Shown in pieces: positions 1 to 64,000 of a stretch of DNA of 64,000 nucleotides (positions are counted from its first letter, which is position 1; each line of letters opens with the position of its first letter). This DNA is from Dendrophyllia cribrosa (Eukaryota > Cnidaria > Anthozoa > Scleractinia > Dendrophylliidae). The translations under genes and the position numbers were made by a program. The notes under the pieces are model-generated. The model did no database searches. It was given only the letters and a program-made list of their open reading frames with translations, and was not told the DNA's origin. The stretch is taken from NCBI GenBank assembly GCA_024195265.1, contig JAJLRJ010000007.1, positions 9,570,828 through 9,634,827 of the forward strand, given 5' to 3'.

Positions 1-1034
1 TAATGGTCTCGTCACGAAAACTTTACCCACGAGAGTGCGTGACCGCCCAAAGACTACAGATAAAAGCTAGACTTTTTGTGGCGTTCCACATGTTAGAAAA
101 TTACATTTACCCCATGAAATGCCAGAAATGAAAAAACGGTAACATGCCTTCAATATTGCATTCAAAAATTATAACATTTTTACAAAATTTTGGATGAGGG
201 CGTGAACGACTTTGAAAATCTTGGCGCATTTTGAAACTGGCTCGTGCAATGTTCAACTTGTTCCATTCAAACCAAATCTTATCACGTAGTCTGCATGATA
301 AGTTTCTATTCAAAGTTATCATTGACAAGTGTAGCAAGCCCGAAGAGAGCTTGTTCGAAGGCTGTCAAAGTTATATTTAAAGAGAGGCTCCATCATGTCC
401 TTTTTTACTACCTCACTCCAATCTTTCATCCCCTTCATGGTTGCAATAGATGAGTGACTGCGAATTGCAGCATGAATTCATCAGCTAAAGCTTTGTTCTA
501 AGCCGAAAGGATGATTTATGCCTCTTGCGTGTGGCAAAAGAAAAAAAATTAGAAAAGGTAAAACAATGGTACTGGAAGTTTACAGTATGTGTAAAAAAGA
601 TTATTCTATCGAGCAAGTAGGACTGCGTTGTTGTTCCGTAATGTTTACGCCAGGTTACATTGCAACGACAGTTAAAATTGCAAAGTTCCATCTTGATCTC
701 CTTGTCAGACCTTTCATTGTCTACAGCAACTCACTTACAAGTGCTATTACAACTCAGTTCTAGGAAAAATTTATGGGTTGTACATGTGAGTTTTTCGGGA
801 ACATGACGTCCGACTAGTTGAAACGAAACCGTCGTCTTTCCTTTCACTGTTCTGTCTTTGTGTTTATCTCTTCATCTGGCCTGCAACTCGGCGCCTATGA
901 TCGAGTTGTCAAGGGTGGCATCCCCTTCCCTAGTTTGCAACTCGGCCATGCGGTTCAGCATCCATCTTTTCCGGGAGCTCATCCTATTTTCCCGACTGTT
1001 TTCCGAGTTGGATAGTGATATTTTTTGTTAACGG
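1..1034. other. No gene recognised
   Basis: I see only short open frames without codon character or recognisable domains. It lies downstream of the NLR-like gene and probably includes its 3' flank. Confidence 0.5.
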
Positions 1035-4000
1035 TTACCACTCCTGATAAGGAGCCAGGTGATCAAGAAAAATTGTCAGTTCCTCTTTTCTCTCAGAAAA
1101 CATGGCCCAGAAAAAAACCTTTTTGCTCGTGAATTTGTTTAACCCCCCAAGGACACCACATTCCATTATCACGCTAAAAATTTCTGGGCTTTGGACAAAG
1201 CAATCTATGGTGAGACTTTTGTCGTAAGCGACCAAAAGCTGCAACGGGTGGCTATTCAGCGATACGGTTTGAATCTTGACAATGAATTTCTGGGTACTGT
1301 TACGCTCGGGTTTTGGGCCTGTTCCAATATCTTTTAAATGAGTACCAAATGTTCGCAGCGGTGTTACCCCTGGCTTCACTAGCGGAATCCTTTTGACTGT
1401 TACAGAATAACGACTTTTCAATGCAATACATAATGTTTTATGCATGGGCAAATGTTTTTGTTGACACTTGTTGCTGCAATAAAATGCAATATGACACGTA
1501 GGACACTTCCAGAGACGACTTACTTCGTCGTTTGTGCGACAGCAAAACGTACAACCACTGTAAGATCGCTCAACTACCTCTCTGGGGTGATACATGCCTT
1601 CCTCATTGTTAAATTCTTTGTTTTGGCTGAGGATGGGCCGGATGGAATATACCTGCTTTTCCTCAGGTGGAACCTCAAAACCTGGGATAGCTGACTTAAC
1701 ACTAGCTGAGTTAGCATCTTTGGAAAACGTGCTTTGACACTCTAGCCACGGGCCGCTATGGTCTCGAACGATGTTCAATTGTAGATTTACTCGTCCTGAA
1801 TAATTTACACCGATGAAAATACCACCGCATTTGTTGCCAGAGATGACATTTTCTGTTATGCTGGCTGAAGTTCGTGATTTGGCAAGGATACCCCAATACC
1901 CATTCTCGAATATCTTGTTCTCACTGATCAGGAGATGAGAATTATCATCCAATGAAAGGCCGAAGGGTCTGTTGTGGTGGACATCATTTTTGCATATTTT
2001 TATCGTACTCTCGTTGCTCAAGGCATAGATGCCTTCTTTTGCATTTTCGAATATCTTGTTACCATTGATATTGCATTCTCCTGCACTCGGGCCGATTAGG
2101 ATACCATGATCACTATTGCTAAATATCCTGTTCTTAGACGCAACAAGATTCCCTCCTTCCCTTGCTTCTAGACCGGGTTGGCAGTTTTTGTATACCTTAC
2201 ATTTTCTAACCTCCATGCGGGAACCTTCACCAACAACTAGAGCGCCCCCACCGCCACAGTCATGAATTGCACAATCTTCAAAAAGTGCAAAGCTCCCATT
2301 AAAAATACGCACTCCAGGATACCCGACAACACCAGACCTAGATTTCGGATCTCCAAACTTGCCAGTGCGATCGCAAACAGGCTTTCCTAAAGAGGCCGCT
2401 ATACATCCTGGTCCACCATTACAATCTGGATAGTCCTCACAACTTGTAGCACCTCCTGAAATTGCACAGTGTTTCATGTGAATAGCAGCTTCCTTGCCTT
2501 CGCAGACTACACCACCCTTTCCTTTAGGGAACACTATATTCTCAAAATAACACTCAGCGCGGACAATTAAACAGCTTTCTGTACAAGTTAAAACTACTTC
2601 TTTTCCAAGACCTACAATCTGGAAATCGGTAAAGGCAAGGAAGTGTTTTAAATTGTATACTCCTTCATTCAACAGCAGAGTTCCTTGTGTTGTCATGAGT
2701 GCAAAAGTCAGCTGTGTTTCATTGTCTATTAATTTAAACTGCACGCTCATTCCTGGAAATTTTTTCCAAAACGTTTTGTCGTTGCGAAGACTGGAATCGT
2801 AATGAATTGCTACTGCCAGTGCGGCCCTCGTTTGTCCTATCAGGTGGGAAGATCCATTTTCGACAAGTTTTTGTAGAGCCCAAGCTTTGCGTTGCAGTGC
2901 CTTGCTGTAATGGGGTTTTAGAGAAAGGCATGTTTCACAGTCATCTAGAGCTTCTTGTGGTTGGCCAAGTTTTAAATAGCAGAGAGCTCGGTTGGCGAAG
3001 AGTCGATAGTCACTGGCGTACAAATCAATGGCGCTGGAATAAAGCTTGGATGCTTCTTCAAACTTCTCACTTTTTACAGCAACGTTTCCTTTTTCTCTGA
3101 GCTGGTTAGCGTTTTCCTGCCTTTCCATGCGAGAAGTATCTTCTTCATCCACTGAATCGCCTTCAGAGGTAGGTTGCCTCATACAGTGGGATATCAGCTT
3201 GTAGTCCCTGTCTTTTAAAGGGATGTCAATGAAATACTTCGGCAATTTGGTGCCATCCTCTCGGATGGACGTTTTAAGGTTCACTAGAAAGTTCAGTTTC
3301 AACTGCTGTATTTCTTGGGCTTTAACTTTCTCTTGAGAAACGCCGAAATAGATCCCTGCTTCATTAAAAATACGCACGGTTTCTTCTGTATATAGCAAAG
3401 AATGGACCGATTCTTCGTGTTTCCCTAAACATTTACACAAATGCTCCTGCAAATAGGTGGCATGCAAGGCCAACTTTCCCCATAGCTGCAATGAAGGGGG
3501 ATTCTCGACACTAAAAACAGCGTCTTCCACGAAACTCTCGCACACTTCCGCCGGTGAGCGGGTATTTTCCAGCGCATGGTGAAGGACACGCACTGCAGAA
3601 GAAAGAACCTTCAACTCGGTTTGTTCTTTTTCCAGTTGGCTTCGGATCACTTCTTGCACTAAACGATGAACGTTGAACGAATTTCTCCCGTATCTTTGAA
3701 ACAGAGAAAACTTAGTAAGAAGACACACTATCTCAATCGGATCCCACCAACCGCTATCCACTGTACAGCTGACTTCCTTGTTCAGCCCCTCATTGATTAA
3801 TTCATAAGGAATATCATCTGGGCCAAGGAAGGCACACACCTGCATAACAAGAGTGGGGGATCCTCCAAGTTCCATCTCCTCTGAGATGAGACTGATGTGA
3901 TCAAAATTCAACATCCATGTGGTGTGGACAGCCAGCCGCTCCTTAGAGGTGTTTTCCACTAGATGTTTAGCATTCTTCTTTTTCAAAAGAGACAATTTTT

Positions 4001-5177
4001 GCTTCTTATATTTTATCACATATTCTTTGATTGATAGTTTACCCCATCGAATATATGCCCCGGCTTGATCAAGAGCTAAGGGAAGTCCTCCAAGCTCTCT
4101 GACCAGCTCACGTATGTCACTATCCTCTCCCTCATCTTTACCTGTTCGCGTCCGAAGGAACTGAACTCCTTCGTCCTCTGTTAAACATTTCAGCTCAATG
4201 CAGAATTGTTCTTCGATTTCTGTCTCTTCTTCTACTTCTGTCACTTCCCTCCTTGTGGTAATGATTATATGACCCCGGGCCGTGTGTTTCCAGTGACCAG
4301 TGAGCAGCTTATGCATCTCGGCAGACATTTCTAGCTCATCAAGGTTATCGACAACTAAACACCACAACTTCTCGCGTTTTCTCAGCCAATCAAGGATTCT
4401 GGACAAGGTGTTGAAAAAATCTTCCTCAAACGTTCCAATTTGGAAAATTTGGCGCGCCATCTCGCAAAGGGACCTTTGAAAAAGATTGTTACTTTCGCCC
4501 GAAATCCAAAAAATACCCCCTGGATAGTCTCCCTCGTGCCGCCAGAGAAACTCTACAGCGAGTGATGTTTTACCCACACCGCCGAGACCACAAATAGCTG
4601 AATAGACACAACCACCCTGGGTATTTTGTAGCTGAGCTCCAATGGCTTCTAGCTCACTATCGCGACCACAAAAGCAACGATTGCGACTGGGTACTTGAAA
4701 AAGTTTAGCATCGGCTGTTGCGTTAAAACTACCCTCTAGCGCTTTAACCCTAGAATCCAACCGAGTTTGCTCGATTTTTAAAGCCCCCACTTTTGAGGTA
4801 AGACTAGCTTGTTCGTCTATTACAGACGATACAGTTGTCTCTAGGTTACTTTCCCTTTCTTTTAACCGACAAATGTCCTCTTGATTAATATCAACGCGTT
4901 CGTCTGTTTTTGCTAAGTCGTTTGAAATATCTACAATTGCATCCGACAAAGCTTCCTGTTTTTCTAACCGTTCCTTTCGCTCTGATTCCAGTTTTCTCTT
5001 AAAGTCAGTTATTCGCTCGTTAAAGTTGTCAATTTCATCTGTGACAATTTGAAGGGCAGCTCTTATCTTGTTTGCTTCATCGGTGCTGGATTGCTTGATA
5101 TTTTCCACTTCTTTTTCTAGGTTGGTAACGCCCACGCTGATAAGCTTCATCAAATCTTTATCCACCGGACAGCCCAT
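1035..5177 (-). CDS. NLR-like STAND protein: coiled coil, NB-ARC, TPR, beta-helix, MYND finger
   Basis: Single open exon of about 1,380 aa. Residues ~10-155 are heptad-rich coiled coil. An NB-ARC-type STAND ATPase follows: P-loop GLGGVGKTS at ~197-205, Walker B LVVDNLDE at ~275, sensor IIITTRR, and GLPLAL at ~364. TPR-like helices lie at ~690-770 (FANRALCYLKLGQPQEALDD). Residues ~825-1130 carry right-handed parallel beta-helix repeats (recurring N.I..N/G...G). A MYND zinc finger sits at ~1207-1249 (CTFCC, CPTC, YCSNKCQQKH, CKTLC-like spacing). STAND proteins are usually nucleotide-switched scaffolds, often in innate immunity, so a sensor role is inference. The first ATG I see is at 5177, but TTAATAG-G just upstream resembles a splice acceptor, so a 5' exon is possible. 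No disabling change is seen. Confidence 0.85.
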   Translation of the reverse strand: MGCPVDKDLMKLISVGVTNLEKEVENIKQSSTDEANKIRAALQIVTDEIDNFNERITDFKRKLESERKERLEKQEALSDAIVDISNDLAKTDERVDINQEDICRLKERESNLETTVSSVIDEQASLTSKVGALKIEQTRLDSRVKALEGSFNATADAKLFQVPSRNRCFCGRDSELEAIGAQLQNTQGGCVYSAICGLGGVGKTSLAVEFLWRHEGDYPGGIFWISGESNNLFQRSLCEMARQIFQIGTFEEDFFNTLSRILDWLRKREKLWCLVVDNLDELEMSAEMHKLLTGHWKHTARGHIIITTRREVTEVEEETEIEEQFCIELKCLTEDEGVQFLRTRTGKDEGEDSDIRELVRELGGLPLALDQAGAYIRWGKLSIKEYVIKYKKQKLSLLKKKNAKHLVENTSKERLAVHTTWMLNFDHISLISEEMELGGSPTLVMQVCAFLGPDDIPYELINEGLNKEVSCTVDSGWWDPIEIVCLLTKFSLFQRYGRNSFNVHRLVQEVIRSQLEKEQTELKVLSSAVRVLHHALENTRSPAEVCESFVEDAVFSVENPPSLQLWGKLALHATYLQEHLCKCLGKHEESVHSLLYTEETVRIFNEAGIYFGVSQEKVKAQEIQQLKLNFLVNLKTSIREDGTKLPKYFIDIPLKDRDYKLISHCMRQPTSEGDSVDEEDTSRMERQENANQLREKGNVAVKSEKFEEASKLYSSAIDLYASDYRLFANRALCYLKLGQPQEALDDCETCLSLKPHYSKALQRKAWALQKLVENGSSHLIGQTRAALAVAIHYDSSLRNDKTFWKKFPGMSVQFKLIDNETQLTFALMTTQGTLLLNEGVYNLKHFLAFTDFQIVGLGKEVVLTCTESCLIVRAECYFENIVFPKGKGGVVCEGKEAAIHMKHCAISGGATSCEDYPDCNGGPGCIAASLGKPVCDRTGKFGDPKSRSGVVGYPGVRIFNGSFALFEDCAIHDCGGGGALVVGEGSRMEVRKCKVYKNCQPGLEAREGGNLVASKNRIFSNSDHGILIGPSAGECNINGNKIFENAKEGIYALSNESTIKICKNDVHHNRPFGLSLDDNSHLLISENKIFENGYWGILAKSRTSASITENVISGNKCGGIFIGVNYSGRVNLQLNIVRDHSGPWLECQSTFSKDANSASVKSAIPGFEVPPEEKQVYSIRPILSQNKEFNNEEGMYHPREVVERSYSGCTFCCRTNDEVSRLWKCPTCHIAFYCSNKCQQKHLPMHKTLCIALKSRYSVTVKRIPLVKPGVTPLRTFGTHLKDIGTGPKPERNSTQKFIVKIQTVSLNSHPLQLLVAYDKSLTIDCFVQSPEIFSVIMECGVLGGLNKFTSKKVFFWAMFSERKEELTIFLDHLAPYQEW

Positions 5178-5895
5178 GCACAGCTCCAATCCTATTAAGA
5201 GAAATCCATAGTAAATTTTATACCAGTGACTTTCAGGTTATCTCTTAAGTCACCGAGTCCAAGGGGAAGAATTTAAGGCTAATTACTTAAGATGTAATGC
5301 AATGCAACGTTTCAGTTCTGAGCAAAGGAAAGAAAGCTACAATGAAAAGAAATCAATTTAAGGCTCCTACGAGCCAACTCGTGAATACAAAATAACCTTC
5401 GGACCCTCCCCTCCCCTCTCCTTCACGTTTTACTCCCCCCACCCTCTACGTCCAACTTCCCACCCTCCAATGCTGTCATCATGGGTAAGGTCGTTGCAAA
5501 TGCGATAAGTAATGGTCACCTGGCAAAATATATACGCAAGTTTATAAACAGATTACTATTTTGTAAGTTTATAAACAGATTACTATTGGAGGTCTTGGAG
5601 AGTGAGGATGTCATGTTGATGTCGAATTTCTTTGTACCAGTCTTCGTAATTTTAAAACACTTAATTGACTTTAATCTGCATTTTATTACCCCTTCTCCTT
5701 GATTTATTTATTTATTTCCACCATTAATTAATTTATTTGTTGTTGTAACTAATCATAAATTATCCATTCCTTATTTTCTTATCTATTGCTATTCATTTAT
5801 TTTATAGTCAGCTTCTGTAACTGTTTAGTGCGCAGCAACCCGCCACGATTAACTCTAGTTATTTGCGGGTTGCTACTATGTTTTGTTTTATTATT
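5178..5895. other. 5' flank of the NLR-like gene; no other gene seen
   Basis: Contains a C/T-rich stretch near 5404-5470 and AT-rich sequence near 5700-5810. No TATA box or coding region could be supported with confidence. Confidence 0.4.
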
Positions 5896-6250
5896 ACTCG
5901 TGCCGGTACGGCAACGAGTTAAGGATTGCCCTCCGTTTTTCTCCTTGTTTTCCTTTGTGTTTTCGTATCTACTTTTGTGCATTGCGTTATATCTGGGTAC
6001 GAGAATACGCACGCATGCACTGCGAGAAATTTTGAGCCCACGGTACTTGGGATTCGGAGTAATCGGCGTCGTTTTGCAAGCAAAAGCGAAACAACTTTGG
6101 GTTATTGTTTGTTGCTGTTTACTCGTGACGGATACGGCAACGAGGTAAAGTTTGACCTCCGTTTTTCTTTTTATTCTTTTTGTTTTCGTCTCTTATTTGT
6201 GCATCGCATTAGATACGAGAATGCGCACGCATGCAAGACGAAGCGAAACT
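5896..6250. repeat. Imperfect direct duplication, period ~225 bp
   Basis: Sequence from 5896 (ACTCGTGCCGGTACGGCAAC) recurs in diverged form from 6121 (ACTCGTGACGGATACGGCAA), each followed by CTCCGTTTTTCT and by GCGCACGCATGCA-like sequence. A (TTG)n tract follows at about 6411-6433. Nothing else recognisable is present up to 6800. Confidence 0.6.
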
Positions 6251-6804
6251 AATTTTGGTTTTATTTGCCTGTTGTTGTGTTATATTACGTAAGTGTTCTC
6301 CGCGAGTAACGTACATTACCGGTACGAGTATAGGCTACGTGTAGCCTCTTGTTTGAAAAATAAATTGTTAAAAATAAATTGTTAAAAATAAAAAATAAAT
6401 AAAAATTTAAATTGTTGTTGTTGTTGTTGTTGTTGCTGCAAGCCTTAGGTACTGGTCAGCAGAATTACCAAGAAAAGTTTACAGTGAAAATTTGTATTTG
6501 AGTCCCCGTCTGCTACAACTCGTTGAATGCTTCGCGTATTCACGAGTTAAAAAGACGTCAACCTTCAAGCCGTCGTGTTCTCATGTAGATAGATTACTTT
6601 TACAACTGAATATATAATATATTACAGATAGACAACCACTAAGATTCAACAGCTACAAGAAAATTAAGAAAAGCCGGTAATTCGAGATCGACAGTGCATC
6701 CTCTTTCTTTGTGAATCTGGAAACCCCATATTTATTATAAGTGCATGAATGTAATATTGCGTCATATGAACTGACTTTTGCATGATAGCAGAAGTGAAAG
6801 GTAC

Positions 6805-9299
6805 CTTTAGTCTCCCAGTCATGAAGTTCATCAATTATGTTATCTTCATCAGCTTTTGGAAGCCCCAGTGAACGAAGTAAACTTTCAATGAGCTGAAAAC
6901 TGTAGTTAAATTCCATAGCAGTCCAATGGTCAAAGTTGCAATGTCCCCACTCATTTCTCACTTTAGAGCGCACGTTTTTGGCGTTGGTTTGAACAGGAAT
7001 GTCAAAAATAGATGCTCTCTCCAGAATTCCCAACACTGCTGAAAGGTCGCATGTACTATCAAATCCTGCAAATAGGGGAAAACGTTTGAGTGAGGCATGC
7101 CTGTTTTTCCACTTCACTGCCATTTGGGAAATACGTATACTGCTTCTTGTAACTTGTTTTTTTTTGTGACACGAACGAGTTGCATGAAATGAAACATAAA
7201 GATAAATTGCCAGCTCTCTGTCAAAATTAACATATATCACGTGACTAATTTTTATTAAAAAACGTTTTGCTCTGCCTTTTGGATTAACATTTGGCATTAA
7301 CTTTCTTCTAAGAAAAAACCGAATTTCCCCATCAACATACTTTGAGACCGGCCCTTAGAGGTAGTAATACGGTATCCAGGTGAATTAAAGAACTCTGTTC
7401 TCCTAACCAATACATGTACAGTCTGGTAAAGAGAATTTACATACTGTTTTTAAAAGCTTATCATCTGTTTTATTATATTATAAACAGCAGACAAGTCAAG
7501 AATGAATTACCCTCTTCTGTACAAAATATATTTAACCGCAAGTTACCTGTAAACTTGGCCATGTGTGGTTCAAGATAAAGTTTAGCCAAATCTTCAACAG
7601 TGTTGACTTTGTAATCGTATGAACGCACCCGTTTCTTAAAGCTACCCATAGTTAATAGAACAAACTGGTTATGAAGCTCAATAAATTTCAAAAAGAGTGT
7701 ACAAAGCTGCTTTGTTTTATGTTGAACAAACCGTGACCATGCACATTGTTTTGTTTAACGTGTGATCTCAAATGTTTCTACTGGTCAGTTGCTCATATGC
7801 ATTTCAATACCTTTTGTGTTTTGTGCAGGGTCAAGGCAAACGAACAAAAGAAATGGAGAACAAAAACATATAACAAAGGACTGACTGAGTTTCATAACCA
7901 GTTTATTCTATTAACTATGAGCTACCCCAGTTGTTGTTGATGCTCCCATAATTCAGCGGAAATGGTCCATCATTAGTCAAATGAGACCCATAGACTTGAG
8001 TGTCAATCCCATTTGCACTCTTCAGGAATGTGTAGTGTTTGGGTATTTCTTGACCCACAAAATCCCGGAGGACTGGTAACAGAAGCCTGTTCAAGCAAAT
8101 GCCAATCACAACCCATCTCTTCTGGTTCTCTTTAAGGTCAAAAGTACTGACTAAAATATTAAGACCAAAACAATTAACAGGCTCACCAAGCTAACCAAGC
8201 AGATTAATTAAAAGTTGTGACGAAAAATATATATTTTAGGAAAGCCTTTGTTGTTTAACTATTGTAACAGAGCTGAAAATAACCGTTGGTCATTGGAAAT
8301 TGTCACATAAAATTTCCGAAATATCCAGATAATTTTGAAATGTGCTCAAAAAAGGGTCTGTGCACCAAAATGACTTGGCTTTTGTCTACATTTGTGTTAC
8401 CAATCATTGCAGTTAATAATTTAGTTCATACATCTTCTGATTTGATGTTTAAGACTCTTGACTTGAGAAAACTTGGAAATGCTAGAACTGCAATAATTGG
8501 CAATTTCTCCAAAATACATTGTCAGTGAAGTATTTATATGTACATCATATAGGCAGATGGTTTGGTTCTCAGGCATAAAGTCGAAATGGTGGGTGTCCAA
8601 CCAAATCAAGGTCTTAAAGGGCATATGTCCTGCTAAGTAAGAAAAAATATTTCTAGATAGGTTCCCATGGCCATATACTAAAAGTATGCCTGCAGCAAAA
8701 TCGCAGACTTACACCTAATATATCCCAGGTAATTGAGATGTATCACAGGAAACTAGTGTGCCACCAATGACAGTGCAAGGAAAGCAAATAAATCTATAAT
8801 ATAATATAGTTAATAATAATATTATAAATGTAACCGGCAAAATGTGGTGTAGATTGAGATGTGGTCACATGATAAGTTTGTACTACAGTTGTACTGCTTT
8901 CAAGTCGCACTTAAAAAGTAGTTTTCTCTCAAATGATATGAAATTGATTTGAACTGTTGCCAACCGAGATTCATGTACCTGTAAAGTTGAACTCAATTCA
9001 ACTTCATAAATACACTGGCACTAAAGTCACCTCGAATGAGTTCTGATGTTGAAGACTGAGATGTTCTCATATCATAATATGCCAGAACAATGTTCGATGT
9101 CGTGCCTCATGCAGCTACATTGTAGCCATGCCAATGGAATGTTTACAAGTTAACAAAATGTACATGTATTTTACCCCTTACCAGGTCCAGCAGCAGCAGA
9201 GGCTCCAGTTAGAGTTGTGGCTGCAGCAGGAGTATATGACAGTGTTGTTGGCTTAAATATAATTTTACTCCCACCTGCAGGACCAGTTGCCATGGTGAC
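6805..9299 (-). pseudogene. Uncharacterised cnidarian multi-exon gene, exon 2 interrupted by a MITE
   Basis: Three exons are inferred from splice signals and from the inverted paralogue at 58.8 kb. Exon 1 is 9299-9182 (ATG at 9293, donor CCTG|GTAAGG). Exon 2 is 8150-7547 (acceptor ATATTTTAG, donor TTACAG|GTAACT). Exon 3 is 7065-6805 (acceptor TTTGCAG, donor CTAAAG|GTACC). All junctions are phase 1. Exon 3 encodes NEWGHCNFDHWT and ESLLRSLG, which resemble DZIP3/HEPN-type proteins abundant in corals; this family link is tentative. Exon 2 contains a 273-bp transposon with an in-frame stop, so the copy is probably broken unless the insertion is spliced out. I do not know the function. Confidence 0.65.
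7647..7919. mobile_element. 273-bp MITE inside exon 2
   Basis: About 34-bp inverted ends begin CATAGTTAATAGAA and are flanked by AGCTACC(C) on both sides (7640-7647 and 7920-7927). The 7-8 bp target duplication fits the hAT group. The paralogous exon at 59,966-60,283 lacks it, confirming insertion. Confidence 0.85.
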
Positions 9300-9947
9300 C
9301 TGAAAGGTGAAATCTACATCAAGAATAAAGCAACTTGTAAAAACTGCTTTGTATTACTTAGAAACTTCTATGTATTTCAGACCGGCCCAACTGTACAATA
9401 CTGATAAGCTCAACTGGGCCCTCAGGGGGATTATTTTGAATCATAAAATGTTATGAAAACTCAAGTTTATTTTCCCAAAATTCTTTTCTAAAGAAATTAA
9501 ATAAAAAGAACAAAAATTGGTTGTGTATCACTGATTTACAACTACAACATCATTTATACCCTAATTGGTACTTCTAGACATCGAGAGAATAAAAAATCGC
9601 GGCGGCCAGCTCTTTAGGTTTTTTAGACACGAGGAAGAGTATTTTATTAGGATTTCTCAAACTCATTAATAATTCATGTGGTAATTGTCCAATTGCGTGG
9701 ACCCATTCGGATCACATGCATGCACTGGATACCCCGGTAAAGAACGGCGTGTTTGGATATCCAAACCCACGTGTTTGGAAATCAATTAGCAAAAACAATG
9801 CAGCACTTGAACAAACCTTTATTAACTTTCATTCTAAATTATTCATTACAGTTAACATTTACATTTGCGGTACAGTTCAAGAACGTTGCTGAATTTAACA
9901 TTCCAAGCACACTACTGTTTACAATTTCTGAAGTTTCAGTACTTGTA
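9300..9947. other. No gene; 5' part of the segmental duplication
   Basis: Includes the upstream region of the interrupted gene, alignable to about 58,450-58,840 in inverted orientation. From ~9570 on nothing is recognised. Confidence 0.4.
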
Positions 9948-10462
9948 CTAGGATCTACTAGTAGCTTTCATTACAGTGCTGGATGTACAAGGTCCAAATA
10001 GTTTAGACACTTTAACACTCTGCTCTAAACTAGGTTTCTCATACATAAACAAGGCGTCTGACCTATGACCGGTCCTTTCACGAATGAGTTTTTATTCAAC
10101 GCCTGAATTGAACAATTTCGTGGCACAGGCAATTCTGAGAGAATGAGCTGTTTTAGGTTTAATCCCTACCTTTTTACACATGCTTGGCACGATTCCATTT
10201 AGCGTGTTAATGCCAACTGGACTTTTCTCGAAGGAAAATTTATGTTTGCTTGGCCTGAAGTAAAAACAATCACTTGCCTTAGCTTTGCACTCTACGAGGC
10301 CAATATACATTCGATATAATTCTAACAGACAAGGATCGTGTTTTTGCCCGACATCGTGACAAATGTGCTTAATACTCTTTGGGATATATTTGAGATCAGT
10401 CAACCCTCCATGAAAAGTTTGGACCTAACTCAAATAATCGCAAGGGTCAACCCAATCGAAGA

Positions 10463-10501
<39 letters not shown>

Positions 10502-11052
10502 ATCACAGGACCTCCCGCGTCAGGTAAGTATGAAAATCGCGGTTCACGGCCGCCAACGGAAAAACTCACCTATGCTCACTTCCCCTCAATCCAAAAATTT
10601 TCCCATTGAAAAAATAAACAGAATTCAAAAGAGACTTAGCTGTTGCACAGCCTAACAGTCCTTTACTCCAAAATAACTGTTCATCTTCATCCGTGACTGC
10701 CTCCTTTTCCGCCTCCTTGGTTTCCAGAAAAACACCTTCACGCGTCGCGTCTTTCATTTCGGTGTCTAATCATCTGCGAAAAATGGCAAACCTAAAAAGT
10801 AGAAAAACACAATTTTCACAAACATTTTAAATCATGTACAGCACACTAGACTAAAGTACAACTGCTTGAAAATTACCTCTTATCACTGCTGTCTAAAGGA
10901 TTCAATGCATTGCCTCGATTCACGTCCTCCAAATGCCGCTTCAACCCACAAACAATTTCCATATATCGAACGAGGTGGATAGCGACCACCCGTCTTATTG
11001 GCAACTTCTTGGACGAACTTTGTAAGCCAATAGTTTAGGGAAACACAGTCCA

Positions 11053-11740
11053 GCTCAGGTAAATTAAGGCAATGGCCTCTAGTTTTAACACCCAAAAGCT
11101 ACGGGAGTGGTCTATCTCAAGAGGCTTTAGTCATGAAAAAGAGTAAATAGTTAGCAAATGTGGTCCTTTTGTCAAGAATAACATATGCAAATTAGGTCAC
11201 GTGACTTAATACGGCTACAAAATCCAGAAAAAACTTTGAGCAAAGATGGCAACAGTTTATACCGATCATAATCAAATGTTATTGCTACCAGATAAGTCCC
11301 AAGAACAACAACAAAAAATCTGTGCTTGGCCTTTGTTGATTATTTCATTAAGTTTGAAAATAAACGGTAATTTGTACTAGTACCCAGTCCCCCGTAATAG
11401 TAATTTATTATTTTTCCTGTATTTTTTTAACTAATCTTAAAAAGGCCAAGCGCAGAAATGAAGTACATAATAGCCTTAAAATCATAAAACTTCTGGCAGC
11501 CTCCAGGTATTGGTGAAAAGTGTTGCCATTTTGCTTGAAATATTTTTGACCTAAAAATAGCCCTGACAGGTCACGTGACCTAATTTGCATATAATCTGCG
11601 TGCTAAAATGTCCAAACTTGCAAAATCTTTAGTCTACCAAAGATTTGAGTTCTCATGGCCAAAGGCTCAGAAGATAGACCACCCCCTCACTTTTTTGAGT
11701 GAAATAGCTGGAGGCCCTTGCCTTAATTTACCTGAGAGGT
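11053..11740. mobile_element. Foldback element with ~280-bp diverged arms
   Basis: Outer ends CTCAGGTAAATTAAGGCAA (11053) and its inverse (to 11740) are matched. Inside, ATATGCAAATTAGGTCACGT near 11184 recurs inverted near 11569. No ORF belongs to it. It interrupts the recombinase pseudogene. I could not settle a target duplication. Confidence 0.65.
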
Positions 11741-11782
11741 CCTCCAGCTTTTCGTCAAGACTTTGCACATGGTGAAAATCAT

Positions 11783-11851
11783 AATCTTCACACTTCACAC
11801 TTCACACTTCACACTTCACACTTCACACTTCACACTTCACACTTCACACTT
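11783..11851. repeat. (CACTTCA)n tandem repeat
   Basis: About nine consecutive 7-bp units. It sits exactly where the first coding piece of the recombinase pseudogene ends, so it may have destroyed a splice donor. Confidence 0.9.
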
Positions 11852-12099
11852 CCCGGCTCGAGTACAGGAAATTTTGTCTCTCGAGTTGCTTGCCAATTTT
11901 TGAAAACATCTACCGACCACTTGTCTTTGTACTGTGTACTTTTAGACTTGGATCGTTCGCGCAAACAAACTTCCTCTTCACAACTTTTAGGTCGTCGAAA
12001 CCGGAAAGATTTTTCCGCAGCTGGTTCCTCCATGCCAACGAATATTACAAGAACACCAATGCAAATTTTGGCTACTTTTAAATACAAAACAAGCTTAAA

Positions 12100-13307
12100 T
12101 AACTTGCGAAAAACACAGAAATATTTCGTCGTATTTTGTTACATGGTGTTACAGAGTGTTACACGGTGTGTTACACGGTGTTACAGGATGTTACAAGGTT
12201 ACACCGTGTAACACCCTGTAAGTAATATTTCCTAAACGAGTTTGGGTGTTTTACCGGGGTATCCAAACACTGAGAAACAGATGAAAGCCCCGAGGCCGCA
12301 GGCCGAGGGCTTTTATTGTTTCGAGGTGTAAAATCATGCGGAGCTTCAAGGCAACACGTTTTATTTAGCATAAACAAAGAGGTCAAAGAGGTCATGTACA
12401 CGTTTTTCTCAAAAGAAAGTATCTTTCTTGTTCAAGAGTTCGAATGATTTTAAAATTGACTTGATTTCTATATTTACAAATTCAAAATAAGTTAAAACGG
12501 AGCAAATTAGGTCTAAGTTTTTTTTATATTTTTAAAAAAGATAACTTCAAAGAGATCGTATAGGCGCCGAGGTTTTTCGTTTGTCATCGGGAACTATCGG
12601 CAAATCATCGTTGATACGAAGTGCTCGCGAGAGACCGCAAGATGGATATGATTGGCTCCGAAGTATATTCTATTGTTACTTACATTCAGAAAACTCAGAC
12701 GATGGCAATAGTGACTGCTGCGCAGGCGCAATAGTCACATAAACTGAAGGAATCTGGTTGTAGAAAATAAAAACAGTGTCACCAGTACAATCAAAGACAA
12801 AACTAACCTTTTATCATAGATCCCAACTGATAACTTAGGAGGACACAGCTCGATCCTTTTGATGACCGCGGAAACAGTACCAAAAGTCTGAACACCAATC
12901 GATTGTCGAGTGTGACATGAAGTACCTACATAATTGAAGGTCAGCCCGCTGGTCAGCCCATCTCGTTCTTCAAGCCACTGTCCTGCCAAGCTGCTGTCCT
13001 ACTAAGCGGGAGTGTGATAACACAAAATTACAGTTTTGATTTTATTTCGCGTTGGGAGTGTTAGAAAAATGTAAAAGTCAATATTTCACTTAGAATTTCC
13101 AGTTCAGTAACCATAGCTTCAACCTGTGATGTTCAATTACCGTTAACTGTTTGATAAAGTCTTTTGTTAAACTGTTATCTATCCGTATTGTTTTGAAAGT
13201 GATTTTAATCCTTTACAAAATTAAAGGATAAATTCCGTTTTAGCCAATCTTAGCTTCCGAAATGTTTGTTTATGTTTTGTAATTTAGCTCTTTATCCTAT
13301 GATGTTA
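12100..13307. other. No gene; short palindromic GTGTTACA cluster
   Basis: At ~12,140-12,222 the motif GTGTTACA(C/G)GG is repeated and then inverted (TTACACCGTGTAACACC), able to fold. The rest up to the Polinton shows no coding region. Confidence 0.5.
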
Positions 13308-13313
13308 TGTGAT

Positions 13314-14331
13314 AGTACATAGGAAAGAAGGGTTCTGGCACACTCCTCGGCCGCTCCTTTTTAGCACAAATAATAATTTATTTTACCTTTCCGCTACTTT
13401 TAGCACTAACTCTCAAATTGCACGCGCGCGCACCAAAATTGTTCCAAATCCACGTGTCCCGACTCTCCAGAATCGCAAAAAAACAACAAAAAAGTCTGCT
13501 CAATTTCCAGCATAACCCACTCATCTCAGCAAAAAAACAACACAAATTTCTTCCAAATTTCAGAAAAAATTCAATCAAATTCCATGTTATTCGAAAAAGT
13601 TTGACAAAATTCAATTAAATTCCATGTTGTTTGACAAAGAGGCGGCCTCGTCGTTCGCGCCAGAACCCTTCTTTCCTATCTACTGGGGATGAGGGATTAA
13701 AGGAGGGGAAAAATTCTCTCCCAAAATTCTGTCGCCGGGAAAATCTGGTGGTGGAAAAATCTCTCCCGGGAAAATCAACAGGAGAAAAGAATTCATTTCC
13801 CCCAGAAAATCAACCCACATGAAAACTGAATTTATTTCCGCAGGTTCGAAAACGAAATAGTCACATGAAAAAGAATTTGAATTTCAAATTTCGTTCTCAG
13901 GGGAGAAATATATTTGAATTTGAAATTCTTTTTCCTCCAGCTTTTTTAGGGAGAGGAAAATTTCCATCCCAATCTCAAAAAATCTTCTCACAGATTTCCT
14001 CATGCTGAGTTTTTCTATCTTCCATCTTGATCAAAGCAAAGTTTTCCGCTTTCACATCATATCCCAATCTTTTCAGCAGATGAAACAAAACAAACTGGGA
14101 GGATAGAAATTTCTTTCTCCCTCCAGCAATCAAATCATATTCAGCTGAAAATAATTTGAAATCTTCAAGCAGCTGCGTTTCTAAATGACTGATATCATCA
14201 ACATATTTTCCCGTGAGATAAAAAACCAACGCATTTTCATTTCCTTTCGCTGATTTGAGTGGAAATATCTTCAGGAAATCCACAATGTGTTTCCTCGTTA
14301 TTTCTTCTTTCCTGAAATAGCGGAGGATTTT
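13314..14331. repeat. Polinton left terminal inverted repeat (1,018 bp)
   Basis: Inverse of 29862-30879. The one mismatch I found is 13318 (C here, G at the other end). The outer 650 bp are noncoding and contain A/T-rich, purine-biased stretches; the inner part encodes the C-terminal half of the VLTF3-like gene. Confidence 0.95.
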
Positions 14332-14358
14332 CCTGGAATTGGAGGAGGAAAAATTCAT
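13975..14358 (-). pseudogene. Truncated VLTF3-like ORF in left TIR
   Basis: About 127 aa. Residues after the first ~10 are identical to the C-terminal half of the gene at 29508-30218, because the TIR ends inside that gene. The new N-terminus (MNFSSSNS) comes from unique DNA. Its ATG at 14358 overlaps the polymerase stop as ATGA, so translation by termination-reinitiation is conceivable. More likely it is a by-product of TIR extension by gene conversion. It retains the RKKFLSSQFVL segment. Confidence 0.7.
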
Positions 14359-17300
14359 TTCAATCTCCAATGACCAATAGCCAAAGTGTTCACTCCATCA
14401 TCCATCACAACTCTCTTGTCATCATCAGCACTCAAAGCCACTTTCAAAATCTGTTCAGTGAAAATCTCATGCAGATGTGATCGGAGAGAAACATTTTTCA
14501 TTGGAGGAAATTTTTCACCATGAAGAACGCGCACAAAATCTTCATGTGAAATCCTATTTTTAACCACATTCTTTTTTGTTCCCTTTGCTTTCTTGATTCC
14601 TTTTCCCTCATCCATCTTGATGGAATAACATTTTGGTCTCAATCCAACAAATTCACGAATGATTTTTCCTCCTGCTTCATCTTTAAACATTCCTAAAATT
14701 TTCTTGTTTTTCCCAACGGGAAAGCCATTTTTCACAGCGAAATGATCTTTCGGATATCCAGATGTGTCAAACCATTTCTCAACATCTCCAGCAGTGTCAG
14801 CGAAGAAATCATCCGTCTCAATCTCCAAAATCAGGGAATCTGTATCAGAATAGAGAACTTTCATACTCTCCCACTTTTTCTTCACATAACCATAATGAAA
14901 TTTGAACATGTGAATTTTGGAGAGATCAAGAATTGCTGCTCCAACAAAGATTGGTTTGTTCAAAGTAACTTTTGTTTTCCTCATGTGAATAGCAGCCACT
15001 TTATCTCCAAACTTGGTTGCGTGTTTGAAGTTGATTTTTTTCACCAAGTTTGCTTTTTTCTTCCTATCATTCACCAGTTTCATGTCAATTCTGTTCCTAA
15101 CATTTTCCATGGTTTTCCCGTAAACAGCATTGCTTGCCAGTTTGAAAAGATCTTTCTCAAAATCATTTTTGGCTGCTGTTCTCAGTTTCGTATTCCATTC
15201 AATGAAAGGTTTCATGAAAGCTTCTTTTCTGAATCCAATTCCTCTCCAAATCTTTTTCAGTTTCATTCCCAGGGAAAGAAAGAGTTTTAAACTCCTTCCA
15301 TCCAAAACCATTTTTTCTTTATCCATCAAGTTGGGAATCAACTTGTGGAATCCCCCAACTTCCAGGAGTTCAGGCGCCAAAGGAAAATTATTGTGGAAAT
15401 CATGTAATTCATCTGGATATTCCAAGTCAACTTCCAGGACACATCCAAGACCTGCCGCATCAACAATCTTCTCCCATTTCTTCAAAACCCCTTCACTCAA
15501 CCATTCAAATCCTCCCACAGGGAGTGGTTGCACCATCGCAGTTGGATAAAGGGAATTTGCATCGAGATAAACGATGAACTTTGATGGTTGGGAAGGATCA
15601 AAATCTTCCATGAATTTGTTGTTTGCCTGAGAAAATCTGTGAAAGACTGTGGAAACTCCTCCACGAATTTGCCTTTCAAAAAACCGAAACATTTCTATAT
15701 CTCCTTCACAAATCAATTCCAACTCAACCCCTGTCATCTTCAACATAGCATCCCAAAAGAAAGAGGGGGCAGTCAAAAACCATGCGGGGTCCAACAGATA
15801 GTTTTCCAACAAAACTTTCCTAAAATTTTCCACCACATCTGTCAGGAGAAAAACATCCGTCTTCAAATAGAGATCATGATATTCTCCCATGTTAGACATC
15901 CCAAATTTTCTCCAGACATTTCCAGCATGAGCAAAATCTTCATCTGAAATTCCTTCTCCAGACAACTGGGAGAAAAAAGCATCTTTCCCAGGAAGTTCAC
16001 AATTAAATTTCTCAAATGAATCCATGAATTCATAGGGAAAAACTCCTTTTCTGGAAAGCAAATCAACATCATCTTGGAAAAATCTTTTTAAGCAATGCAA
16101 ATCATTTTTTCCCAAATTTCCAACAAGATTTGCCAAAGAAGAATTCATAAATTTCAGGGAGTCAACAAAGCGAATCTCATGTTTCAAATCATGTTTTTTT
16201 CCCTCTTCATCTTCAAATGTTCCCCAAACAATTTTCAGGGAGAAAGAAACATATTTTTCGTCATTGTTTGGGATTGCATCAATCTCCCCAAATTCATTTC
16301 CCATGTTTTTGATGAAAAGATGGGAATCATATCCATCTAAATTGTGAATGAAGACTGGAGTGAAATCTGGCACTTTCGCTTGCAGATTACAATATTCATG
16401 AGCAGCTCCGCGAAATTCCCCAGTCAGATGACAATGATCAGCAACTTTTTTTTCCTCAATCTTTTTCCTGCAAAGCCAACAAATATCAGTTTTCTTAAAT
16501 GCTTCCTTTTCTCCTTTCTTCCAAAGAATTCTCTTCCAATTTTTTCTCAGCATTGGTCTTCGCACATCATTCAGAATCCATTTCACCTGATCAACTAATT
16601 TCACCAGAAACTCTCTCCCAACATCATCTCCTTCTTTTCCACGAAAGAAAACTGGGGAGAAATCAACCCCAACTTGGCTCACAGGAAGAAAACAAAAGCT
16701 GCAGGGAACATGATGCTGAATTTGCTCTGTTTTTTCCCCAATTTTCTTTTCTGTTTTCTCCAAAATCGACTCAAAATCAGCGTAGATGACAAAGGGAACG
16801 GTTGTTGTGCATTGAACTTTCTTGAATTTCATGATTGATTTTTCTGGAGGGAGAACAGCTTTCACTCCATCATCCGTGCAAAATTCTTGATGAACATCGA
16901 GTGTTTCTTTGGAGTTGAATGAATTGATACAACCATCACAAACATGCCTTTGGTTTTTGTTTTTGGAATCTTCTCCAAACCACAATCGATTCAAATTCTT
17001 CACCAAAGCGAAATGTTCATTTTCTCCGCTTTTCAGTTTGAAAAGAATCACATGATTCTCTTTCTTTTCCCTTGCTTTTCTCAAAGTTATGATTTGTTTC
17101 CCCTCAACAATCCCCAAGACATTCACAGAAATGTTATTTTGTCTTTCAAATCTGTCAATGTCTCTCCATGAAATGGGGAATGAAATTCCTTCCCAATTGA
17201 ATTCCTCGCATTGTTTTCTCAACAAAGGAGTGATTCTTTGTGGATTTTTCTCCACTGGATTTTTCCATCTTCCAATGCACCACTTGAAGCACTCATCATC

Positions 17301-18074
17301 ATTTTCATTTTTCATGTTTGTTATTGCTTTTTTTGCAGCAAGCCAATCAGGAAGTGGAATGAATTTTCCAACAGTCATTTCATCCAGATGAATTTCCAAT
17401 CTTTCAACTCGCAAGAATCTCCAGTTGCTTCTTCCCCTTTGGAAATTCCGCATGTTTTCCAACATCCTCTCATTCATTTCTCTCAGCAATTTTTCCAAGT
17501 CAGTTCCCTCAAAAACTTCTTCAACCATGGAAGAAAAGAAGGCATCATTTTCAATGGCTGTTCCCTGTGCCAAATCATGAGAAATCATTCTGCAAACCAA
17601 AACCATTTTCACTTTGAACCCAAAATGTTTCTTCAGAATTTCAACCACATTTCCTTTCACATTCTTCAAGAATCCTTCTGCGGAATATCCTTCTTTTCCC
17701 TTGACAACAAAAGTCGATCCACCCAACCCCGGTTTTTCTTCAATATCAAACTCAGGTCTCTTCAGCATTTCTCCAATCTTCGCGTTCAACTTCAAAAGTT
17801 TTTCCCGGGCTCTTTCCTTCAGATTCCAATTAACTCTTTTCCTCATCTTTCCAAACCAGGAATTCATTGAATCAATGGATGACTCAACAACTGTCGATAC
17901 TCTTTCTGGAAGAACTTTTTGAACAGCTGATTTCACCGCGGGAAAAGATGTTTTCTTGATGATTTTTCTCTGTGGGTTTTGCAGCTCTTTTTCCAGATCA
18001 GCTTTTTTCATCCGGGAGAATCCAACCATTCCTTCCGAACGTGCACGATCTCTCAATTCTTTTAAAGTTGGCAT
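14355..18074 (-). CDS. polB: Polinton DNA polymerase B (protein-primed type)
   Basis: 1,239 aa from the ATG at 18074; an upstream ATG at 18107 would add 11 residues but the promoter symmetry favours 18074. The N-terminus has a SAP-like helix pair (TLKELRDRARSEGMVGFSRM). A C2H2 knuckle lies before the exonuclease domain (HVCDGCINSF...HQEFC). Exo I is YADFES (~431), followed by a Cys/His cluster CWLC...DHCH...YCN (~531-562). Exo II is HNLDGYD (~575) and Exo III YLKTDVFLL (~735). Polymerase motif A is YLDANSLYP (~838), motif B SNAVYGKT (~982), motif C YSDTDS (~1075). All catalytic residues are present. It replicates the element, probably with a protein primer. It shares a divergent start region with the helix-turn-helix gene. 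Confidence 0.97.
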   Translation of the reverse strand: MPTLKELRDRARSEGMVGFSRMKKADLEKELQNPQRKIIKKTSFPAVKSAVQKVLPERVSTVVESSIDSMNSWFGKMRKRVNWNLKERAREKLLKLNAKIGEMLKRPEFDIEEKPGLGGSTFVVKGKEGYSAEGFLKNVKGNVVEILKKHFGFKVKMVLVCRMISHDLAQGTAIENDAFFSSMVEEVFEGTDLEKLLREMNERMLENMRNFQRGRSNWRFLRVERLEIHLDEMTVGKFIPLPDWLAAKKAITNMKNENDDECFKWCIGRWKNPVEKNPQRITPLLRKQCEEFNWEGISFPISWRDIDRFERQNNISVNVLGIVEGKQIITLRKAREKKENHVILFKLKSGENEHFALVKNLNRLWFGEDSKNKNQRHVCDGCINSFNSKETLDVHQEFCTDDGVKAVLPPEKSIMKFKKVQCTTTVPFVIYADFESILEKTEKKIGEKTEQIQHHVPCSFCFLPVSQVGVDFSPVFFRGKEGDDVGREFLVKLVDQVKWILNDVRRPMLRKNWKRILWKKGEKEAFKKTDICWLCRKKIEEKKVADHCHLTGEFRGAAHEYCNLQAKVPDFTPVFIHNLDGYDSHLFIKNMGNEFGEIDAIPNNDEKYVSFSLKIVWGTFEDEEGKKHDLKHEIRFVDSLKFMNSSLANLVGNLGKNDLHCLKRFFQDDVDLLSRKGVFPYEFMDSFEKFNCELPGKDAFFSQLSGEGISDEDFAHAGNVWRKFGMSNMGEYHDLYLKTDVFLLTDVVENFRKVLLENYLLDPAWFLTAPSFFWDAMLKMTGVELELICEGDIEMFRFFERQIRGGVSTVFHRFSQANNKFMEDFDPSQPSKFIVYLDANSLYPTAMVQPLPVGGFEWLSEGVLKKWEKIVDAAGLGCVLEVDLEYPDELHDFHNNFPLAPELLEVGGFHKLIPNLMDKEKMVLDGRSLKLFLSLGMKLKKIWRGIGFRKEAFMKPFIEWNTKLRTAAKNDFEKDLFKLASNAVYGKTMENVRNRIDMKLVNDRKKKANLVKKINFKHATKFGDKVAAIHMRKTKVTLNKPIFVGAAILDLSKIHMFKFHYGYVKKKWESMKVLYSDTDSLILEIETDDFFADTAGDVEKWFDTSGYPKDHFAVKNGFPVGKNKKILGMFKDEAGGKIIREFVGLRPKCYSIKMDEGKGIKKAKGTKKNVVKNRISHEDFVRVLHGEKFPPMKNVSLRSHLHEIFTEQILKVALSADDDKRVVMDDGVNTLAIGHWRLK

Positions 18075-18115
18075 TTTGAATGAAAAAGAAAAAAAAAATG
18101 TTTTCATTCAAAATG
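18072..18115. promoter_or_regulatory. Palindromic bidirectional start region
   Basis: A perfect 15-bp inverted repeat, CATTTTGAATGAAAA at 18072-18086 and its inverse at 18101-18115, ends in the ATG of polB on one strand and the ATG of the HTH gene on the other. An A-rich 14-bp spacer separates the arms. Both genes therefore start with TTTTCATTCAAAATG. Control of both by one symmetric site is inference. Confidence 0.75.
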
Positions 18116-18526
18116 AAGTTTTCAATCCAGGAAGAAGGAAAAGAAAAGCAAATTTTTTTCACATTCAAAGAAGCATCAGAAAAAACTGGCATTCCGAATT
18201 CCACCATTTGGAGGTTCATCAAAAACAATTCAGAAAACAAAAAGTTCACCAGAAAATCAGACAAAAAAGTTTTCTTCATTCAGGAAGAAATGACAGATGA
18301 ACCCTTTTTCCAAGTTGATGGAGAAGATATTTTTGATTATGATGAAATAGAAAAGTTTGGAATTTCAAACACAGTTTTCATCAACCAAATTCTCAGGAAG
18401 AAAAACCATTTCCTTGATTCGGAGGAAATCACTCATTACATCACATGGAAATCCCCCCAATTTGATTTCTTCATTGATAAATTGAGGGAAAATCAAAGGG
18501 ATGAAAAAATCATTCAAAAAGTTTGA
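18113..18526 (+). CDS. Small helix-turn-helix protein, putative regulator
   Basis: 137 aa from 18113; in-frame ATGs at 18080 and 18098 are alternatives. FTFKEASEKTGIPNSTIWRF near residues 18-37 reads as a helix-turn-helix with the A..TGI..STI pattern of phage and MerR-type regulators. The remainder is acidic and Phe-rich with no known domain. It is divergent from polB across a symmetric start region, which fits a regulator of early genes or of itself. It is not part of the usual Polinton core set. The HTH reading is by eye. Confidence 0.65.
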   Translation: MKFSIQEEGKEKQIFFTFKEASEKTGIPNSTIWRFIKNNSENKKFTRKSDKKVFFIQEEMTDEPFFQVDGEDIFDYDEIEKFGISNTVFINQILRKKNHFLDSEEITHYITWKSPQFDFFIDKLRENQRDEKIIQKV

Positions 18527-18594
18527 TTTTTTTTCCTCAAATGGTAAGCTATCAAAACGACAACGTTGAATTTTCATTTCCAAGAAATGAAAAA

Positions 18595-19209
18595 TCAATC
18601 CTCTTCTTCATCTACAAAGTCATCAAACGCTGAAACGTTTCCATGGAATTTTGTTACAAAACAAGAATTGATTGAGCATGTGATTGATTGGCAATTTCCA
18701 CAAAAGACGCGTGAAATGCGGAGGATGACATGTCCTGTCAGTTTTTCTCCAATGTGGTCATGGGGATCGAAACGAATGGATTTTCTTTGTCCAACTTCCC
18801 CTTCACCAAATTTCGAGAATGGGACAGAGATGTTGCCTTTTCTGTCAGTCCACAATTTACCCCAAACTTTTTCCATTTCACTTCGATCTGTTTTAATCAA
18901 GTTGAAATCGGTGGATGTGAATTTCCCAAATTTTGAGTTCAGTTTCAAAACTGCTTCTTTGTTTTCCATCGCCAACTTTCTGATTTGCGTTTCAATTTCC
19001 TGAAACTTTTCCTTGAGTTCAGGAGGAGATTGATTGAGATTGATTGCCAATGAAAATCCGTTTTCATTCCTGAAGATTTTGAAAATGCATTTCATGATTT
19101 GAACCGTGATTGGCTTCTCATTGATCCGGAGAGGAATTTCAACAAATGGATGTGCTGTGTTTTTCAGAATTGGTTCTCCCGTTTTGATTTCACTTGCTTC
19201 GACATTCAT
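18595..19209 (-). CDS. Polinton hypothetical protein, 204 aa
   Basis: Starts at ATG 19209 (MNVEASEIK); an upstream extension would need a non-ATG start. It is mixed alpha/beta by appearance, with RNENGFSLAINLNQ, a central helical region (KEKFQEIETQIRKLAMENKE), a late CGNCQSITCSINSC Cys cluster and a very acidic tail. I do not recognise a family with certainty. A nucleic-acid-binding role would fit its place beside polB and the Cys cluster, but that is a guess. It converges on the HTH gene with a 68-bp gap. Confidence 0.65.
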   Translation of the reverse strand: MNVEASEIKTGEPILKNTAHPFVEIPLRINEKPITVQIMKCIFKIFRNENGFSLAINLNQSPPELKEKFQEIETQIRKLAMENKEAVLKLNSKFGKFTSTDFNLIKTDRSEMEKVWGKLWTDRKGNISVPFSKFGEGEVGQRKSIRFDPHDHIGEKLTGHVILRISRVFCGNCQSITCSINSCFVTKFHGNVSAFDDFVDEEED

Positions 19210-19254
19210 TTTCTTTGGAGACAAAAAAAAAATAATTTTTTTTTTTATTTAAAA

Positions 19255-19671
19255 ATGGAAGCAGAAGATTTCGAAAGAATGATGGAAGACAGTGATTATA
19301 TTATAGAATTGATGAATCTCGAGTTTCTGGAGGATATTGCGATAGAAATTATTCTAGAAATTAGAGAAAGAGGTGAACACCCAGAGGACTTAATTAATAT
19401 GTTTATGGAATATGATTTTAATGGAGATGATTTTGAATACGGTGAGTTCTCAGCATCAGAAATTGTTGAACTGTTTATGGAACCCTCATCGCTTGGGAAT
19501 GTGATATGTGATCACTCAAACAACAAATCATATTTCTTCTCAAACTTCTCCAAATCCAGCCCCAAATCAATCACAATTCCATCAACCGCCTCCATTACAG
19601 GAAGGAATTCACGTCGATTAAATTTTCCTCCCCTCAAAGCGAAGCGCAAATCACTCAATGTTTTTTCATAG
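19255..19671 (+). CDS. Small acidic protein, partly antisense to the next gene
   Basis: 138 aa if read to the stop at 19671. The first ~85 residues are strongly acidic and helical (EDFERMMEDSDYIIELMN, then EFLEDIAIEIILEIRE). The last 160 nt overlap, in antisense, the 3' end of the 19512-19991 gene and lose the acidic character, so the true end may lie elsewhere. A GTGAGT at about 19442 could be a splice donor. The start TTTAAAAATGG fits the A-rich start context of the element. Function is unknown. Confidence 0.45.
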   Translation: MEAEDFERMMEDSDYIIELMNLEFLEDIAIEIILEIRERGEHPEDLINMFMEYDFNGDDFEYGEFSASEIVELFMEPSSLGNVICDHSNNKSYFFSNFSKSSPKSITIPSTASITGRNSRRLNFPPLKAKRKSLNVFS

Positions 19672-19991
19672 GTGGTAAAAGCAAACTTCGCCATGTCGAT
19701 TTTGTTTCCATATTTCTTCATTTCATTCCCTGTTTTGACGACCAATCCTGCACCTGAAATCACTCCCAAAACGATGGGATTCATTGTCACTCCCCCCGCA
19801 ATTGCGCCAATCGCAACAAGAGCGGACGACGCCAAATTCACAAACAAATTCATTCTCTTGAAATGTTTGTGAGCTCTTTTCAAACACCAAAATCTTTTGT
19901 GATAGAATCGGAAGAGTTGCTTGATCTCTTTCAGTTCTTCTTCCTCAATGTTGGGGTCAATGTGGTTGAAACTGAAGATGTCTGTTTTCAT
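19512..19991 (-). CDS. Two-transmembrane-type small protein
   Basis: 159 aa. A basic helix (FYHKRFWCLKRAHKHFKRMN) precedes two hydrophobic segments, LFVNLASSALVAIGAIAG and NPIVLGVISGAGLVV, joined by a short turn, then a charged helical C-terminus. This order recalls SLATT-type two-TM proteins, and I recall similar proteins in other cnidarian Polintons; both are impressions that need profile searches. It lies 3 bp downstream of the fibre gene on the same strand. A membrane or capsid-associated role in entry or egress is possible. Confidence 0.7.
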   Translation of the reverse strand: MKTDIFSFNHIDPNIEEEELKEIKQLFRFYHKRFWCLKRAHKHFKRMNLFVNLASSALVAIGAIAGGVTMNPIVLGVISGAGLVVKTGNEMKKYGNKIDMAKFAFTTYEKTLSDLRFALRGGKFNRREFLPVMEAVDGIVIDLGLDLEKFEKKYDLLFE

Positions 19992-19994
19992 TTT

Positions 19995-21833
19995 TTAGGC
20001 TTTTTCAAAAAGAAATGTGATTTGGGCAGCCCCGATATTTAATGATCGATCATCTATTCTTGCTGAAAATAACTCTCCTGCTTGGTAAACAACAGTTGAA
20101 AACTCGAATATTTGAATTCTATTATCACTACTAAAACGAGTTCCACTTTGTGATTTTTTATCTGGGAGATATAAAGTTAGTTGTGGAAAAGAAGCTGTTT
20201 TTGATAAAATTTGAGCAAACGCTGTGATTAATTTGCATCGGATGGGGATGACTATATCATTAAAATAATTATCGAAAAGTACATTTATGTCGTCTCCTGA
20301 TGATCTTCTATATCTTCCAATCAGCAAAAAGTTATTGCTTAAATTTGAATTGAGAATTTGATGGTCATTCAAATCCAAATCAGTTTCCATGACCATCTTC
20401 CCACTCTCAAAAACGAAAGGAGCATCATAAACAGAACTTGGCACATCTGATTGAGAACCTTTAACACCATAAATGATCAAATTTGCTGAGTCTTGAACAG
20501 CTGATGATGATGTTCCTTGCCATTTCAAATCCAGATAGACAAATTCCGGTGGAGAAATCTGCCATTTATGCATGTGAATGATTGATCGAGAATAGTTGGA
20601 AAACTTCTTCGTTGATTGTTGATTGATATTCAAGCTCGTGGAAACCACGTCAACGCTCACACCCGTCATGGAAGCGGGGAAGAATTCAATGCAAATCGTA
20701 TATTCCCCTTCTGGAAGCTTCAGCATGTTAAATCCAAGTCGCCCAGAGTATTCATTGAAAACATCTTTTGTTATTTTCAAATCATACGCCTTCTTATTGA
20801 AATGATGCGGAGAACTTGCAAAATCAGACAAACCAGTCACTGTCATATTATGTTCAGAGCTGGATTCATCCACATCCTCCATCAAATACCGGAATTCATC
20901 CTTCAAGTGGGAGGTTGAAGATATATGCGATTCATTGACATATTTTTTAAGGTCAGCTTCTGTTTTGATCAGTTCCTCTGCCAGAGCTACTGTCTTCTCA
21001 TTTAGCTGTGTATCAACATATTGTTTTGATGTTGCTTCATTGGATGTTTTTGGATCGGGAAGACCAATGATTTTCTCCGATCCCATATCAAGTTGCCCAG
21101 TCATTGTTCCACCTGACAAAGAAAGCTTATTAGCTGCCAGCCCGGAGACTGCCGTGTCCACATATTTTTTGTTGGCTGCTTGATCGATTGCTGTTGGATC
21201 TTTCACGTTATAAACAAATTGGTTTCCCATATCCAAGCTTGTTTCCATTGGGAATGTTTCTTTCCGACTGAGAAAGACATTCTTTGCATCATCGTAAGAG
21301 ATCAGATTGTTATAGTTCGCCGATAAATCAGCATAAGTTTGTTGCTTTGATTTGACAACATTGAAAAGTTCTTTTAAATCGATGTTCTTCGTCACTTCAT
21401 GAGTATGTGCTGGAGCATTTGGGTGGAACTTCTTCAAAGTGATCATATTCACCGCGGAAAGATCATTTGATTCATCAGTATCCAGATTTGTGATCAACTT
21501 TCGATCCATGTCAATCTCTCCAGGAAGAATCAGTTTCTTTCCCCTGAGGTCCAGATCTCCAGTCATATGGGAGGATCCATCAACCTGCAAAGAATCTGCT
21601 CTCAGTTGAATCAGTTTGGTTTCCACACTTCTGTCTAGCGAGTCAACTTGATGTTTTGTGACTGCATCACCATTTGCTGTTCCATCAGCGACATTGACCA
21701 GTTTTCTGTTTGACATGTCATAATCCCCTGTGGATGTCAGTTTAAAACCAACTCCTGGCAATCCATCTCTTCCATCTCGACCCCCTCGGGAAGTGCTTGT
21801 TGTTTCAGAAAGCAATCCATTTGAATAGCTCAT
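19995..21833 (-). CDS. Fibre-like protein with collagen-like stretch
   Basis: 612 aa from ATG 21833, which follows the ATPase stop by one base. A Gly-rich collagen-like stretch (GGRDGRDGLPGVG) lies near residues 18-30. Repeats of the tail-fibre type follow (MSNRKLVNVADGTANGDAVT; LDMGSEKIIGLPDPKTSNEA then TSKQYVD). The C-terminal ~230 residues look beta-rich and may form a knob. Such repeats are typical of trimeric phage fibres, so a spike or receptor-binding role is the natural inference. Co-orientation with the ATPase and adjacency to capsid genes support virion membership. Confidence 0.75.
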   Translation of the reverse strand: MSYSNGLLSETTSTSRGGRDGRDGLPGVGFKLTSTGDYDMSNRKLVNVADGTANGDAVTKHQVDSLDRSVETKLIQLRADSLQVDGSSHMTGDLDLRGKKLILPGEIDMDRKLITNLDTDESNDLSAVNMITLKKFHPNAPAHTHEVTKNIDLKELFNVVKSKQQTYADLSANYNNLISYDDAKNVFLSRKETFPMETSLDMGNQFVYNVKDPTAIDQAANKKYVDTAVSGLAANKLSLSGGTMTGQLDMGSEKIIGLPDPKTSNEATSKQYVDTQLNEKTVALAEELIKTEADLKKYVNESHISSTSHLKDEFRYLMEDVDESSSEHNMTVTGLSDFASSPHHFNKKAYDLKITKDVFNEYSGRLGFNMLKLPEGEYTICIEFFPASMTGVSVDVVSTSLNINQQSTKKFSNYSRSIIHMHKWQISPPEFVYLDLKWQGTSSSAVQDSANLIIYGVKGSQSDVPSSVYDAPFVFESGKMVMETDLDLNDHQILNSNLSNNFLLIGRYRRSSGDDINVLFDNYFNDIVIPIRCKLITAFAQILSKTASFPQLTLYLPDKKSQSGTRFSSDNRIQIFEFSTVVYQAGELFSARIDDRSLNIGAAQITFLFEKA

Positions 21834-21834
21834 T

Positions 21835-22467
21835 TTAAAGTCTTTCATCAAAGTTTTTGGCAATAAATTTCCTCGGCTTATCCACATAGAGGAAAGAGAA
21901 TGGATCATGCGTTGCTTTCAGATAATCTTCTTTGGTGATGTTATTCTCCCTGCAGATCGCCGCAATTTCTTTGTTGCTGGGGAATTCAAAGATGCAAAAA
22001 TGTGAGCAATTCAGTCGAATATCTTTTGGTGTTTGGAAATAGCTTTGTGAAAGATAGATGACAGAACAATTCTTATGCCTGCCTTGAATAAAATAATCAA
22101 CCAGGGGTTTTTGATTCTTTTCGCAAACAAAATCATCGAAAACAACCAGTTTTTGATTCTCCCCAGATAATTCAGAAACTGGGATGATTTCATCCGGGGA
22201 TGCTTCAATGATGTCATATCCAGCTTCTTTGCTGATTGGGCGAAATGTTTTCAGTAGATGTTGATATTTGGATTGGTCAAGATTTTTCGCATAGAGATAA
22301 ATTTTATCGTAGAAGAGCAGGCGGAGGATCATATCCAGAAGAACATTTGTTTTCCCCGATCCTGAAGGGCCGCAGATCAACATTCTGAAAGCTCGATCCG
22401 GCATGAAGGGATGAAGCTGCTCGAAATTTGTGATTGGGTCATGGCAATCATAATTTGGAATCTTCAT
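21835..22467 (-). CDS. A32/FtsK-HerA-type genome packaging ATPase
   Basis: 210 aa. Walker A GPSGSGKT at 33-40 and Walker B LVVFDDF at ~107-113, followed by the sensor-like SVIYLSQSYF. Length and motifs match packaging ATPases of Polintons, adintoviruses and NCLDVs, which drive DNA into preformed capsids. The ATG at 22467 is in the element's TAAAATG context. It is divergent from the PPxY protein gene and directly upstream of the fibre gene. Confidence 0.95.
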   Translation of the reverse strand: MKIPNYDCHDPITNFEQLHPFMPDRAFRMLICGPSGSGKTNVLLDMILRLLFYDKIYLYAKNLDQSKYQHLLKTFRPISKEAGYDIIEASPDEIIPVSELSGENQKLVVFDDFVCEKNQKPLVDYFIQGRHKNCSVIYLSQSYFQTPKDIRLNCSHFCIFEFPSNKEIAAICRENNITKEDYLKATHDPFSFLYVDKPRKFIAKNFDERL

Positions 22468-22535
22468 TTTATTATGTTCAACATCATGTTCTACATCTTG
22501 TTCTACATCCCAAATTTGTATTTGTGAGTAATAAA
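22468..22535. promoter_or_regulatory. Divergent promoter region with short repeats
   Basis: 68 bp between two outward ATGs. It contains three near-copies of a 12-bp unit (TGTTC(A/T)ACATC(A/T)) at about 22478-22511. Both genes start with ATAAAATG. Confidence 0.5.
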
Positions 22536-23507
22536 ATGAGTTTATTGAAATGGCAACAACTTGCAAAAAGCAAATCTGCTTTGGGTAAAAAAATCAACTT
22601 TGTTCACGATGTCATCACCCAGAAAAAGTTGGGTGAAGAGACAAGTCAAATCGGACTTGAAAAAATGTTCAAGCCAGTCACATCGAAACTGGATGAGGTG
22701 ATTGCGTCGAATTTGAGGCCACTTCCCCGGAAAAAGAAAGTGGAGGGGAAAGCCAAACCAGCAGAAATTGATTATCTCCCCGAAGTCGACCCATTTGAAG
22801 ATATGGATGTGGGTGGCTTGTTTGATGAGGCCGTTCCATCCCAAACAACGAAACAAATTCCACCAGCTCCTCCAACATATGAAGAAGTTGCGAAAGAGAT
22901 AGGGGAAGATCCACCTGAATATGAAGCCGATGAATCTCCTGATTATGCTCTGGAACCGGGTGATGAAGAGGAAGAGGAAAAAGGAGATGAAGCCAATCAG
23001 ATATTGGATAGCTTGGACCTCACGAATTATGATACTGCGGAGAAAACTCTCAGTGAACCAAATGTCTCATCAGCGAAGAAAATCCATTATCTCGATAATC
23101 TTGTGACCATTGCAAACTTCAGAAGAAATCAATTGAAAGGGTATAAATCATCTTTCACCAAAAAATTCAAGAAAGGGGAAATAACGGAAGAGCAAAAGAA
23201 TTGGCAACATCAAAGGATAGATCGTTCATTCAAAGCATTAAATGAATACATAAAGCATTACAAAAGGAAAGCGACAACATTGACAGGTTCGGGAGTTAGG
23301 AGAAAAAAAGGTGGAAATGTCCGTTTTTTCTCCAATCCCAAAGATCTTCTCCAGAAACTTGAGGTCATCATTGGCTCCATTCTTGCTGGGAATACAAACG
23401 TTGGCATCAGAAATACTGGAGTTGCAATTCTCGATCTTCTCCTGAAAGAGGGGGTCATCAATAGATCCCAGCATGAGAAGCTCTACAAAAACTATTTCAG
23501 ACCTTAA
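22536..23507 (+). CDS. Polinton virion-type protein with two PPxY motifs
   Basis: 323 aa. An N-terminal helical basic region is followed by a disordered acidic segment with PPTY (112-115) and PPEY (126-129), then an EEEEEK stretch. The helical C-terminal third (AGNTNVGIRNTGVAILDLLL) resembles proteins I recall upstream of the penton gene in other cnidarian Polintons. PPxY motifs bind Nedd4-family WW domains and act as late domains in many viruses; adenovirus protein VI has one. That use here is inference. Its stop is followed by one base and the penton ATG. Confidence 0.8.
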   Translation: MSLLKWQQLAKSKSALGKKINFVHDVITQKKLGEETSQIGLEKMFKPVTSKLDEVIASNLRPLPRKKKVEGKAKPAEIDYLPEVDPFEDMDVGGLFDEAVPSQTTKQIPPAPPTYEEVAKEIGEDPPEYEADESPDYALEPGDEEEEEKGDEANQILDSLDLTNYDTAEKTLSEPNVSSAKKIHYLDNLVTIANFRRNQLKGYKSSFTKKFKKGEITEEQKNWQHQRIDRSFKALNEYIKHYKRKATTLTGSGVRRKKGGNVRFFSNPKDLLQKLEVIIGSILAGNTNVGIRNTGVAILDLLLKEGVINRSQHEKLYKNYFRP

Positions 23508-23508
23508 A

Positions 23509-24276
23509 ATGGAAATCGAAAGAGAAATTGTTTTATCCTCCTTTTCCGTCAAGACAGGCGGCAACAAACCAGAAAATTTCACAACACAATTCTATCGGCC
23601 CATTGCTTTGGATCCAAATGAACAATATGTTGTTGGGCTTAACAGAGTCATCAATATGAGTTTTACGTGGTATAACATCAATGCTGGACGCAAGAATCAA
23701 CTGATCAGGTTCAGCTCCGACGGTGGGAAAACATTTTCCGATATCACCTTCCCAGCTGGAGTTTGGGAATATGAGGGGATGAATAACTTTATTCAAGAAG
23801 CAACAGTGGTGAAAGAAGCTGGAAAAGATGACATTTTCCCAATCAATCTTGCTTTTAATACAACAACCTTCAGAGTAACAATCACACTGGCAGAAAATTA
23901 TCAGCTTGATCTCACCCAATCCAACTTCGGCGATCTCGTTGGTTTTGAGAAAAAGATTCTGAAGGATAAAGTCAACATTGGCCCCAGAGTTCCAAACCTC
24001 AGTCAAGATACTGATATGTTAAACGTTCATTGTGATTTGACAAGTGATTCGCTTGTTGATGGAGCAGAGAGTGATATCATTTATTCCTTTTCAACATCTG
24101 TTCTGAGGCCATCATATAGTTTCACGTTGGAGCCCATGAGAGTAACATTCAACCCTGTGAATAAAAACACAATAAGCTCCATTCGAATCTATATCACCGA
24201 TGGCCGAAGGCGAGTTGTTGATTTGAATGGAGCTGATACAGCGTTCTCACTTTTATTGAAAAAGGTAATAAAATGA
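23509..24276 (+). CDS. Minor capsid (penton-like) protein
   Basis: 255 aa, beta-rich, with the layout of the Polinton single-jelly-roll minor capsid protein. Typical landmarks are FTTQFYRPIALDPNEQYVVG near the start, FGDLVGFEKKIL in the middle, LNVHCDLTSDS, and the end SIRIYITDGRRRVVDLNG. It would occupy capsid vertices. It starts directly after the PPxY gene (TAA-A-ATG) and overlaps the next gene by 4 bp (ATGA), consistent with tight viral packing. Confidence 0.88.
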   Translation: MEIEREIVLSSFSVKTGGNKPENFTTQFYRPIALDPNEQYVVGLNRVINMSFTWYNINAGRKNQLIRFSSDGGKTFSDITFPAGVWEYEGMNNFIQEATVVKEAGKDDIFPINLAFNTTTFRVTITLAENYQLDLTQSNFGDLVGFEKKILKDKVNIGPRVPNLSQDTDMLNVHCDLTSDSLVDGAESDIIYSFSTSVLRPSYSFTLEPMRVTFNPVNKNTISSIRIYITDGRRRVVDLNGADTAFSLLLKKVIK

Positions 24277-24659
24277 AATCATATGAGTTCTCTCGTTATT
24301 ATCACCCCAAATTGGGGCGGTTTGTTTATCGACACAAAGGATCTGGTGCTATTGTGGATAATATATTCCGGCCAATGAGAGCAGTGGCATCAGCCGTTTT
24401 CAAGAAATTCGCTAAACCCATTGCGAAAAAAGCATTGGAATCAGGTATTTCTCACGCTGGAGATAAACTTGGCAAAAAAGCAGCTGAAAAATCTGGTGAT
24501 CTCATAATGAAAAAACTGGGAAATATGAGAATTGGGAGCAAAAAACAACCAGCTCGACCACAATCAGCCCCTGTGTCAACCTCCGGAGAAAGTTCTGATG
24601 ATATATTGAACAGGTTGATCTCTGGGCAGGGTATCCGAAAAAGAAAAAAAAGAATATAA
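24273..24659 (+). CDS. Small basic protein between capsid genes
   Basis: 128 aa, rich in Lys/Arg, with an aromatic start (SYEFSRYYHPKLGRFVYRHK), an amphipathic Ala/Lys helix (ISHAGDKLGKKAAEKSGDLI) and a basic tail (GIRKRKKRI). Charge, size and position between penton and major capsid genes suggest a DNA-condensing or capsid-cement role, like adenovirus core proteins. No family is claimed. ATGA overlap with the penton gene. Confidence 0.75.
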   Translation: MKSYEFSRYYHPKLGRFVYRHKGSGAIVDNIFRPMRAVASAVFKKFAKPIAKKALESGISHAGDKLGKKAAEKSGDLIMKKLGNMRIGSKKQPARPQSAPVSTSGESSDDILNRLISGQGIRKRKKRI

Positions 24660-24660
24660 A

Positions 24661-25947
24661 ATGGCTTTTCGATCGAATGAATATCTTCAAAGAAATGAAT
24701 TAGTGCGCTTCCAGCTGGATGACACAATCAGAGCTCCAGCTAATGGGCAACCTCAAGACAAAGGTGGTTATAAATTCACAATTAATGACCGATCTGCATT
24801 TTACGATTGGTATAATGCTTATTTCGAGGTGCAGTTTCAACTCCAAAAACTGGCGGATGGTGCTGGGTATGCAGCAGCTGACAGGATCACAGTGATCAAT
24901 GGCGCTCATTCCCTGATTAAGCACATAAAGATTAGATCTTCAGCAAAGATTGTTTATGATACTGATAATCTGCACAAAGTCTGTTTTGCAAAGAATTTGT
25001 TAGAATACTCCGATGACTTCAGCAGATCAGTCGCCAAGAACAGTTTCTGGTATTTGGATACGACTAGAACAACAGCTGTTGGAAATGCTGGATTTGAAGC
25101 TCGCCGGTTGCAATCTCAAGCAGTTCAAGACAATGGAAATGGTGGTGCAAAGAACATCAACGTGATTATTCCTCTGAATCGTTTTTCCTTTTTCGAAGAG
25201 TTGGAAGATAAGATGCTTGTACCCATGCAGCTTCAATTTGAGATAGCCCTCAATGCTGATGGGGAACTCATTCATATGGCAAACGGCGTTGATGCTGGAA
25301 GAGTTGTTGTGAATAGGTTTTTACTTTGGGTTCCCAGATTAACACCTAAAGATTCTCTTTATGACAAATTTGTCAGCTCATTCCTGAAAGAAACACAATG
25401 GAAATATCTGAGGGAAATGTATCAGCAATCTGCTCCCTCGCAGTCATCAGGATTTTTCCAGATCTCAGCGAGCATTGACAATGTGAGGCATATTTTTGTC
25501 TGGCTGAAAAGAACCGATCCGCCCAATGATGACCGTGCAGAAGATAACCCATATCTGATGGACACTTTCAAGCTGAATGCGGCAGATAACGCCTCATCCT
25601 TGTTGAACTGTCGATTGGAATATGGAAATGGTGTTTTCTACCCGGAAACAGAGTATGACAGTGAAAGCAAAGTAAGAATATTCCAGGATGTCATGGCTTA
25701 TGCAATGCGGAAAAATGATTTTAACACTGGAACACAGCTGAATCTGACCAATTTCAATTCTCTTTTCCCATTGATTTATTTCGATCTGACTTATCAAACT
25801 GAAAAACCAACAAGAGATCCCAAGCAGTTGATATTCAGATATCGATTGAGCGCAGATGCAGCTGCAAACTTCAATGTACATGCGATAGTTCTCTATGAAG
25901 AACTGGTGAAAATTGATAAAATTGGAAATGAATTAGTCATTGTGTGA
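24661..25947 (+). CDS. Double-jelly-roll major capsid protein
   Basis: 428 aa. Polinton major capsid landmarks are visible: DWYNAYFEVQFQLQ in the first jelly roll, IKHIKIRSSAKIVYDTDNLH, IIPLNRFSFFEELEDKML at the domain junction, then NRFLLWVPRLTPKD and a second roll ending with YRLSADAAANFNVHAIVLYE. This fold builds pseudo-hexagonal capsids in adenoviruses and NCLDVs, so the element probably can or could form virions. The start follows the previous stop in ATAAAATGG. Intact. Confidence 0.93.
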   Translation: MAFRSNEYLQRNELVRFQLDDTIRAPANGQPQDKGGYKFTINDRSAFYDWYNAYFEVQFQLQKLADGAGYAAADRITVINGAHSLIKHIKIRSSAKIVYDTDNLHKVCFAKNLLEYSDDFSRSVAKNSFWYLDTTRTTAVGNAGFEARRLQSQAVQDNGNGGAKNINVIIPLNRFSFFEELEDKMLVPMQLQFEIALNADGELIHMANGVDAGRVVVNRFLLWVPRLTPKDSLYDKFVSSFLKETQWKYLREMYQQSAPSQSSGFFQISASIDNVRHIFVWLKRTDPPNDDRAEDNPYLMDTFKLNAADNASSLLNCRLEYGNGVFYPETEYDSESKVRIFQDVMAYAMRKNDFNTGTQLNLTNFNSLFPLIYFDLTYQTEKPTRDPKQLIFRYRLSADAAANFNVHAIVLYEELVKIDKIGNELVIV

Positions 25948-26005
25948 GGGCTGTGAGCGAGCGCAGCGAGCTGAGCGAAGCGAAAAACATATGTTATCAT
26001 TTAAA

Positions 26006-26831
26006 ATGACAACATATCACCCATATAAAGTAAATTTATCTGAAGGGCAAAAAAAACAAGCTTGGAAGAGCATTCCGAACAAACAATCCAGTCACCCTGA
26101 GATTGGGTGGCAATCAAACAAGCGGAAGTGATGAGCTGATGCTCACGGCAAATCAAATAAGACGGATCAACAAAGCTGCGGCTTTGGGAAAGGGAGTTGA
26201 AATCAAAATATCGAAAACGCAAATCAAAAAGGTGATGAGGCAGGGTGGAAGTTTATTTTCTGCTATTGTTCCCTTAGTGAAAACATTGGCACCCACCCTT
26301 GGTAAAACACTTGGGCTGTCAGCATTGGCTGGTTTGGCGAGTGAAGGAGCAAGTCAAGTCGTCAAAGCAATAAGTGGAAAGGGCGGCGGTCAGGTGGGTG
26401 GGTTTCTCATCCCCCAAGATAAAATTCAGAAACTGATTGACAATAAACATTTGTTGACAAATAAACAGAAACAGGACATTTTGGTTGCCCTTAAATCAGG
26501 AGGACAGTTGGTGATGAAACCATCCGCAAAACAGTCTGGTGGATTGTTGGGAACTGTGCTGGCATCCATTGGAATCCCATTGGCACTTGACATGGTTAAA
26601 AATTTGTTTGGGAATGGAGCGCCGCGCGTTGGCCGACCAAAAGGAAAAGGTGCTCCAAGATTGGGAGCGTATCCTTTCCAACCTCCCCAATTTATTGGTA
26701 ACTGGGGACGAAACCCTGTTGGGATGGGTAAAAAAAAATCAAAAAAGGGCAAAGGACTTCTGTTAGGGACGAACAGCCCATTCAACAACATCCCAATTCT
26801 GGGGCAATATTGTGAGGCCCAAATTCATTAA
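26006..26831 (+). CDS. Virion protein (MTTYHP family) broken by a frameshift in A8
   Basis: The start MTTYHPYKVNLSEGQ at 26006 matches the N-terminus I recall for a conserved cnidarian Polinton protein. Its frame closes at 26131. The rest of the family sequence (LMLTANQIRRINKAA, EIKISKTQIKKVMRQ, a Gly/Ala-rich hydrophobic region, a basic tail, GLLLGTNSPFNNIPILG) continues in the frame one base over, from about 26055 to 26831. The switch falls at AAAAAAAA (26049-26056). It could be a real one-base mutation, an assembly error, polymerase slippage, or +1/-2 recoding. A hydrophobic, basic protein preceding the protease suggests an internal capsid or membrane-lytic role, by analogy only. Confidence 0.75.
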
Positions 26832-27246
26832 CAAACCCTTGAACAATGTTGATCTGTTGAAGTGGATTGTTTTTCTGAAAATACCAAATTTCAAAGGGAT
26901 CTTCGCCAGGGATGAAGTCATACCCCAAAAACACAGCCCCTGCATCATCAATCTTGATTCACTCGAAAATGCAGGAACTCATTGGGTTTGTTGTGCTCCC
27001 GGACAGAAATTCACGTGGTATTTCGATAGTTTTGGAATGGGATTTCCCCAAGAATTCAGAAGCTCAAAACAAATACTCTGGAACACAAGTCAGTATCAAA
27101 ACATAAACAGTGTCCTTTGCGGGTATTATTGCCTTTATTTCCTCCATCAATGGTCACGCGGAAAAGATTTCTATGATATTCTCAAACCTCTCAGTCTGAC
27201 TGATACGACGCAAAATGAAAGATTCATAAAAGAATATTTCGATTGA
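26812..27246 (+). CDS. Adenain-like cysteine protease without an evident AUG
   Basis: Open frame from 26767 (after TAG at 26764) to the stop at 27246. Catalytic elements of the C5/C48 type are in order: His in GTHWVCC, acidic residue in WYFDSFG, Gln/Cys in NSVLCGYYCLYFL. This enzyme would process virion proteins. No ATG precedes the catalytic His in this frame; GTG at 26812 or ATT at 26827 are the only starts by position. It overlaps the 3' end of the MTTYHP-family gene in the +1 frame. Initiation at a near-cognate codon, recoding, splicing or loss of the start are all open. Confidence 0.85.
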   Translation: MRPKFINKPLNNVDLLKWIVFLKIPNFKGIFARDEVIPQKHSPCIINLDSLENAGTHWVCCAPGQKFTWYFDSFGMGFPQEFRSSKQILWNTSQYQNINSVLCGYYCLYFLHQWSRGKDFYDILKPLSLTDTTQNERFIKEYFD

Positions 27247-27248
27247 AA

Positions 27249-27407
27249 ATGAAGTCATATTGCGTGAAGGAGAAAAAACAAACTGAATGCACCAGTCCAT
27301 CTGGATACATGACCGCAAAAAATGGAAGAAAGATGTGGTTTTGCCATTGCGCTTCCTGTGGAATCAAAAAGACAAGATTTGTGAAGGCAAAGCCCTCGGG
27401 AAACTGA
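27249..27407 (+). CDS. Zinc-ribbon-like ORF, proposed zero frame of a frameshift cassette
   Basis: 52 aa, ATG 27249 two bases after the protease stop. It has Cys at 5 and 14 and a CHCASC knuckle, followed by KKTRFVKAKPSGN. The family I recall has CxxC in the first knuckle; here it is CxxE. It ends at TGA directly after the slippery heptamer GGGAAAC. In related elements this ribbon is, to my recollection, often fused to a downstream domain, which is what a -1 shift would produce here. Confidence 0.75.
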   Translation: MKSYCVKEKKQTECTSPSGYMTAKNGRKMWFCHCASCGIKKTRFVKAKPSGN

Positions 27408-27430
27408 GTCTGCCCTCACAAGGTGGGGGC
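27398..27430 (+). promoter_or_regulatory. -1 frameshift signal 1 (zinc ribbon to PLA2)
   Basis: G GGA AAC at 27398-27404 is in register with the zero frame (TCG GGA AAC TGA). A 7-nt spacer follows (27405-27411), then a stem of 8 pairs (27412-27419 with 27423-27430, one G-U) closed by AAG. Heptamer, register, spacer and stem all meet the classic -1 rules. No pseudoknot was found. Confidence 0.8.
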
Positions 27431-28063
27431 TTTGGTGAATTAGCATTGACTGGCGTTGCTCATGCTCTTCCCTGGCTCGGGAAAAAAACAGTTGAAATGG
27501 GCCGTTATGGAGCCAGTGAATTGTTGCGAAATAAGAACACTCAAAGGAAAGCATTGGATTTTGCCCTGGACAAGATGAAATCATTTCTTGCCAAAACCTC
27601 TTCCGATATGCTGAATCAACTGTCCACGGCGATCCGACCCAACAGAAAATATAAAACAGACCGGAAAGATTTGGATGGCGGCGGGTTGGATGTTCACAGC
27701 TTGATTGGGAAACTGCCAAGGCCAAAGAAAGGTTTCACCTTCCCAGGTCATAACTATACCGGCCCGTATAACCCATTGGATAAGCAAGTCCGATTCGATG
27801 AAAAGGGAAAGATTCTCGAAATTATGCAGCAACCCACAGGAAAAACAGACGCAGTTGCTATGCAGCACGATGTGGATTATTCAGTTTGCGCAAAACAATC
27901 AAACCCGCGTCAATGTAAAAATAAAGCAGACAGGAAAATGGTTGCCGCTTTGGATTCCATTCCCTGGAAAGAAAGACAGTGGGGTCATGCTTTGGCGAGA
28001 AATGTAATCGATGCAAAACAAAAACTTGGCCTCGGCGTTCCAAAAAACGGGAAAAGATTTTGA
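27404..28063 (+). CDS. Phospholipase A2-like domain ORF, read after -1 shift
   Basis: About 219 codons in the -1 frame. It contains GGGFGELALTGVAHALPWLG, a helical linker, then LPGH-type FPGHNYTGPYNPLD (nt ~27740-27780) and MQHDVDYSVC with the His-Asp pair at 27866-27871. The calcium-loop-like Y.GPYNPLD and HDxxY match the parvovirus VP1-type PLA2 family, whose activity breaches endosomal membranes. The role here (entry) is inference. An ATG at 27287 in this frame would encode sequence out of register with the zinc ribbon and gives no family similarity, so frameshift expression is preferred. Confidence 0.85.
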   Translation: MSLPSQGGGFGELALTGVAHALPWLGKKTVEMGRYGASELLRNKNTQRKALDFALDKMKSFLAKTSSDMLNQLSTAIRPNRKYKTDRKDLDGGGLDVHSLIGKLPRPKKGFTFPGHNYTGPYNPLDKQVRFDEKGKILEIMQQPTGKTDAVAMQHDVDYSVCAKQSNPRQCKNKADRKMVAALDSIPWKERQWGHALARNVIDAKQKLGLGVPKNGKRF

Positions 28064-28106
28064 GTGAAGGCTGGACTCAAAATCTGGCAAATGAACTTCA
28101 CCAGCC
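28042..28106 (+). promoter_or_regulatory. -1 frameshift signal 2 with H-type pseudoknot (PLA2 to integrase)
   Basis: A AAA AAC at 28042-28048 is in register with the PLA2 frame (CCA AAA AAC GGG). Spacer 28049-28054 (6 nt). Stem 1 has 11 perfect pairs, 28055-28065 with 28075-28085. Loop 1 is 28066-28068. Stem 2 has 6 pairs, 28069-28074 with 28101-28106 (GGCTGG/CCAGCC). Loop 3 is 15 nt. The stems abut with no unpaired base. The PLA2 stop (28061-28063) lies within stem 1. The dimensions equal those of the coronavirus IBV signal as I recall it. Confidence 0.92.
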
Positions 28107-29010
28107 AATCAGGAGACGCTTCCCAAAACGAAAAGTCATTTCATATGGCGTTGACAACATTTGGGCGGCTGATCTGGTCGAGGTGGGGAAATATTCGAAG
28201 TGGAACAAAGGGATCAAATATCTCCTGATGGTGATCGATGTCTTCTCAAAGTTCGGTTGGATTCGCCCCCTGAAAGACAAGAGAGGACAAACAGTGGCCG
28301 ATGCTTTCCAATCTATATTCAGGGAGCGAAAACCGAAGATGCTTTGGACTGATAAAGGAAGTGAATTTTTCAATAGAATAATGAAGGATCTCCTGAATAA
28401 GAATGGGATAAAATTGTATACCACAGAGAATGAAGAGAAATCGTCTGTGGTTGAACGTTGGAACAAGACAATGAAGGAACGACTCTTCCGGATGTTTTCT
28501 GCTAACAATAATACGGTGTTTTTTGACAAACTAGATGAGTTAGTGGATCAATATAATCACCGTTTTCATTCGAGCATTCGGATGACCCCAGCGCAGGCCA
28601 GCGAACGGAAAAATGAGAAAAAGGTTTTCGCTAATTTATACGGAGATTTACTTTATGCAAAACACAACCCAGCAAAATTCAAGATCGGCGATAAAGTCCG
28701 AATTTCAAAATACAAACGAAAGATATTCGACAAAGGTTTCACCCCGAACTGGACCGAAGAGATATTTGTCGTTGATGAGGTTTTAAACACAAATCCTCCG
28801 ACGTATAAATTAGTCGATCTGTTGGGAGAAAAAATAACTGGATCATTTTACGAGGCGGAAGTTCAAAGGACAACGCAAGATATTTTTCGCATTGAAAAGG
28901 TTCTTCGCCGGGACCAGAAGAAAAAGAAAGCCTTGGTTAAATGGAAAGGATATCCCGATAAATTCAATTCTTGGGTTCCGCTGAGTGATGTGGAAAAGCT
29001 TGGTGTCTAA
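28048..29010 (+). CDS. int: Retroviral-type integrase with chromodomain
   Basis: About 320 codons after the proposed shift. rve core: first Asp in WAADLVEV (28171), second in WTDKGSEF (28351, 60 residues on), Glu in SSVVERWNKTM (28453, 34 residues on). A C-terminal chromodomain (KKALVKWKGYPDKFNSWVPL) ends the protein. The first in-frame AUG is in KYLLMVID, after the first catalytic Asp, so an independent AUG start would yield an inactive enzyme. That supports expression as a -1 fusion with the PLA2 ORF. The enzyme inserts the element and makes the 6-bp duplication. The stop overlaps the first palindrome of the adjacent array. Confidence 0.93.
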   Translation, partial: REKILSEGWTQNLANELHQPIRRRFPKRKVISYGVDNIWAADLVEVGKYSKWNKGIKYLLMVIDVFSKFGWIRPLKDKRGQTVADAFQSIFRERKPKMLWTDKGSEFFNRIMKDLLNKNGIKLYTTENEEKSSVVERWNKTMKERLFRMFSANNNTVFFDKLDELVDQYNHRFHSSIRMTPAQASERKNEKKVFANLYGDLLYAKHNPAKFKIGDKVRISKYKRKIFDKGFTPNWTEEIFVVDEVLNTNPPTYKLVDLLGEKITGSFYEAEVQRTTQDIFRIEKVLRRDQKKKKALVKWKGYPDKFNSWVPLSDVEKLGV

Positions 29011-29166
29011 CGCGTTAGACAAAATTGATCCAATTTCTTCCCCAAAAACTGTCTAACGCGTTAGACAAAATTGATCCAATTTCTTCCCCAAAAACTGTCT
29101 AACGCGTTAGACACCAAAATGAAATATTCCAATTTCTCCCCCAAAAAACTGTCTAACGCGTTAGAC
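29005..29166. repeat. Four 16-bp palindromes GTCTAACGCGTTAGAC
   Basis: Perfect palindromes at 29005-29020, 29051-29066, 29097-29112 and 29151-29166, spaced 46, 46 and 54 bp. The spacers share AAAATTGATCCAATTTCTTC (first two) and CCCCAAAAACT. They lie between the integrase stop and the genes near the right end. They look like operator or iteron sites for a dimeric protein; the element's HTH protein is a candidate. Confidence 0.85.
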
Positions 29167-29248
29167 ACAATGCCGAAATGGCATTTTTTTTGATTGGCCG
29201 CCATATGTCAATAACGCGCGTCAGAATATGAATGTTTGTCATTCATAT

Positions 29249-29488
29249 TCATTGGGATACACCGCTTTCTTTCAGTTTCCACCAGAGGATTTCATTTTGC
29301 TTTTTGAGAATCTTGTTTTCCTTTCTGAGCTTTTCATTTTCCTCAATGAGTTCTTCCATTGAGTCTGCTTCTTCTTCCTCTGTATCTGAGACAATGAATT
29401 CCTCGTCAGATGTTGTTGGAGTTTCATCTTCGCTCATTGATTCATCCTCTGAGCAGGTGAGGTCGCTTCGCTCGCTTTCATCATCCAT
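29249..29488 (-). CDS. Acidic coiled-coil protein, bZIP-like
   Basis: 79 aa. The first ~45 residues are Asp/Glu/Ser-rich (SEDESMSEDETPTTSDEEF). They are followed by a leucine-heptad helix, LIEENEKLRKENKILKKQNE, ending WWKLKESG. A long basic DNA-contact region is lacking, so it is a dimerising acidic protein rather than a full bZIP factor; a transactivator-like role is a guess. It is divergent from the VLTF3-like gene with a 19-bp gap. Its start context is TCAAAATGG, as for polB and the HTH gene. Confidence 0.65.
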   Translation of the reverse strand: MDDESERSDLTCSEDESMSEDETPTTSDEEFIVSDTEEEEADSMEELIEENEKLRKENKILKKQNEILWWKLKESGVSQ

Positions 29489-29507
29489 TTTGAGTTACAA
29501 GATTAAA

Positions 29508-30218
29508 ATGTTTAATAGATATCACTCCCTCGTGGAAAAACTGGGTGAGGATGACCGATTTATTCTGTTTTCTCTCCTAGGTGATGTGATGGAAAGATTT
29601 AGGGAGCAAAGCGAAGGAGATCTTGAAAATGAATTCAATGAGAGAGCAAAACCATTTCTCATTTCAACTGGAATGTGGGAACCACCTGAAGATGAAGCGG
29701 AGCGAAGCGAAGAGGATAAAATTCAGCTTGAGACTTTCTCAACAACAAATTCAATTAAAAATTCATATTGTCGAATCTCTCATTTAGCTGATTGCATGAA
29801 AAAATATCAGGGGAAAAACAAAATAAATATGAAGCAAGATGGGCTTGAAAAATGGATTGCTAAAATCCTCCGCTATTTCAGGAAAGAAGAAATAACGAGG
29901 AAACACATTGTGGATTTCCTGAAGATATTTCCACTCAAATCAGCGAAAGGAAATGAAAATGCGTTGGTTTTTTATCTCACGGGAAAATATGTTGATGATA
30001 TCAGTCATTTAGAAACGCAGCTGCTTGAAGATTTCAAATTATTTTCAGCTGAATATGATTTGATTGCTGGAGGGAGAAAGAAATTTCTATCCTCCCAGTT
30101 TGTTTTGTTTCATCTGCTGAAAAGATTGGGATATGATGTGAAAGCGGAAAACTTTGCTTTGATCAAGATGGAAGATAGAAAAACTCAGCATGAGGAAATC
30201 TGTGAGAAGATTTTTTGA
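29508..30218 (+). CDS. VLTF3-like putative late transcription factor
   Basis: 236 aa from ATG 29508 (GATTAAAATG); an upstream in-frame extension to 29232 is antisense to the acidic protein and unlikely. The C-terminal half (RYFRKEEITRKHIVDFLK, LETQLLEDFKLFSAEYDLI, GRKKFLSSQFVLFHLLKRLG, QHEEICEKIF) resembles the VLTF3-like domain of poxviruses, NCLDVs and Polintons. I am only moderately sure of this. In poxviruses VLTF3 directs late transcription. The right TIR begins inside the gene at 29862. Confidence 0.65.
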   Translation: MFNRYHSLVEKLGEDDRFILFSLLGDVMERFREQSEGDLENEFNERAKPFLISTGMWEPPEDEAERSEEDKIQLETFSTTNSIKNSYCRISHLADCMKKYQGKNKINMKQDGLEKWIAKILRYFRKEEITRKHIVDFLKIFPLKSAKGNENALVFYLTGKYVDDISHLETQLLEDFKLFSAEYDLIAGGRKKFLSSQFVLFHLLKRLGYDVKAENFALIKMEDRKTQHEEICEKIF

Positions 30219-30879
30219 GATTGGGATGGAAATTTTCCTCTCCCTAAAAAAGCTGGAGGAAAAAGAATTTCAAATTCAAATATATTTCTCCCCTGAGAAC
30301 GAAATTTGAAATTCAAATTCTTTTTCATGTGACTATTTCGTTTTCGAACCTGCGGAAATAAATTCAGTTTTCATGTGGGTTGATTTTCTGGGGGAAATGA
30401 ATTCTTTTCTCCTGTTGATTTTCCCGGGAGAGATTTTTCCACCACCAGATTTTCCCGGCGACAGAATTTTGGGAGAGAATTTTTCCCCTCCTTTAATCCC
30501 TCATCCCCAGTAGATAGGAAAGAAGGGTTCTGGCGCGAACGACGAGGCCGCCTCTTTGTCAAACAACATGGAATTTAATTGAATTTTGTCAAACTTTTTC
30601 GAATAACATGGAATTTGATTGAATTTTTTCTGAAATTTGGAAGAAATTTGTGTTGTTTTTTTGCTGAGATGAGTGGGTTATGCTGGAAATTGAGCAGACT
30701 TTTTTGTTGTTTTTTTGCGATTCTGGAGAGTCGGGACACGTGGATTTGGAACAATTTTGGTGCGCGCGCGTGCAATTTGAGAGTTAGTGCTAAAAGTAGC
30801 GGAAAGGTAAAATAAATTATTATTTGTGCTAAAAAGGAGCGGCCGAGGAGTGTGCCAGAACCCTTCTTTCCTATCTACT
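29862..30879. repeat. Polinton right terminal inverted repeat (1,018 bp)
   Basis: Inverse of 13314-14331. It contains the C-terminal half of the VLTF3-like gene and ~660 bp of noncoding end sequence. TGTGAT follows at 30880-30885. Confidence 0.95.
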
Positions 30880-30885
30880 TGTGAT

Positions 30886-31193
30886 CGCGTCACTGGTTTA
30901 GACTTGAAATAGGAAAGTATTGTAAAATATTCTTTGGTTATATTCTGGTTATTGTTCTGATAAGTAAAGAGTGTTTTGCTGTCGAAGTGCTGTTTGTTTT
31001 ATTTGTCTCGGAGATATTATCTGCTGTAACAGATCCCGGACTTCCCGAAGCCAGCGAGTGTTCCTCCAGGTTGAAGAGCCGTCCCAGAGTCAGAGAATTG
31101 TTCGTAGTGCCACAAAACCTGTCTTCACAGGAGACACTAAGGGGCGAACCATTAGACTTCTGAGGGGGTGGGGACAATTTGCACAGCTAAGTG
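30886..31193. other. Host flank right of the Polinton; nothing recognised
   Basis: No coding similarity seen on either strand. Confidence 0.4.
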
Positions 31194-31196
31194 TAA

Positions 31197-31508
31197 AGGC
31201 TCCTTTACACTGGCGATTTTTTGTGCAATTTTTATCGTACTTGTCGATGCATCTTCAAATCGCATGTGTAAACGGGCGGCGATTTCAGTGCGATTTGGGA
31301 GCGATTTGTCGCGTGATGTCGCAGAGGTTTCGAACATGTTCGAAACATGATGCAACTTGGCGGCGATTTTTGGGAAATCACAGCAAATCAAAGCAAATGT
31401 CGCACCCGAATCGCACAGGAAATCGCCTCTAGTTTACGCTTGCGACAAAAGTTGCATTGGATAGCGCGACAAAATCGCATCAAAAATCGCATGTGTCTGA
31501 ACGGGCCT
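31197..31508. mobile_element. 312-bp Harbinger-type MITE
   Basis: Inverted ends AGGC(T/C)C(C/G)TT(T/C)A(C/G)AC with inner GCGATTTTT, flanked by TAA on both sides (31194-31196 and 31509-31511), the TWA target of PIF/Harbinger. GCGATTT-type motifs are scattered inside. No ORF. Confidence 0.75.
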
Positions 31509-31511
31509 TAA

Positions 31512-32659
31512 CACTTGAAAACGTTGGTACAGCCTTCGGACAGTACTATTTGGAACATCTTCGGAAAATTGCTTAAAACTCCGCAATTATTGTGTCATTT
31601 AGGTAATAAGTGACATATAAAATTGAACGCTCGAAGAGAAATTTCATGGCCTGATTCCATTCTCCGCGCACCATGTATTATCAGTTCTATACCTCAAACC
31701 AAAACAACCCTTATACAACACTGCATGGCTGAGATTATTGCGTTGACTGCGATAGCAAGGTATTTTGGAAAGCATTTCACCTTAAGTCCTTTTATAACTT
31801 GACATAAGACGCCCAATAATGCGGTGGTACCATATTTACCTTTTTCAATACGTTTCTTGCATTCGGAATTCTACGGTATTGTGACAGCATATTTCCAACT
31901 GCCACATTAGTAAAAATCTAACTGACGTCAATTAAGCACCGCGTTCTATGGCAAACGGCAAACGTCAGCCTGCAGTTGATTTGATATACGCGTTGTATAG
32001 TTTTTACCGTTGAGTTTTTACAGTTGAGTTGTTTTCCTTTTTGGCGTAGGATTTCTTGAAGTACAAAGGCGGCAAAATCATATTCCTTAGGTGATTTCGA
32101 AAAAAAAAAATCCTGCAAGGGCTTGTCCGTGGAAAAAAAATGCATGCAGCAGGAAAGAGGTAGAAAAAAATTCTTGCACTGCTGCACTGACAAGAAAAAA
32201 TAATGTTGCAAAGGAAAAAAATATCCTGCAGTGCATTTCGGAGGAAAAAAAAATATCCTGCCCACCAGGTTGCCAGAAAAAAATAACTTGCTCACAAAAA
32301 AACATCCCCCCACCACCCACCCCCCCCCCCCACCCCCCACACCCCCCTCAGGAGATAAATGGTCGGCCCCCTTAATGAATACTGGAACTTACTAGCAGTT
32401 TTAAATGTCATAAAAAAAGCTTTCCCCACCTCCTGTGCGGTCCCTGCGGGCGCGAATCACTTGGAAAACGTCAGTAAACAAAGCACATTAAGGAATGTTC
32501 AGTCTACGCTTTCTGGGCTCACTGATCACCGTGTTCCAATGCCACAACACACATCAAGCGATAAGACTTAGCAAAACAAATCAAAGAAAGCGTCTTTGTC
32601 TATGCGCTGCAAAGAGATGAGTTAGTTCGTACATTTTCCTAGTATTAAAGAGCAGTTTG
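31512..32659. other. No gene; low-complexity patches
   Basis: A-rich segments at ~32100-32300 and a C-rich stretch at ~32307-32348. Open frames here are low-complexity and unconvincing. Confidence 0.5.
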
Positions 32660-32665
32660 GGAACT

Positions 32666-32876
32666 TATTACAAAGTGCGACAACGTGTTATTACAAAGTG
32701 CGACAGCTTATGTTATTACAAAGTGCGATAATTTTTTATTACAAAGTGCGACAGCTATTTTATTACAAAGTGCGACAAGTGTTATTACAAAGTGCGACAG
32801 GTATTACAAAGTGCGACAATTTTATTACAAAGTGCGACAGGTATTACAAAGTGCGACGATTATTACAAAGTGCGGC
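32666..32876 (+). repeat. Ten interspersed TTATTACAAAGTGCGACA repeats
   Basis: Ten 16-18 bp copies are separated by 0-8 variable bases; the last ends TGCGGCAG. A related motif array lies at 51,285-51,460. Possible subterminal repeats of a DNA transposon. Confidence 0.8.
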
Positions 32877-33092
32877 AGAACATTCTCTTATAGCATAACA
32901 GTATGTGACGAGGGATATTTTTTCAAAACCGGCCCCATTTTTTGCACCTCAAATTCTGTTCCTCGGAGCCCAAGTGAATCCCAAACTATGGGTTGTGATT
33001 CCAGATTCCACACAGATCGGTTTTCAATGGAGTGTCGAAAGTAACTTGGCTATTGCTTTGGTTTTGCATTGTTACGCTTTGTGATTGGTTAA

Positions 33093-35326
33093 GGTGGCTC
33101 GATATAGTATTTTGGTTTCCCTGTATAGTATATTTGGAGGCAAAACAATTAGAGTTATACTTTGCGGATCGTCATCACATTTTACCCCGAAATCAAGATA
33201 ATATTACAGTATTAATTTGCCATACATGTATTGAGGTTGGCGTTGCCATGGCAACGCCATTGGGCTTTTAAGTAAGGCCTCAAAACAGACATATCTTCAA
33301 TTATCTTTAAAATTCCACGGTGAATTCTGTTTAAATTTTGCATACGGCCTTCGACCCGTGTGTTCTACCCGAGTACCAACTTTAAAAAAAATCTGTCAGA
33401 AATTTTAAAGAAAAAACGCGTTTTTTAGAATTCGTTGGTAATTTTTTTCTCTGTTGACAGAATTTTTTGAAAATCGCATAAAACGCACTTTGGATAGAAC
33501 GAAGTCAACATGCAAAAAATGAAAAAAATTTACCGAGCGGAAGCGGAAGTGTGGACTTCGAAAGTTTCAAATTTCCGAAAATTTTGACACGACAAGATCG
33601 GCAATTACGCATGCGTGGCAGTTGTCACGCCACTCCTCCACGCGGATTTTGTGGTCGATTTGCGGATGTTATTCTTGTTTATTCATTTGTAGACAAATCT
33701 CTTTCGCGCTGTGCAGCTTTTTGTGAGATAGAAACTGTTATCTTTTGGATGAATCGTGTCTAGTAATGGCTGATACATCACTTGCCTTCGAAATGATTAA
33801 CAATTCTGGCTAAAATCGCTGGATGCTTTGTTCCTCGTGGTGTGGATGGAATCGCTGCTGTCGGCGCTCTGCTCAAAATTGCGAGCCTCTTTAGAGACGC
33901 TGTAAGTCCTGGTAGGACAGGCCACTTTCTGCAATTTTTTGTAGGAGGCTTTGCTTTACTAGCCCATTATTACTCTGAGAAAAGATGTTATCCCTGAAAT
34001 TGCACACGCTGGAAGCGTTCGTCTAAAAATACCATGTCTTCGAAAGCGAAGGAGGCGGGATTTACATTGCCGTTGTTTACAACGACAGGGATTGAAATAA
34101 TAATAAATACGCGATGGAGAGCAAAGACATCTTCCAAAGCATCATGTGCTAAAAGCTCTTCATTAAAAACAGATTTTAAAACCGATGGAAGATTGCTTCT
34201 ACAGGGCTTTCCTCCCGGATTGAGCGATTCGGGTGTTTTGACAAGGTGAAGACTGTCGGCGAATAGAATTTTTCATGGATGAAAGTGTTTCTTTGAACTC
34301 ATGCCTAACTGATAGGAGCCTCTGCGGAGGAGAGAGCCTAAGACAGCGTGGCCGATCAAAACACTGTGGCAATTTGCGATAGCATTACTGGAGAGAAAAG
34401 TGGTGAAATCGCTCAGATGAACAGTATGCATTGGAACGTTTTCTTTGAGCAAAGTTTTCTGGCCATTTATCGATTCCACTGACAGTTTGTTAAATCGAGA
34501 AGCGTAGTAGCTGATGTTGCATTTTGGGAAAATGCACATAGTAATTGTAAGTGTTTACCTGTTTAGTTATAGCTGCTATTTTATCTAAAGAAGTTGTCTC
34601 CGTGTCAAAAACTACAAATTGATAATTACTGTAGCCGTGTTGTTGTGTCTTTTCTTGAACGCCAGATCGAAGATTTCCTTATTTTCTCCTTTGAGTATTT
34701 CTGATTTGCTGCTTTATTAAAAGCCATACAACGACTGCTTCCTTTTTGCTTCAGTTTTATTTCCTCTGGTGGTTCGTAGCTGGATAACCCTTTTTTGTGC
34801 ATTTTCTTATCTAATTGATGACGAGAATCGACCACAAATGTCATGCAGTGGGTGGGAACTTCGTCGCGCACACGCTCTGTTGCTGTTTGTTCTTATTAGA
34901 AGATGAACTGTCTTTCCCAACACATTCTGCATTACTCTTTTAATAGAGTTAAGATTAAGAAAATACACTGCCCCTAAAAACAGCCCAAAATAAACTCTCT
35001 CGTATTCAGAGGAAAATTGCGTCCATGCGGGGCTGAGTTGTCGATCGCGAAACCATTCTTCACTGCCTTCTTGTCAGGGAACTTCAACCGCCCTGTTTTC
35101 TTTTTCTCGGTAAATCACATTACCACCAAAGAAAGAGGAATGTAAACCTAGCTTGCATACACGCGAAAAACACAGTCAACCAGGCCGGCGCAAAAATAAA
35201 ATTGCGAAAGGAGTGTTGCGGCCATGTTTGTTTATCTTTTTTCTTGCATGACTCAAATTTTTAAAAGTCCCGCGGGTAAATTAGAACCCAATCTGCGCGC
35301 GCCAAAAAAAACTATATCGAGCCACC
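33093..35326. mobile_element. 2.2-kb element with TTAA duplication
   Basis: Ends GGTGGCTCGATATAGT (33093) and its inverse (to 35326) are perfect over 16 bp and flanked by TTAA at 33089-33092 and 35327-35330. TTAA is the target of piggyBac and Kolobok types. No transposase is seen; instead it contains an exonuclease pseudogene on the minus strand. Confidence 0.8.
33988..34871 (-). pseudogene. DEDDh 3'-5' exonuclease-like pseudogene
   Basis: Minus-strand pieces: N-terminal RDEVPTHCMTFVVDSRHQLD (near 34871-34810), then in a second frame YQFVVFDTETTSLDKIA with the DET exonuclease I motif (~34600), a likely donor CAG|GTAAAC near 34555, then SRFNKLSVESINGQ, and finally HDALEDVFAL (~34130-34147), the His-Asp motif. 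Frameshift near 34,670 and TGA at ~34273 in a frame that otherwise stays open to 33988. The family resembles exonuclease-domain proteins abundant in corals. It lies wholly within the TTAA element, so either the gene was captured or the element landed around it by a complex event. Confidence 0.65.
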
Positions 35327-35330
35327 TTAA

Positions 35331-35530
35331 ATATCTCGCGCCACTTTATCAACCAATCAGAAATAAAACCAAAACCAATCGTGACTTGCCTGCACGTGTT
35401 TTCCCGCGCTTGGCGCCGGCGACATTGGATTGTCTGCGTCTGTTGTGATTGGCCAGAGGGATAACTATATTTAGAGAGGAATGCCGCATCAGCCGTAGCT
35501 GGTTTTCATGCAGGTCCTCTTTCCAGATCG
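35331..35530. other. No gene; start of a local repeat
   Basis: GTCTGCGTCTGTTGTGATTG at about 35435 recurs near 36018, and GGTTTTACGACACTCAA at ~35735 recurs near 36062. The SINE below splits the first copy. Confidence 0.5.
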
Positions 35531-35535
35531 AATTA

Positions 35536-35720
35536 GAACTGAGAATGTTGGTTTTTGAGGAGAGGGGAAAACCATTGTACCCGGAGAAAAACCTCTCGGA
35601 GCAAGGAGAGAACCAACAACAAACTCAACCCACATATGACGGCGGGTCCAAGGATCGAACCCGGGGCCACATTGGTGGGAGGCGGGTGCTCTCACCACTA
35701 CACCACCCCTGCTCCCCTAT
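35536..35720 (-). mobile_element. tRNA-derived SINE
   Basis: On the minus strand, GGTGTAGTGGTGAGAGCACC (A-box-like) and GGGTTCGATCC (B box) form a tRNA-like head. The body includes CTCCGAGAGGTTTTTCTCCG, which I associate with a common coral SINE. It interrupts a duplicated segment; CTATATT on both sides may be the target duplication. Confidence 0.75.
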
Positions 35721-35759
35721 ATTACTTTGGTTTTGGTTTTACGACACTCAATTGTAAAC

Positions 35760-37790
35760 CGCTCTATGCCGAAACGACCCTACGATAATGAATTTGTTAG
35801 TCACTCCGCGCGGGGGTGTTTTTATTGCCATGGGTAAACGCTATATCCCTACTCTTATTACTGGGGTATTTCAGACTGGTTTTCTCCATTTTGGTACATT
35901 CTTTACCAACTACTGTTTAAGACATTCCAAATCCATATTAGGAAGTTAATCTGATTACAAGTTCTTTTTTTTACAGATAGAATTGTGGAGCTTCTGTGCT
36001 AGGATAGACCTGCCGATGGTCTGCGTCTGTCGTGATTGGCCAGAATGATTAATTTCGTTTTGGTTTTACGACACTCAAGTGAAAATCGCTCTTCCTTGCC
36101 CTGCCATACACCTGCCCTACCACCACCCTCCGTACGTACAAGTCTCAGACCATAGAAAATCCAACAAAGAACTTTCGTGGTATTAAGTTTAAATTTGACT
36201 TTTGCATCAGCAAAATTTGTCTTACATTAGGAGAGAAATAAATACTAGAGTGGAGTACCTAATTAAGAAATGGACAAATATTTAAACTTAAACGAGTCCC
36301 TTTGAATGTCCCACGCAAACCTACCCCCCTTAACACAGACCCCTCCTCTCCCCACGGAACACCCCTAAACTCTCGTGTTTAGCTCGCGCGCGCCATCGTC
36401 GTTTGGGACCGCACAGTTTGGAGAGTGAGACGAACTGGGCACGAGATTACCGGCAGACTTATGCCTGGAAGCATTGCTGTTAGGATAGCCTATATTTGTA
36501 TATTATTCTAAATTTTCGAAACTCCCTTATCTGAGAGAGTTTCAGCAAAAGAGAAAGCATTTCATTGAGAATTGCCGGTACAACAAGAAGTAGCTCTACA
36601 ACTGCGCCAAATAAGTGTGTTTTCAGAGCCGATGTACTGCTAGTCAAATCTTTAGTGCACGATTCATGAGTTGTGCAGAATTAAAGACAAAAAAAAATAA
36701 ACTAGGGACAGTTAAGGAAGACTTGACAGCATTTTCAGTGGTAAAGTGTGGCTGGCTGTAGATTCTGATTCTGTAGCTAGTTTCACCAAGCTAAACATAA
36801 TAATAACAAAAACATTCTGTATTGTTACTCGCTTCGTCTTTTCTCCCAAAAGCGGCCATAATCAAACACTTTACAACATATCAAGAAACAAACAGCATCA
36901 AAGGAAAGTACTTTTCCAGAGCCTTTTTCTAAACTGGGTCAAACTTACTGATTTGATGCACAGAATCAAAAGTTAGAATCACCTTGTACAGTATAATGAA
37001 CAGCACCACCGGAAAGAACTGTAGTCTTTAATTCTGTTTTGTTGCTTGGACGGCCGAAGGCGCCAGGAAATAAAACGAAAATTATTCTTCGCGAGTAGAC
37101 TTTCGACCTTTGAAACGCGAGGAAAAGTGAGGTTGGAATCGTAGGGCTAACTCATAGCCAGCTCGCCGAAATGTTGTTGTTAAAGAGTGTACAGAAGTAA
37201 TCACAGTGACATCCGTAAGAATTACAAAACATTCGGCCGTCCATGCTTAGGAAACAGTGAGCGATAAGGCCATTGTCTTTATCGTTCAAAACGATAGGCT
37301 AATAAACTATAATGTAAAACTAGTTCAAACCGATAGACTAATAATTTTAAAAAAGCTACGATAACAGTTACAGACTTCCAATTACACCAATTATAGGACG
37401 ATGCAGTAAGATTCCGATTCACTTTGCAATGTTCGGTTGTTTTGATGGCATCGAAAACGGCGGATTTCACCGTCAGTGGTGATGTGTCGCTGGAACCCCT
37501 TACCACACCGTAAATGACCTAATTAACGCCCGGGGCGTCTATTTAACATTTTATGATTTTGGAAGGCGTTTATTGGATAAGAGGCGTTTATTAACTTTTA
37601 CAACATTGAGCTTCAACTGTAACACCGGTACTATAGCTATAGAGTACTAAAGTGTGACGTCACAAAAACTAGGTATTCGGAAAGGGCATGACGAAAAATG
37701 CCCGCTTGCCAAAAATCAGCATGTTATTGCAATTTGGGGTGAGATATTGACACCGTTATGCTCTGATCACTCCATACAAATCCTTCTAAT
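35760..37790. other. No gene recognised
   Basis: AT-rich intergenic sequence; GGCGTTTATT recurs at ~37,565-37,590, a motif seen in dispersed repeats. No ORF with domain character. Confidence 0.4.
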
Positions 37791-37794
37791 TTTG

Positions 37795-38245
37795 GCCTTT
37801 CTTTCCCTCGTGTGGTCCCTCATTTCCTTACTAGGGCTAACGCTCAGTACAGGGAAATTTATGGGTTGACCTTAGCACCATAATTTACACACAGAGTTAA
37901 TTCTCTGATTCCTTATTTGTATCACCAGTGCTACGTGGCTCAACATTTATTTGTACCCTTCACATTCTCATTGCCACGAATTACCACCTTATTACCCACA
38001 ATCTGCTCCCGTACGGCCTCGTGGCTCAAGCGATAGAGCGACGGAAAATCCGGAAGATTCGGACGGAAGATCCGACGGAAGATCCGGAGGTCGTGGGTTC
38101 GAATCCCACCGAGGTCAAAGATTTTTTTCTTTCCCTCGTGTGGTCGCTCATTTCCTAATTAGGGCTAACGTTCAGTACAGGGAAATTTATGGCTTGACCT
38201 TAGCACTTTAATTTACACACAGAGTTAATTCTCTGATTCCTTATT
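37795..38245 (+). mobile_element. tRNA-like SINE with duplicated tail
   Basis: The tail (TTTCCCTCGTGTGGTC through CTCTGATTCCTTATTT) occurs at ~37,799-37,916 and again at ~38,130-38,246. Between them at 38,012-38,107 is a tRNA-like head, GTGGCTCAAGCGATAGAGCG and GGTTCGAATCC, with an expanded CGGAAGATCCGA repeat where the anticodon arm and variable loop would be. It is not a functional tRNA. Confidence 0.7.
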
Positions 38246-38249
38246 TTAC

Positions 38250-41200
38250 TGTGACTGATTGATTCCTGTCCAGCATAGGTGGATTGAAATTTACTAAGAC
38301 GTTTTTTCATCAGTAAATAATGCAGCTATAATAAGTAAATGTGGGGGAAAAGGATTAAGCTGAAAAGCGAGAATTAGTTCATTTATAGATGCAAGTTGAA
38401 CGCTTCAGTAAGAGGCCGCATACGCGTCTCCTTCGGTACTGTGACTTCGCGCAAGCATGGTACGTTGAAAAAGATTTCAATGGGATGGTGGTTGCTATAA
38501 CGCGTTAACGGATGTTAACGGATGTTTAAAAAGGAAAAAAAACCCGCAACGGATACCAAACCGAATCAAAGGGCTCTTAAAGCCATCTCGTTAATACGTT
38601 AGAACGTGAGGTTAATAAAAAAAGAAGAATGTTGATAGTGAAAGGTAGTAGGTGCCGGCGCTCTCATTGCGTCTAGGGTGGACAGAAAAGTCTAGCAGGC
38701 ACGTACTTGGGGTAGACTTATTGAATATTCTAAGCTGGGCTAAAATGGTTTTAGCGACGAGCAGGATGTGTGTTAGGCTTGTCACCTTTTATAAGAAAAA
38801 AATTCCACGAATAATCAGTACTTTGTGAACTTCAGTGAGCTGAGTTTTATTCCTCATTTTAAAGATTCCCCGTTTTAACCTCTCTAATACGGACACCGAA
38901 GGGACAGAGCAAAGTGTCGGAGAGTGATTCTGTAATAATGTGCACTTGGTGCCTGGGTAAATGGCAGCGACGTGAAAAATGTAAACAACAAATAGCAAAA
39001 ACCATGAAGTAAAATCAAATGGCAGACTGATCCTTTTTTCTTTTGTCTTTGTTTGTCGAAAGTATCAGTCTGTTGACGGGAAAAATGGTGATCACGTGGT
39101 CATTTTTCGGTCACGTCTGCTATGGTGCACTTATGTAGAAAATATTGGGTGTGGAGCGGGTAAACAGGACACCCTTCCTAGCGGTCCATTTTTTAGTTTC
39201 CCTAAGATCGAAATGAGGTTCATGACAGGCCCACACCGACTCCGCTATGTGGTTTTGCGGTTGCGATGCATTTATATTAGCTTTCAAAGTTTGGCTCTTA
39301 TGAGCGTGATTTACGTCTCTTGTATGATATGATAGGCGGCGTTTTGTAAATAGTTTTCAGGAATGGTTGGTTTTGATTGAAACTCCATTTTTGCATCAGT
39401 ATTTGTTTAAGGTTTTTCAGTCGTGGGTGAAATGTTGTGACAAAAGGCATTATTATCTCGTGAGTTTTTTCTTTTTGTTTTTTTAATGCTGATTGCCTTT
39501 CGGTGAAAGTGAAATTCAGAATACTAGTGCATTTAGCAGTGCTAGGTTAATTTGTGGTGTGTCTGGCCTTGTTTACAAAATGGTAAAGTAAGCTCAGTGT
39601 AGCTGTCGAGAAAAAGCTGCGCCGGGTTTACAGCTCTTTACAGGCAAATTCATCGCGAAAAACAACTGGAAGCATCACGCTTCAGTGAATGTTTTGACAC
39701 GTATAGAACGAATTGAATTCCATTTCATGTAATTGTATCACTTATATATCCGGAAAAATCTTTCCGTTTCCGCGTTATCTCCGCTGGTATCTGTTATAGA
39801 TGTCGTTAATGTCACAATCACTAATTGGTTTTTAATGGAATAGGTAGTAATTTTGACACAGCACATGGGTGATCGAATGCCAGTGAACATCACGCAATGA
39901 CAAAGCCTCAGTTTTCGACACTTGCAATATAAAGCAATAAAGTGGAAATCTATTCAGTGGTTACGAAAATAAACAATTCAATAGAGAATTGTAACAATAC
40001 AGATGCTAACCAATTCCATGGTCTCTTTCTATAGAAAGACCTAGATCGATAAACCACACTGCCGACTCGTGGCGTGCAGTTCGATCATTGACCACAGTTC
40101 ACGTACAGTTTCTCTAAAGCCGATTTTCCGCTTTGTTCTGTCCAAGGAAAATCGTTATGCAAGGACTTTTGTCTGTAATATTGAATGTGAATATGGTGTC
40201 CTTTTTTTTCATAAGTTTTCTATACTGTAAATCCTTGCACTATAATTTTATTAGACTTTCTCAAAGTCCGTTTTTCGTTTTGGGTGGTCGGAAGGAGAAC
40301 GGACTTTTCTCGCCTGCAGCGCGCCATTTTTTACCGACCTGTTTTTTATAGGTGTGTGGTGTGTCGTAGGTGTGGCAGCATTGATGTCCAATCAGAGGGC
40401 GCTAACTTTCATAATGTCATTTTCCGGGAAACTTGATAAAGAGTGTACAGCTATCATGCTGGAGATTCAAATATTTTAAACCGGATGCAATGACGCCATA
40501 CTTCTGACAATGGAGATACTGCCTTGCTCCGAGAAACACATTAACTTAAACGCAGAATAAACTCTGAGGAGCTAAAAACAATTGCAAGATGCCACTATTC
40601 CAATATATAACCGTGACTATCGGATAAGACTTGGATCTTAGAATCTTTTACTGCGGTCGTGATGAAGAAACACTGTCAACACTATAATAAGTCATGCTAA
40701 CCGCAGACTTGCGCTCACATTAAATTACGGACTGAGAAATGAACTGATCCTAAGCAGCGAATAATTCCTACAAGCGGCTACCACTCAGTGTTCTTGCAAC
40801 TCTTTCAAATTGAGCCAAAACAGCTCCACTGTAATGCCAAGGACTAGCAAACAAACGTAACGACGGCGTAACTAATTATTCTAAACGGCTCTGGAAAGCG
40901 TAAATTCCTCCTGTCAGTATCACAGCTAGAGATTTTTTCTTAAGATAAAAAAAACGACAACATTTAGAACAAAAGGTGGTAAGTCTACAACTTTATCAAA
41001 ATATTTATCAAAAAATAACAATAGAAAGGCAGTGAGTATACAATCAGCTAAGATAATGTAGAATTGCAAAAAGCGTGTTTTTTGAAACTCAACTGTTAAT
41101 AGATATTGTATAAAGATTTGCCATCAAACTTTTAATAAACAGTTTTTGTAAGTTTAATTAATAAAATGAATGGCTTTGAAGCTGAAGTTTCATGGTATGT

Positions 41201-42190
41201 GATGATATAATAAGTCTTTAGAGTCATATTAGTTTACTATACGAATCACGTGAAGAGTTACGTGAAATATTCTATAAATGGTCTGCGAACAGGTTCGTGG
41301 TTCGGAGGAGCGGTATTTTGGGGTGCGCACCGTCAAGCGCGCCATTCGACTCGAAGTGTATCCGTTGGCTACTGTGTATAATAAAATCTGAGCTGTCTTG
41401 CATACTTTGTATGATCATGAGAGGTGAACATTTATTATCGCTTATATGAAAATATAAACTTTCCGTGGGAACATGTGTTAAATCTTTTTTTAAATAGCCA
41501 TTGACAGCCGCATTTATTATCTCATTATCACTAATACACAGAAATCGACGACCGGAAAGAGTGACGCGATTAACATCGGAAATATTTTATGACAGATTGC
41601 CGTCCAAAATGATGTTGGTGATTTTTCAGATGTGCGTAACTTTTCCTTTATACGTATTTTTGTATAAAGGAGACAATAAGTTTGTAACAGAAACGAAATG
41701 AAAAAAAGCCGAAGAAACTTTTTGAAACGAGGTATCGCAGAACATTCCTGCCAATTTTCAGAATTTTCAGTCTAATCAGCTTGATGAAAACGTAATGACA
41801 GACGTGCACGGACTCCCCATGTGGCTTTTTAGGTCGCGTCGCATAGTAGGATTTCCAATTATATTTTTGCTCTAACGAGCGTGTCTTTGAAGGATTTTCC
41901 CTTTGTGTGTGTGTGTGTGTGTGTGTACTGAAACGTCTCGGTCGGCTTCTAGCGAGTGCTGATTTCCAAGATGGAATCTTTTGTGAATCGTTCTCCTTTA
42001 AACACTATGGTGTCGAGGAAAGAGTGATTTTGTTCTCTGATATTTCGGCGCTAAATTTGATAGTAGGGTGGTGATAGTAGGGTGCTGGTTAGCTTGGCCG
42101 TCACCTTTCACAAAAGAACGCTTGAGAGCCAAAGAAAAAGGGCAGCAAACGTTCTCTCAGCCACTAAGAATAGACATGTAAATAGGTAAC
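38250..42190. other. No gene recognised; (TG)n near 41,904
   Basis: About 4 kb without coding similarity on either strand. 38,252-38,340 resembles the inverse of ~51,120-51,215, a dispersed repeat. A (TG)n tract lies at ~41,904-41,926. Confidence 0.4.
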
Positions 42191-42192
42191 CT

Positions 42193-43840
42193 GTGAAAAG
42201 AATGCATTCGTCAAACATTATAAACAACAATGACGAAATAGCCAGTTTAAGAAATGATGTTTCCGACGTTAAAGAACTTATCAATGCATTTCTAAATAAA
42301 AATGATGGACGCTATAACAGTGTGTTGTCTGACTCTAAAACGCTGCTTTTGACAACAGCAAAAGCAAAACAAAAAGCATCAGACGCAAAGAGCGTAGAAT
42401 CACTTTAAAATGTAGACGTTCTGCTAAAGAAAGGGAGACCACTGAAAAATTCCTAAACAATCTCTCAAATTGTCAACTTACTGACAGCCAAGTCAGCGTA
42501 CTATCAAAGGGTCTAAAATTCATTACAACACCCGTGACAAAGGAATCTATAATTAGGCGGTAACTCTTGCGAGTCTGAGAGCTACTTGGAAAATGTCAAA
42601 GCGCAACTCGCGCAAATCACTGTAACTAAGACTAGAAACAATCTGTCAGGCGACGAGGTCATAGCTCTAAGAGAGTTAAAAAACAACTCTGCTATAAACC
42701 TCAAAAAAGCGGACAAAGATACAACAACAGTCATGATGAATAAGACAGAAACAATAAAAGAGGCCCAAGTGCAACTCGACAGGAAACGAAAGATTGATAG
42801 GTAACGTGAGATAGCGATACTTAATAGGAACTTTAATATCTTTGTGGTGACGTAGCGTGAGATATGACAAGTTCATGACATCGCAATACCCTAGGGAAAT
42901 TACCAATAGGTCAGGGGGTGCTCCCCAAACATTTTAGTGGCGGTATGTGACGCCCTTCTTGAAATCCCAACCGGTTTAACCAACCATATCCTCAATGCCC
43001 TAATATAGCTTCTATAAAGAAGAAAGAACTAACCCCCCCGGACAAAAGTTCACAAAGTTAACAACGAACCTTTGTTAACAACTTTTGTCCCTTTTTTTAT
43101 ACTGATACCTATATCTTGTTTGCGCATGCGCATTAACGAGATAAAAACCGGATTTTTTGAGTGCAAAAACCGGCAGGGGTAATTTGCCGAACGCCGAACG
43201 CCGAACGCCGAACGCCGAATGTCTGTCAGCGGTTTATCTTGTGAAACATGTGCTTCACCATGGCGGAGAGAATTATTACGAGCAGGCGTTAAGTCTTGTA
43301 CTACCAATAAAACAACCTGTAATTCTAGTAACCTCACCTATATGATCGAACTGGTAAAAAATGTAAAAAACAGTATATAGGGGAAACCAAACGCACGATT
43401 CGTGAACGCTTCACAGAACACAGACAAGGGACAAACAACCCACATCACGCCAACTCCACAGCAGCGGTCCCTACACATTTCAACTTACCAGGTCACTCTT
43501 CCGCGGACATGAGACTCATCCCGCCCGTCGAAAAGCACGCGAGGCCTTTTTAATTCATAGAGGGAACACTTTATCACCAGAAGGCATTAACCAAAGGAAC
43601 GAACGCTGAACTCAGTTTTGTATCATACACTTTATATTATTTTTATCTTATGTTTACAAGTGCGCTGTCTACATGTCATGTATTAGCCATGTATTTTTCA
43701 AATTTTAGGAGCCGTTACAATGTTTTCTTTCAATATAGCCCTGGCCCTGAGGAATACTAGTTCTATTAGTCGAAATATTGGCTATTTAATAAATCTGCCC
43801 TTTGCCGTAGTGCCAGCCTTGCATTCAGCTTTATATTTCA
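42193..43840 (+). mobile_element. Decayed Penelope-like retroelement, copy A
   Basis: 5' part: frames at 42193-42804 give LSGDEVIALRELKNNSAINL and KKADKDTTTVMMNK, the pre-RT region of Penelope-like polyproteins. The RT core is missing. 3' part: ~43,375-43,560 encodes QYIGETKRTIRERFTEHRQG, a GIY-YIG endonuclease start. It is followed at ~43,741-43,790 by a hammerhead-like core (CTGAGGA...CGAAATATT). A CGAACGC heptamer repeat of about five units lies at ~43,188-43,219. Stops and the internal gap make it inactive. Confidence 0.75.
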
Positions 43841-44130
43841 GTGAATTAACACTCGCTGATGCATGCGATGTATTCACCTTCACCTCCCGATTCATCGCTA
43901 AAACGAAGACAGAATGGCAAATGTTGTTAACTAGATAGAGCAGACTCCACAAAACTGCGAAGCGTCCTGAAACAATAGGGACCTTTAGATCCGACTACGA
44001 GTACGAGTACGAGTACGAGATATGACCGCGCGGAGACTGGTATTGCAAAGTTGTACTCGTAGTCAGCTGTCGTAGATTGTAAACAACAGCGAGTTTTTTA
44101 GTTCGCGGGTTATCTCGGTTTTATTCTGCG

Positions 44131-45655
44131 ATGTTTTCAAAGAAAAACGTTCTCGCTGCAACGATCATGCTATTTTTGGACGATGTTCTAGACGAAGATG
44201 AGTTGTTTGTGGTTTTCACAGAGATGAACCGTAAAAATCCACGGTATTCGTATTGGGAGTACGAGCGAGTCGAGAATCAAGTAGAGGAGATGTCGATGGC
44301 ACAGTTCAAATCTGAATTCAGATTTGCTTATTCAGAGCTTCCACTGCTAGCTAAAGCTTTAAGAATACCAGAGAAGTTCACCTGTAGCAATGGGACTGTA
44401 GCGTCAGGGGAGGAAGGTCTGCTTATGTTGCTCAGGCGATTCGCTTATCCGTGCCGTCTGAGCGACATGATTCCTCGATTTGGCCGCTCGGTGCCCGAGA
44501 TGAGTTTAATCTTAGCAGAAGTCATGGACCACGTCTATCAAACAACAGGTTATCTCCTTCGAGATTTAGATCAGCCTTGGCTTCAACCACCACAACTGGA
44601 GAATTTCACCAGGGCCATCCATGCGAAGGGAGCCGCGCTAGACAATTGTTGGGGTTTTGTTGATGGCACTGTTCGCCCCATTTGCCGTCCGGTGAACACC
44701 AGAGAATTATGTACAACGGACATAAAAGAGTACACGGAGTCAAGTTTCAATCAGTTGTGGCACCCAATGGTTTGATTGCGAACCTTTTTGGTCCAGTCGG
44801 TAAGTAAAATGTTCTGCGTCTGTGTTTAAAGATAAAGTGCATGGGGCTTTGAAAATTTCACGCTTCAGCTCTTAAAACCCCCCGAGCTTCGCGAGGTTCT
44901 GCGAAACACGTATTTCTAGTAATGGAAATAATTTTAGATGTGGGAGACTACTAAGTACGTATACATATACATGTAGTTATAATCAGCCCTTATAAGAAAT
45001 TTTCTTACAAGGGCTGATTAACTATATGTATGCAGACACAATTAACTAGTCTCCCACATTTAAAACTATTTTCATTTTATATAACGACTTTCCGTGCAAA
45101 TGAATAGAAATGCTTAGTGTTCCTTTTAAACACTTTTATGGAGTATGTAAAACCACTATTTTTACCGTTATACAATATTGAGGCAATCTTTTTGCATCAC
45201 GTAATTTAAAAGAGATGCTGGTCGATTATATTTTCCCAGAAGGAAAGCGGCATGATTCTGGAATGTTGAGGATGTCTGGCTTGCTTAATGAGCTGCAGCA
45301 GCACTCACAGGATACAGCAGGCCAGCCACTTTGCATCTATGGGGACCCTGCTTATCCCCTGAGGGTGCATCTTCAGGGCCTGTACAAGGGTGGTCACCTA
45401 ACAGTTCAACAAGAGGCATTTAATGCATCCATGAGTGGTGTGAGAACAGCAGTTGAGTGGGTGTTTGGAGACATTGTTTCCTATTTTGCATTCCTCGATT
45501 ACAAAAAGAACCTAAAGATTGGACTCAGCCCAGTGGGCACTATGTATTCTGTCTGTGCTCTTCTGAGAAATGCACTTACTTGTTTTTATGGCTCAACTAC
45601 TGGTTCATTTTTTGATCTGCAGCCACCAACAATTCAAGAGTATTTTCAGTTTTAA
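44131..45655 (+). pseudogene. Harbinger transposase, two exons, one-base frameshift
   Basis: Exon 1 is 44131-44799 (donor GTCG|GTAAGT) and exon 2 is 45240-45655 (acceptor TTTTCCCAG). Catalytic residues: Asp in GFVDGTVRPICRP (~44,660), Asp in CIYGDPAYP (~45,343), Glu in TAVEWVFGD (~45,456). Within exon 1 the frame changes at CCGGTG near 44,690, where a one-base deletion is the simplest reading; downstream NGHKRVHG then continues in another frame to the donor. The enzyme from this copy would be truncated. The intron holds a palindromic MITE. Confidence 0.8.
44925..45080. mobile_element. Palindromic MITE in the transposase intron
   Basis: Outer arms with ATGTGGGAGACTA and its inverse; central perfect arms around ATCAGCCCTTRTAAGAAA and its inverse (44,980-45,022). 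No ORF. Confidence 0.7.
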
Positions 45656-45660
45656 AAAAG

Positions 45661-47024
45661 CCATGCGGATGCATCCCACGATGCAATTTTTACCTATGTT
45701 GTAAAATACCACAGGCAACGCAAGCAGATGGTTTGCAGAATGAATATTTATTCATAGTAGTATATACCAAACCAGTGGATAGTGTTTCATGTGCACTCTG
45801 ATTGGTATTTCAATCACAGTATATAGATAGAGGTTAATTTGGCAAAAAGTTGTGTTTACGGCTATGTATCTTGAATTGTCAGTTTCTATTTTTTCGAATC
45901 TAAGGTCTCAAAACAATGAAAACTGACAATTAAAAAAAGCCAATAGCTCAATAAATTGTTTATTATACGACAGTCATCTCATAAATTTATATGTTTTAAA
46001 GTATTTGCACTCCACATGTAGAATGATATTTTGAATAATAGAATATTTGCTATTCACTTCCAGGCATAATGTTTTGGATTTCATGCATGATTTTTTTTCC
46101 CAATTTGTCAGAAATAAAGTAACTGTTTTTGGCTAGCTTAACCAGTGGATATATATTCACTGGTTTGTTATATACCAAGCAATTATTCACCTCAGTGTTG
46201 GTGGGGAAAACTTTATGTATTGACTTTTTCCCAAAACAATTTATCCTCTAATTTTTCATACATTTTATACTATATTTGTAATAGACCTAATAATTAAGAG
46301 CTCAGCAACTTAAATACTATATATATGTAAAGAGCAATTGCATGTACAAGACCCAACCAAAAACAAACAAGACAAAAGTAAGGTTTCATGTGCTTTAATT
46401 GTAACTTATGACACTGAATTGAACCTGAATACAAACCCTATTTTTGGGTCACATGTGCTTGATATGGCCAACAGTGTCACAAAAACACTGACTTGCAGAA
46501 CATTCAAAAAGTAATATTAACATTCACATAATGTATAAGGTTGGTTGTCAGCAATTCATGGTTAAGTTATATATATATATTTAAGGAATCATATCTGATA
46601 TATATCAGTAATGAGTATTTATGTATTTATCAGTATGTTTTTATATTTATTTGGAAGCCAAAATTAGTTCCAATTTAAATTAGAGTATTCATGAATGTAT
46701 AATGCATATTGCTATCACAAAACAGCACCAATCATATTGGTCCATATTGGGCATTATAATATAATGTTAATTGGAATAATATTTAAAATGTGTGTTACAA
46801 TGAATTTAAATATTGCTCTCAATGTAATCATCACAGCAACAACAATTCATGATGTGTGACTTTGAAGTAATGATAAATAAATTACTGAAAAATATGCAAA
46901 TAAATATGTAATTTACATCAATGATAAATTTATAAAATGCAACATATAGTGACAAGCAATTCACTTAAATATCTCAAAATAGGGAGTGATTAATAATTAC
47001 CATAAACACTCTATTTATATGCCC
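45661..47024. other. Noncoding AT-rich interior of the Harbinger element
   Basis: No domain-bearing ORF; TA-rich palindromes such as ATATCTGATATATATCAGTA near 46,587. Probably includes converging 3' UTRs. Confidence 0.4.
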
Positions 47025-47066
47025 GGGGGGGGGGGGGGGGCTCATTTATTGTCAGGCCTTTAAGAA

Positions 47067-47161
<95 letters not shown>

Positions 47162-47177
47162 GGGGGGGGGGGGGGGG
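47025..47177. repeat. Poly(G) tracts, longest 92 G
   Basis: G runs at 47025-47040 (16), 47069-47160 (92) and 47162-47177 (16); another of about 16 lies near 47367. Such runs can form quadruplexes, but they are also prone to assembly error, so the length is doubtful. Confidence 0.9.
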
Positions 47178-47450
47178 AGTAGGCTTGATACAGAGGGGCT
47201 GGGCTTATTTAAAACTCTCTCTCTCAACTTCATAAGATTAAACATTGAAACTGTCTCATATGAAATTGGAAATTGGAAATGTTGAGATCAAATTAGAACA
47301 TAATGTGATTCTAACCTGAGCTAAGTGGCTTCTACTTAAGTGATTTTGTGGGAGGAAGGGGGAGGGTGGGGGGGGGGGGGGGTTGGCTTATTAAAAACTT
47401 GCATCTCAAGAGGGGGGCTTAATAGAGCATTTACGGTAGCCATGAGAAAC

Positions 47451-48164
47451 TTATTTTCTTATGTGTTTGAGCATCTCATTTAGTGCATTGAACATGGCCA
47501 TGTTCATAGCCTGTTGCTGTTGCTGAAACTGCTGCTGTTGTTGGAGTAGATGGTTTTGAAATTGTTGCTGCTGTTGCAGCTCGGCAGCCCTCATATCTAG
47601 TTCTCTTTGCCTTATCTGCCGCTGTTCCTGCTGGTCTGCCCTCTTTATTAACACGCTCTGATTCATGACCTCCACTAAGTTTGTTTGGCTTTGCCTTTTC
47701 TTTGGTGGACTGTCTTCTTCTGATTCATCACCAGATCCTACATCTGCTTTCCTTTTCTTTGTAGTGCTCAACTTCTCCGTTGCTCTCTTCCTCATCTCCT
47801 CTGCTGTTACTTTCTCCGTTGTATCCTTAGCCTGCCTCGCCTCTTCCCATTCAATTATTCTGTCATGAATTTCTGTCAGCGCCTGATAATTTTCATCATA
47901 CTCAACCTCGACCCCGCTAGCCAACTTCTCCTCTTTTTCTCTTTCTTTAAACTCCTTGTACATCTTGTCAAACTTTTCTCTTACCGACCTCTGGGTTACC
48001 TTCATGCCATGCTCATTTAAACTTTCTGCTATTTTTGACCAGGCAGCCCCTCTCTCTTTTGTTCCTGCATTGTACTTGTACGGCTCCTCATGTACTACCT
48101 CACTAAGCAACAACGACTCGTGACAATTCTTCCAGATAAACAGCTCACGTTTGCATGCCGTCAT
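47451..48164 (-). CDS. Myb/SANT-like DNA-binding protein of the Harbinger element
   Basis: 237 aa. The N-terminal ~90 residues form a trihelix/MADF-like domain (RGAAWSKIAESLNEHGMKVT, QRSVREKFDKMYKEFKEREK). Then comes a helical segment, a basic SPPKKRQ nuclear-localisation-type motif at ~153, and a Gln-rich coiled-coil tail. In Harbinger elements this second protein binds the element ends and brings the transposase to the nucleus. Intact, unlike the transposase. It is convergent with it, as usual for the class. Confidence 0.85.
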   Translation of the reverse strand: MTACKRELFIWKNCHESLLLSEVVHEEPYKYNAGTKERGAAWSKIAESLNEHGMKVTQRSVREKFDKMYKEFKEREKEEKLASGVEVEYDENYQALTEIHDRIIEWEEARQAKDTTEKVTAEEMRKRATEKLSTTKKRKADVGSGDESEEDSPPKKRQSQTNLVEVMNQSVLIKRADQQEQRQIRQRELDMRAAELQQQQQFQNHLLQQQQQFQQQQQAMNMAMFNALNEMLKHIRK

Positions 48165-49510
48165 GATGTCTTAAAGACAGAAAATACATTGTATGAACAA
48201 AATTTACTTAAAATTCATAGGGCAGTTTTCAATTCAGTATCGTGATGTCTTTTCTTTTGGTTTTATTATCGACGAGACTTAACTGTATTTTGTTTGCATT
48301 CCAACATTCTAGCACCTGTAAGTAAATAAAACAGGTGGATTCTCATCTTTTATGAGGACACATTTAAGCTTAACTTAAGATGTATTAACAGCTTTATAAT
48401 ATAGAGGGCAAAATTACTGAAGTCAATTTTATTTCAATCGAAGGCAAAATTACTTGCTCCTGATTGGCGGGGCATCAAAATCTGTCGCTCTTGATTGGTT
48501 GATCGCGTCGCTCTGCATTTAGGTGGTTTGTCTGGATTTCGAACAGAATTACAAACGAATGGTTCGCATTTTACCGGAGTTTTTTTTATAAACAACAGGA
48601 TAGAAATCAGTTGATACCTAAGAAAGGAATTCGTTATGGTGAATTACAGTGCCTTACGCTAAACAACAAGCGATTATTGGTGTTAAAGCTTGGGTTAAAA
48701 AGGCGCCTGGCGATTTTGCGTGGTTAAAGACGTTGAAGAAATTCACTCATGGCGAGTCAAACGACTTCCTGTTGACCTATTAAAAGAAAACAACACAGAT
48801 ATTGCTTAAAGGAACGGTCAATATTATTTTAACGAAATAAAGGATACGGTTGACAGCAGTGGAAGGAAGCGATTCGCCAAACATGCAAGCTAGTTAACTA
48901 ACTCGCCGTTTGTTTTCAGTTATCGAAGCGGCAAAAAAACTTCACAACACAGGTATGAAAGCTCAAATAAAATTTGCTTTGCTCTTGTCCTAAAGTGCGT
49001 TTTATCAATAAGTCAGACATTTTTTCTAGATGTACAAAACAGTCGAGCCTTTCTTCTAGATTAACATTTAGTAACGACACTGAGTTGAAATTGCTTTACT
49101 TTCAGTTTGCAAGCGAATATTTTGCTTTGGGCAGTTTCGAGGCTTTTAAAAAGTCCCAAATGTTTTGAAATAATTTTGCCCTCTAGGTTATAAACAAGTA
49201 TAGGGCCGAGGAAAATTTATGTGTAATTCACTCGAGTTTTCAGAAGCTTCAGTTTCAGTTTCTCAAAACACAATTTACTCAGTCGGGCCCCATGCGTTTA
49301 CGATCAGCTTTAAAAACACAGCTTTAAAGAACCAATTCGTGTTTTGTAGACAACTTTCTGAAGAAAATGGTTGACTACTATGAACCGAAAAGCGGTCATT
49401 TTGCTCAACAAACTCGCGTATGTTTGTTGTTTCTTTATTAACATGCAGTAGCAAAAGTGCGGTAAGCTAAGTAAGGCCGGGCGAGGCCTGGCGAAGCCTG
49501 GCTATTAAAC
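48165..49510. other. Upstream region of the Myb-like gene; no other gene
   Basis: No recognised domains; GGCGAGGCCTGGCGAAGCCTGG near-repeats at ~49,478-49,500. Confidence 0.4.
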
Positions 49511-49511
49511 T

Positions 49512-49757
49512 CTCGGGGCTAAACTAGGAAACAAATTGTTGTTTCTTCCAATGTGGCTAAACTGTAAAACAATTCTTTCGTTAGCAAAATTTGTGTCCGG
49601 GAAACAAGAATGTTTTTGACTTGATTAAATAACATTACGTTGCGTCCAGGAAGCAAGATTTGCGTCCGCAACAAATATTTCTGCGCGGCTAAATTGGGAA
49701 ACTTTTCCGTTCGCAACAATGTTTCCGCAACTTTGTTTCCTAGTTTAGCCAGGCCCT
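49512..49757. mobile_element. MITE with GGCTAAACTAGGAAACAAA ends
   Basis: The left end GGGGCTAAACTAGGAAACAA is mirrored by TTGTTTCCTAGTTTAGCC near 49,731-49,749, with repeated inner GGCTAAA and GGGAAAC motifs. No ORF. Target duplication not resolved. Confidence 0.7.
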
Positions 49758-50040
49758 CAGTTTGGTAACAACAATATTCATTTTCATCAATAAAAGATCC
49801 CACACTAATTGCCTTTTTGTCTGCTTATTTATCAAAAGAATAGAACCATATCATGGCGAGAAAACTTACCTAAAAAAATCTCGTAGTCGCGGCAACGACT
49901 TTGGCCTGAAATCTTGTTGTCGACGGAAGGTTGACAACGAGTTTGCTTGTTTGCGTGATAGTGACACGGCCATTACGCATGCGCACAATACAGGAAATGG
50001 AAATCTCGTACTCGTACTCGTACTCGTACTCGTAGTCGGA

Positions 50041-50212
50041 TTAGGCCATTTCCGAGTTGCCTTTTGTCTCGTTATCAGAGTGAGGCTTGGTGCACAACCT
50101 TTCATGTGAAAATTAGTTTTATTTACATGTGAATGAAAACTAATTTTCATATGAAAGGTTGTGCACCAAGCCTCGCTTTGATAACGAGACAAAAAGCAAC
50201 TTGGAAATGGCC
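50041..50212. mobile_element. Foldback MITE with ~75-bp arms
   Basis: GGCCATTTCC(G/A)AGTTGC through GTGCACAACCTTTCAT and on is repeated inverted with few mismatches; the whole element is nearly one hairpin. It abuts the right Harbinger terminus. Confidence 0.85.
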
Positions 50213-50224
50213 CATTGGGTAGTA

Positions 50225-51030
50225 AAAATATAAAGCTGAATGGAAGGCTGGCACTACGGCAAAGGGCAGATTTATTATTAAGATGGCCAATATTTCGACT
50301 AATAGAAACTAGTCTTCCTCAGGGCCAGGGCTATACTGAAAGAAAACATTGTAACGCTCCTAAAATTTGAAACATACATGGTTATAAATGATTGGCTAAT
50401 ACATGACATGTAGACAGCGCACTTGTAAACATAAGATAAAAATAATATATAGTGTATGAGTTCAGCGTTTGTTTATTCGGTTAATGCCTTTGGAGATAAA
50501 GTGTTCCCTCTATGAATTAAAAAGGTCTCGCGTGCTTTTCGACGGGAAGCATTGTTGGTAGGCTGCAGTTCAGGCGGGATGAGTCTCATGTCCGCGGAAG
50601 AGTGACCTGGTAAGTTGAAATGTGTAGGGACCGCTGCTGTGTAGTTGGCTTGATGTGGGTTGTTTGTCCCTTGTCTGTGCGTTTGGGTTCCCCTATATAC
50701 TGTTTTTTACATTTTTTACCAGTTCGATCATATATGTGAGATTACTAGAATTACAGGTTAAATGTTGTTTCATTGGTAGTACAAGACTTTATACCTGCTC
50801 GAAATAACAATTCGCTTCGCCATGGTGAAGCACATGCTTCACAAGATAAACCGCTGACAGACATTCGGCGTTCGGCGTTCGGCGTTCGGCGTTCGGCGTT
50901 CGGCGTTCGGCGTTCGGCGTTCGGCGTTCGGCGTTCGGCGTTCGGCGTTCGGCGTTCGGCGTTCGGCGTTCGGCGTTCGGCGTTCGGCGTTCGGCGTTCG
51001 GCGTTCGGCGTTCGGCATTCAGCGTTCGGC
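50225..51030 (-). mobile_element. Penelope-like 3' fragment, copy B (inverted)
   Basis: Inverse of 43,160-43,840: hammerhead-like core at ~50,277-50,335 (helix I arms TGGCC/GGCCA), GIY-YIG region remnants at ~50,540-50,720, then the heptamer array. Copies A and B face each other across the Harbinger element. Confidence 0.75.
50866..51028. repeat. (GGCGTTC)n minisatellite
   Basis: About 23 heptamers; the homologous array in copy A (~43,188) has about five. The pseudo-peptide RRTPNAE repeat seen on translation is an artefact of this array. Confidence 0.9.
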
Positions 51031-51242
51031 AAATTACCCCCGCCGTGCAAAAACCGAAAAACCGATCTCAAAAATGACCAAAACCGAAAAACCGAAAACC
51101 CCAATTAAAAAATGCGTTTTCTTATAGCTGTAAGTTTTTACTGATGAAAAAAAACATCTTAGTTAATTTCAATCCACCTATGCTGGACATGAATGCATCA
51201 GTCACAGTAAAACACTTTCGTACTTCGTCTGATAGCATCAAA

Positions 51243-51276
51243 TATTATCAGAAACCCATGGGTTTCTGATAATATG
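51243..51276. repeat. Perfect 34-bp palindrome
   Basis: ATATTATCAGAAACCC meets its exact inverse at CATG with no spacer (51243-51276). It lies just ahead of the TTATTACATTTTGCGT array. Confidence 0.9.
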
Positions 51277-51284
51277 CAATTGAA

Positions 51285-51460
51285 GTGTTATTACATTTTG
51301 CGTTAGAAAAGTTATTACATTTTGCGTTAAAATGTTACTACATTTTGCGTGGACCACTTTATTACCGTTTTGCGTTGATTGTTTTTACATTCTGCGTTAG
51401 TATTATATTTTGCGTTGATTGTTATTACATTTTGCGGCGATTATTACATTTTTACACCCG
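51285..51460 (+). repeat. Interspersed TTATTACATTTTGCGTT repeats
   Basis: Seven to eight imperfect copies with 0-10 bp between them; related in form to the array at 32,666 (TTATTACA followed by TGCG). Confidence 0.75.
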
Positions 51461-51469
51461 GGTGTATAA

Positions 51470-52440
51470 ACACTGCTGCCATTTGATATCTATCCCCAGA
51501 GTCCTCAGGATGCAGAGGATTCTGGGTACGAGTTTGGCACTTCCTCTTTTTCTCGGAAACGGCTCTTTTGTGATGCGGGTTGGTGTTTCTTAATTTTCAC
51601 ATTCAATAGGTGTTTGGACTGTTATTTCTTCAATTTATACTGCCGTGGTCGTCAAAAGGATCGAGCTGTATCCTGCTATGTTATTGGCAGCCTGTTCCAG
51701 GCGTGGACTGACAGCCTACTTTAAAAGTTATCGGTTCTTTTGATAACAGGTTAGTTTTCTCTTTGTACTGTTAGATTGTGTCTCATAGATTCACGACTGC
51801 CCTTAACATGCTTTGAATACACACCGGGAAGGTTAATCGTATCTAAAACTAGGTAACTGGGCGATTGAAAATTGAAATGACAAAACAATTGCGCAGCGCT
51901 ACCAGAAGGAACCCTGAGAAATGCATGTGAACCTCATGTGAAAATTTACCCTGTGAAACACCCTGTTATCGAAATAAAACTTTGTTCTGGCAGAAGATAT
52001 AGGAACTAATTTTGCCATATCGGTCATCGTTTGTCATATGTTAAGCTCATTAATATATTTTTTGTTTTCCTTCAGTCAGGGATATAACAATAAGCTGTAC
52101 AAAATAAGCAGAAATTATAAGCTTTGAGATCTTTTCGGAATGGAACAAACACGTCGCGGCAAGATTGCAGAATACCCGGCCCACTTATTTGCATCTCATT
52201 GTATAACGAAAGTGCCTATTGTTATTTGCCTCGTTCTACAAAGTATAAATGAATGGGCCGGATATTGTGCAATTCAAGATAATTATTGTGTTATTAAAAT
52301 TTGCGCAATGAACCAGCTTTTGTCTATAAAAATTTCTTAGGGACTTTCACAGGTTTTACTGACAATTACATGTACAGCTCAGGCACATCCCTCAAATTTT
52401 ACAAGAAAAATGTTTTACCTAGTATCTCAACAAGTTGACC
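51470..52440. other. No gene recognised
   Basis: No domain-bearing ORF; AT-rich. Confidence 0.4.
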
Positions 52441-52441
52441 A

Positions 52442-52627
52442 TAGACCCTATTCATAAATGGCGGCCGATTTATTTATTCTTTTATATTCATGCTAATTAG
52501 CCCAACTAGCCTCATTTTAGAGCAAAAATTCTTTTTAATTTTGCACATGCTACCGAGGCTAGTTGGGCTGATTAGCACGAAATTATAAAAGAATAATAAA
52601 CCGGCCGCCATTTATGAATAGGGTCTA
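52442..52627. mobile_element. 186-bp palindromic MITE with TA ends
   Basis: Starts TAGACCCTATTCATAAATGG and ends with its inverse; arms continue through CTAATTAGCCCAACTAGCCTC. TA at both extremes fits a mariner-type duplication. Confidence 0.8.
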
Positions 52628-52629
52628 TA

Positions 52630-53560
52630 GGACGTTTTCATCTGACGTCACGCTGGTATACGAAACAAAAGATCTCTCATTAGCATCTATTACTTTCTTT
52701 TGTTCTGTCCACCAGCATGGCCGCTGGGCTTTTGTCTTTTAAATCTTCAGGGAATGGTTGCAAACCACCTATTCATCAATTTTTCAGATTTGAGGGAAAT
52801 TATGTGATATCGGTTTTTCCCTTACATTATTTTTACAAACTTTTAATTCGTGACCTGTTTGCCTCATTTTCAATTTTCAGTATGAAACTTTGGACCACTA
52901 CAGAGTTAATATCATATTTTATTATATGGCAAACTTGTCCACAATGAAAAGGAGCATTCTGATTGGTTCCTGGAGCGGTATGGATTTTGCAATATGGACC
53001 GCTAAGGTGGACCGACCTCATTTCGCCGAATTCCTTTTATGAAACAATGAACAAATGAAAACTGTTTTTTTTATTAAGTAGAAACATTTTTCCTCATGTT
53101 TGGCGGACTATTTTGGTTAAAGAATACGCTTAGCTTTGGTGCACACACGTTAGCCGAGCAAATTTATAAAAAAGCCATTATAATAAAAACATTATTGAAC
53201 TAGCTTGTTTGGTTCGTATTGGGGAAATTATATTCATTTGGTCTTGTTCTTTTTCAACCCAGTATTCATTTATTATACAACTACTTGTTTTCACCTCCAA
53301 GTAATATTTTTTCTGAATCAATTGACTATTCACAGTTTATATTTAGTATTTATCAAATTGATGCTCCTTAGTTAAGCTGTAAACTGCGCATTGTAAACTG
53401 ACATAGAAATAATGGCAAAGTTCTAAATTGACATCATCTAATTAGCATTTTGTAAATTCAAATCTCTATAACTCACTAACCCAACGTTCAAACCAAGAAA
53501 TATTTCACCGTTCAACTATTCAATGTATGGTAACAACCAGTAGGGCACATTGTATACATA
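52630..53560. other. No gene recognised
   Basis: AT-rich, no domain-bearing ORF, leading to a (TA)n tract at ~53,565-53,626. Confidence 0.4.
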
Positions 53561-53628
<68 letters not shown>

Positions 53629-53661
53629 CCAAGAAGGAAAATCACTCAACTTTGATGACCA

Positions 53662-53718
53662 TAAGTTTAATACAAACTTGTTTCGTAGGTGTTGCCACCC
53701 ACTCCTCAGTTAAACGTA
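53662..53718 (-). ncRNA. Hammerhead ribozyme, left arm copy
   Basis: Mirror of the 55,427 ribozyme with all core bases. One substitution in the 5' helix I strand (TACG for TAAG) adds a mismatch and may weaken helix I. Confidence 0.85.
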
Positions 53719-54321
53719 CAATGATTGATCCCTTGTTTGACTACGTTATTTATATGTATGATTTCGCAAGACGCACACTCTACCTAACCGTTAAAAAACC
53801 GTTAAAAATATGCGCGCGCCTAAAGAATACATGCGCGCGCACTACTTGCTTCGGTAGAACTTATTCTAGGGTGTGTTTTAAAATATATTTACGTCTGTGT
53901 CTACACGTTGAAATAAGCTCGTTTCTCCTATTAAGCGAAGCCATTTGCGGTTTAGTTATTATCAAATGTTTTTCTGCAATACACAGATTGCATCGTTTCG
54001 TTTGATTCGAATATGCCTTGGCTTTTGCTAGAATTTTCCAGGTGATGTTATATTCCTGTTTTCGGTCCTTTAACTGCCATAAATATTTACTTAATTCTGT
54101 ATCGTTCTTTCTATTTTCATTGTTAAATGATGCCTTATGGTTACGCCATCTAGTTTTAAATTCGTTAGCTGTTAAACCTATATAGGTCTCTGCACTTTCT
54201 TGCATCTTGACGGTAGCTTGATAAACTATTTCTTTAGTTAGACATTCTCCGTTCAATGGGCACTCTTCTTTCTTTCTACAACTACACTTCCTTTCAACAT
54301 TATCTATACTACCTTGCTGTA

Positions 54322-55284
54322 GTTAATTTTCTCGACGTGACGCTCGACCTGAACACTGGAAAGTTCAAACCATACTCCAAACCAGCAAACCACCCGCTTT
54401 ATGTACACAGCAAATCAAATCATCCGCCTAACATCATTAGGAACATCCCACAATCAATTAACAGGAGACTGTCTGAAATATCGTGCGACGAAGAAACATT
54501 CAATGAGGCGGCACCAGAATATCAGGAAGCATTGCGGAAGAGCGGTTATGATTATAAACTCCGATTCAACCCACCAGCACCAAGAGCAGCAACACAACAG
54601 CGTACACGAAGAAGGAATGTGATATGGTTTAACCCGCCATATAGTAAGAATGTTCAAACTAATGTAGGTAAAGAGTTCTTTAAGTTAATAGATAAATGCT
54701 TTCCGAGCGGCCATGTATTAAGGAAAATATTTAACAGGAACACACTTAAGCTAAGCTATAGTTGTATGCCTAATGTTAAACAAATCATAGATGGACACAA
54801 CAAGATCACTCTGAAAAAGGCAGAACAGCAAGGTAGTATAGATAATGTTGAAAGGAAGTGTAGTTGTAGAAAGAAAGAAGAGTGCCCATTGAACGGAGAA
54901 TGTCTAACTAAAGAAATAGTTTATCAAGCTACCGTCAAGATGCAAGAAAGTGCAGAGACCTATATAGGTTTAACAGCTAACGAATTTAAAACTAGATGGC
55001 GTAACCATAAGGCATCATTTAACAATGAAAATAGAAAGAACGATACAGAATTAAGTAAATATTTATGGCAGTTAAAGGACCGAAAACAGGAATATAACAT
55101 CACCTGGAAAATTCTAGCAAAAGCCAAGGCATATTCGAATCAAACGAAACGATGCAATCTGTGTATTGCAGAAAAACATTTGATAATAACTAAACCGCAA
55201 ATGGCTTCGCTTAATAGGAGAAACGAGCTTATTTCAACGTGTAGACACAGACGTAAATATATTTTAAAACACACCCTAGAATAA
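54322..55284 (+). CDS. Penelope-like polyprotein, RT C-terminus plus GIY-YIG
   Basis: About 320 aa of element sequence; the frame opens at an ATG at 54256 inside the inverted arm, which is unlikely to be native. NFLDVTLDLNTGKFKPYSKP and FNPPYSKNVQTNVGKEFFKL are the RT thumb/linker region. A Cys cluster (CSCRKKEECP) precedes a GIY-YIG endonuclease (ETYIGLTANEFKTRWRNHKA) ending RHRRKYIL. The catalytic RT core is absent, so the element is 5'-truncated and cannot move alone. Confidence 0.8.
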   Translation, partial: VNFLDVTLDLNTGKFKPYSKPANHPLYVHSKSNHPPNIIRNIPQSINRRLSEISCDEETFNEAAPEYQEALRKSGYDYKLRFNPPAPRAATQQRTRRRNVIWFNPPYSKNVQTNVGKEFFKLIDKCFPSGHVLRKIFNRNTLKLSYSCMPNVKQIIDGHNKITLKKAEQQGSIDNVERKCSCRKKEECPLNGECLTKEIVYQATVKMQESAETYIGLTANEFKTRWRNHKASFNNENRKNDTELSKYLWQLKDRKQEYNITWKILAKAKAYSNQTKRCNLCIAEKHLIITKPQMASLNRRNELISTCRHRRKYILKHTLE

Positions 55285-55426
55285 GTTCTACCGAAGCAAG
55301 TAGTGCGCGCGCATGTATTCTTTAGGCGCGCGCATATTTTTAACGGTTTTTTAACGGTTAGGTAGAGTGTGCGTCTTGCGAAATCATACATATAAATAAC
55401 GTAGTCAAACAAGGGATCAATCATTG

Positions 55427-55483
55427 TAAGTTTAACTGAGGAGTGGGTGGCAACACCTACGAAACAAGTTTGTATTAAACTTA
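55427..55483 (+). ncRNA. Hammerhead ribozyme, type I
   Basis: Helix I: 55427-55435 with 55475-55483, nine perfect pairs. Core CTGAGGA 55436-55442. Helix II: 55443-55449 with 55454-55460, seven pairs (one G-U), GCAA loop. GAA 55461-55463. Helix III: 55464-55467 with 55470-55473, four pairs. H17 is A at 55474, the predicted cleavage site. Every conserved position is met. Confidence 0.95.
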
Positions 55484-55575
55484 TGGTCATCAAAGTTGAG
55501 TGATTTTCCTTCTTGGATTATTCTGCTCCTACACTGTAGAGCACTTTATTGGATTCGCCGGTGAATCTTCAACTT

Positions 55576-55618
<43 letters not shown>

Positions 55619-55624
<6 letters not shown>

Positions 55625-55777
55625 GGTTCAAATTTTTCCTTGGTTTGAAAATTTTCAAACCAGTTCAATTTTATTTTGCCTTTGTCTCAGATTCATTATC
55701 ATATTCTGAGACAAAGGAAAACAAAAATAACACTGGTTTAAAAATTTTCAAACCAAAGAAAAATTTGAACCACAACA
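55619..55777. mobile_element. Foldback element flanked by (TA)n
   Basis: TGTTGTGGTTCAAATTTTTC and its inverse form the ends, with an inner CTTTGTCTCAGA/TCTGAGACAAAG hairpin. (TA)n lies on both sides. A second, more diverged copy is at 58,236-58,397, also beside TA-rich DNA. Confidence 0.85.
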
Positions 55778-55795
55778 TATATATATATATATATA

Positions 55796-56773
55796 GACAG
55801 TTAAAGTGAGAACAGAAATCTTCACAACAAAGATTATGAGTGAAAAAGTGCCTCAGCCGGGAGTTGAACCCGGGTCTCCTGATGACCGGACAGATGCCTC
55901 AACCACTAGGCCACTGAGACAACCACACTTACACAAACACAAACAACACATTTGTGGCTTCATAGTGGAAAGCTCTTGGGAGACATTTACACAAATTCTG
56001 CAATTAGGATCGCGTCACTTTACCCAGTCGTTCAGCGATTCACAGTCCACTCCCCAAGGAAATTAAATTACAAATTAGTGTGGGAAGGGAGATATGGACA
56101 ACTAATTGCCTCATAATCTTTGGATCACCAACCTATTCTCGTTAGGAAGGCGATTCACAGCGATTTCTGAAATATATACATAGCCAGTTAAAGTGAGAAC
56201 AGAAATTTTCACAACAAAGATTATGAGTGAAAAAGTGCCTCAGCCGGGAGTTGAACCCGGGTCTCCTGATGACCGGACAGATGCCTTAACCACTATGCCA
56301 CTGAGACAACCACACTTACACAAACACAAACAACACATTTGTGGCTTCATAGTGGAAAGCTCTTGGGAGACATTTACACAAATTCTGCAATTAGGATCGC
56401 GTCACTTAACCCAGTCCTTCAGCGATTCACAGTCCACTCCCCAAGGAAATTAAATTACAAATTAGTGTGGGAAGGGAGATATGGACAACTAATTGCCTCA
56501 TAATCTTTGGATCACCAACCTATTCTCGTTAGGAAGGCGATTCACAGCGATTTCTGAAATATATACATAGACAGTTAAAGTGAGAACAGAAATTTCACAA
56601 CAAAGATTATGAGTGAAAAAGTGCCTCAGCCGGGAGTTGAACCCGGGTCTCCTGATGACCGGACAGATGCCTTAACCACTAGGCCACTGAGACAACCACA
56701 CTTACACAAACACAAACAACACATTTGTGGCTTCATAGTGGAAAGCTCTTGGGAGACATTTACACAAATTCTG

Positions 56774-56813
<40 letters not shown>
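55796..56813 (-). repeat. Tandem array of a tRNA-derived SINE, 387-bp period
   Basis: Units begin at 55801, 56188 and 56575 (TTAAAGTGAG); the third is cut short by (TA)n at ~56,777. Each has a minus-strand tRNA-like head (GTGGCCTAGTGG and GGGTTCAACTCC) at about +50 to +120 of the unit. Units differ by only a few bases. Confidence 0.85.
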
Positions 56814-56815
<2 letters not shown>

Positions 56816-57250
56816 CAATCACAAACTGGAAAATTCGACTTTGCCGATATTTCGTCTTTATTACAAAAGACTTCATCAGGGCAACTGATTTACAGCGGTT
56901 AAAACCGTTACTAAATACGCGTTAGCTGATGTGAGACGCTAACGTTACAATACAGTTTAATCTGCACGCGCGCTATCAAGCGCATGCGTTACAACAATAT
57001 AGCGGAAATGATTCTAAAATACATCCCTTCTAGGGTTCCTACTACAAAGGAAATCGTCACTATTCAAACCCTGTGGGTAAATAGACCGAAGCCGGTAAGC
57101 CCACTGGGCTATATTGTTGTAACGCGCGCGCTTGATAGCGCGCATGCAGATTAAACTGTATTGTAACGTTAGCATCAGCTAACGCGTATTTAGTAACGGT
57201 TTTAACCGCTGTAAATCAGTTGCCCTGATGAAGTCTTTTGTAATAATGTG
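56814..57250. mobile_element. Inverted pair of Penelope-like 3' tails
   Basis: GCCCTGATGAAGTCTTTTGT is found at ~57,220 (plus) and inverted near 56,865. The minus copy has a hammerhead-like arrangement (helix I TTGCC/GGCAA, CTGATGA, GTCTTT/AAAGAC, GAAATATC) with one extra A after the core; the plus copy is truncated before GAAA. Arms include CGCGCGCTATCAAGCGC-like sequence. Confidence 0.7.
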
Positions 57251-57396
57251 TACAGCTACACATTGTTGGATTGCATTGTGGAGTCACAAGAGTGCTCAAA
57301 CTGCAAGCAGTGAGCGAAGCAATATGCCAATAGTGAACACCTTACGAGGCTCTCCACCCAATCCAGAGAGTGCTCAAACTGTATGAACAGTGAGCG

Positions 57397-57446
<50 letters not shown>

Positions 57447-58235
57447 TATATGCAAACACTATACCTTAAACACAAAGGTTGTGAAAATCTCTTAGTCTTG
57501 TGAACCCATACACCTGGACAGAACCAGAAGTAGTTTATATTACTTGACAAAGTGCATGACCAGGCATTATTTGACAAGGGCAAGTGGCAAAGCCATAATT
57601 TTGAATACATTTTGACATGGGTAATAAAAGACATAAATGATTATTCACACCCTTAATGGCTACTCTCCTCACAGCTCAACCCCCCCCCCCCCCCCTCCAC
57701 CACTCCACTCTCACATGTCATCATCGTCTGATACTCTTTTCCCTGCTTCGCTTCTTATTCAAAATAGGCCATTTCCATGATGGGGTCATTAACTACCATA
57801 GACTTCGAGAATCCTTCGGTTTTTTGTTTTCCCATGTTAATTAGAACTATTGTAAGCTCCGCTGGGATAACAAAGAAATCAATTGCTACTGAACGATGAT
57901 ATCAGTAATAGGAGCGATGATTTACAAATGACTGGGGTCTAAAGAAAATTATTTTAATAATTTAAATAATAATTATTAAATTAATTTAATTAATAAATTA
58001 ATTTAAATTATTCAAAAATATGCTTGCAGCAACCTCGTCCCCAGGTTCTCCACATTCAAAATGGAGGACAGAGAAATCCCTGGACAAGGTTACCAAAATA
58101 CTCCAAAAATCATGCAGCATTGTGTTCTGTAAAACATGATGAAACCTGCACCTTAAAACCTTGATGAAACACTCTTCCTCGTGTTTGATATATATTTATA
58201 TCTATATATAATATATCTATATTTTGATGTAGATA
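57251..58235. other. No gene; low-complexity DNA
   Basis: (TA)n at ~57,399-57,441, a C-rich run at ~57,680-57,697, and an AT-only stretch at ~57,950-58,010. Confidence 0.5.
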
Positions 58236-58397
58236 TGTTGTCGTTCAAATTTTGTCTTTGGTTTGAAAATTTTGAAACCAGTTTGATTTTGATTTTTCTT
58301 TGTGTGATATTCATTTCCATGATATTAGAGACAATGGAAAACAAAAATAGAAGTGGTTTCAAAATTTTTAGACCTAAGAAAAATTAGAACCACAACA
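58236..58397. mobile_element. Second copy of the (TA)-associated foldback element
   Basis: TGTTGTCGTTCAAATTTTGT near the left end and AGAACCACAACA at the right, with GGTTTGAAAATTTTGAAACC inside; diverged from the copy at 55,619. Confidence 0.75.
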
Positions 58398-58846
58398 GAT
58401 ATATTATATATATATCACAACAGATATATATTAAGCATTTTATATAATAGGGTATAAATGATGTAGTTGTAAATCGGTGATACACACCCCATTTTTGTTC
58501 TTTTGTATTAAATTTCTTTAGAAAAGAATTTTGGGAAAATTAAAATAAGCCCCCTCCCTCTATTAAGCCCTCCCCCTTCTGTAATTTATTTATTTGGGGG
58601 GGGGGGGGGGGGGGGGGGATGAATTAGAAAAAAGTCTATCTGAGAAGCAGTCTTTCATTCAACTTTTAATGCTTGTTCTGTTTGCTGTTTTGTTTCTTAA
58701 ACAATTTTATATCATGGCCATTTACATTATATTTTAAGTTTTTACAAAAAATGATCTGTTTTTTTATTTTTCATTTTTTGGCCAAGAAGAATTCTCCCCC
58801 CCAAAAAAACCAGCCTTATTCTTAATGTAGGTAATTCACTTTTCAG

Positions 58847-60283
58847 GTCACCATGGCAACTGGCCCTGCAGGTGGGAGTAAAATTATGTTTATGCCAACA
58901 ACACTGCCAGGTATTCCTGCTGGGCCCACAATTCTAACTGGAGCCCCAGCTGCTGCTGGACCTGGTAAGGAGCAAAATACATTTTGTTACTATGGAATAA
59001 CACCTGGTTCTCATATGCCATTGGCATGACTAATAATGTAGCTGCAAGCATAACATGGAACACTGTTCTGGCATATTATGATGTGGAAATATCTGTCTTG
59101 TCAACATCAGAAGCCATTCAAGGTCTTTAGTGCCAGTATACTTATGAAGTTGAATTGAGTTTAACTTTGCTGGTACATGTATCTGTTGGCAACAGTTTTA
59201 TTTGGTTACATATAGTTTTAATGTGAGAAAGCTACTTTACAAGTTTAACTTGCAAGCAGCACTGAAGTGACCTGTGGTACAAACTTATCATGCGACCTCA
59301 TCTCGATCTATCCCATCTTAGACTGACCTGGATACATTAGTCAGTGATGCTGCTGAATGCATACTTGTAGTATATGGAAATCTAGCTAGTAACATTTCTT
59401 CTTACCTAGCAGGACATAATTATGTCCTTTTAGACTTTGATTTGGTTGGACATCCATCATTTCAATCAATTTTTTTACCTGAGAACCAAACTATCTGCAT
59501 GATATGATGTACTAAAAGGACTTCACTGTCTACATTTCCAAGTTTTCTCAAGTCAAGAGTCTTAAACATCAAATCAAAAGATGCATGAACTAAATTATCA
59601 ACTGCAGTGATTGGTAACACAGATGTAGACAAAAGCTAAGTCTTCTTGGACCATTTTTCTGAGCACATTTAAAAAAAAATAATAGCAGGATATTTTCAGT
59701 AATTTTATGGGACAATTTCCAATGACCTATTATTTTCAGCTCTAATAGAAGAAAGAAAGAACAAAGGAAATCCTAAAATATAGTGTTTTTTCTTTATTAC
59801 TTTCAATTCGTCTTTTTCTGTTGTTTGCTGATGTTTCACATCGGTAAACTTAGTCCCTGGAAAGCCCAGTGCACCTACTGCCTCCTGAATGACTGTATCA
59901 AATGACCCACTTGGTTAGCTTGCCAGTTGGTGAGCCTGTTAATTGTTTTGGTCTTAATATTTTAGTCAGTAGTTTCGACCTTAAAGAGAACCAGAAGAGA
60001 TGGGTTGTGATTGGCATTTGCTTGAACAGGCTTCTGTTACCAGTCCTCCGGGATTTTGTGGGTCAAGAAATACCCAAACACTACACATTCCTGAAGAGTG
60101 CAAATGGGATTGACACTCAAGTCTATAGGTCTCATTTGACTAATGATGGACCATTTCCACTGAATTATGGAAGCATCAACAACAACAACATTAAGAAAAG
60201 GGTGCGTTCATATGATTACAAAGTCAACACAGCTGAAGATCTGGCTAAACTTTATCTTCAACCACACATGGCCAAGTTTACAG
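58847..60283 (+). CDS. Uncharacterised gene copy, exons 1 and 2 (partial)
   Basis: Exon 1 is 58847-58964 (ATG 58853; acceptor CTTTTCAG before it implies a 5' UTR exon; donor CCTG|GTAAGG). Exon 2 is 59966-60283 (acceptor AATATTTTAG, donor TTACAG|GTAACT). Both junctions are phase 1. Exon 1 is Gly/Ala/Pro/Thr-rich (TGPAGGSKIMFMPTTLPGIP). Exon 2 encodes NRLLLPVLRDFVGQEIPKHY and KVNTAEDLAKLYLQPHMAKF. The exon is uninterrupted here, unlike the minus-strand paralogue. No exon 3 could be found before the tetranucleotide tract, so this copy is incomplete in the window. Function unknown. Confidence 0.65.
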
Positions 60284-60610
60284 GTAACTTGTGGTTAAAT
60301 ACATTTTATATAGAAGAGGGTAATTCTTGACTTGTCTGCTGTTTATAATAAAATAACACAGATGAAATGCTATTTATAACAGCATGTGAATTCTCTTTAC
60401 CAGACTGTACATGTATTGTTAAGGGAGAATCAAGAGTTGTTTTGATCACCAGGATACTGTATTACTACCTTTCAGGGTCTCGAAGTGAGTTGATGGGCAA
60501 TTTGAGAAGAAAGTAAATGCCAAATGTTAATTGCATAAGGCAGAGCAACACTTTTGTTAAAAATTAGTCACACGATACATGTTAATTTTGACAGGGAGCT
60601 GTCTATATAT

Positions 60611-60768
60611 CAGGGGGGTAGCCAGGACTTTTTCAGAGGTACACACGATCAATTTTCAAACATTCCCCCTACCTACCCCACCCACCCTCAAGTCCCAAAT
60701 CTTTCTTTTTTTTCTCTACTTTCTTAGGTACGCACATGCGTACGTGTGTACAAGTAGCTACGCCCCTG
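60611..60768. mobile_element. 158-bp hAT-type MITE
   Basis: Ends CAGGGGGGTAGCCAGG and TAGCTACGCCCCTG, the usual hAT CAGGGGYGTAGC form, with TATATAT on both sides. The paralogous intron at ~7.2 kb lacks it. Confidence 0.85.
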
Positions 60769-61198
60769 TATATATTCATTTTTCATGACATGCAACTTGT
60801 GTCACAGAGACAATTTTCACAAATATATTTCCCGAGTGGCATGCGCAGTGAAGTGGGAAAACCGAAGGGGAGTACTCTCGTCTATTTAGGATAGGTGTGT
60901 GCCACAAAGGTTCTTAAACCCTGCATACTATATTTTAGGATGGAAATTCGAAAATTTGATACCCCATTTAAGGGAAAAACAATAACTTAGAATTACGTGA
61001 ACGGAAAGTTTAGCATCAGGCATGAATACCAGACTGAGCCTAGTTTCATGAATGCGCCATCATAACCACATCTTTTTCGTTTAGCTGGGTGTTTAGGTAC
61101 TGTAATTTAGCTACTACTATTTATTTAAAGGAACCCCAACCAAGTATCGCAATACCAAAAAGGATACCCTATGTAAGGACTGCGCATGAACACTTCAA

Positions 61199-64000
61199 CA
61201 TCCATCCATCCATCCATCCATCCATCCATCCATCCATCCATCCATCCATCCATCCATCCATCCATCCATCCATCCATCCATCCATCCATCCATCCATCCA
61301 TCCATCCATCCATCCATCCATCCATCCATCCATCCATCCATCCATCCATCCATCCATCCATCCATCCATCCATCCATCCATCCATCCATCCATCCATCCA
61401 TCCATCCATCCATCCATCCATCCATCCATCCATCCATCCATCCATCCATCCATCCATCCATCCATCCATCCATCCATCCATCCATCCATCCATCCATCCA
61501 TCCATCCATCCATCCATCCATCCATCCATCCATCCATCCATCCATCCATCCATCCATCCATCCATCCATCCATCCATCCATCCATCCATCCATCCATCCA
61601 TCCATCCATCCATCCATCCATCCATCCATCCATCCATCCATCCATCCATCCATCCATCCATCCATCCATCCATCCATCCATCCATCCATCCATCCATCCA
61701 TCCATCCATCCATCCATCCATCCATCCATCCATCCATCCATCCATCCATCCATCCATCCATCCATCCATCCATCCATCCATCCATCCATCCATCCATCCA
61801 TCCATCCATCCATCCATCCATCCATCCATCCATCCATCCATCCATCCATCCATCCATCCATCCATCCATCCATCCATCCATCCATCCATCCATCCATCCA
61901 TCCATCCATCCATCCATCCATCCATCCATCCATCCATCCATCCATCCATCCATCCATCCATCCATCCATCCATCCATCCATCCATCCATCCATCCATCCA
62001 TCCATCCATCCATCCATCCATCCATCCATCCATCCATCCATCCATCCATCCATCCATCCATCCATCCATCCATCCATCCATCCATCCATCCATCCATCCA
62101 TCCATCCATCCATCCATCCATCCATCCATCCATCCATCCATCCATCCATCCATCCATCCATCCATCCATCCATCCATCCATCCATCCATCCATCCATCCA
62201 TCCATCCATCCATCCATCCATCCATCCATCCATCCATCCATCCATCCATCCATCCATCCATCCATCCATCCATCCATCCATCCATCCATCCATCCATCCA
62301 TCCATCCATCCATCCATCCATCCATCCATCCATCCATCCATCCATCCATCCATCCATCCATCCATCCATCCATCCATCCATCCATCCATCCATCCATCCA
62401 TCCATCCATCCATCCATCCATCCATCCATCCATCCATCCATCCATCCATCCATCCATCCATCCATCCATCCATCCATCCATCCATCCATCCATCCATCCA
62501 TCCATCCATCCATCCATCCATCCATCCATCCATCCATCCATCCATCCATCCATCCATCCATCCATCCATCCATCCATCCATCCATCCATCCATCCATCCA
62601 TCCATCCATCCATCCATCCATCCATCCATCCATCCATCCATCCATCCATCCATCCATCCATCCATCCATCCATCCATCCATCCATCCATCCATCCATCCA
62701 TCCATCCATCCATCCATCCATCCATCCATCCATCCATCCATCCATCCATCCATCCATCCATCCATCCATCCATCCATCCATCCATCCATCCATCCATCCA
62801 TCCATCCATCCATCCATCCATCCATCCATCCATCCATCCATCCATCCATCCATCCATCCATCCATCCATCCATCCATCCATCCATCCATCCATCCATCCA
62901 TCCATCCATCCATCCATCCATCCATCCATCCATCCATCCATCCATCCATCCATCCATCCATCCATCCATCCATCCATCCATCCATCCATCCATCCATCCA
63001 TCCATCCATCCATCCATCCATCCATCCATCCATCCATCCATCCATCCATCCATCCATCCATCCATCCATCCATCCATCCATCCATCCATCCATCCATCCA
63101 TCCATCCATCCATCCATCCATCCATCCATCCATCCATCCATCCATCCATCCATCCATCCATCCATCCATCCATCCATCCATCCATCCATCCATCCATCCA
63201 TCCATCCATCCATCCATCCATCCATCCATCCATCCATCCATCCATCCATCCATCCATCCATCCATCCATCCATCCATCCATCCATCCATCCATCCATCCA
63301 TCCATCCATCCATCCATCCATCCATCCATCCATCCATCCATCCATCCATCCATCCATCCATCCATCCATCCATCCATCCATCCATCCATCCATCCATCCA
63401 TCCATCCATCCATCCATCCATCCATCCATCCATCCATCCATCCATCCATCCATCCATCCATCCATCCATCCATCCATCCATCCATCCATCCATCCATCCA
63501 TCCATCCATCCATCCATCCATCCATCCATCCATCCATCCATCCATCCATCCATCCATCCATCCATCCATCCATCCATCCATCCATCCATCCATCCATCCA
63601 TCCATCCATCCATCCATCCATCCATCCATCCATCCATCCATCCATCCATCCATCCATCCATCCATCCATCCATCCATCCATCCATCCATCCATCCATCCA
63701 TCCATCCATCCATCCATCCATCCATCCATCCATCCATCCATCCATCCATCCATCCATCCATCCATCCATCCATCCATCCATCCATCCATCCATCCATCCA
63801 TCCATCCATCCATCCATCCATCCATCCATCCATCCATCCATCCATCCATCCATCCATCCATCCATCCATCCATCCATCCATCCATCCATCCATCCATCCA
63901 TCCATCCATCCATCCATCCATCCATCCATCCATCCATCCATCCATCCATCCATCCATCCATCCATCCATCCATCCATCCATCCATCCATCCATCCATCCA
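61199..64000. repeat. (ATCC)n microsatellite, 2.8 kb to the window edge
   Basis: About 700 consecutive units without a visible interruption, continuing past the window. All three minus-strand frames are open, giving a spurious MDGW polymer. Confidence 0.98.

What the first reader, a model, noticed from the sequence alone, without database searches (positions are those of the whole stretch)
27249..29010. Two stacked -1 frameshift sites chain zinc ribbon, PLA2 and integrase in a Polinton
Three ORFs lie in frames 0, -1 and -2 of the first. Each junction carries an in-register slippery heptamer (GGGAAAC; AAAAAAC) with correct spacing and a downstream structure. The integrase has no AUG before its first catalytic Asp. 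This would express integrase as a low-level double-frameshift fusion, as betaretroviruses do with gag-pro-pol. I know of no description of such a cascade in Polintons.
Basis: partly seen in the sequence, partly recalled or inferred. Interest (0 to 1): 0.95.

Follow-up and report, generated by a model that had tools for sequence, protein, structure and literature searches.

The report
Polinton with two chained ribosomal frameshifts
A virus-like transposon carries two conserved slippery signals, each followed by a predicted RNA fold, that would make ribosomes slip back one base twice in a row, so that its integrase is likely made only as the rare tail of a zinc-ribbon and lipase protein, as some retroviruses make their enzymes.

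Summary
Confirmed and extended. The window holds a 17.6-kb Polinton (13314-30879; near-identical 1,018-nt terminal inverted repeats, 6-bp target duplication). Its zinc-ribbon (DUF5679), PLA2 and integrase frames are offset -1 and -1, with G GGA AAC at 27398-27404 and A AAA AAC at 28042-28048, both in register. I compared 84 copies (21 clusters at 90% nt) from the same genome. The offset is -1 in 69 of 84 (junction 1) and 71 of 84 (junction 2). Of those, junction 1 holds GGGAAAC, TTTAAAC or TTTAAAA right before the stop in 56 of 69, over a hairpin whose arms covary; junction 2 holds AAAAAAC in 70 of 71, followed by a predicted pseudoknot in 63 of 70. Integrase has no AUG before its first catalytic Asp in 69 of those 70 (one has lost the Asp). 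Relatives encode the same three domains colinearly in one open frame, which supports the fused product. An adenain-type cleavage motif precedes PLA2, hinting at a Gag-Pol-like virion polyprotein. Frameshifting itself is unmeasured; four clusters lack the pseudoknot, and single-frame copies exist. Tandem -1 shifts are known in beta- and deltaretroviruses; my paper searches found none for this cassette.

The parts
13314..14331 (.). left terminal inverted repeat of the Polinton
   Evidence: paired with 29862-30879, 1018 nt, reported 100% complementary
29862..30879 (.). right terminal inverted repeat
   Evidence: flanking 6-bp target duplication TGTGAT at 13308-13313 and 30880-30885 read
27249..27407 (+). 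ORF1, zero frame: DUF5679 zinc ribbon, own AUG, stop TGA 27405-27407
27398..27404 (+). slippery heptamer 1, G GGA AAC, in ORF1 register, directly before the stop
27412..27430 (+). hairpin 1: arms 27412-27419 and 27423-27430, 7 nt after heptamer 1
   Evidence: 7 of 7 scored pairs in 78 of 82 copies
27287..28063 (+). ORF2, -1 frame: PLA2 domain; predicted to be entered at heptamer 1
   Evidence: codon-position pattern of selection between heptamer 1 and first AUG
27671..27685 (+). adenain-type cleavage motif LDGG|G in the PLA2 frame, before the PLA2 domain (motif pattern recalled)
   Evidence: such a motif in the 45 residues before PGHxYTGP in 58 of 68 own-genome copies and 139 of 168 other proteins that could be scored, 1 of 877 background windows
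28042..28048 (+). slippery heptamer 2, A AAA AAC, in ORF2 register
28055..28085 (+). predicted pseudoknot stem 1: arms 28055-28065 and 28075-28085, 6 nt after heptamer 2
28069..28106 (+). predicted pseudoknot stem 2: loop 28069-28074 (GGCTGG) with 28101-28106 (CCAGCC)
28042..29010 (+). ORF3, second -1 frame: rve integrase with chromodomain, counted from heptamer 2; no AUG before the first catalytic Asp (28171)

Best explanation
The cassette is three overlapping frames (zinc ribbon, PLA2, integrase) whose two junctions carry conserved in-register slippery heptamers with predicted downstream RNA structures, and it is predicted to be translated by two successive -1 ribosomal frameshifts into zinc ribbon, zinc ribbon-PLA2 and a rare zinc ribbon-PLA2-integrase. 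Shown by sequence: frames, heptamers, spacing, absence of an early integrase AUG, selection on both downstream frames, and covariation of the stems. Inferred: the first shift occurs at G GGA AAC next to the stop with a hairpin as stimulator, and the second at A AAA AAC with an H-type pseudoknot. Integrase then is made at the product of two shift rates. The adenain-type protease of the element likely cuts just before the PLA2 domain, leaving PLA2-integrase joined. Most likely purpose (inferred): to put a few integrase molecules into the particle, joined to the PLA2 entry protein, as Gag-Pro-Pol does in betaretroviruses.
For: 84 distinct copies, 21 clusters. Offset -1 in 69 of 84 (junction 1) and 71 of 84 (junction 2). 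Junction 1: in the 69, GGGAAAC 45, TTTAAAC 6, TTTAAAA 5 directly before the stop. Junction 2: AAAAAAC in 70 of 71. Both heptamers in one copy in 15 of 21 clusters, 47 of 84 copies. First integrase AUG is 47-62 codons after heptamer 2 in 70 of 70; it lies after the first catalytic Asp in 69, and the other (L064) has lost that Asp. Between heptamer and first AUG, third codon positions carry 56% of differences (PLA2 frame, 206 pairs) and 50% (integrase frame, 996 pairs); single-change codons are synonymous/nonsynonymous 1160/488 and 8611/3714. Hairpin 1: 7 of 7 pairs in 78 of 82 copies, five distinct fully paired arm sets; over the 8 distinct arm sets 0 of 5000 re-dealings reach the observed pairing. 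Pseudoknot 2: 63 of 70 copies, 14 of 18 clusters, stem 2 as GGCTGG/CCAGCC, GATTGG/CCAATC and GTGATTGG/CCAATCAC, and GACTGG/CCAGTC in L031, a copy with a shifted frame outside the 70 (read): against GATTGG/CCAATC a compensatory change. Synonymous recoding gives a knot in 0-2.7% of 300 trials in the 12 of 17 representatives that have one. Relatives carry the same product in one frame: 18 of 188 listed proteins hold all three domains, 46 PLA2-integrase. Of 112 scored PLA2-only proteins of other genomes, 90 have Lys-Asn, as AAA AAC would give, inside the tail behind LGLG and 20 others read LGLGLN (background of Lys-Asn 14%). [quoted passage not shown]
Against: No transcript, peptide or reporter datum. 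Counts are of related copies, not independent events. 15 of 84 copies have another offset at junction 1 and 13 of 84 at junction 2. 13 of 82 copies have a non-canonical ATTAAAC or ATCAAAC at the junction-1 stop; 9 of the 69 hold only A AAA AAA further upstream and 4 hold no canonical heptamer at the stop. 7 of 70 copies, four whole clusters among them, show no pseudoknot at junction 2; one of the 63 (L015) has only a different stem 2, and in the second group stem 1 starts 9-10 nt after the heptamer. Plain folding energy at junction 2 is not significant. Hairpin 1 is not significant against synonymous recoding in 3 of 18 cluster representatives, that of the window's cluster among them (0.12). 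In 14 of 56 copies an AUG lies 8 codons after heptamer 1, so PLA2 could start there. Single-frame copies exist in this genome and elsewhere, so a low integrase dose is not essential to all relatives.
Confidence: 0.88

Rival explanations
1. PLA2 and integrase are made by re-initiation or internal initiation after the zinc-ribbon stop, and the heptamers are by-products of A-rich coding.
For: AUG 8 codons after heptamer 1 in 14 of 56 copies (at the hairpin loop), and 33 codons after it in 28 of 56. The window copy has a PLA2-frame AUG at 27287.
Against: The stretch before the first AUG is under protein-type selection in both frames. Integrase has no AUG before its catalytic Asp in 69 of 70, the other having lost that Asp. 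In 41 of 56 copies the PLA2 frame opens only 36 nt or less before heptamer 1. Three heptamer types occupy the same place before the stop.
Confidence: 0.07
2. Splicing joins the frames; the DNA offsets are intron artefacts.
For: Transposon genes can carry introns (general knowledge); no transcript was available here.
Against: Single-frame relatives run across both junctions without a gap, so an intron would have to remove conserved coding sequence. It would not explain heptamers, spacing or covarying stems.
Confidence: 0.03
3. The offsets are decay: an ancestral single frame broke in a master copy and spread as dead sequence.
For: Single-frame relatives exist. Some copies have other offsets: 15 of 84 at junction 1 and 13 of 84 at junction 2.
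Against: The -1/-1 offset and slippery class hold in diverged clusters. Downstream frames stay under selection. The stems covary.
Confidence: 0.02

Closest known systems
Gag-Pro-Pol of betaretroviruses and deltaretroviruses (MMTV, MPMV, JSRV, HTLV)
   Same: Two chained -1 shifts. At gag-pro, GGGAAAC (MPMV, JSRV) and AAAAAAC (MMTV, HTLV) with spacers of 6-7 nt and pseudoknots, compact in the betaretroviruses (PMC3835772, passages and table). The last product holds the integrase (recalled).
   Different: A dsDNA Polinton, no reverse transcriptase found; first frame is a zinc ribbon, middle one a PLA2; the protease is a separate adenain-like gene upstream. Here the hairpin is at the first site and the pseudoknot at the second.
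Adintoviruses / Polintons (Mavericks)
   Same: PolB, A32-type ATPase, adenain-like protease, rve integrase with chromodomain, PLA2 gene, terminal inverted repeats, 6-bp target duplication.
   Different: I saw no described double frameshift for them. One preprint suggests, from KnotInFrame, a -1 site near the end of some adintovirus penton genes and possible hexon-adenain fusions (PMC11071296, passages): other genes, not this cassette.
Single-frame zinc ribbon-PLA2-integrase proteins of related elements
   Same: Same three domains, same order, colinear over both junctions.
   Different: One continuous frame, so no shift is needed.

Membership tests
-1 programmed ribosomal frameshift signal | X XXY YYZ heptamer in the upstream register, downstream frame -1 | tested here: met
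   junction 1 in 56 of 69 directly before the stop, junction 2 in 70 of 71 copies with the -1 offset
-1 programmed ribosomal frameshift signal | stimulatory structure about 5-9 nt downstream | tested here: met
   predicted, not probed: junction 1 spacer 6-7 nt; junction 2 spacer 6-7 nt in the window's group, 9-10 nt to stem 1 in the second group; 7 of 70 without
-1 programmed ribosomal frameshift signal | conservation beyond protein coding | tested here: met
   covariation and synonymous recoding; 3 of 18 hairpin representatives above 0.05, 5 of 17 junction-2 representatives without a knot
-1 programmed ribosomal frameshift signal | measured shift in translation | not testable with these tools
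   needs reporter, profiling or peptides
Polinton / Maverick / adintovirus | type B DNA polymerase, rve integrase, A32/FtsK ATPase, adenain-like protease | tested here: met
   DNA_pol_B_2 5e-24, rve 2.1e-12, Pox_A32 7e-15, Peptidase_C5 8e-4 (19.6 bits, under the cut-off 21.3)
Polinton / Maverick / adintovirus | terminal inverted repeats and 6-bp target duplication | tested here: met
[quoted passage not shown]
   24661-25947 has no Pfam or PDB sequence match; fold not predicted
Betaretrovirus | reverse transcriptase, gag, LTRs | tested here: not met
   no reverse transcriptase or gag among the 17 window ORFs given to Pfam; the ends are inverted, not direct, repeats. It works like one and is not a member

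The most novel reading that the evidence does not exclude
These Polintons have converged on a retrovirus-like Gag-Pro-Pol strategy: two nested -1 shifts grade the dose of zinc ribbon, PLA2 and integrase, the adenain-type protease matures the product inside the particle, and integrase is carried in as a PLA2 fusion. A third -1 shift may feed the protease itself from the pVI-like gene, and relatives switch repeatedly between shifted and single-frame forms of one virion polyprotein.
Probability: 0.45. Interest if true: 0.95.

Novelty: new variant of a known kind. Interest (0 to 1): 0.88.

Why it matters
It would be a tandem frameshift cascade in a eukaryotic dsDNA element, evolved apart from retroviruses but with the same heptamers and the same enzyme at the end. 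It would explain how Polinton integrase is made without a start codon, and it points to integrase being a virion component, which bears on whether Polintons form infectious particles. Gene callers would start such integrases at a false TTG or miss them, so annotations of many elements would change. Related single-frame and shifted forms give a natural series for studying how recoding arises and is lost.

Tried and rejected
Relatives in IMG/VR and in prokaryote genomes: none confirmed. A family search for PLA2 in the own genome did not complete, as other queries gave enough copies. Transcriptional slippage: thought unlikely for GGGAAAC and TTTAAAC (reasoning only). Plain folding of junction 2 was not significant; that program does not see pseudoknots, so an explicit search replaced it. 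A first arm-matching for hairpin 1 mixed registers and was redone with an anchor. A third heptamer for the pVI-like to protease junction: offset -1 in 18 of 20 copies, but no conserved heptamer, so not claimed. Printed descriptions: searches (listings) and passages of PMC11071296, PMC10120064, PMC9683012, PMC11071308, PMC8097293 and PMC3671162 showed none for a zinc ribbon-PLA2 or PLA2-integrase shift; the original adintovirus paper is not held.

Full report
WHAT IS THERE. The window is part of a 627-Mb genome in 22 contigs, unnamed. A Polinton lies at 13314-30879, with inverted repeats of 1,018 nt that are reported as 100% complementary (I see one mismatch near the tips) and a 6-bp target duplication TGTGAT on both sides (read). 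Genes by Pfam: PolB 14355-18107 (-), A32-type ATPase 21835-22566 (-), adenain-like protease 26812-27246 (+, under the cut-off), DUF5679 27249-27407, PLA2 27287-28063, integrase with chromodomain up to 29010, VLTF3-like 29232-30218. The ORF at 24661-25947 stands where I would expect the major capsid gene, but no search identified it.

THE TWO JUNCTIONS. ORF1 ends ...TCG GGA AAC TGA; the heptamer G GGA AAC (27398-27404) abuts the stop. ORF2 is -1 to ORF1 and ends ...CCA AAA AAC GGG AAA AGA TTT TGA; A AAA AAC is at 28042-28048. ORF3 is -1 to ORF2. The first AUG of the integrase frame, 28228, lies past the first catalytic Asp codon at 28171.

COPIES. A protein search of the own genome scored 125 integrase places of 3022 candidates, at 87-100% identity, and a family search 150 DUF5679 places of 935 candidates; both are lower bounds. 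I took 60 places from the DUF5679 list and 20 from the integrase list, the latter partly for odd frame lengths, plus the eight loci and the window: 89 records. One lacked a part and four were repeats, leaving 84 places in 21 clusters at 90% nucleotide identity. Against the window, the most divergent copies have about 34-50% identity in the best PLA2 match and about 49-57% in integrase.

FRAMES AND HEPTAMERS. Junction 1 has the -1 offset in 69 of 84 (+1 in 10, 0 in 5); junction 2 in 71 of 84 (0 in 9, +1 in 4). Of the 69, 56 hold a canonical heptamer directly before the stop: GGGAAAC 45, TTTAAAC 6, TTTAAAA 5; 9 hold only AAAAAAA 13 nt before the stop; 4 have none at the stop in use. Of the 71, 70 hold AAAAAAC. 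Without regard to offset, 82 of 84 copies have one of these heptamers or ATTAAAC/ATCAAAC (13 of the 82) abutting a stop. In 24 of 56 copies the PLA2 frame is closed by a stop 0-6 nt before the heptamer, so it opens just there; for integrase 46 of 70 open 30 nt or less before the heptamer. Clusters with both heptamers in one copy: 15 of 21. Of the nine copies with offset 0 at junction 2, four have a longer A run, as expected of DNA-level slippage there.

NO EARLY AUG. In the integrase frame the first AUG comes 47-62 codons after heptamer 2 in 70 of 70 copies. The first catalytic Asp was located by pattern in 67, always before the AUG; of the other three, two show the Asp before the AUG by eye and L064 has lost it. 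In the PLA2 frame the first AUG comes 33 codons after heptamer 1 in 28 of 56 copies, but 8 codons after it in 14 and 3 in 2, so at junction 1 this argument is weaker.

SELECTION. Between heptamer 1 and the first AUG of the PLA2 frame, differences by codon position are 29/15/56% (25 distinct sequences, 206 pairs; copies with 20 or more codons there); between heptamer 2 and the first AUG of integrase 32/18/50% (48 distinct, 996 pairs); the PLA2 core as control gives 22/17/62%. This is the pattern of frames translated from the junctions on, not from the first AUG. Pairs are not independent, so no p value is given.

STRUCTURES. Hairpin 1 begins 6 or 7 nt after the heptamer. Arms GCCCTCA/TGGGGGC (42 copies), GCCAGTC/GGCTGGC (28), GCCCGTC/GGCGGGC (4), GCCCCCA/TGGGGGC (2) and GCCCGTA/TACGGGC (2) are all fully paired: 78 of 82; the other 4 have 6 of 7. 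Several pairs change on both sides. Against synonymous recoding of the PLA2 frame 15 of 18 cluster representatives fold better than 95% of trials; that of the window's cluster (0.12) and two others do not. At junction 2 an explicit search found an H-type pseudoknot in 63 of 70 copies and 14 of 18 clusters: AGATTTTGAGT/ACTCAAAATCT with GGCTGG/CCAGCC in the window's group, GTTGAGT/GCTCAAC with TGATTGG/CCAATCA in the second group, GTTGAGT/ACTCAAC with GTGATTGG/CCAATCAC in L032; L015 has only a different stem 2. L031, which has a shifted frame at this junction and is outside the 70, reads GACTGG/CCAGTC (read), a compensatory change against the second group; the window's group pairs 4 nt further upstream. 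In the second group stem 1 starts 9-10 nt after the heptamer, longer than usual. Seven copies, most of them from the clusters L009, L024, L037 and L048, have none. Of 300 synonymous recodings each, 0-2.7% had any such knot in the 12 of 17 representatives that have one. Plain folding energy was not significant there.

RELATIVES ELSEWHERE. The protein database holds 5585 relatives of the integrase (120 listed). Of 188 listed proteins from two searches, 124 hold only integrase, 46 PLA2-integrase and 18 zinc ribbon-PLA2-integrase in one frame. Of the 124, 99 start exactly 11 residues before the ELHxP motif, just behind where heptamer 2 lies in the window: the mark of a caller using the first TTG after the junction (inference). 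Single-frame proteins run ...LGLGVKKRQKPSSEENWQKELADELHKP..., colinear with the window's ...LGLGVPK then KREKILSEGWTQNLANELHQP. The named ones among the listed hits come from Stylophora pistillata and Oculina patagonica. Of 120 listed PLA2-only proteins, 112 could be scored: 90 have Lys-Asn inside the tail behind LGLG, 20 others read LGLGLN, 2 have neither; Lys-Asn occurs in 14% of background stretches. LGLGLN could be T TTA AAC, which is speculative without DNA. A tree of 189 integrases places the window genome's clusters in several places, next to integrase-only and to single-frame relatives (four short representatives left out), so the two modes seem to interchange. The own genome also holds single-frame PLA2-integrase copies: by my reading at least 10 of the 90 rows without internal stops, 7 of which are in my set.

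PROCESSING. The adenain consensus (M/I/L)xGG-x or (M/I/L)xGx-G (recalled) occurs in the 45 residues before the PLA2 motif PGHxYTGP in 58 of 68 own copies and 139 of 168 other proteins that could be scored, and in 1 of 877 windows further downstream. This suggests that the element's protease cuts the product just before PLA2, while PLA2 and integrase stay joined. It is the main reason to think of a virion polyprotein; it is not a test.

KNOWN WORK. Two chained -1 shifts are described for beta- and deltaretroviruses, with GGGAAAC or AAAAAAC at gag-pro and spacers of 6-8 nt (PMC3835772, passages and table; PMC5009743, passages). For adintoviruses one preprint mentions predicted -1 sites in penton genes and possible hexon-adenain fusions (PMC11071296, passages). 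Searches brought nothing on this cassette in the listings and passages seen; most subscription papers are not in that library.

VERDICT. What remains is measurement.

Noticed in passing
window 26103-26831 and 26812-27246; L090-L108: The protease frame is -1 to the pVI-like frame in 18 of 20 copies scored; in the window, L091, L104 and L106 the first AUG lies after the catalytic His. No conserved heptamer. A third recoding site is possible.
   Followed up: partly
window 25940-26831: In the window copy the pVI-like gene is split over two frames and its offset to the protease differs from most relatives, so this copy is probably not intact although its cassette is.
   Followed up: partly
window 29004-29171: 3.5 copies of a 46-bp direct repeat right behind the integrase stop, with the palindrome TGTCTAACGCGTTAGACA.
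   Followed up: no
window 13314-30879: The terminal inverted repeats are all but identical, so the insertion looks young; over 100 related integrase copies were scored in the genome.
   Followed up: partly
G000:C1:37489963, 37499771, 37509577: Three integrase copies of equal score stand about 9.8 kb apart in a row, perhaps a tandem array.
   Followed up: no
proteins P0204, P0220, P0264 and others: PLA2-only proteins of other genomes end LGLGLN, as T TTA AAC plus stop would give: perhaps a second heptamer type at junction 2.
   Followed up: no
window 19995-21908 (-): 637-aa ORF with weak coiled-stalk (YadA) and T7 tail-fibre matches next to the ATPase: a possible fibre protein.
   Followed up: no
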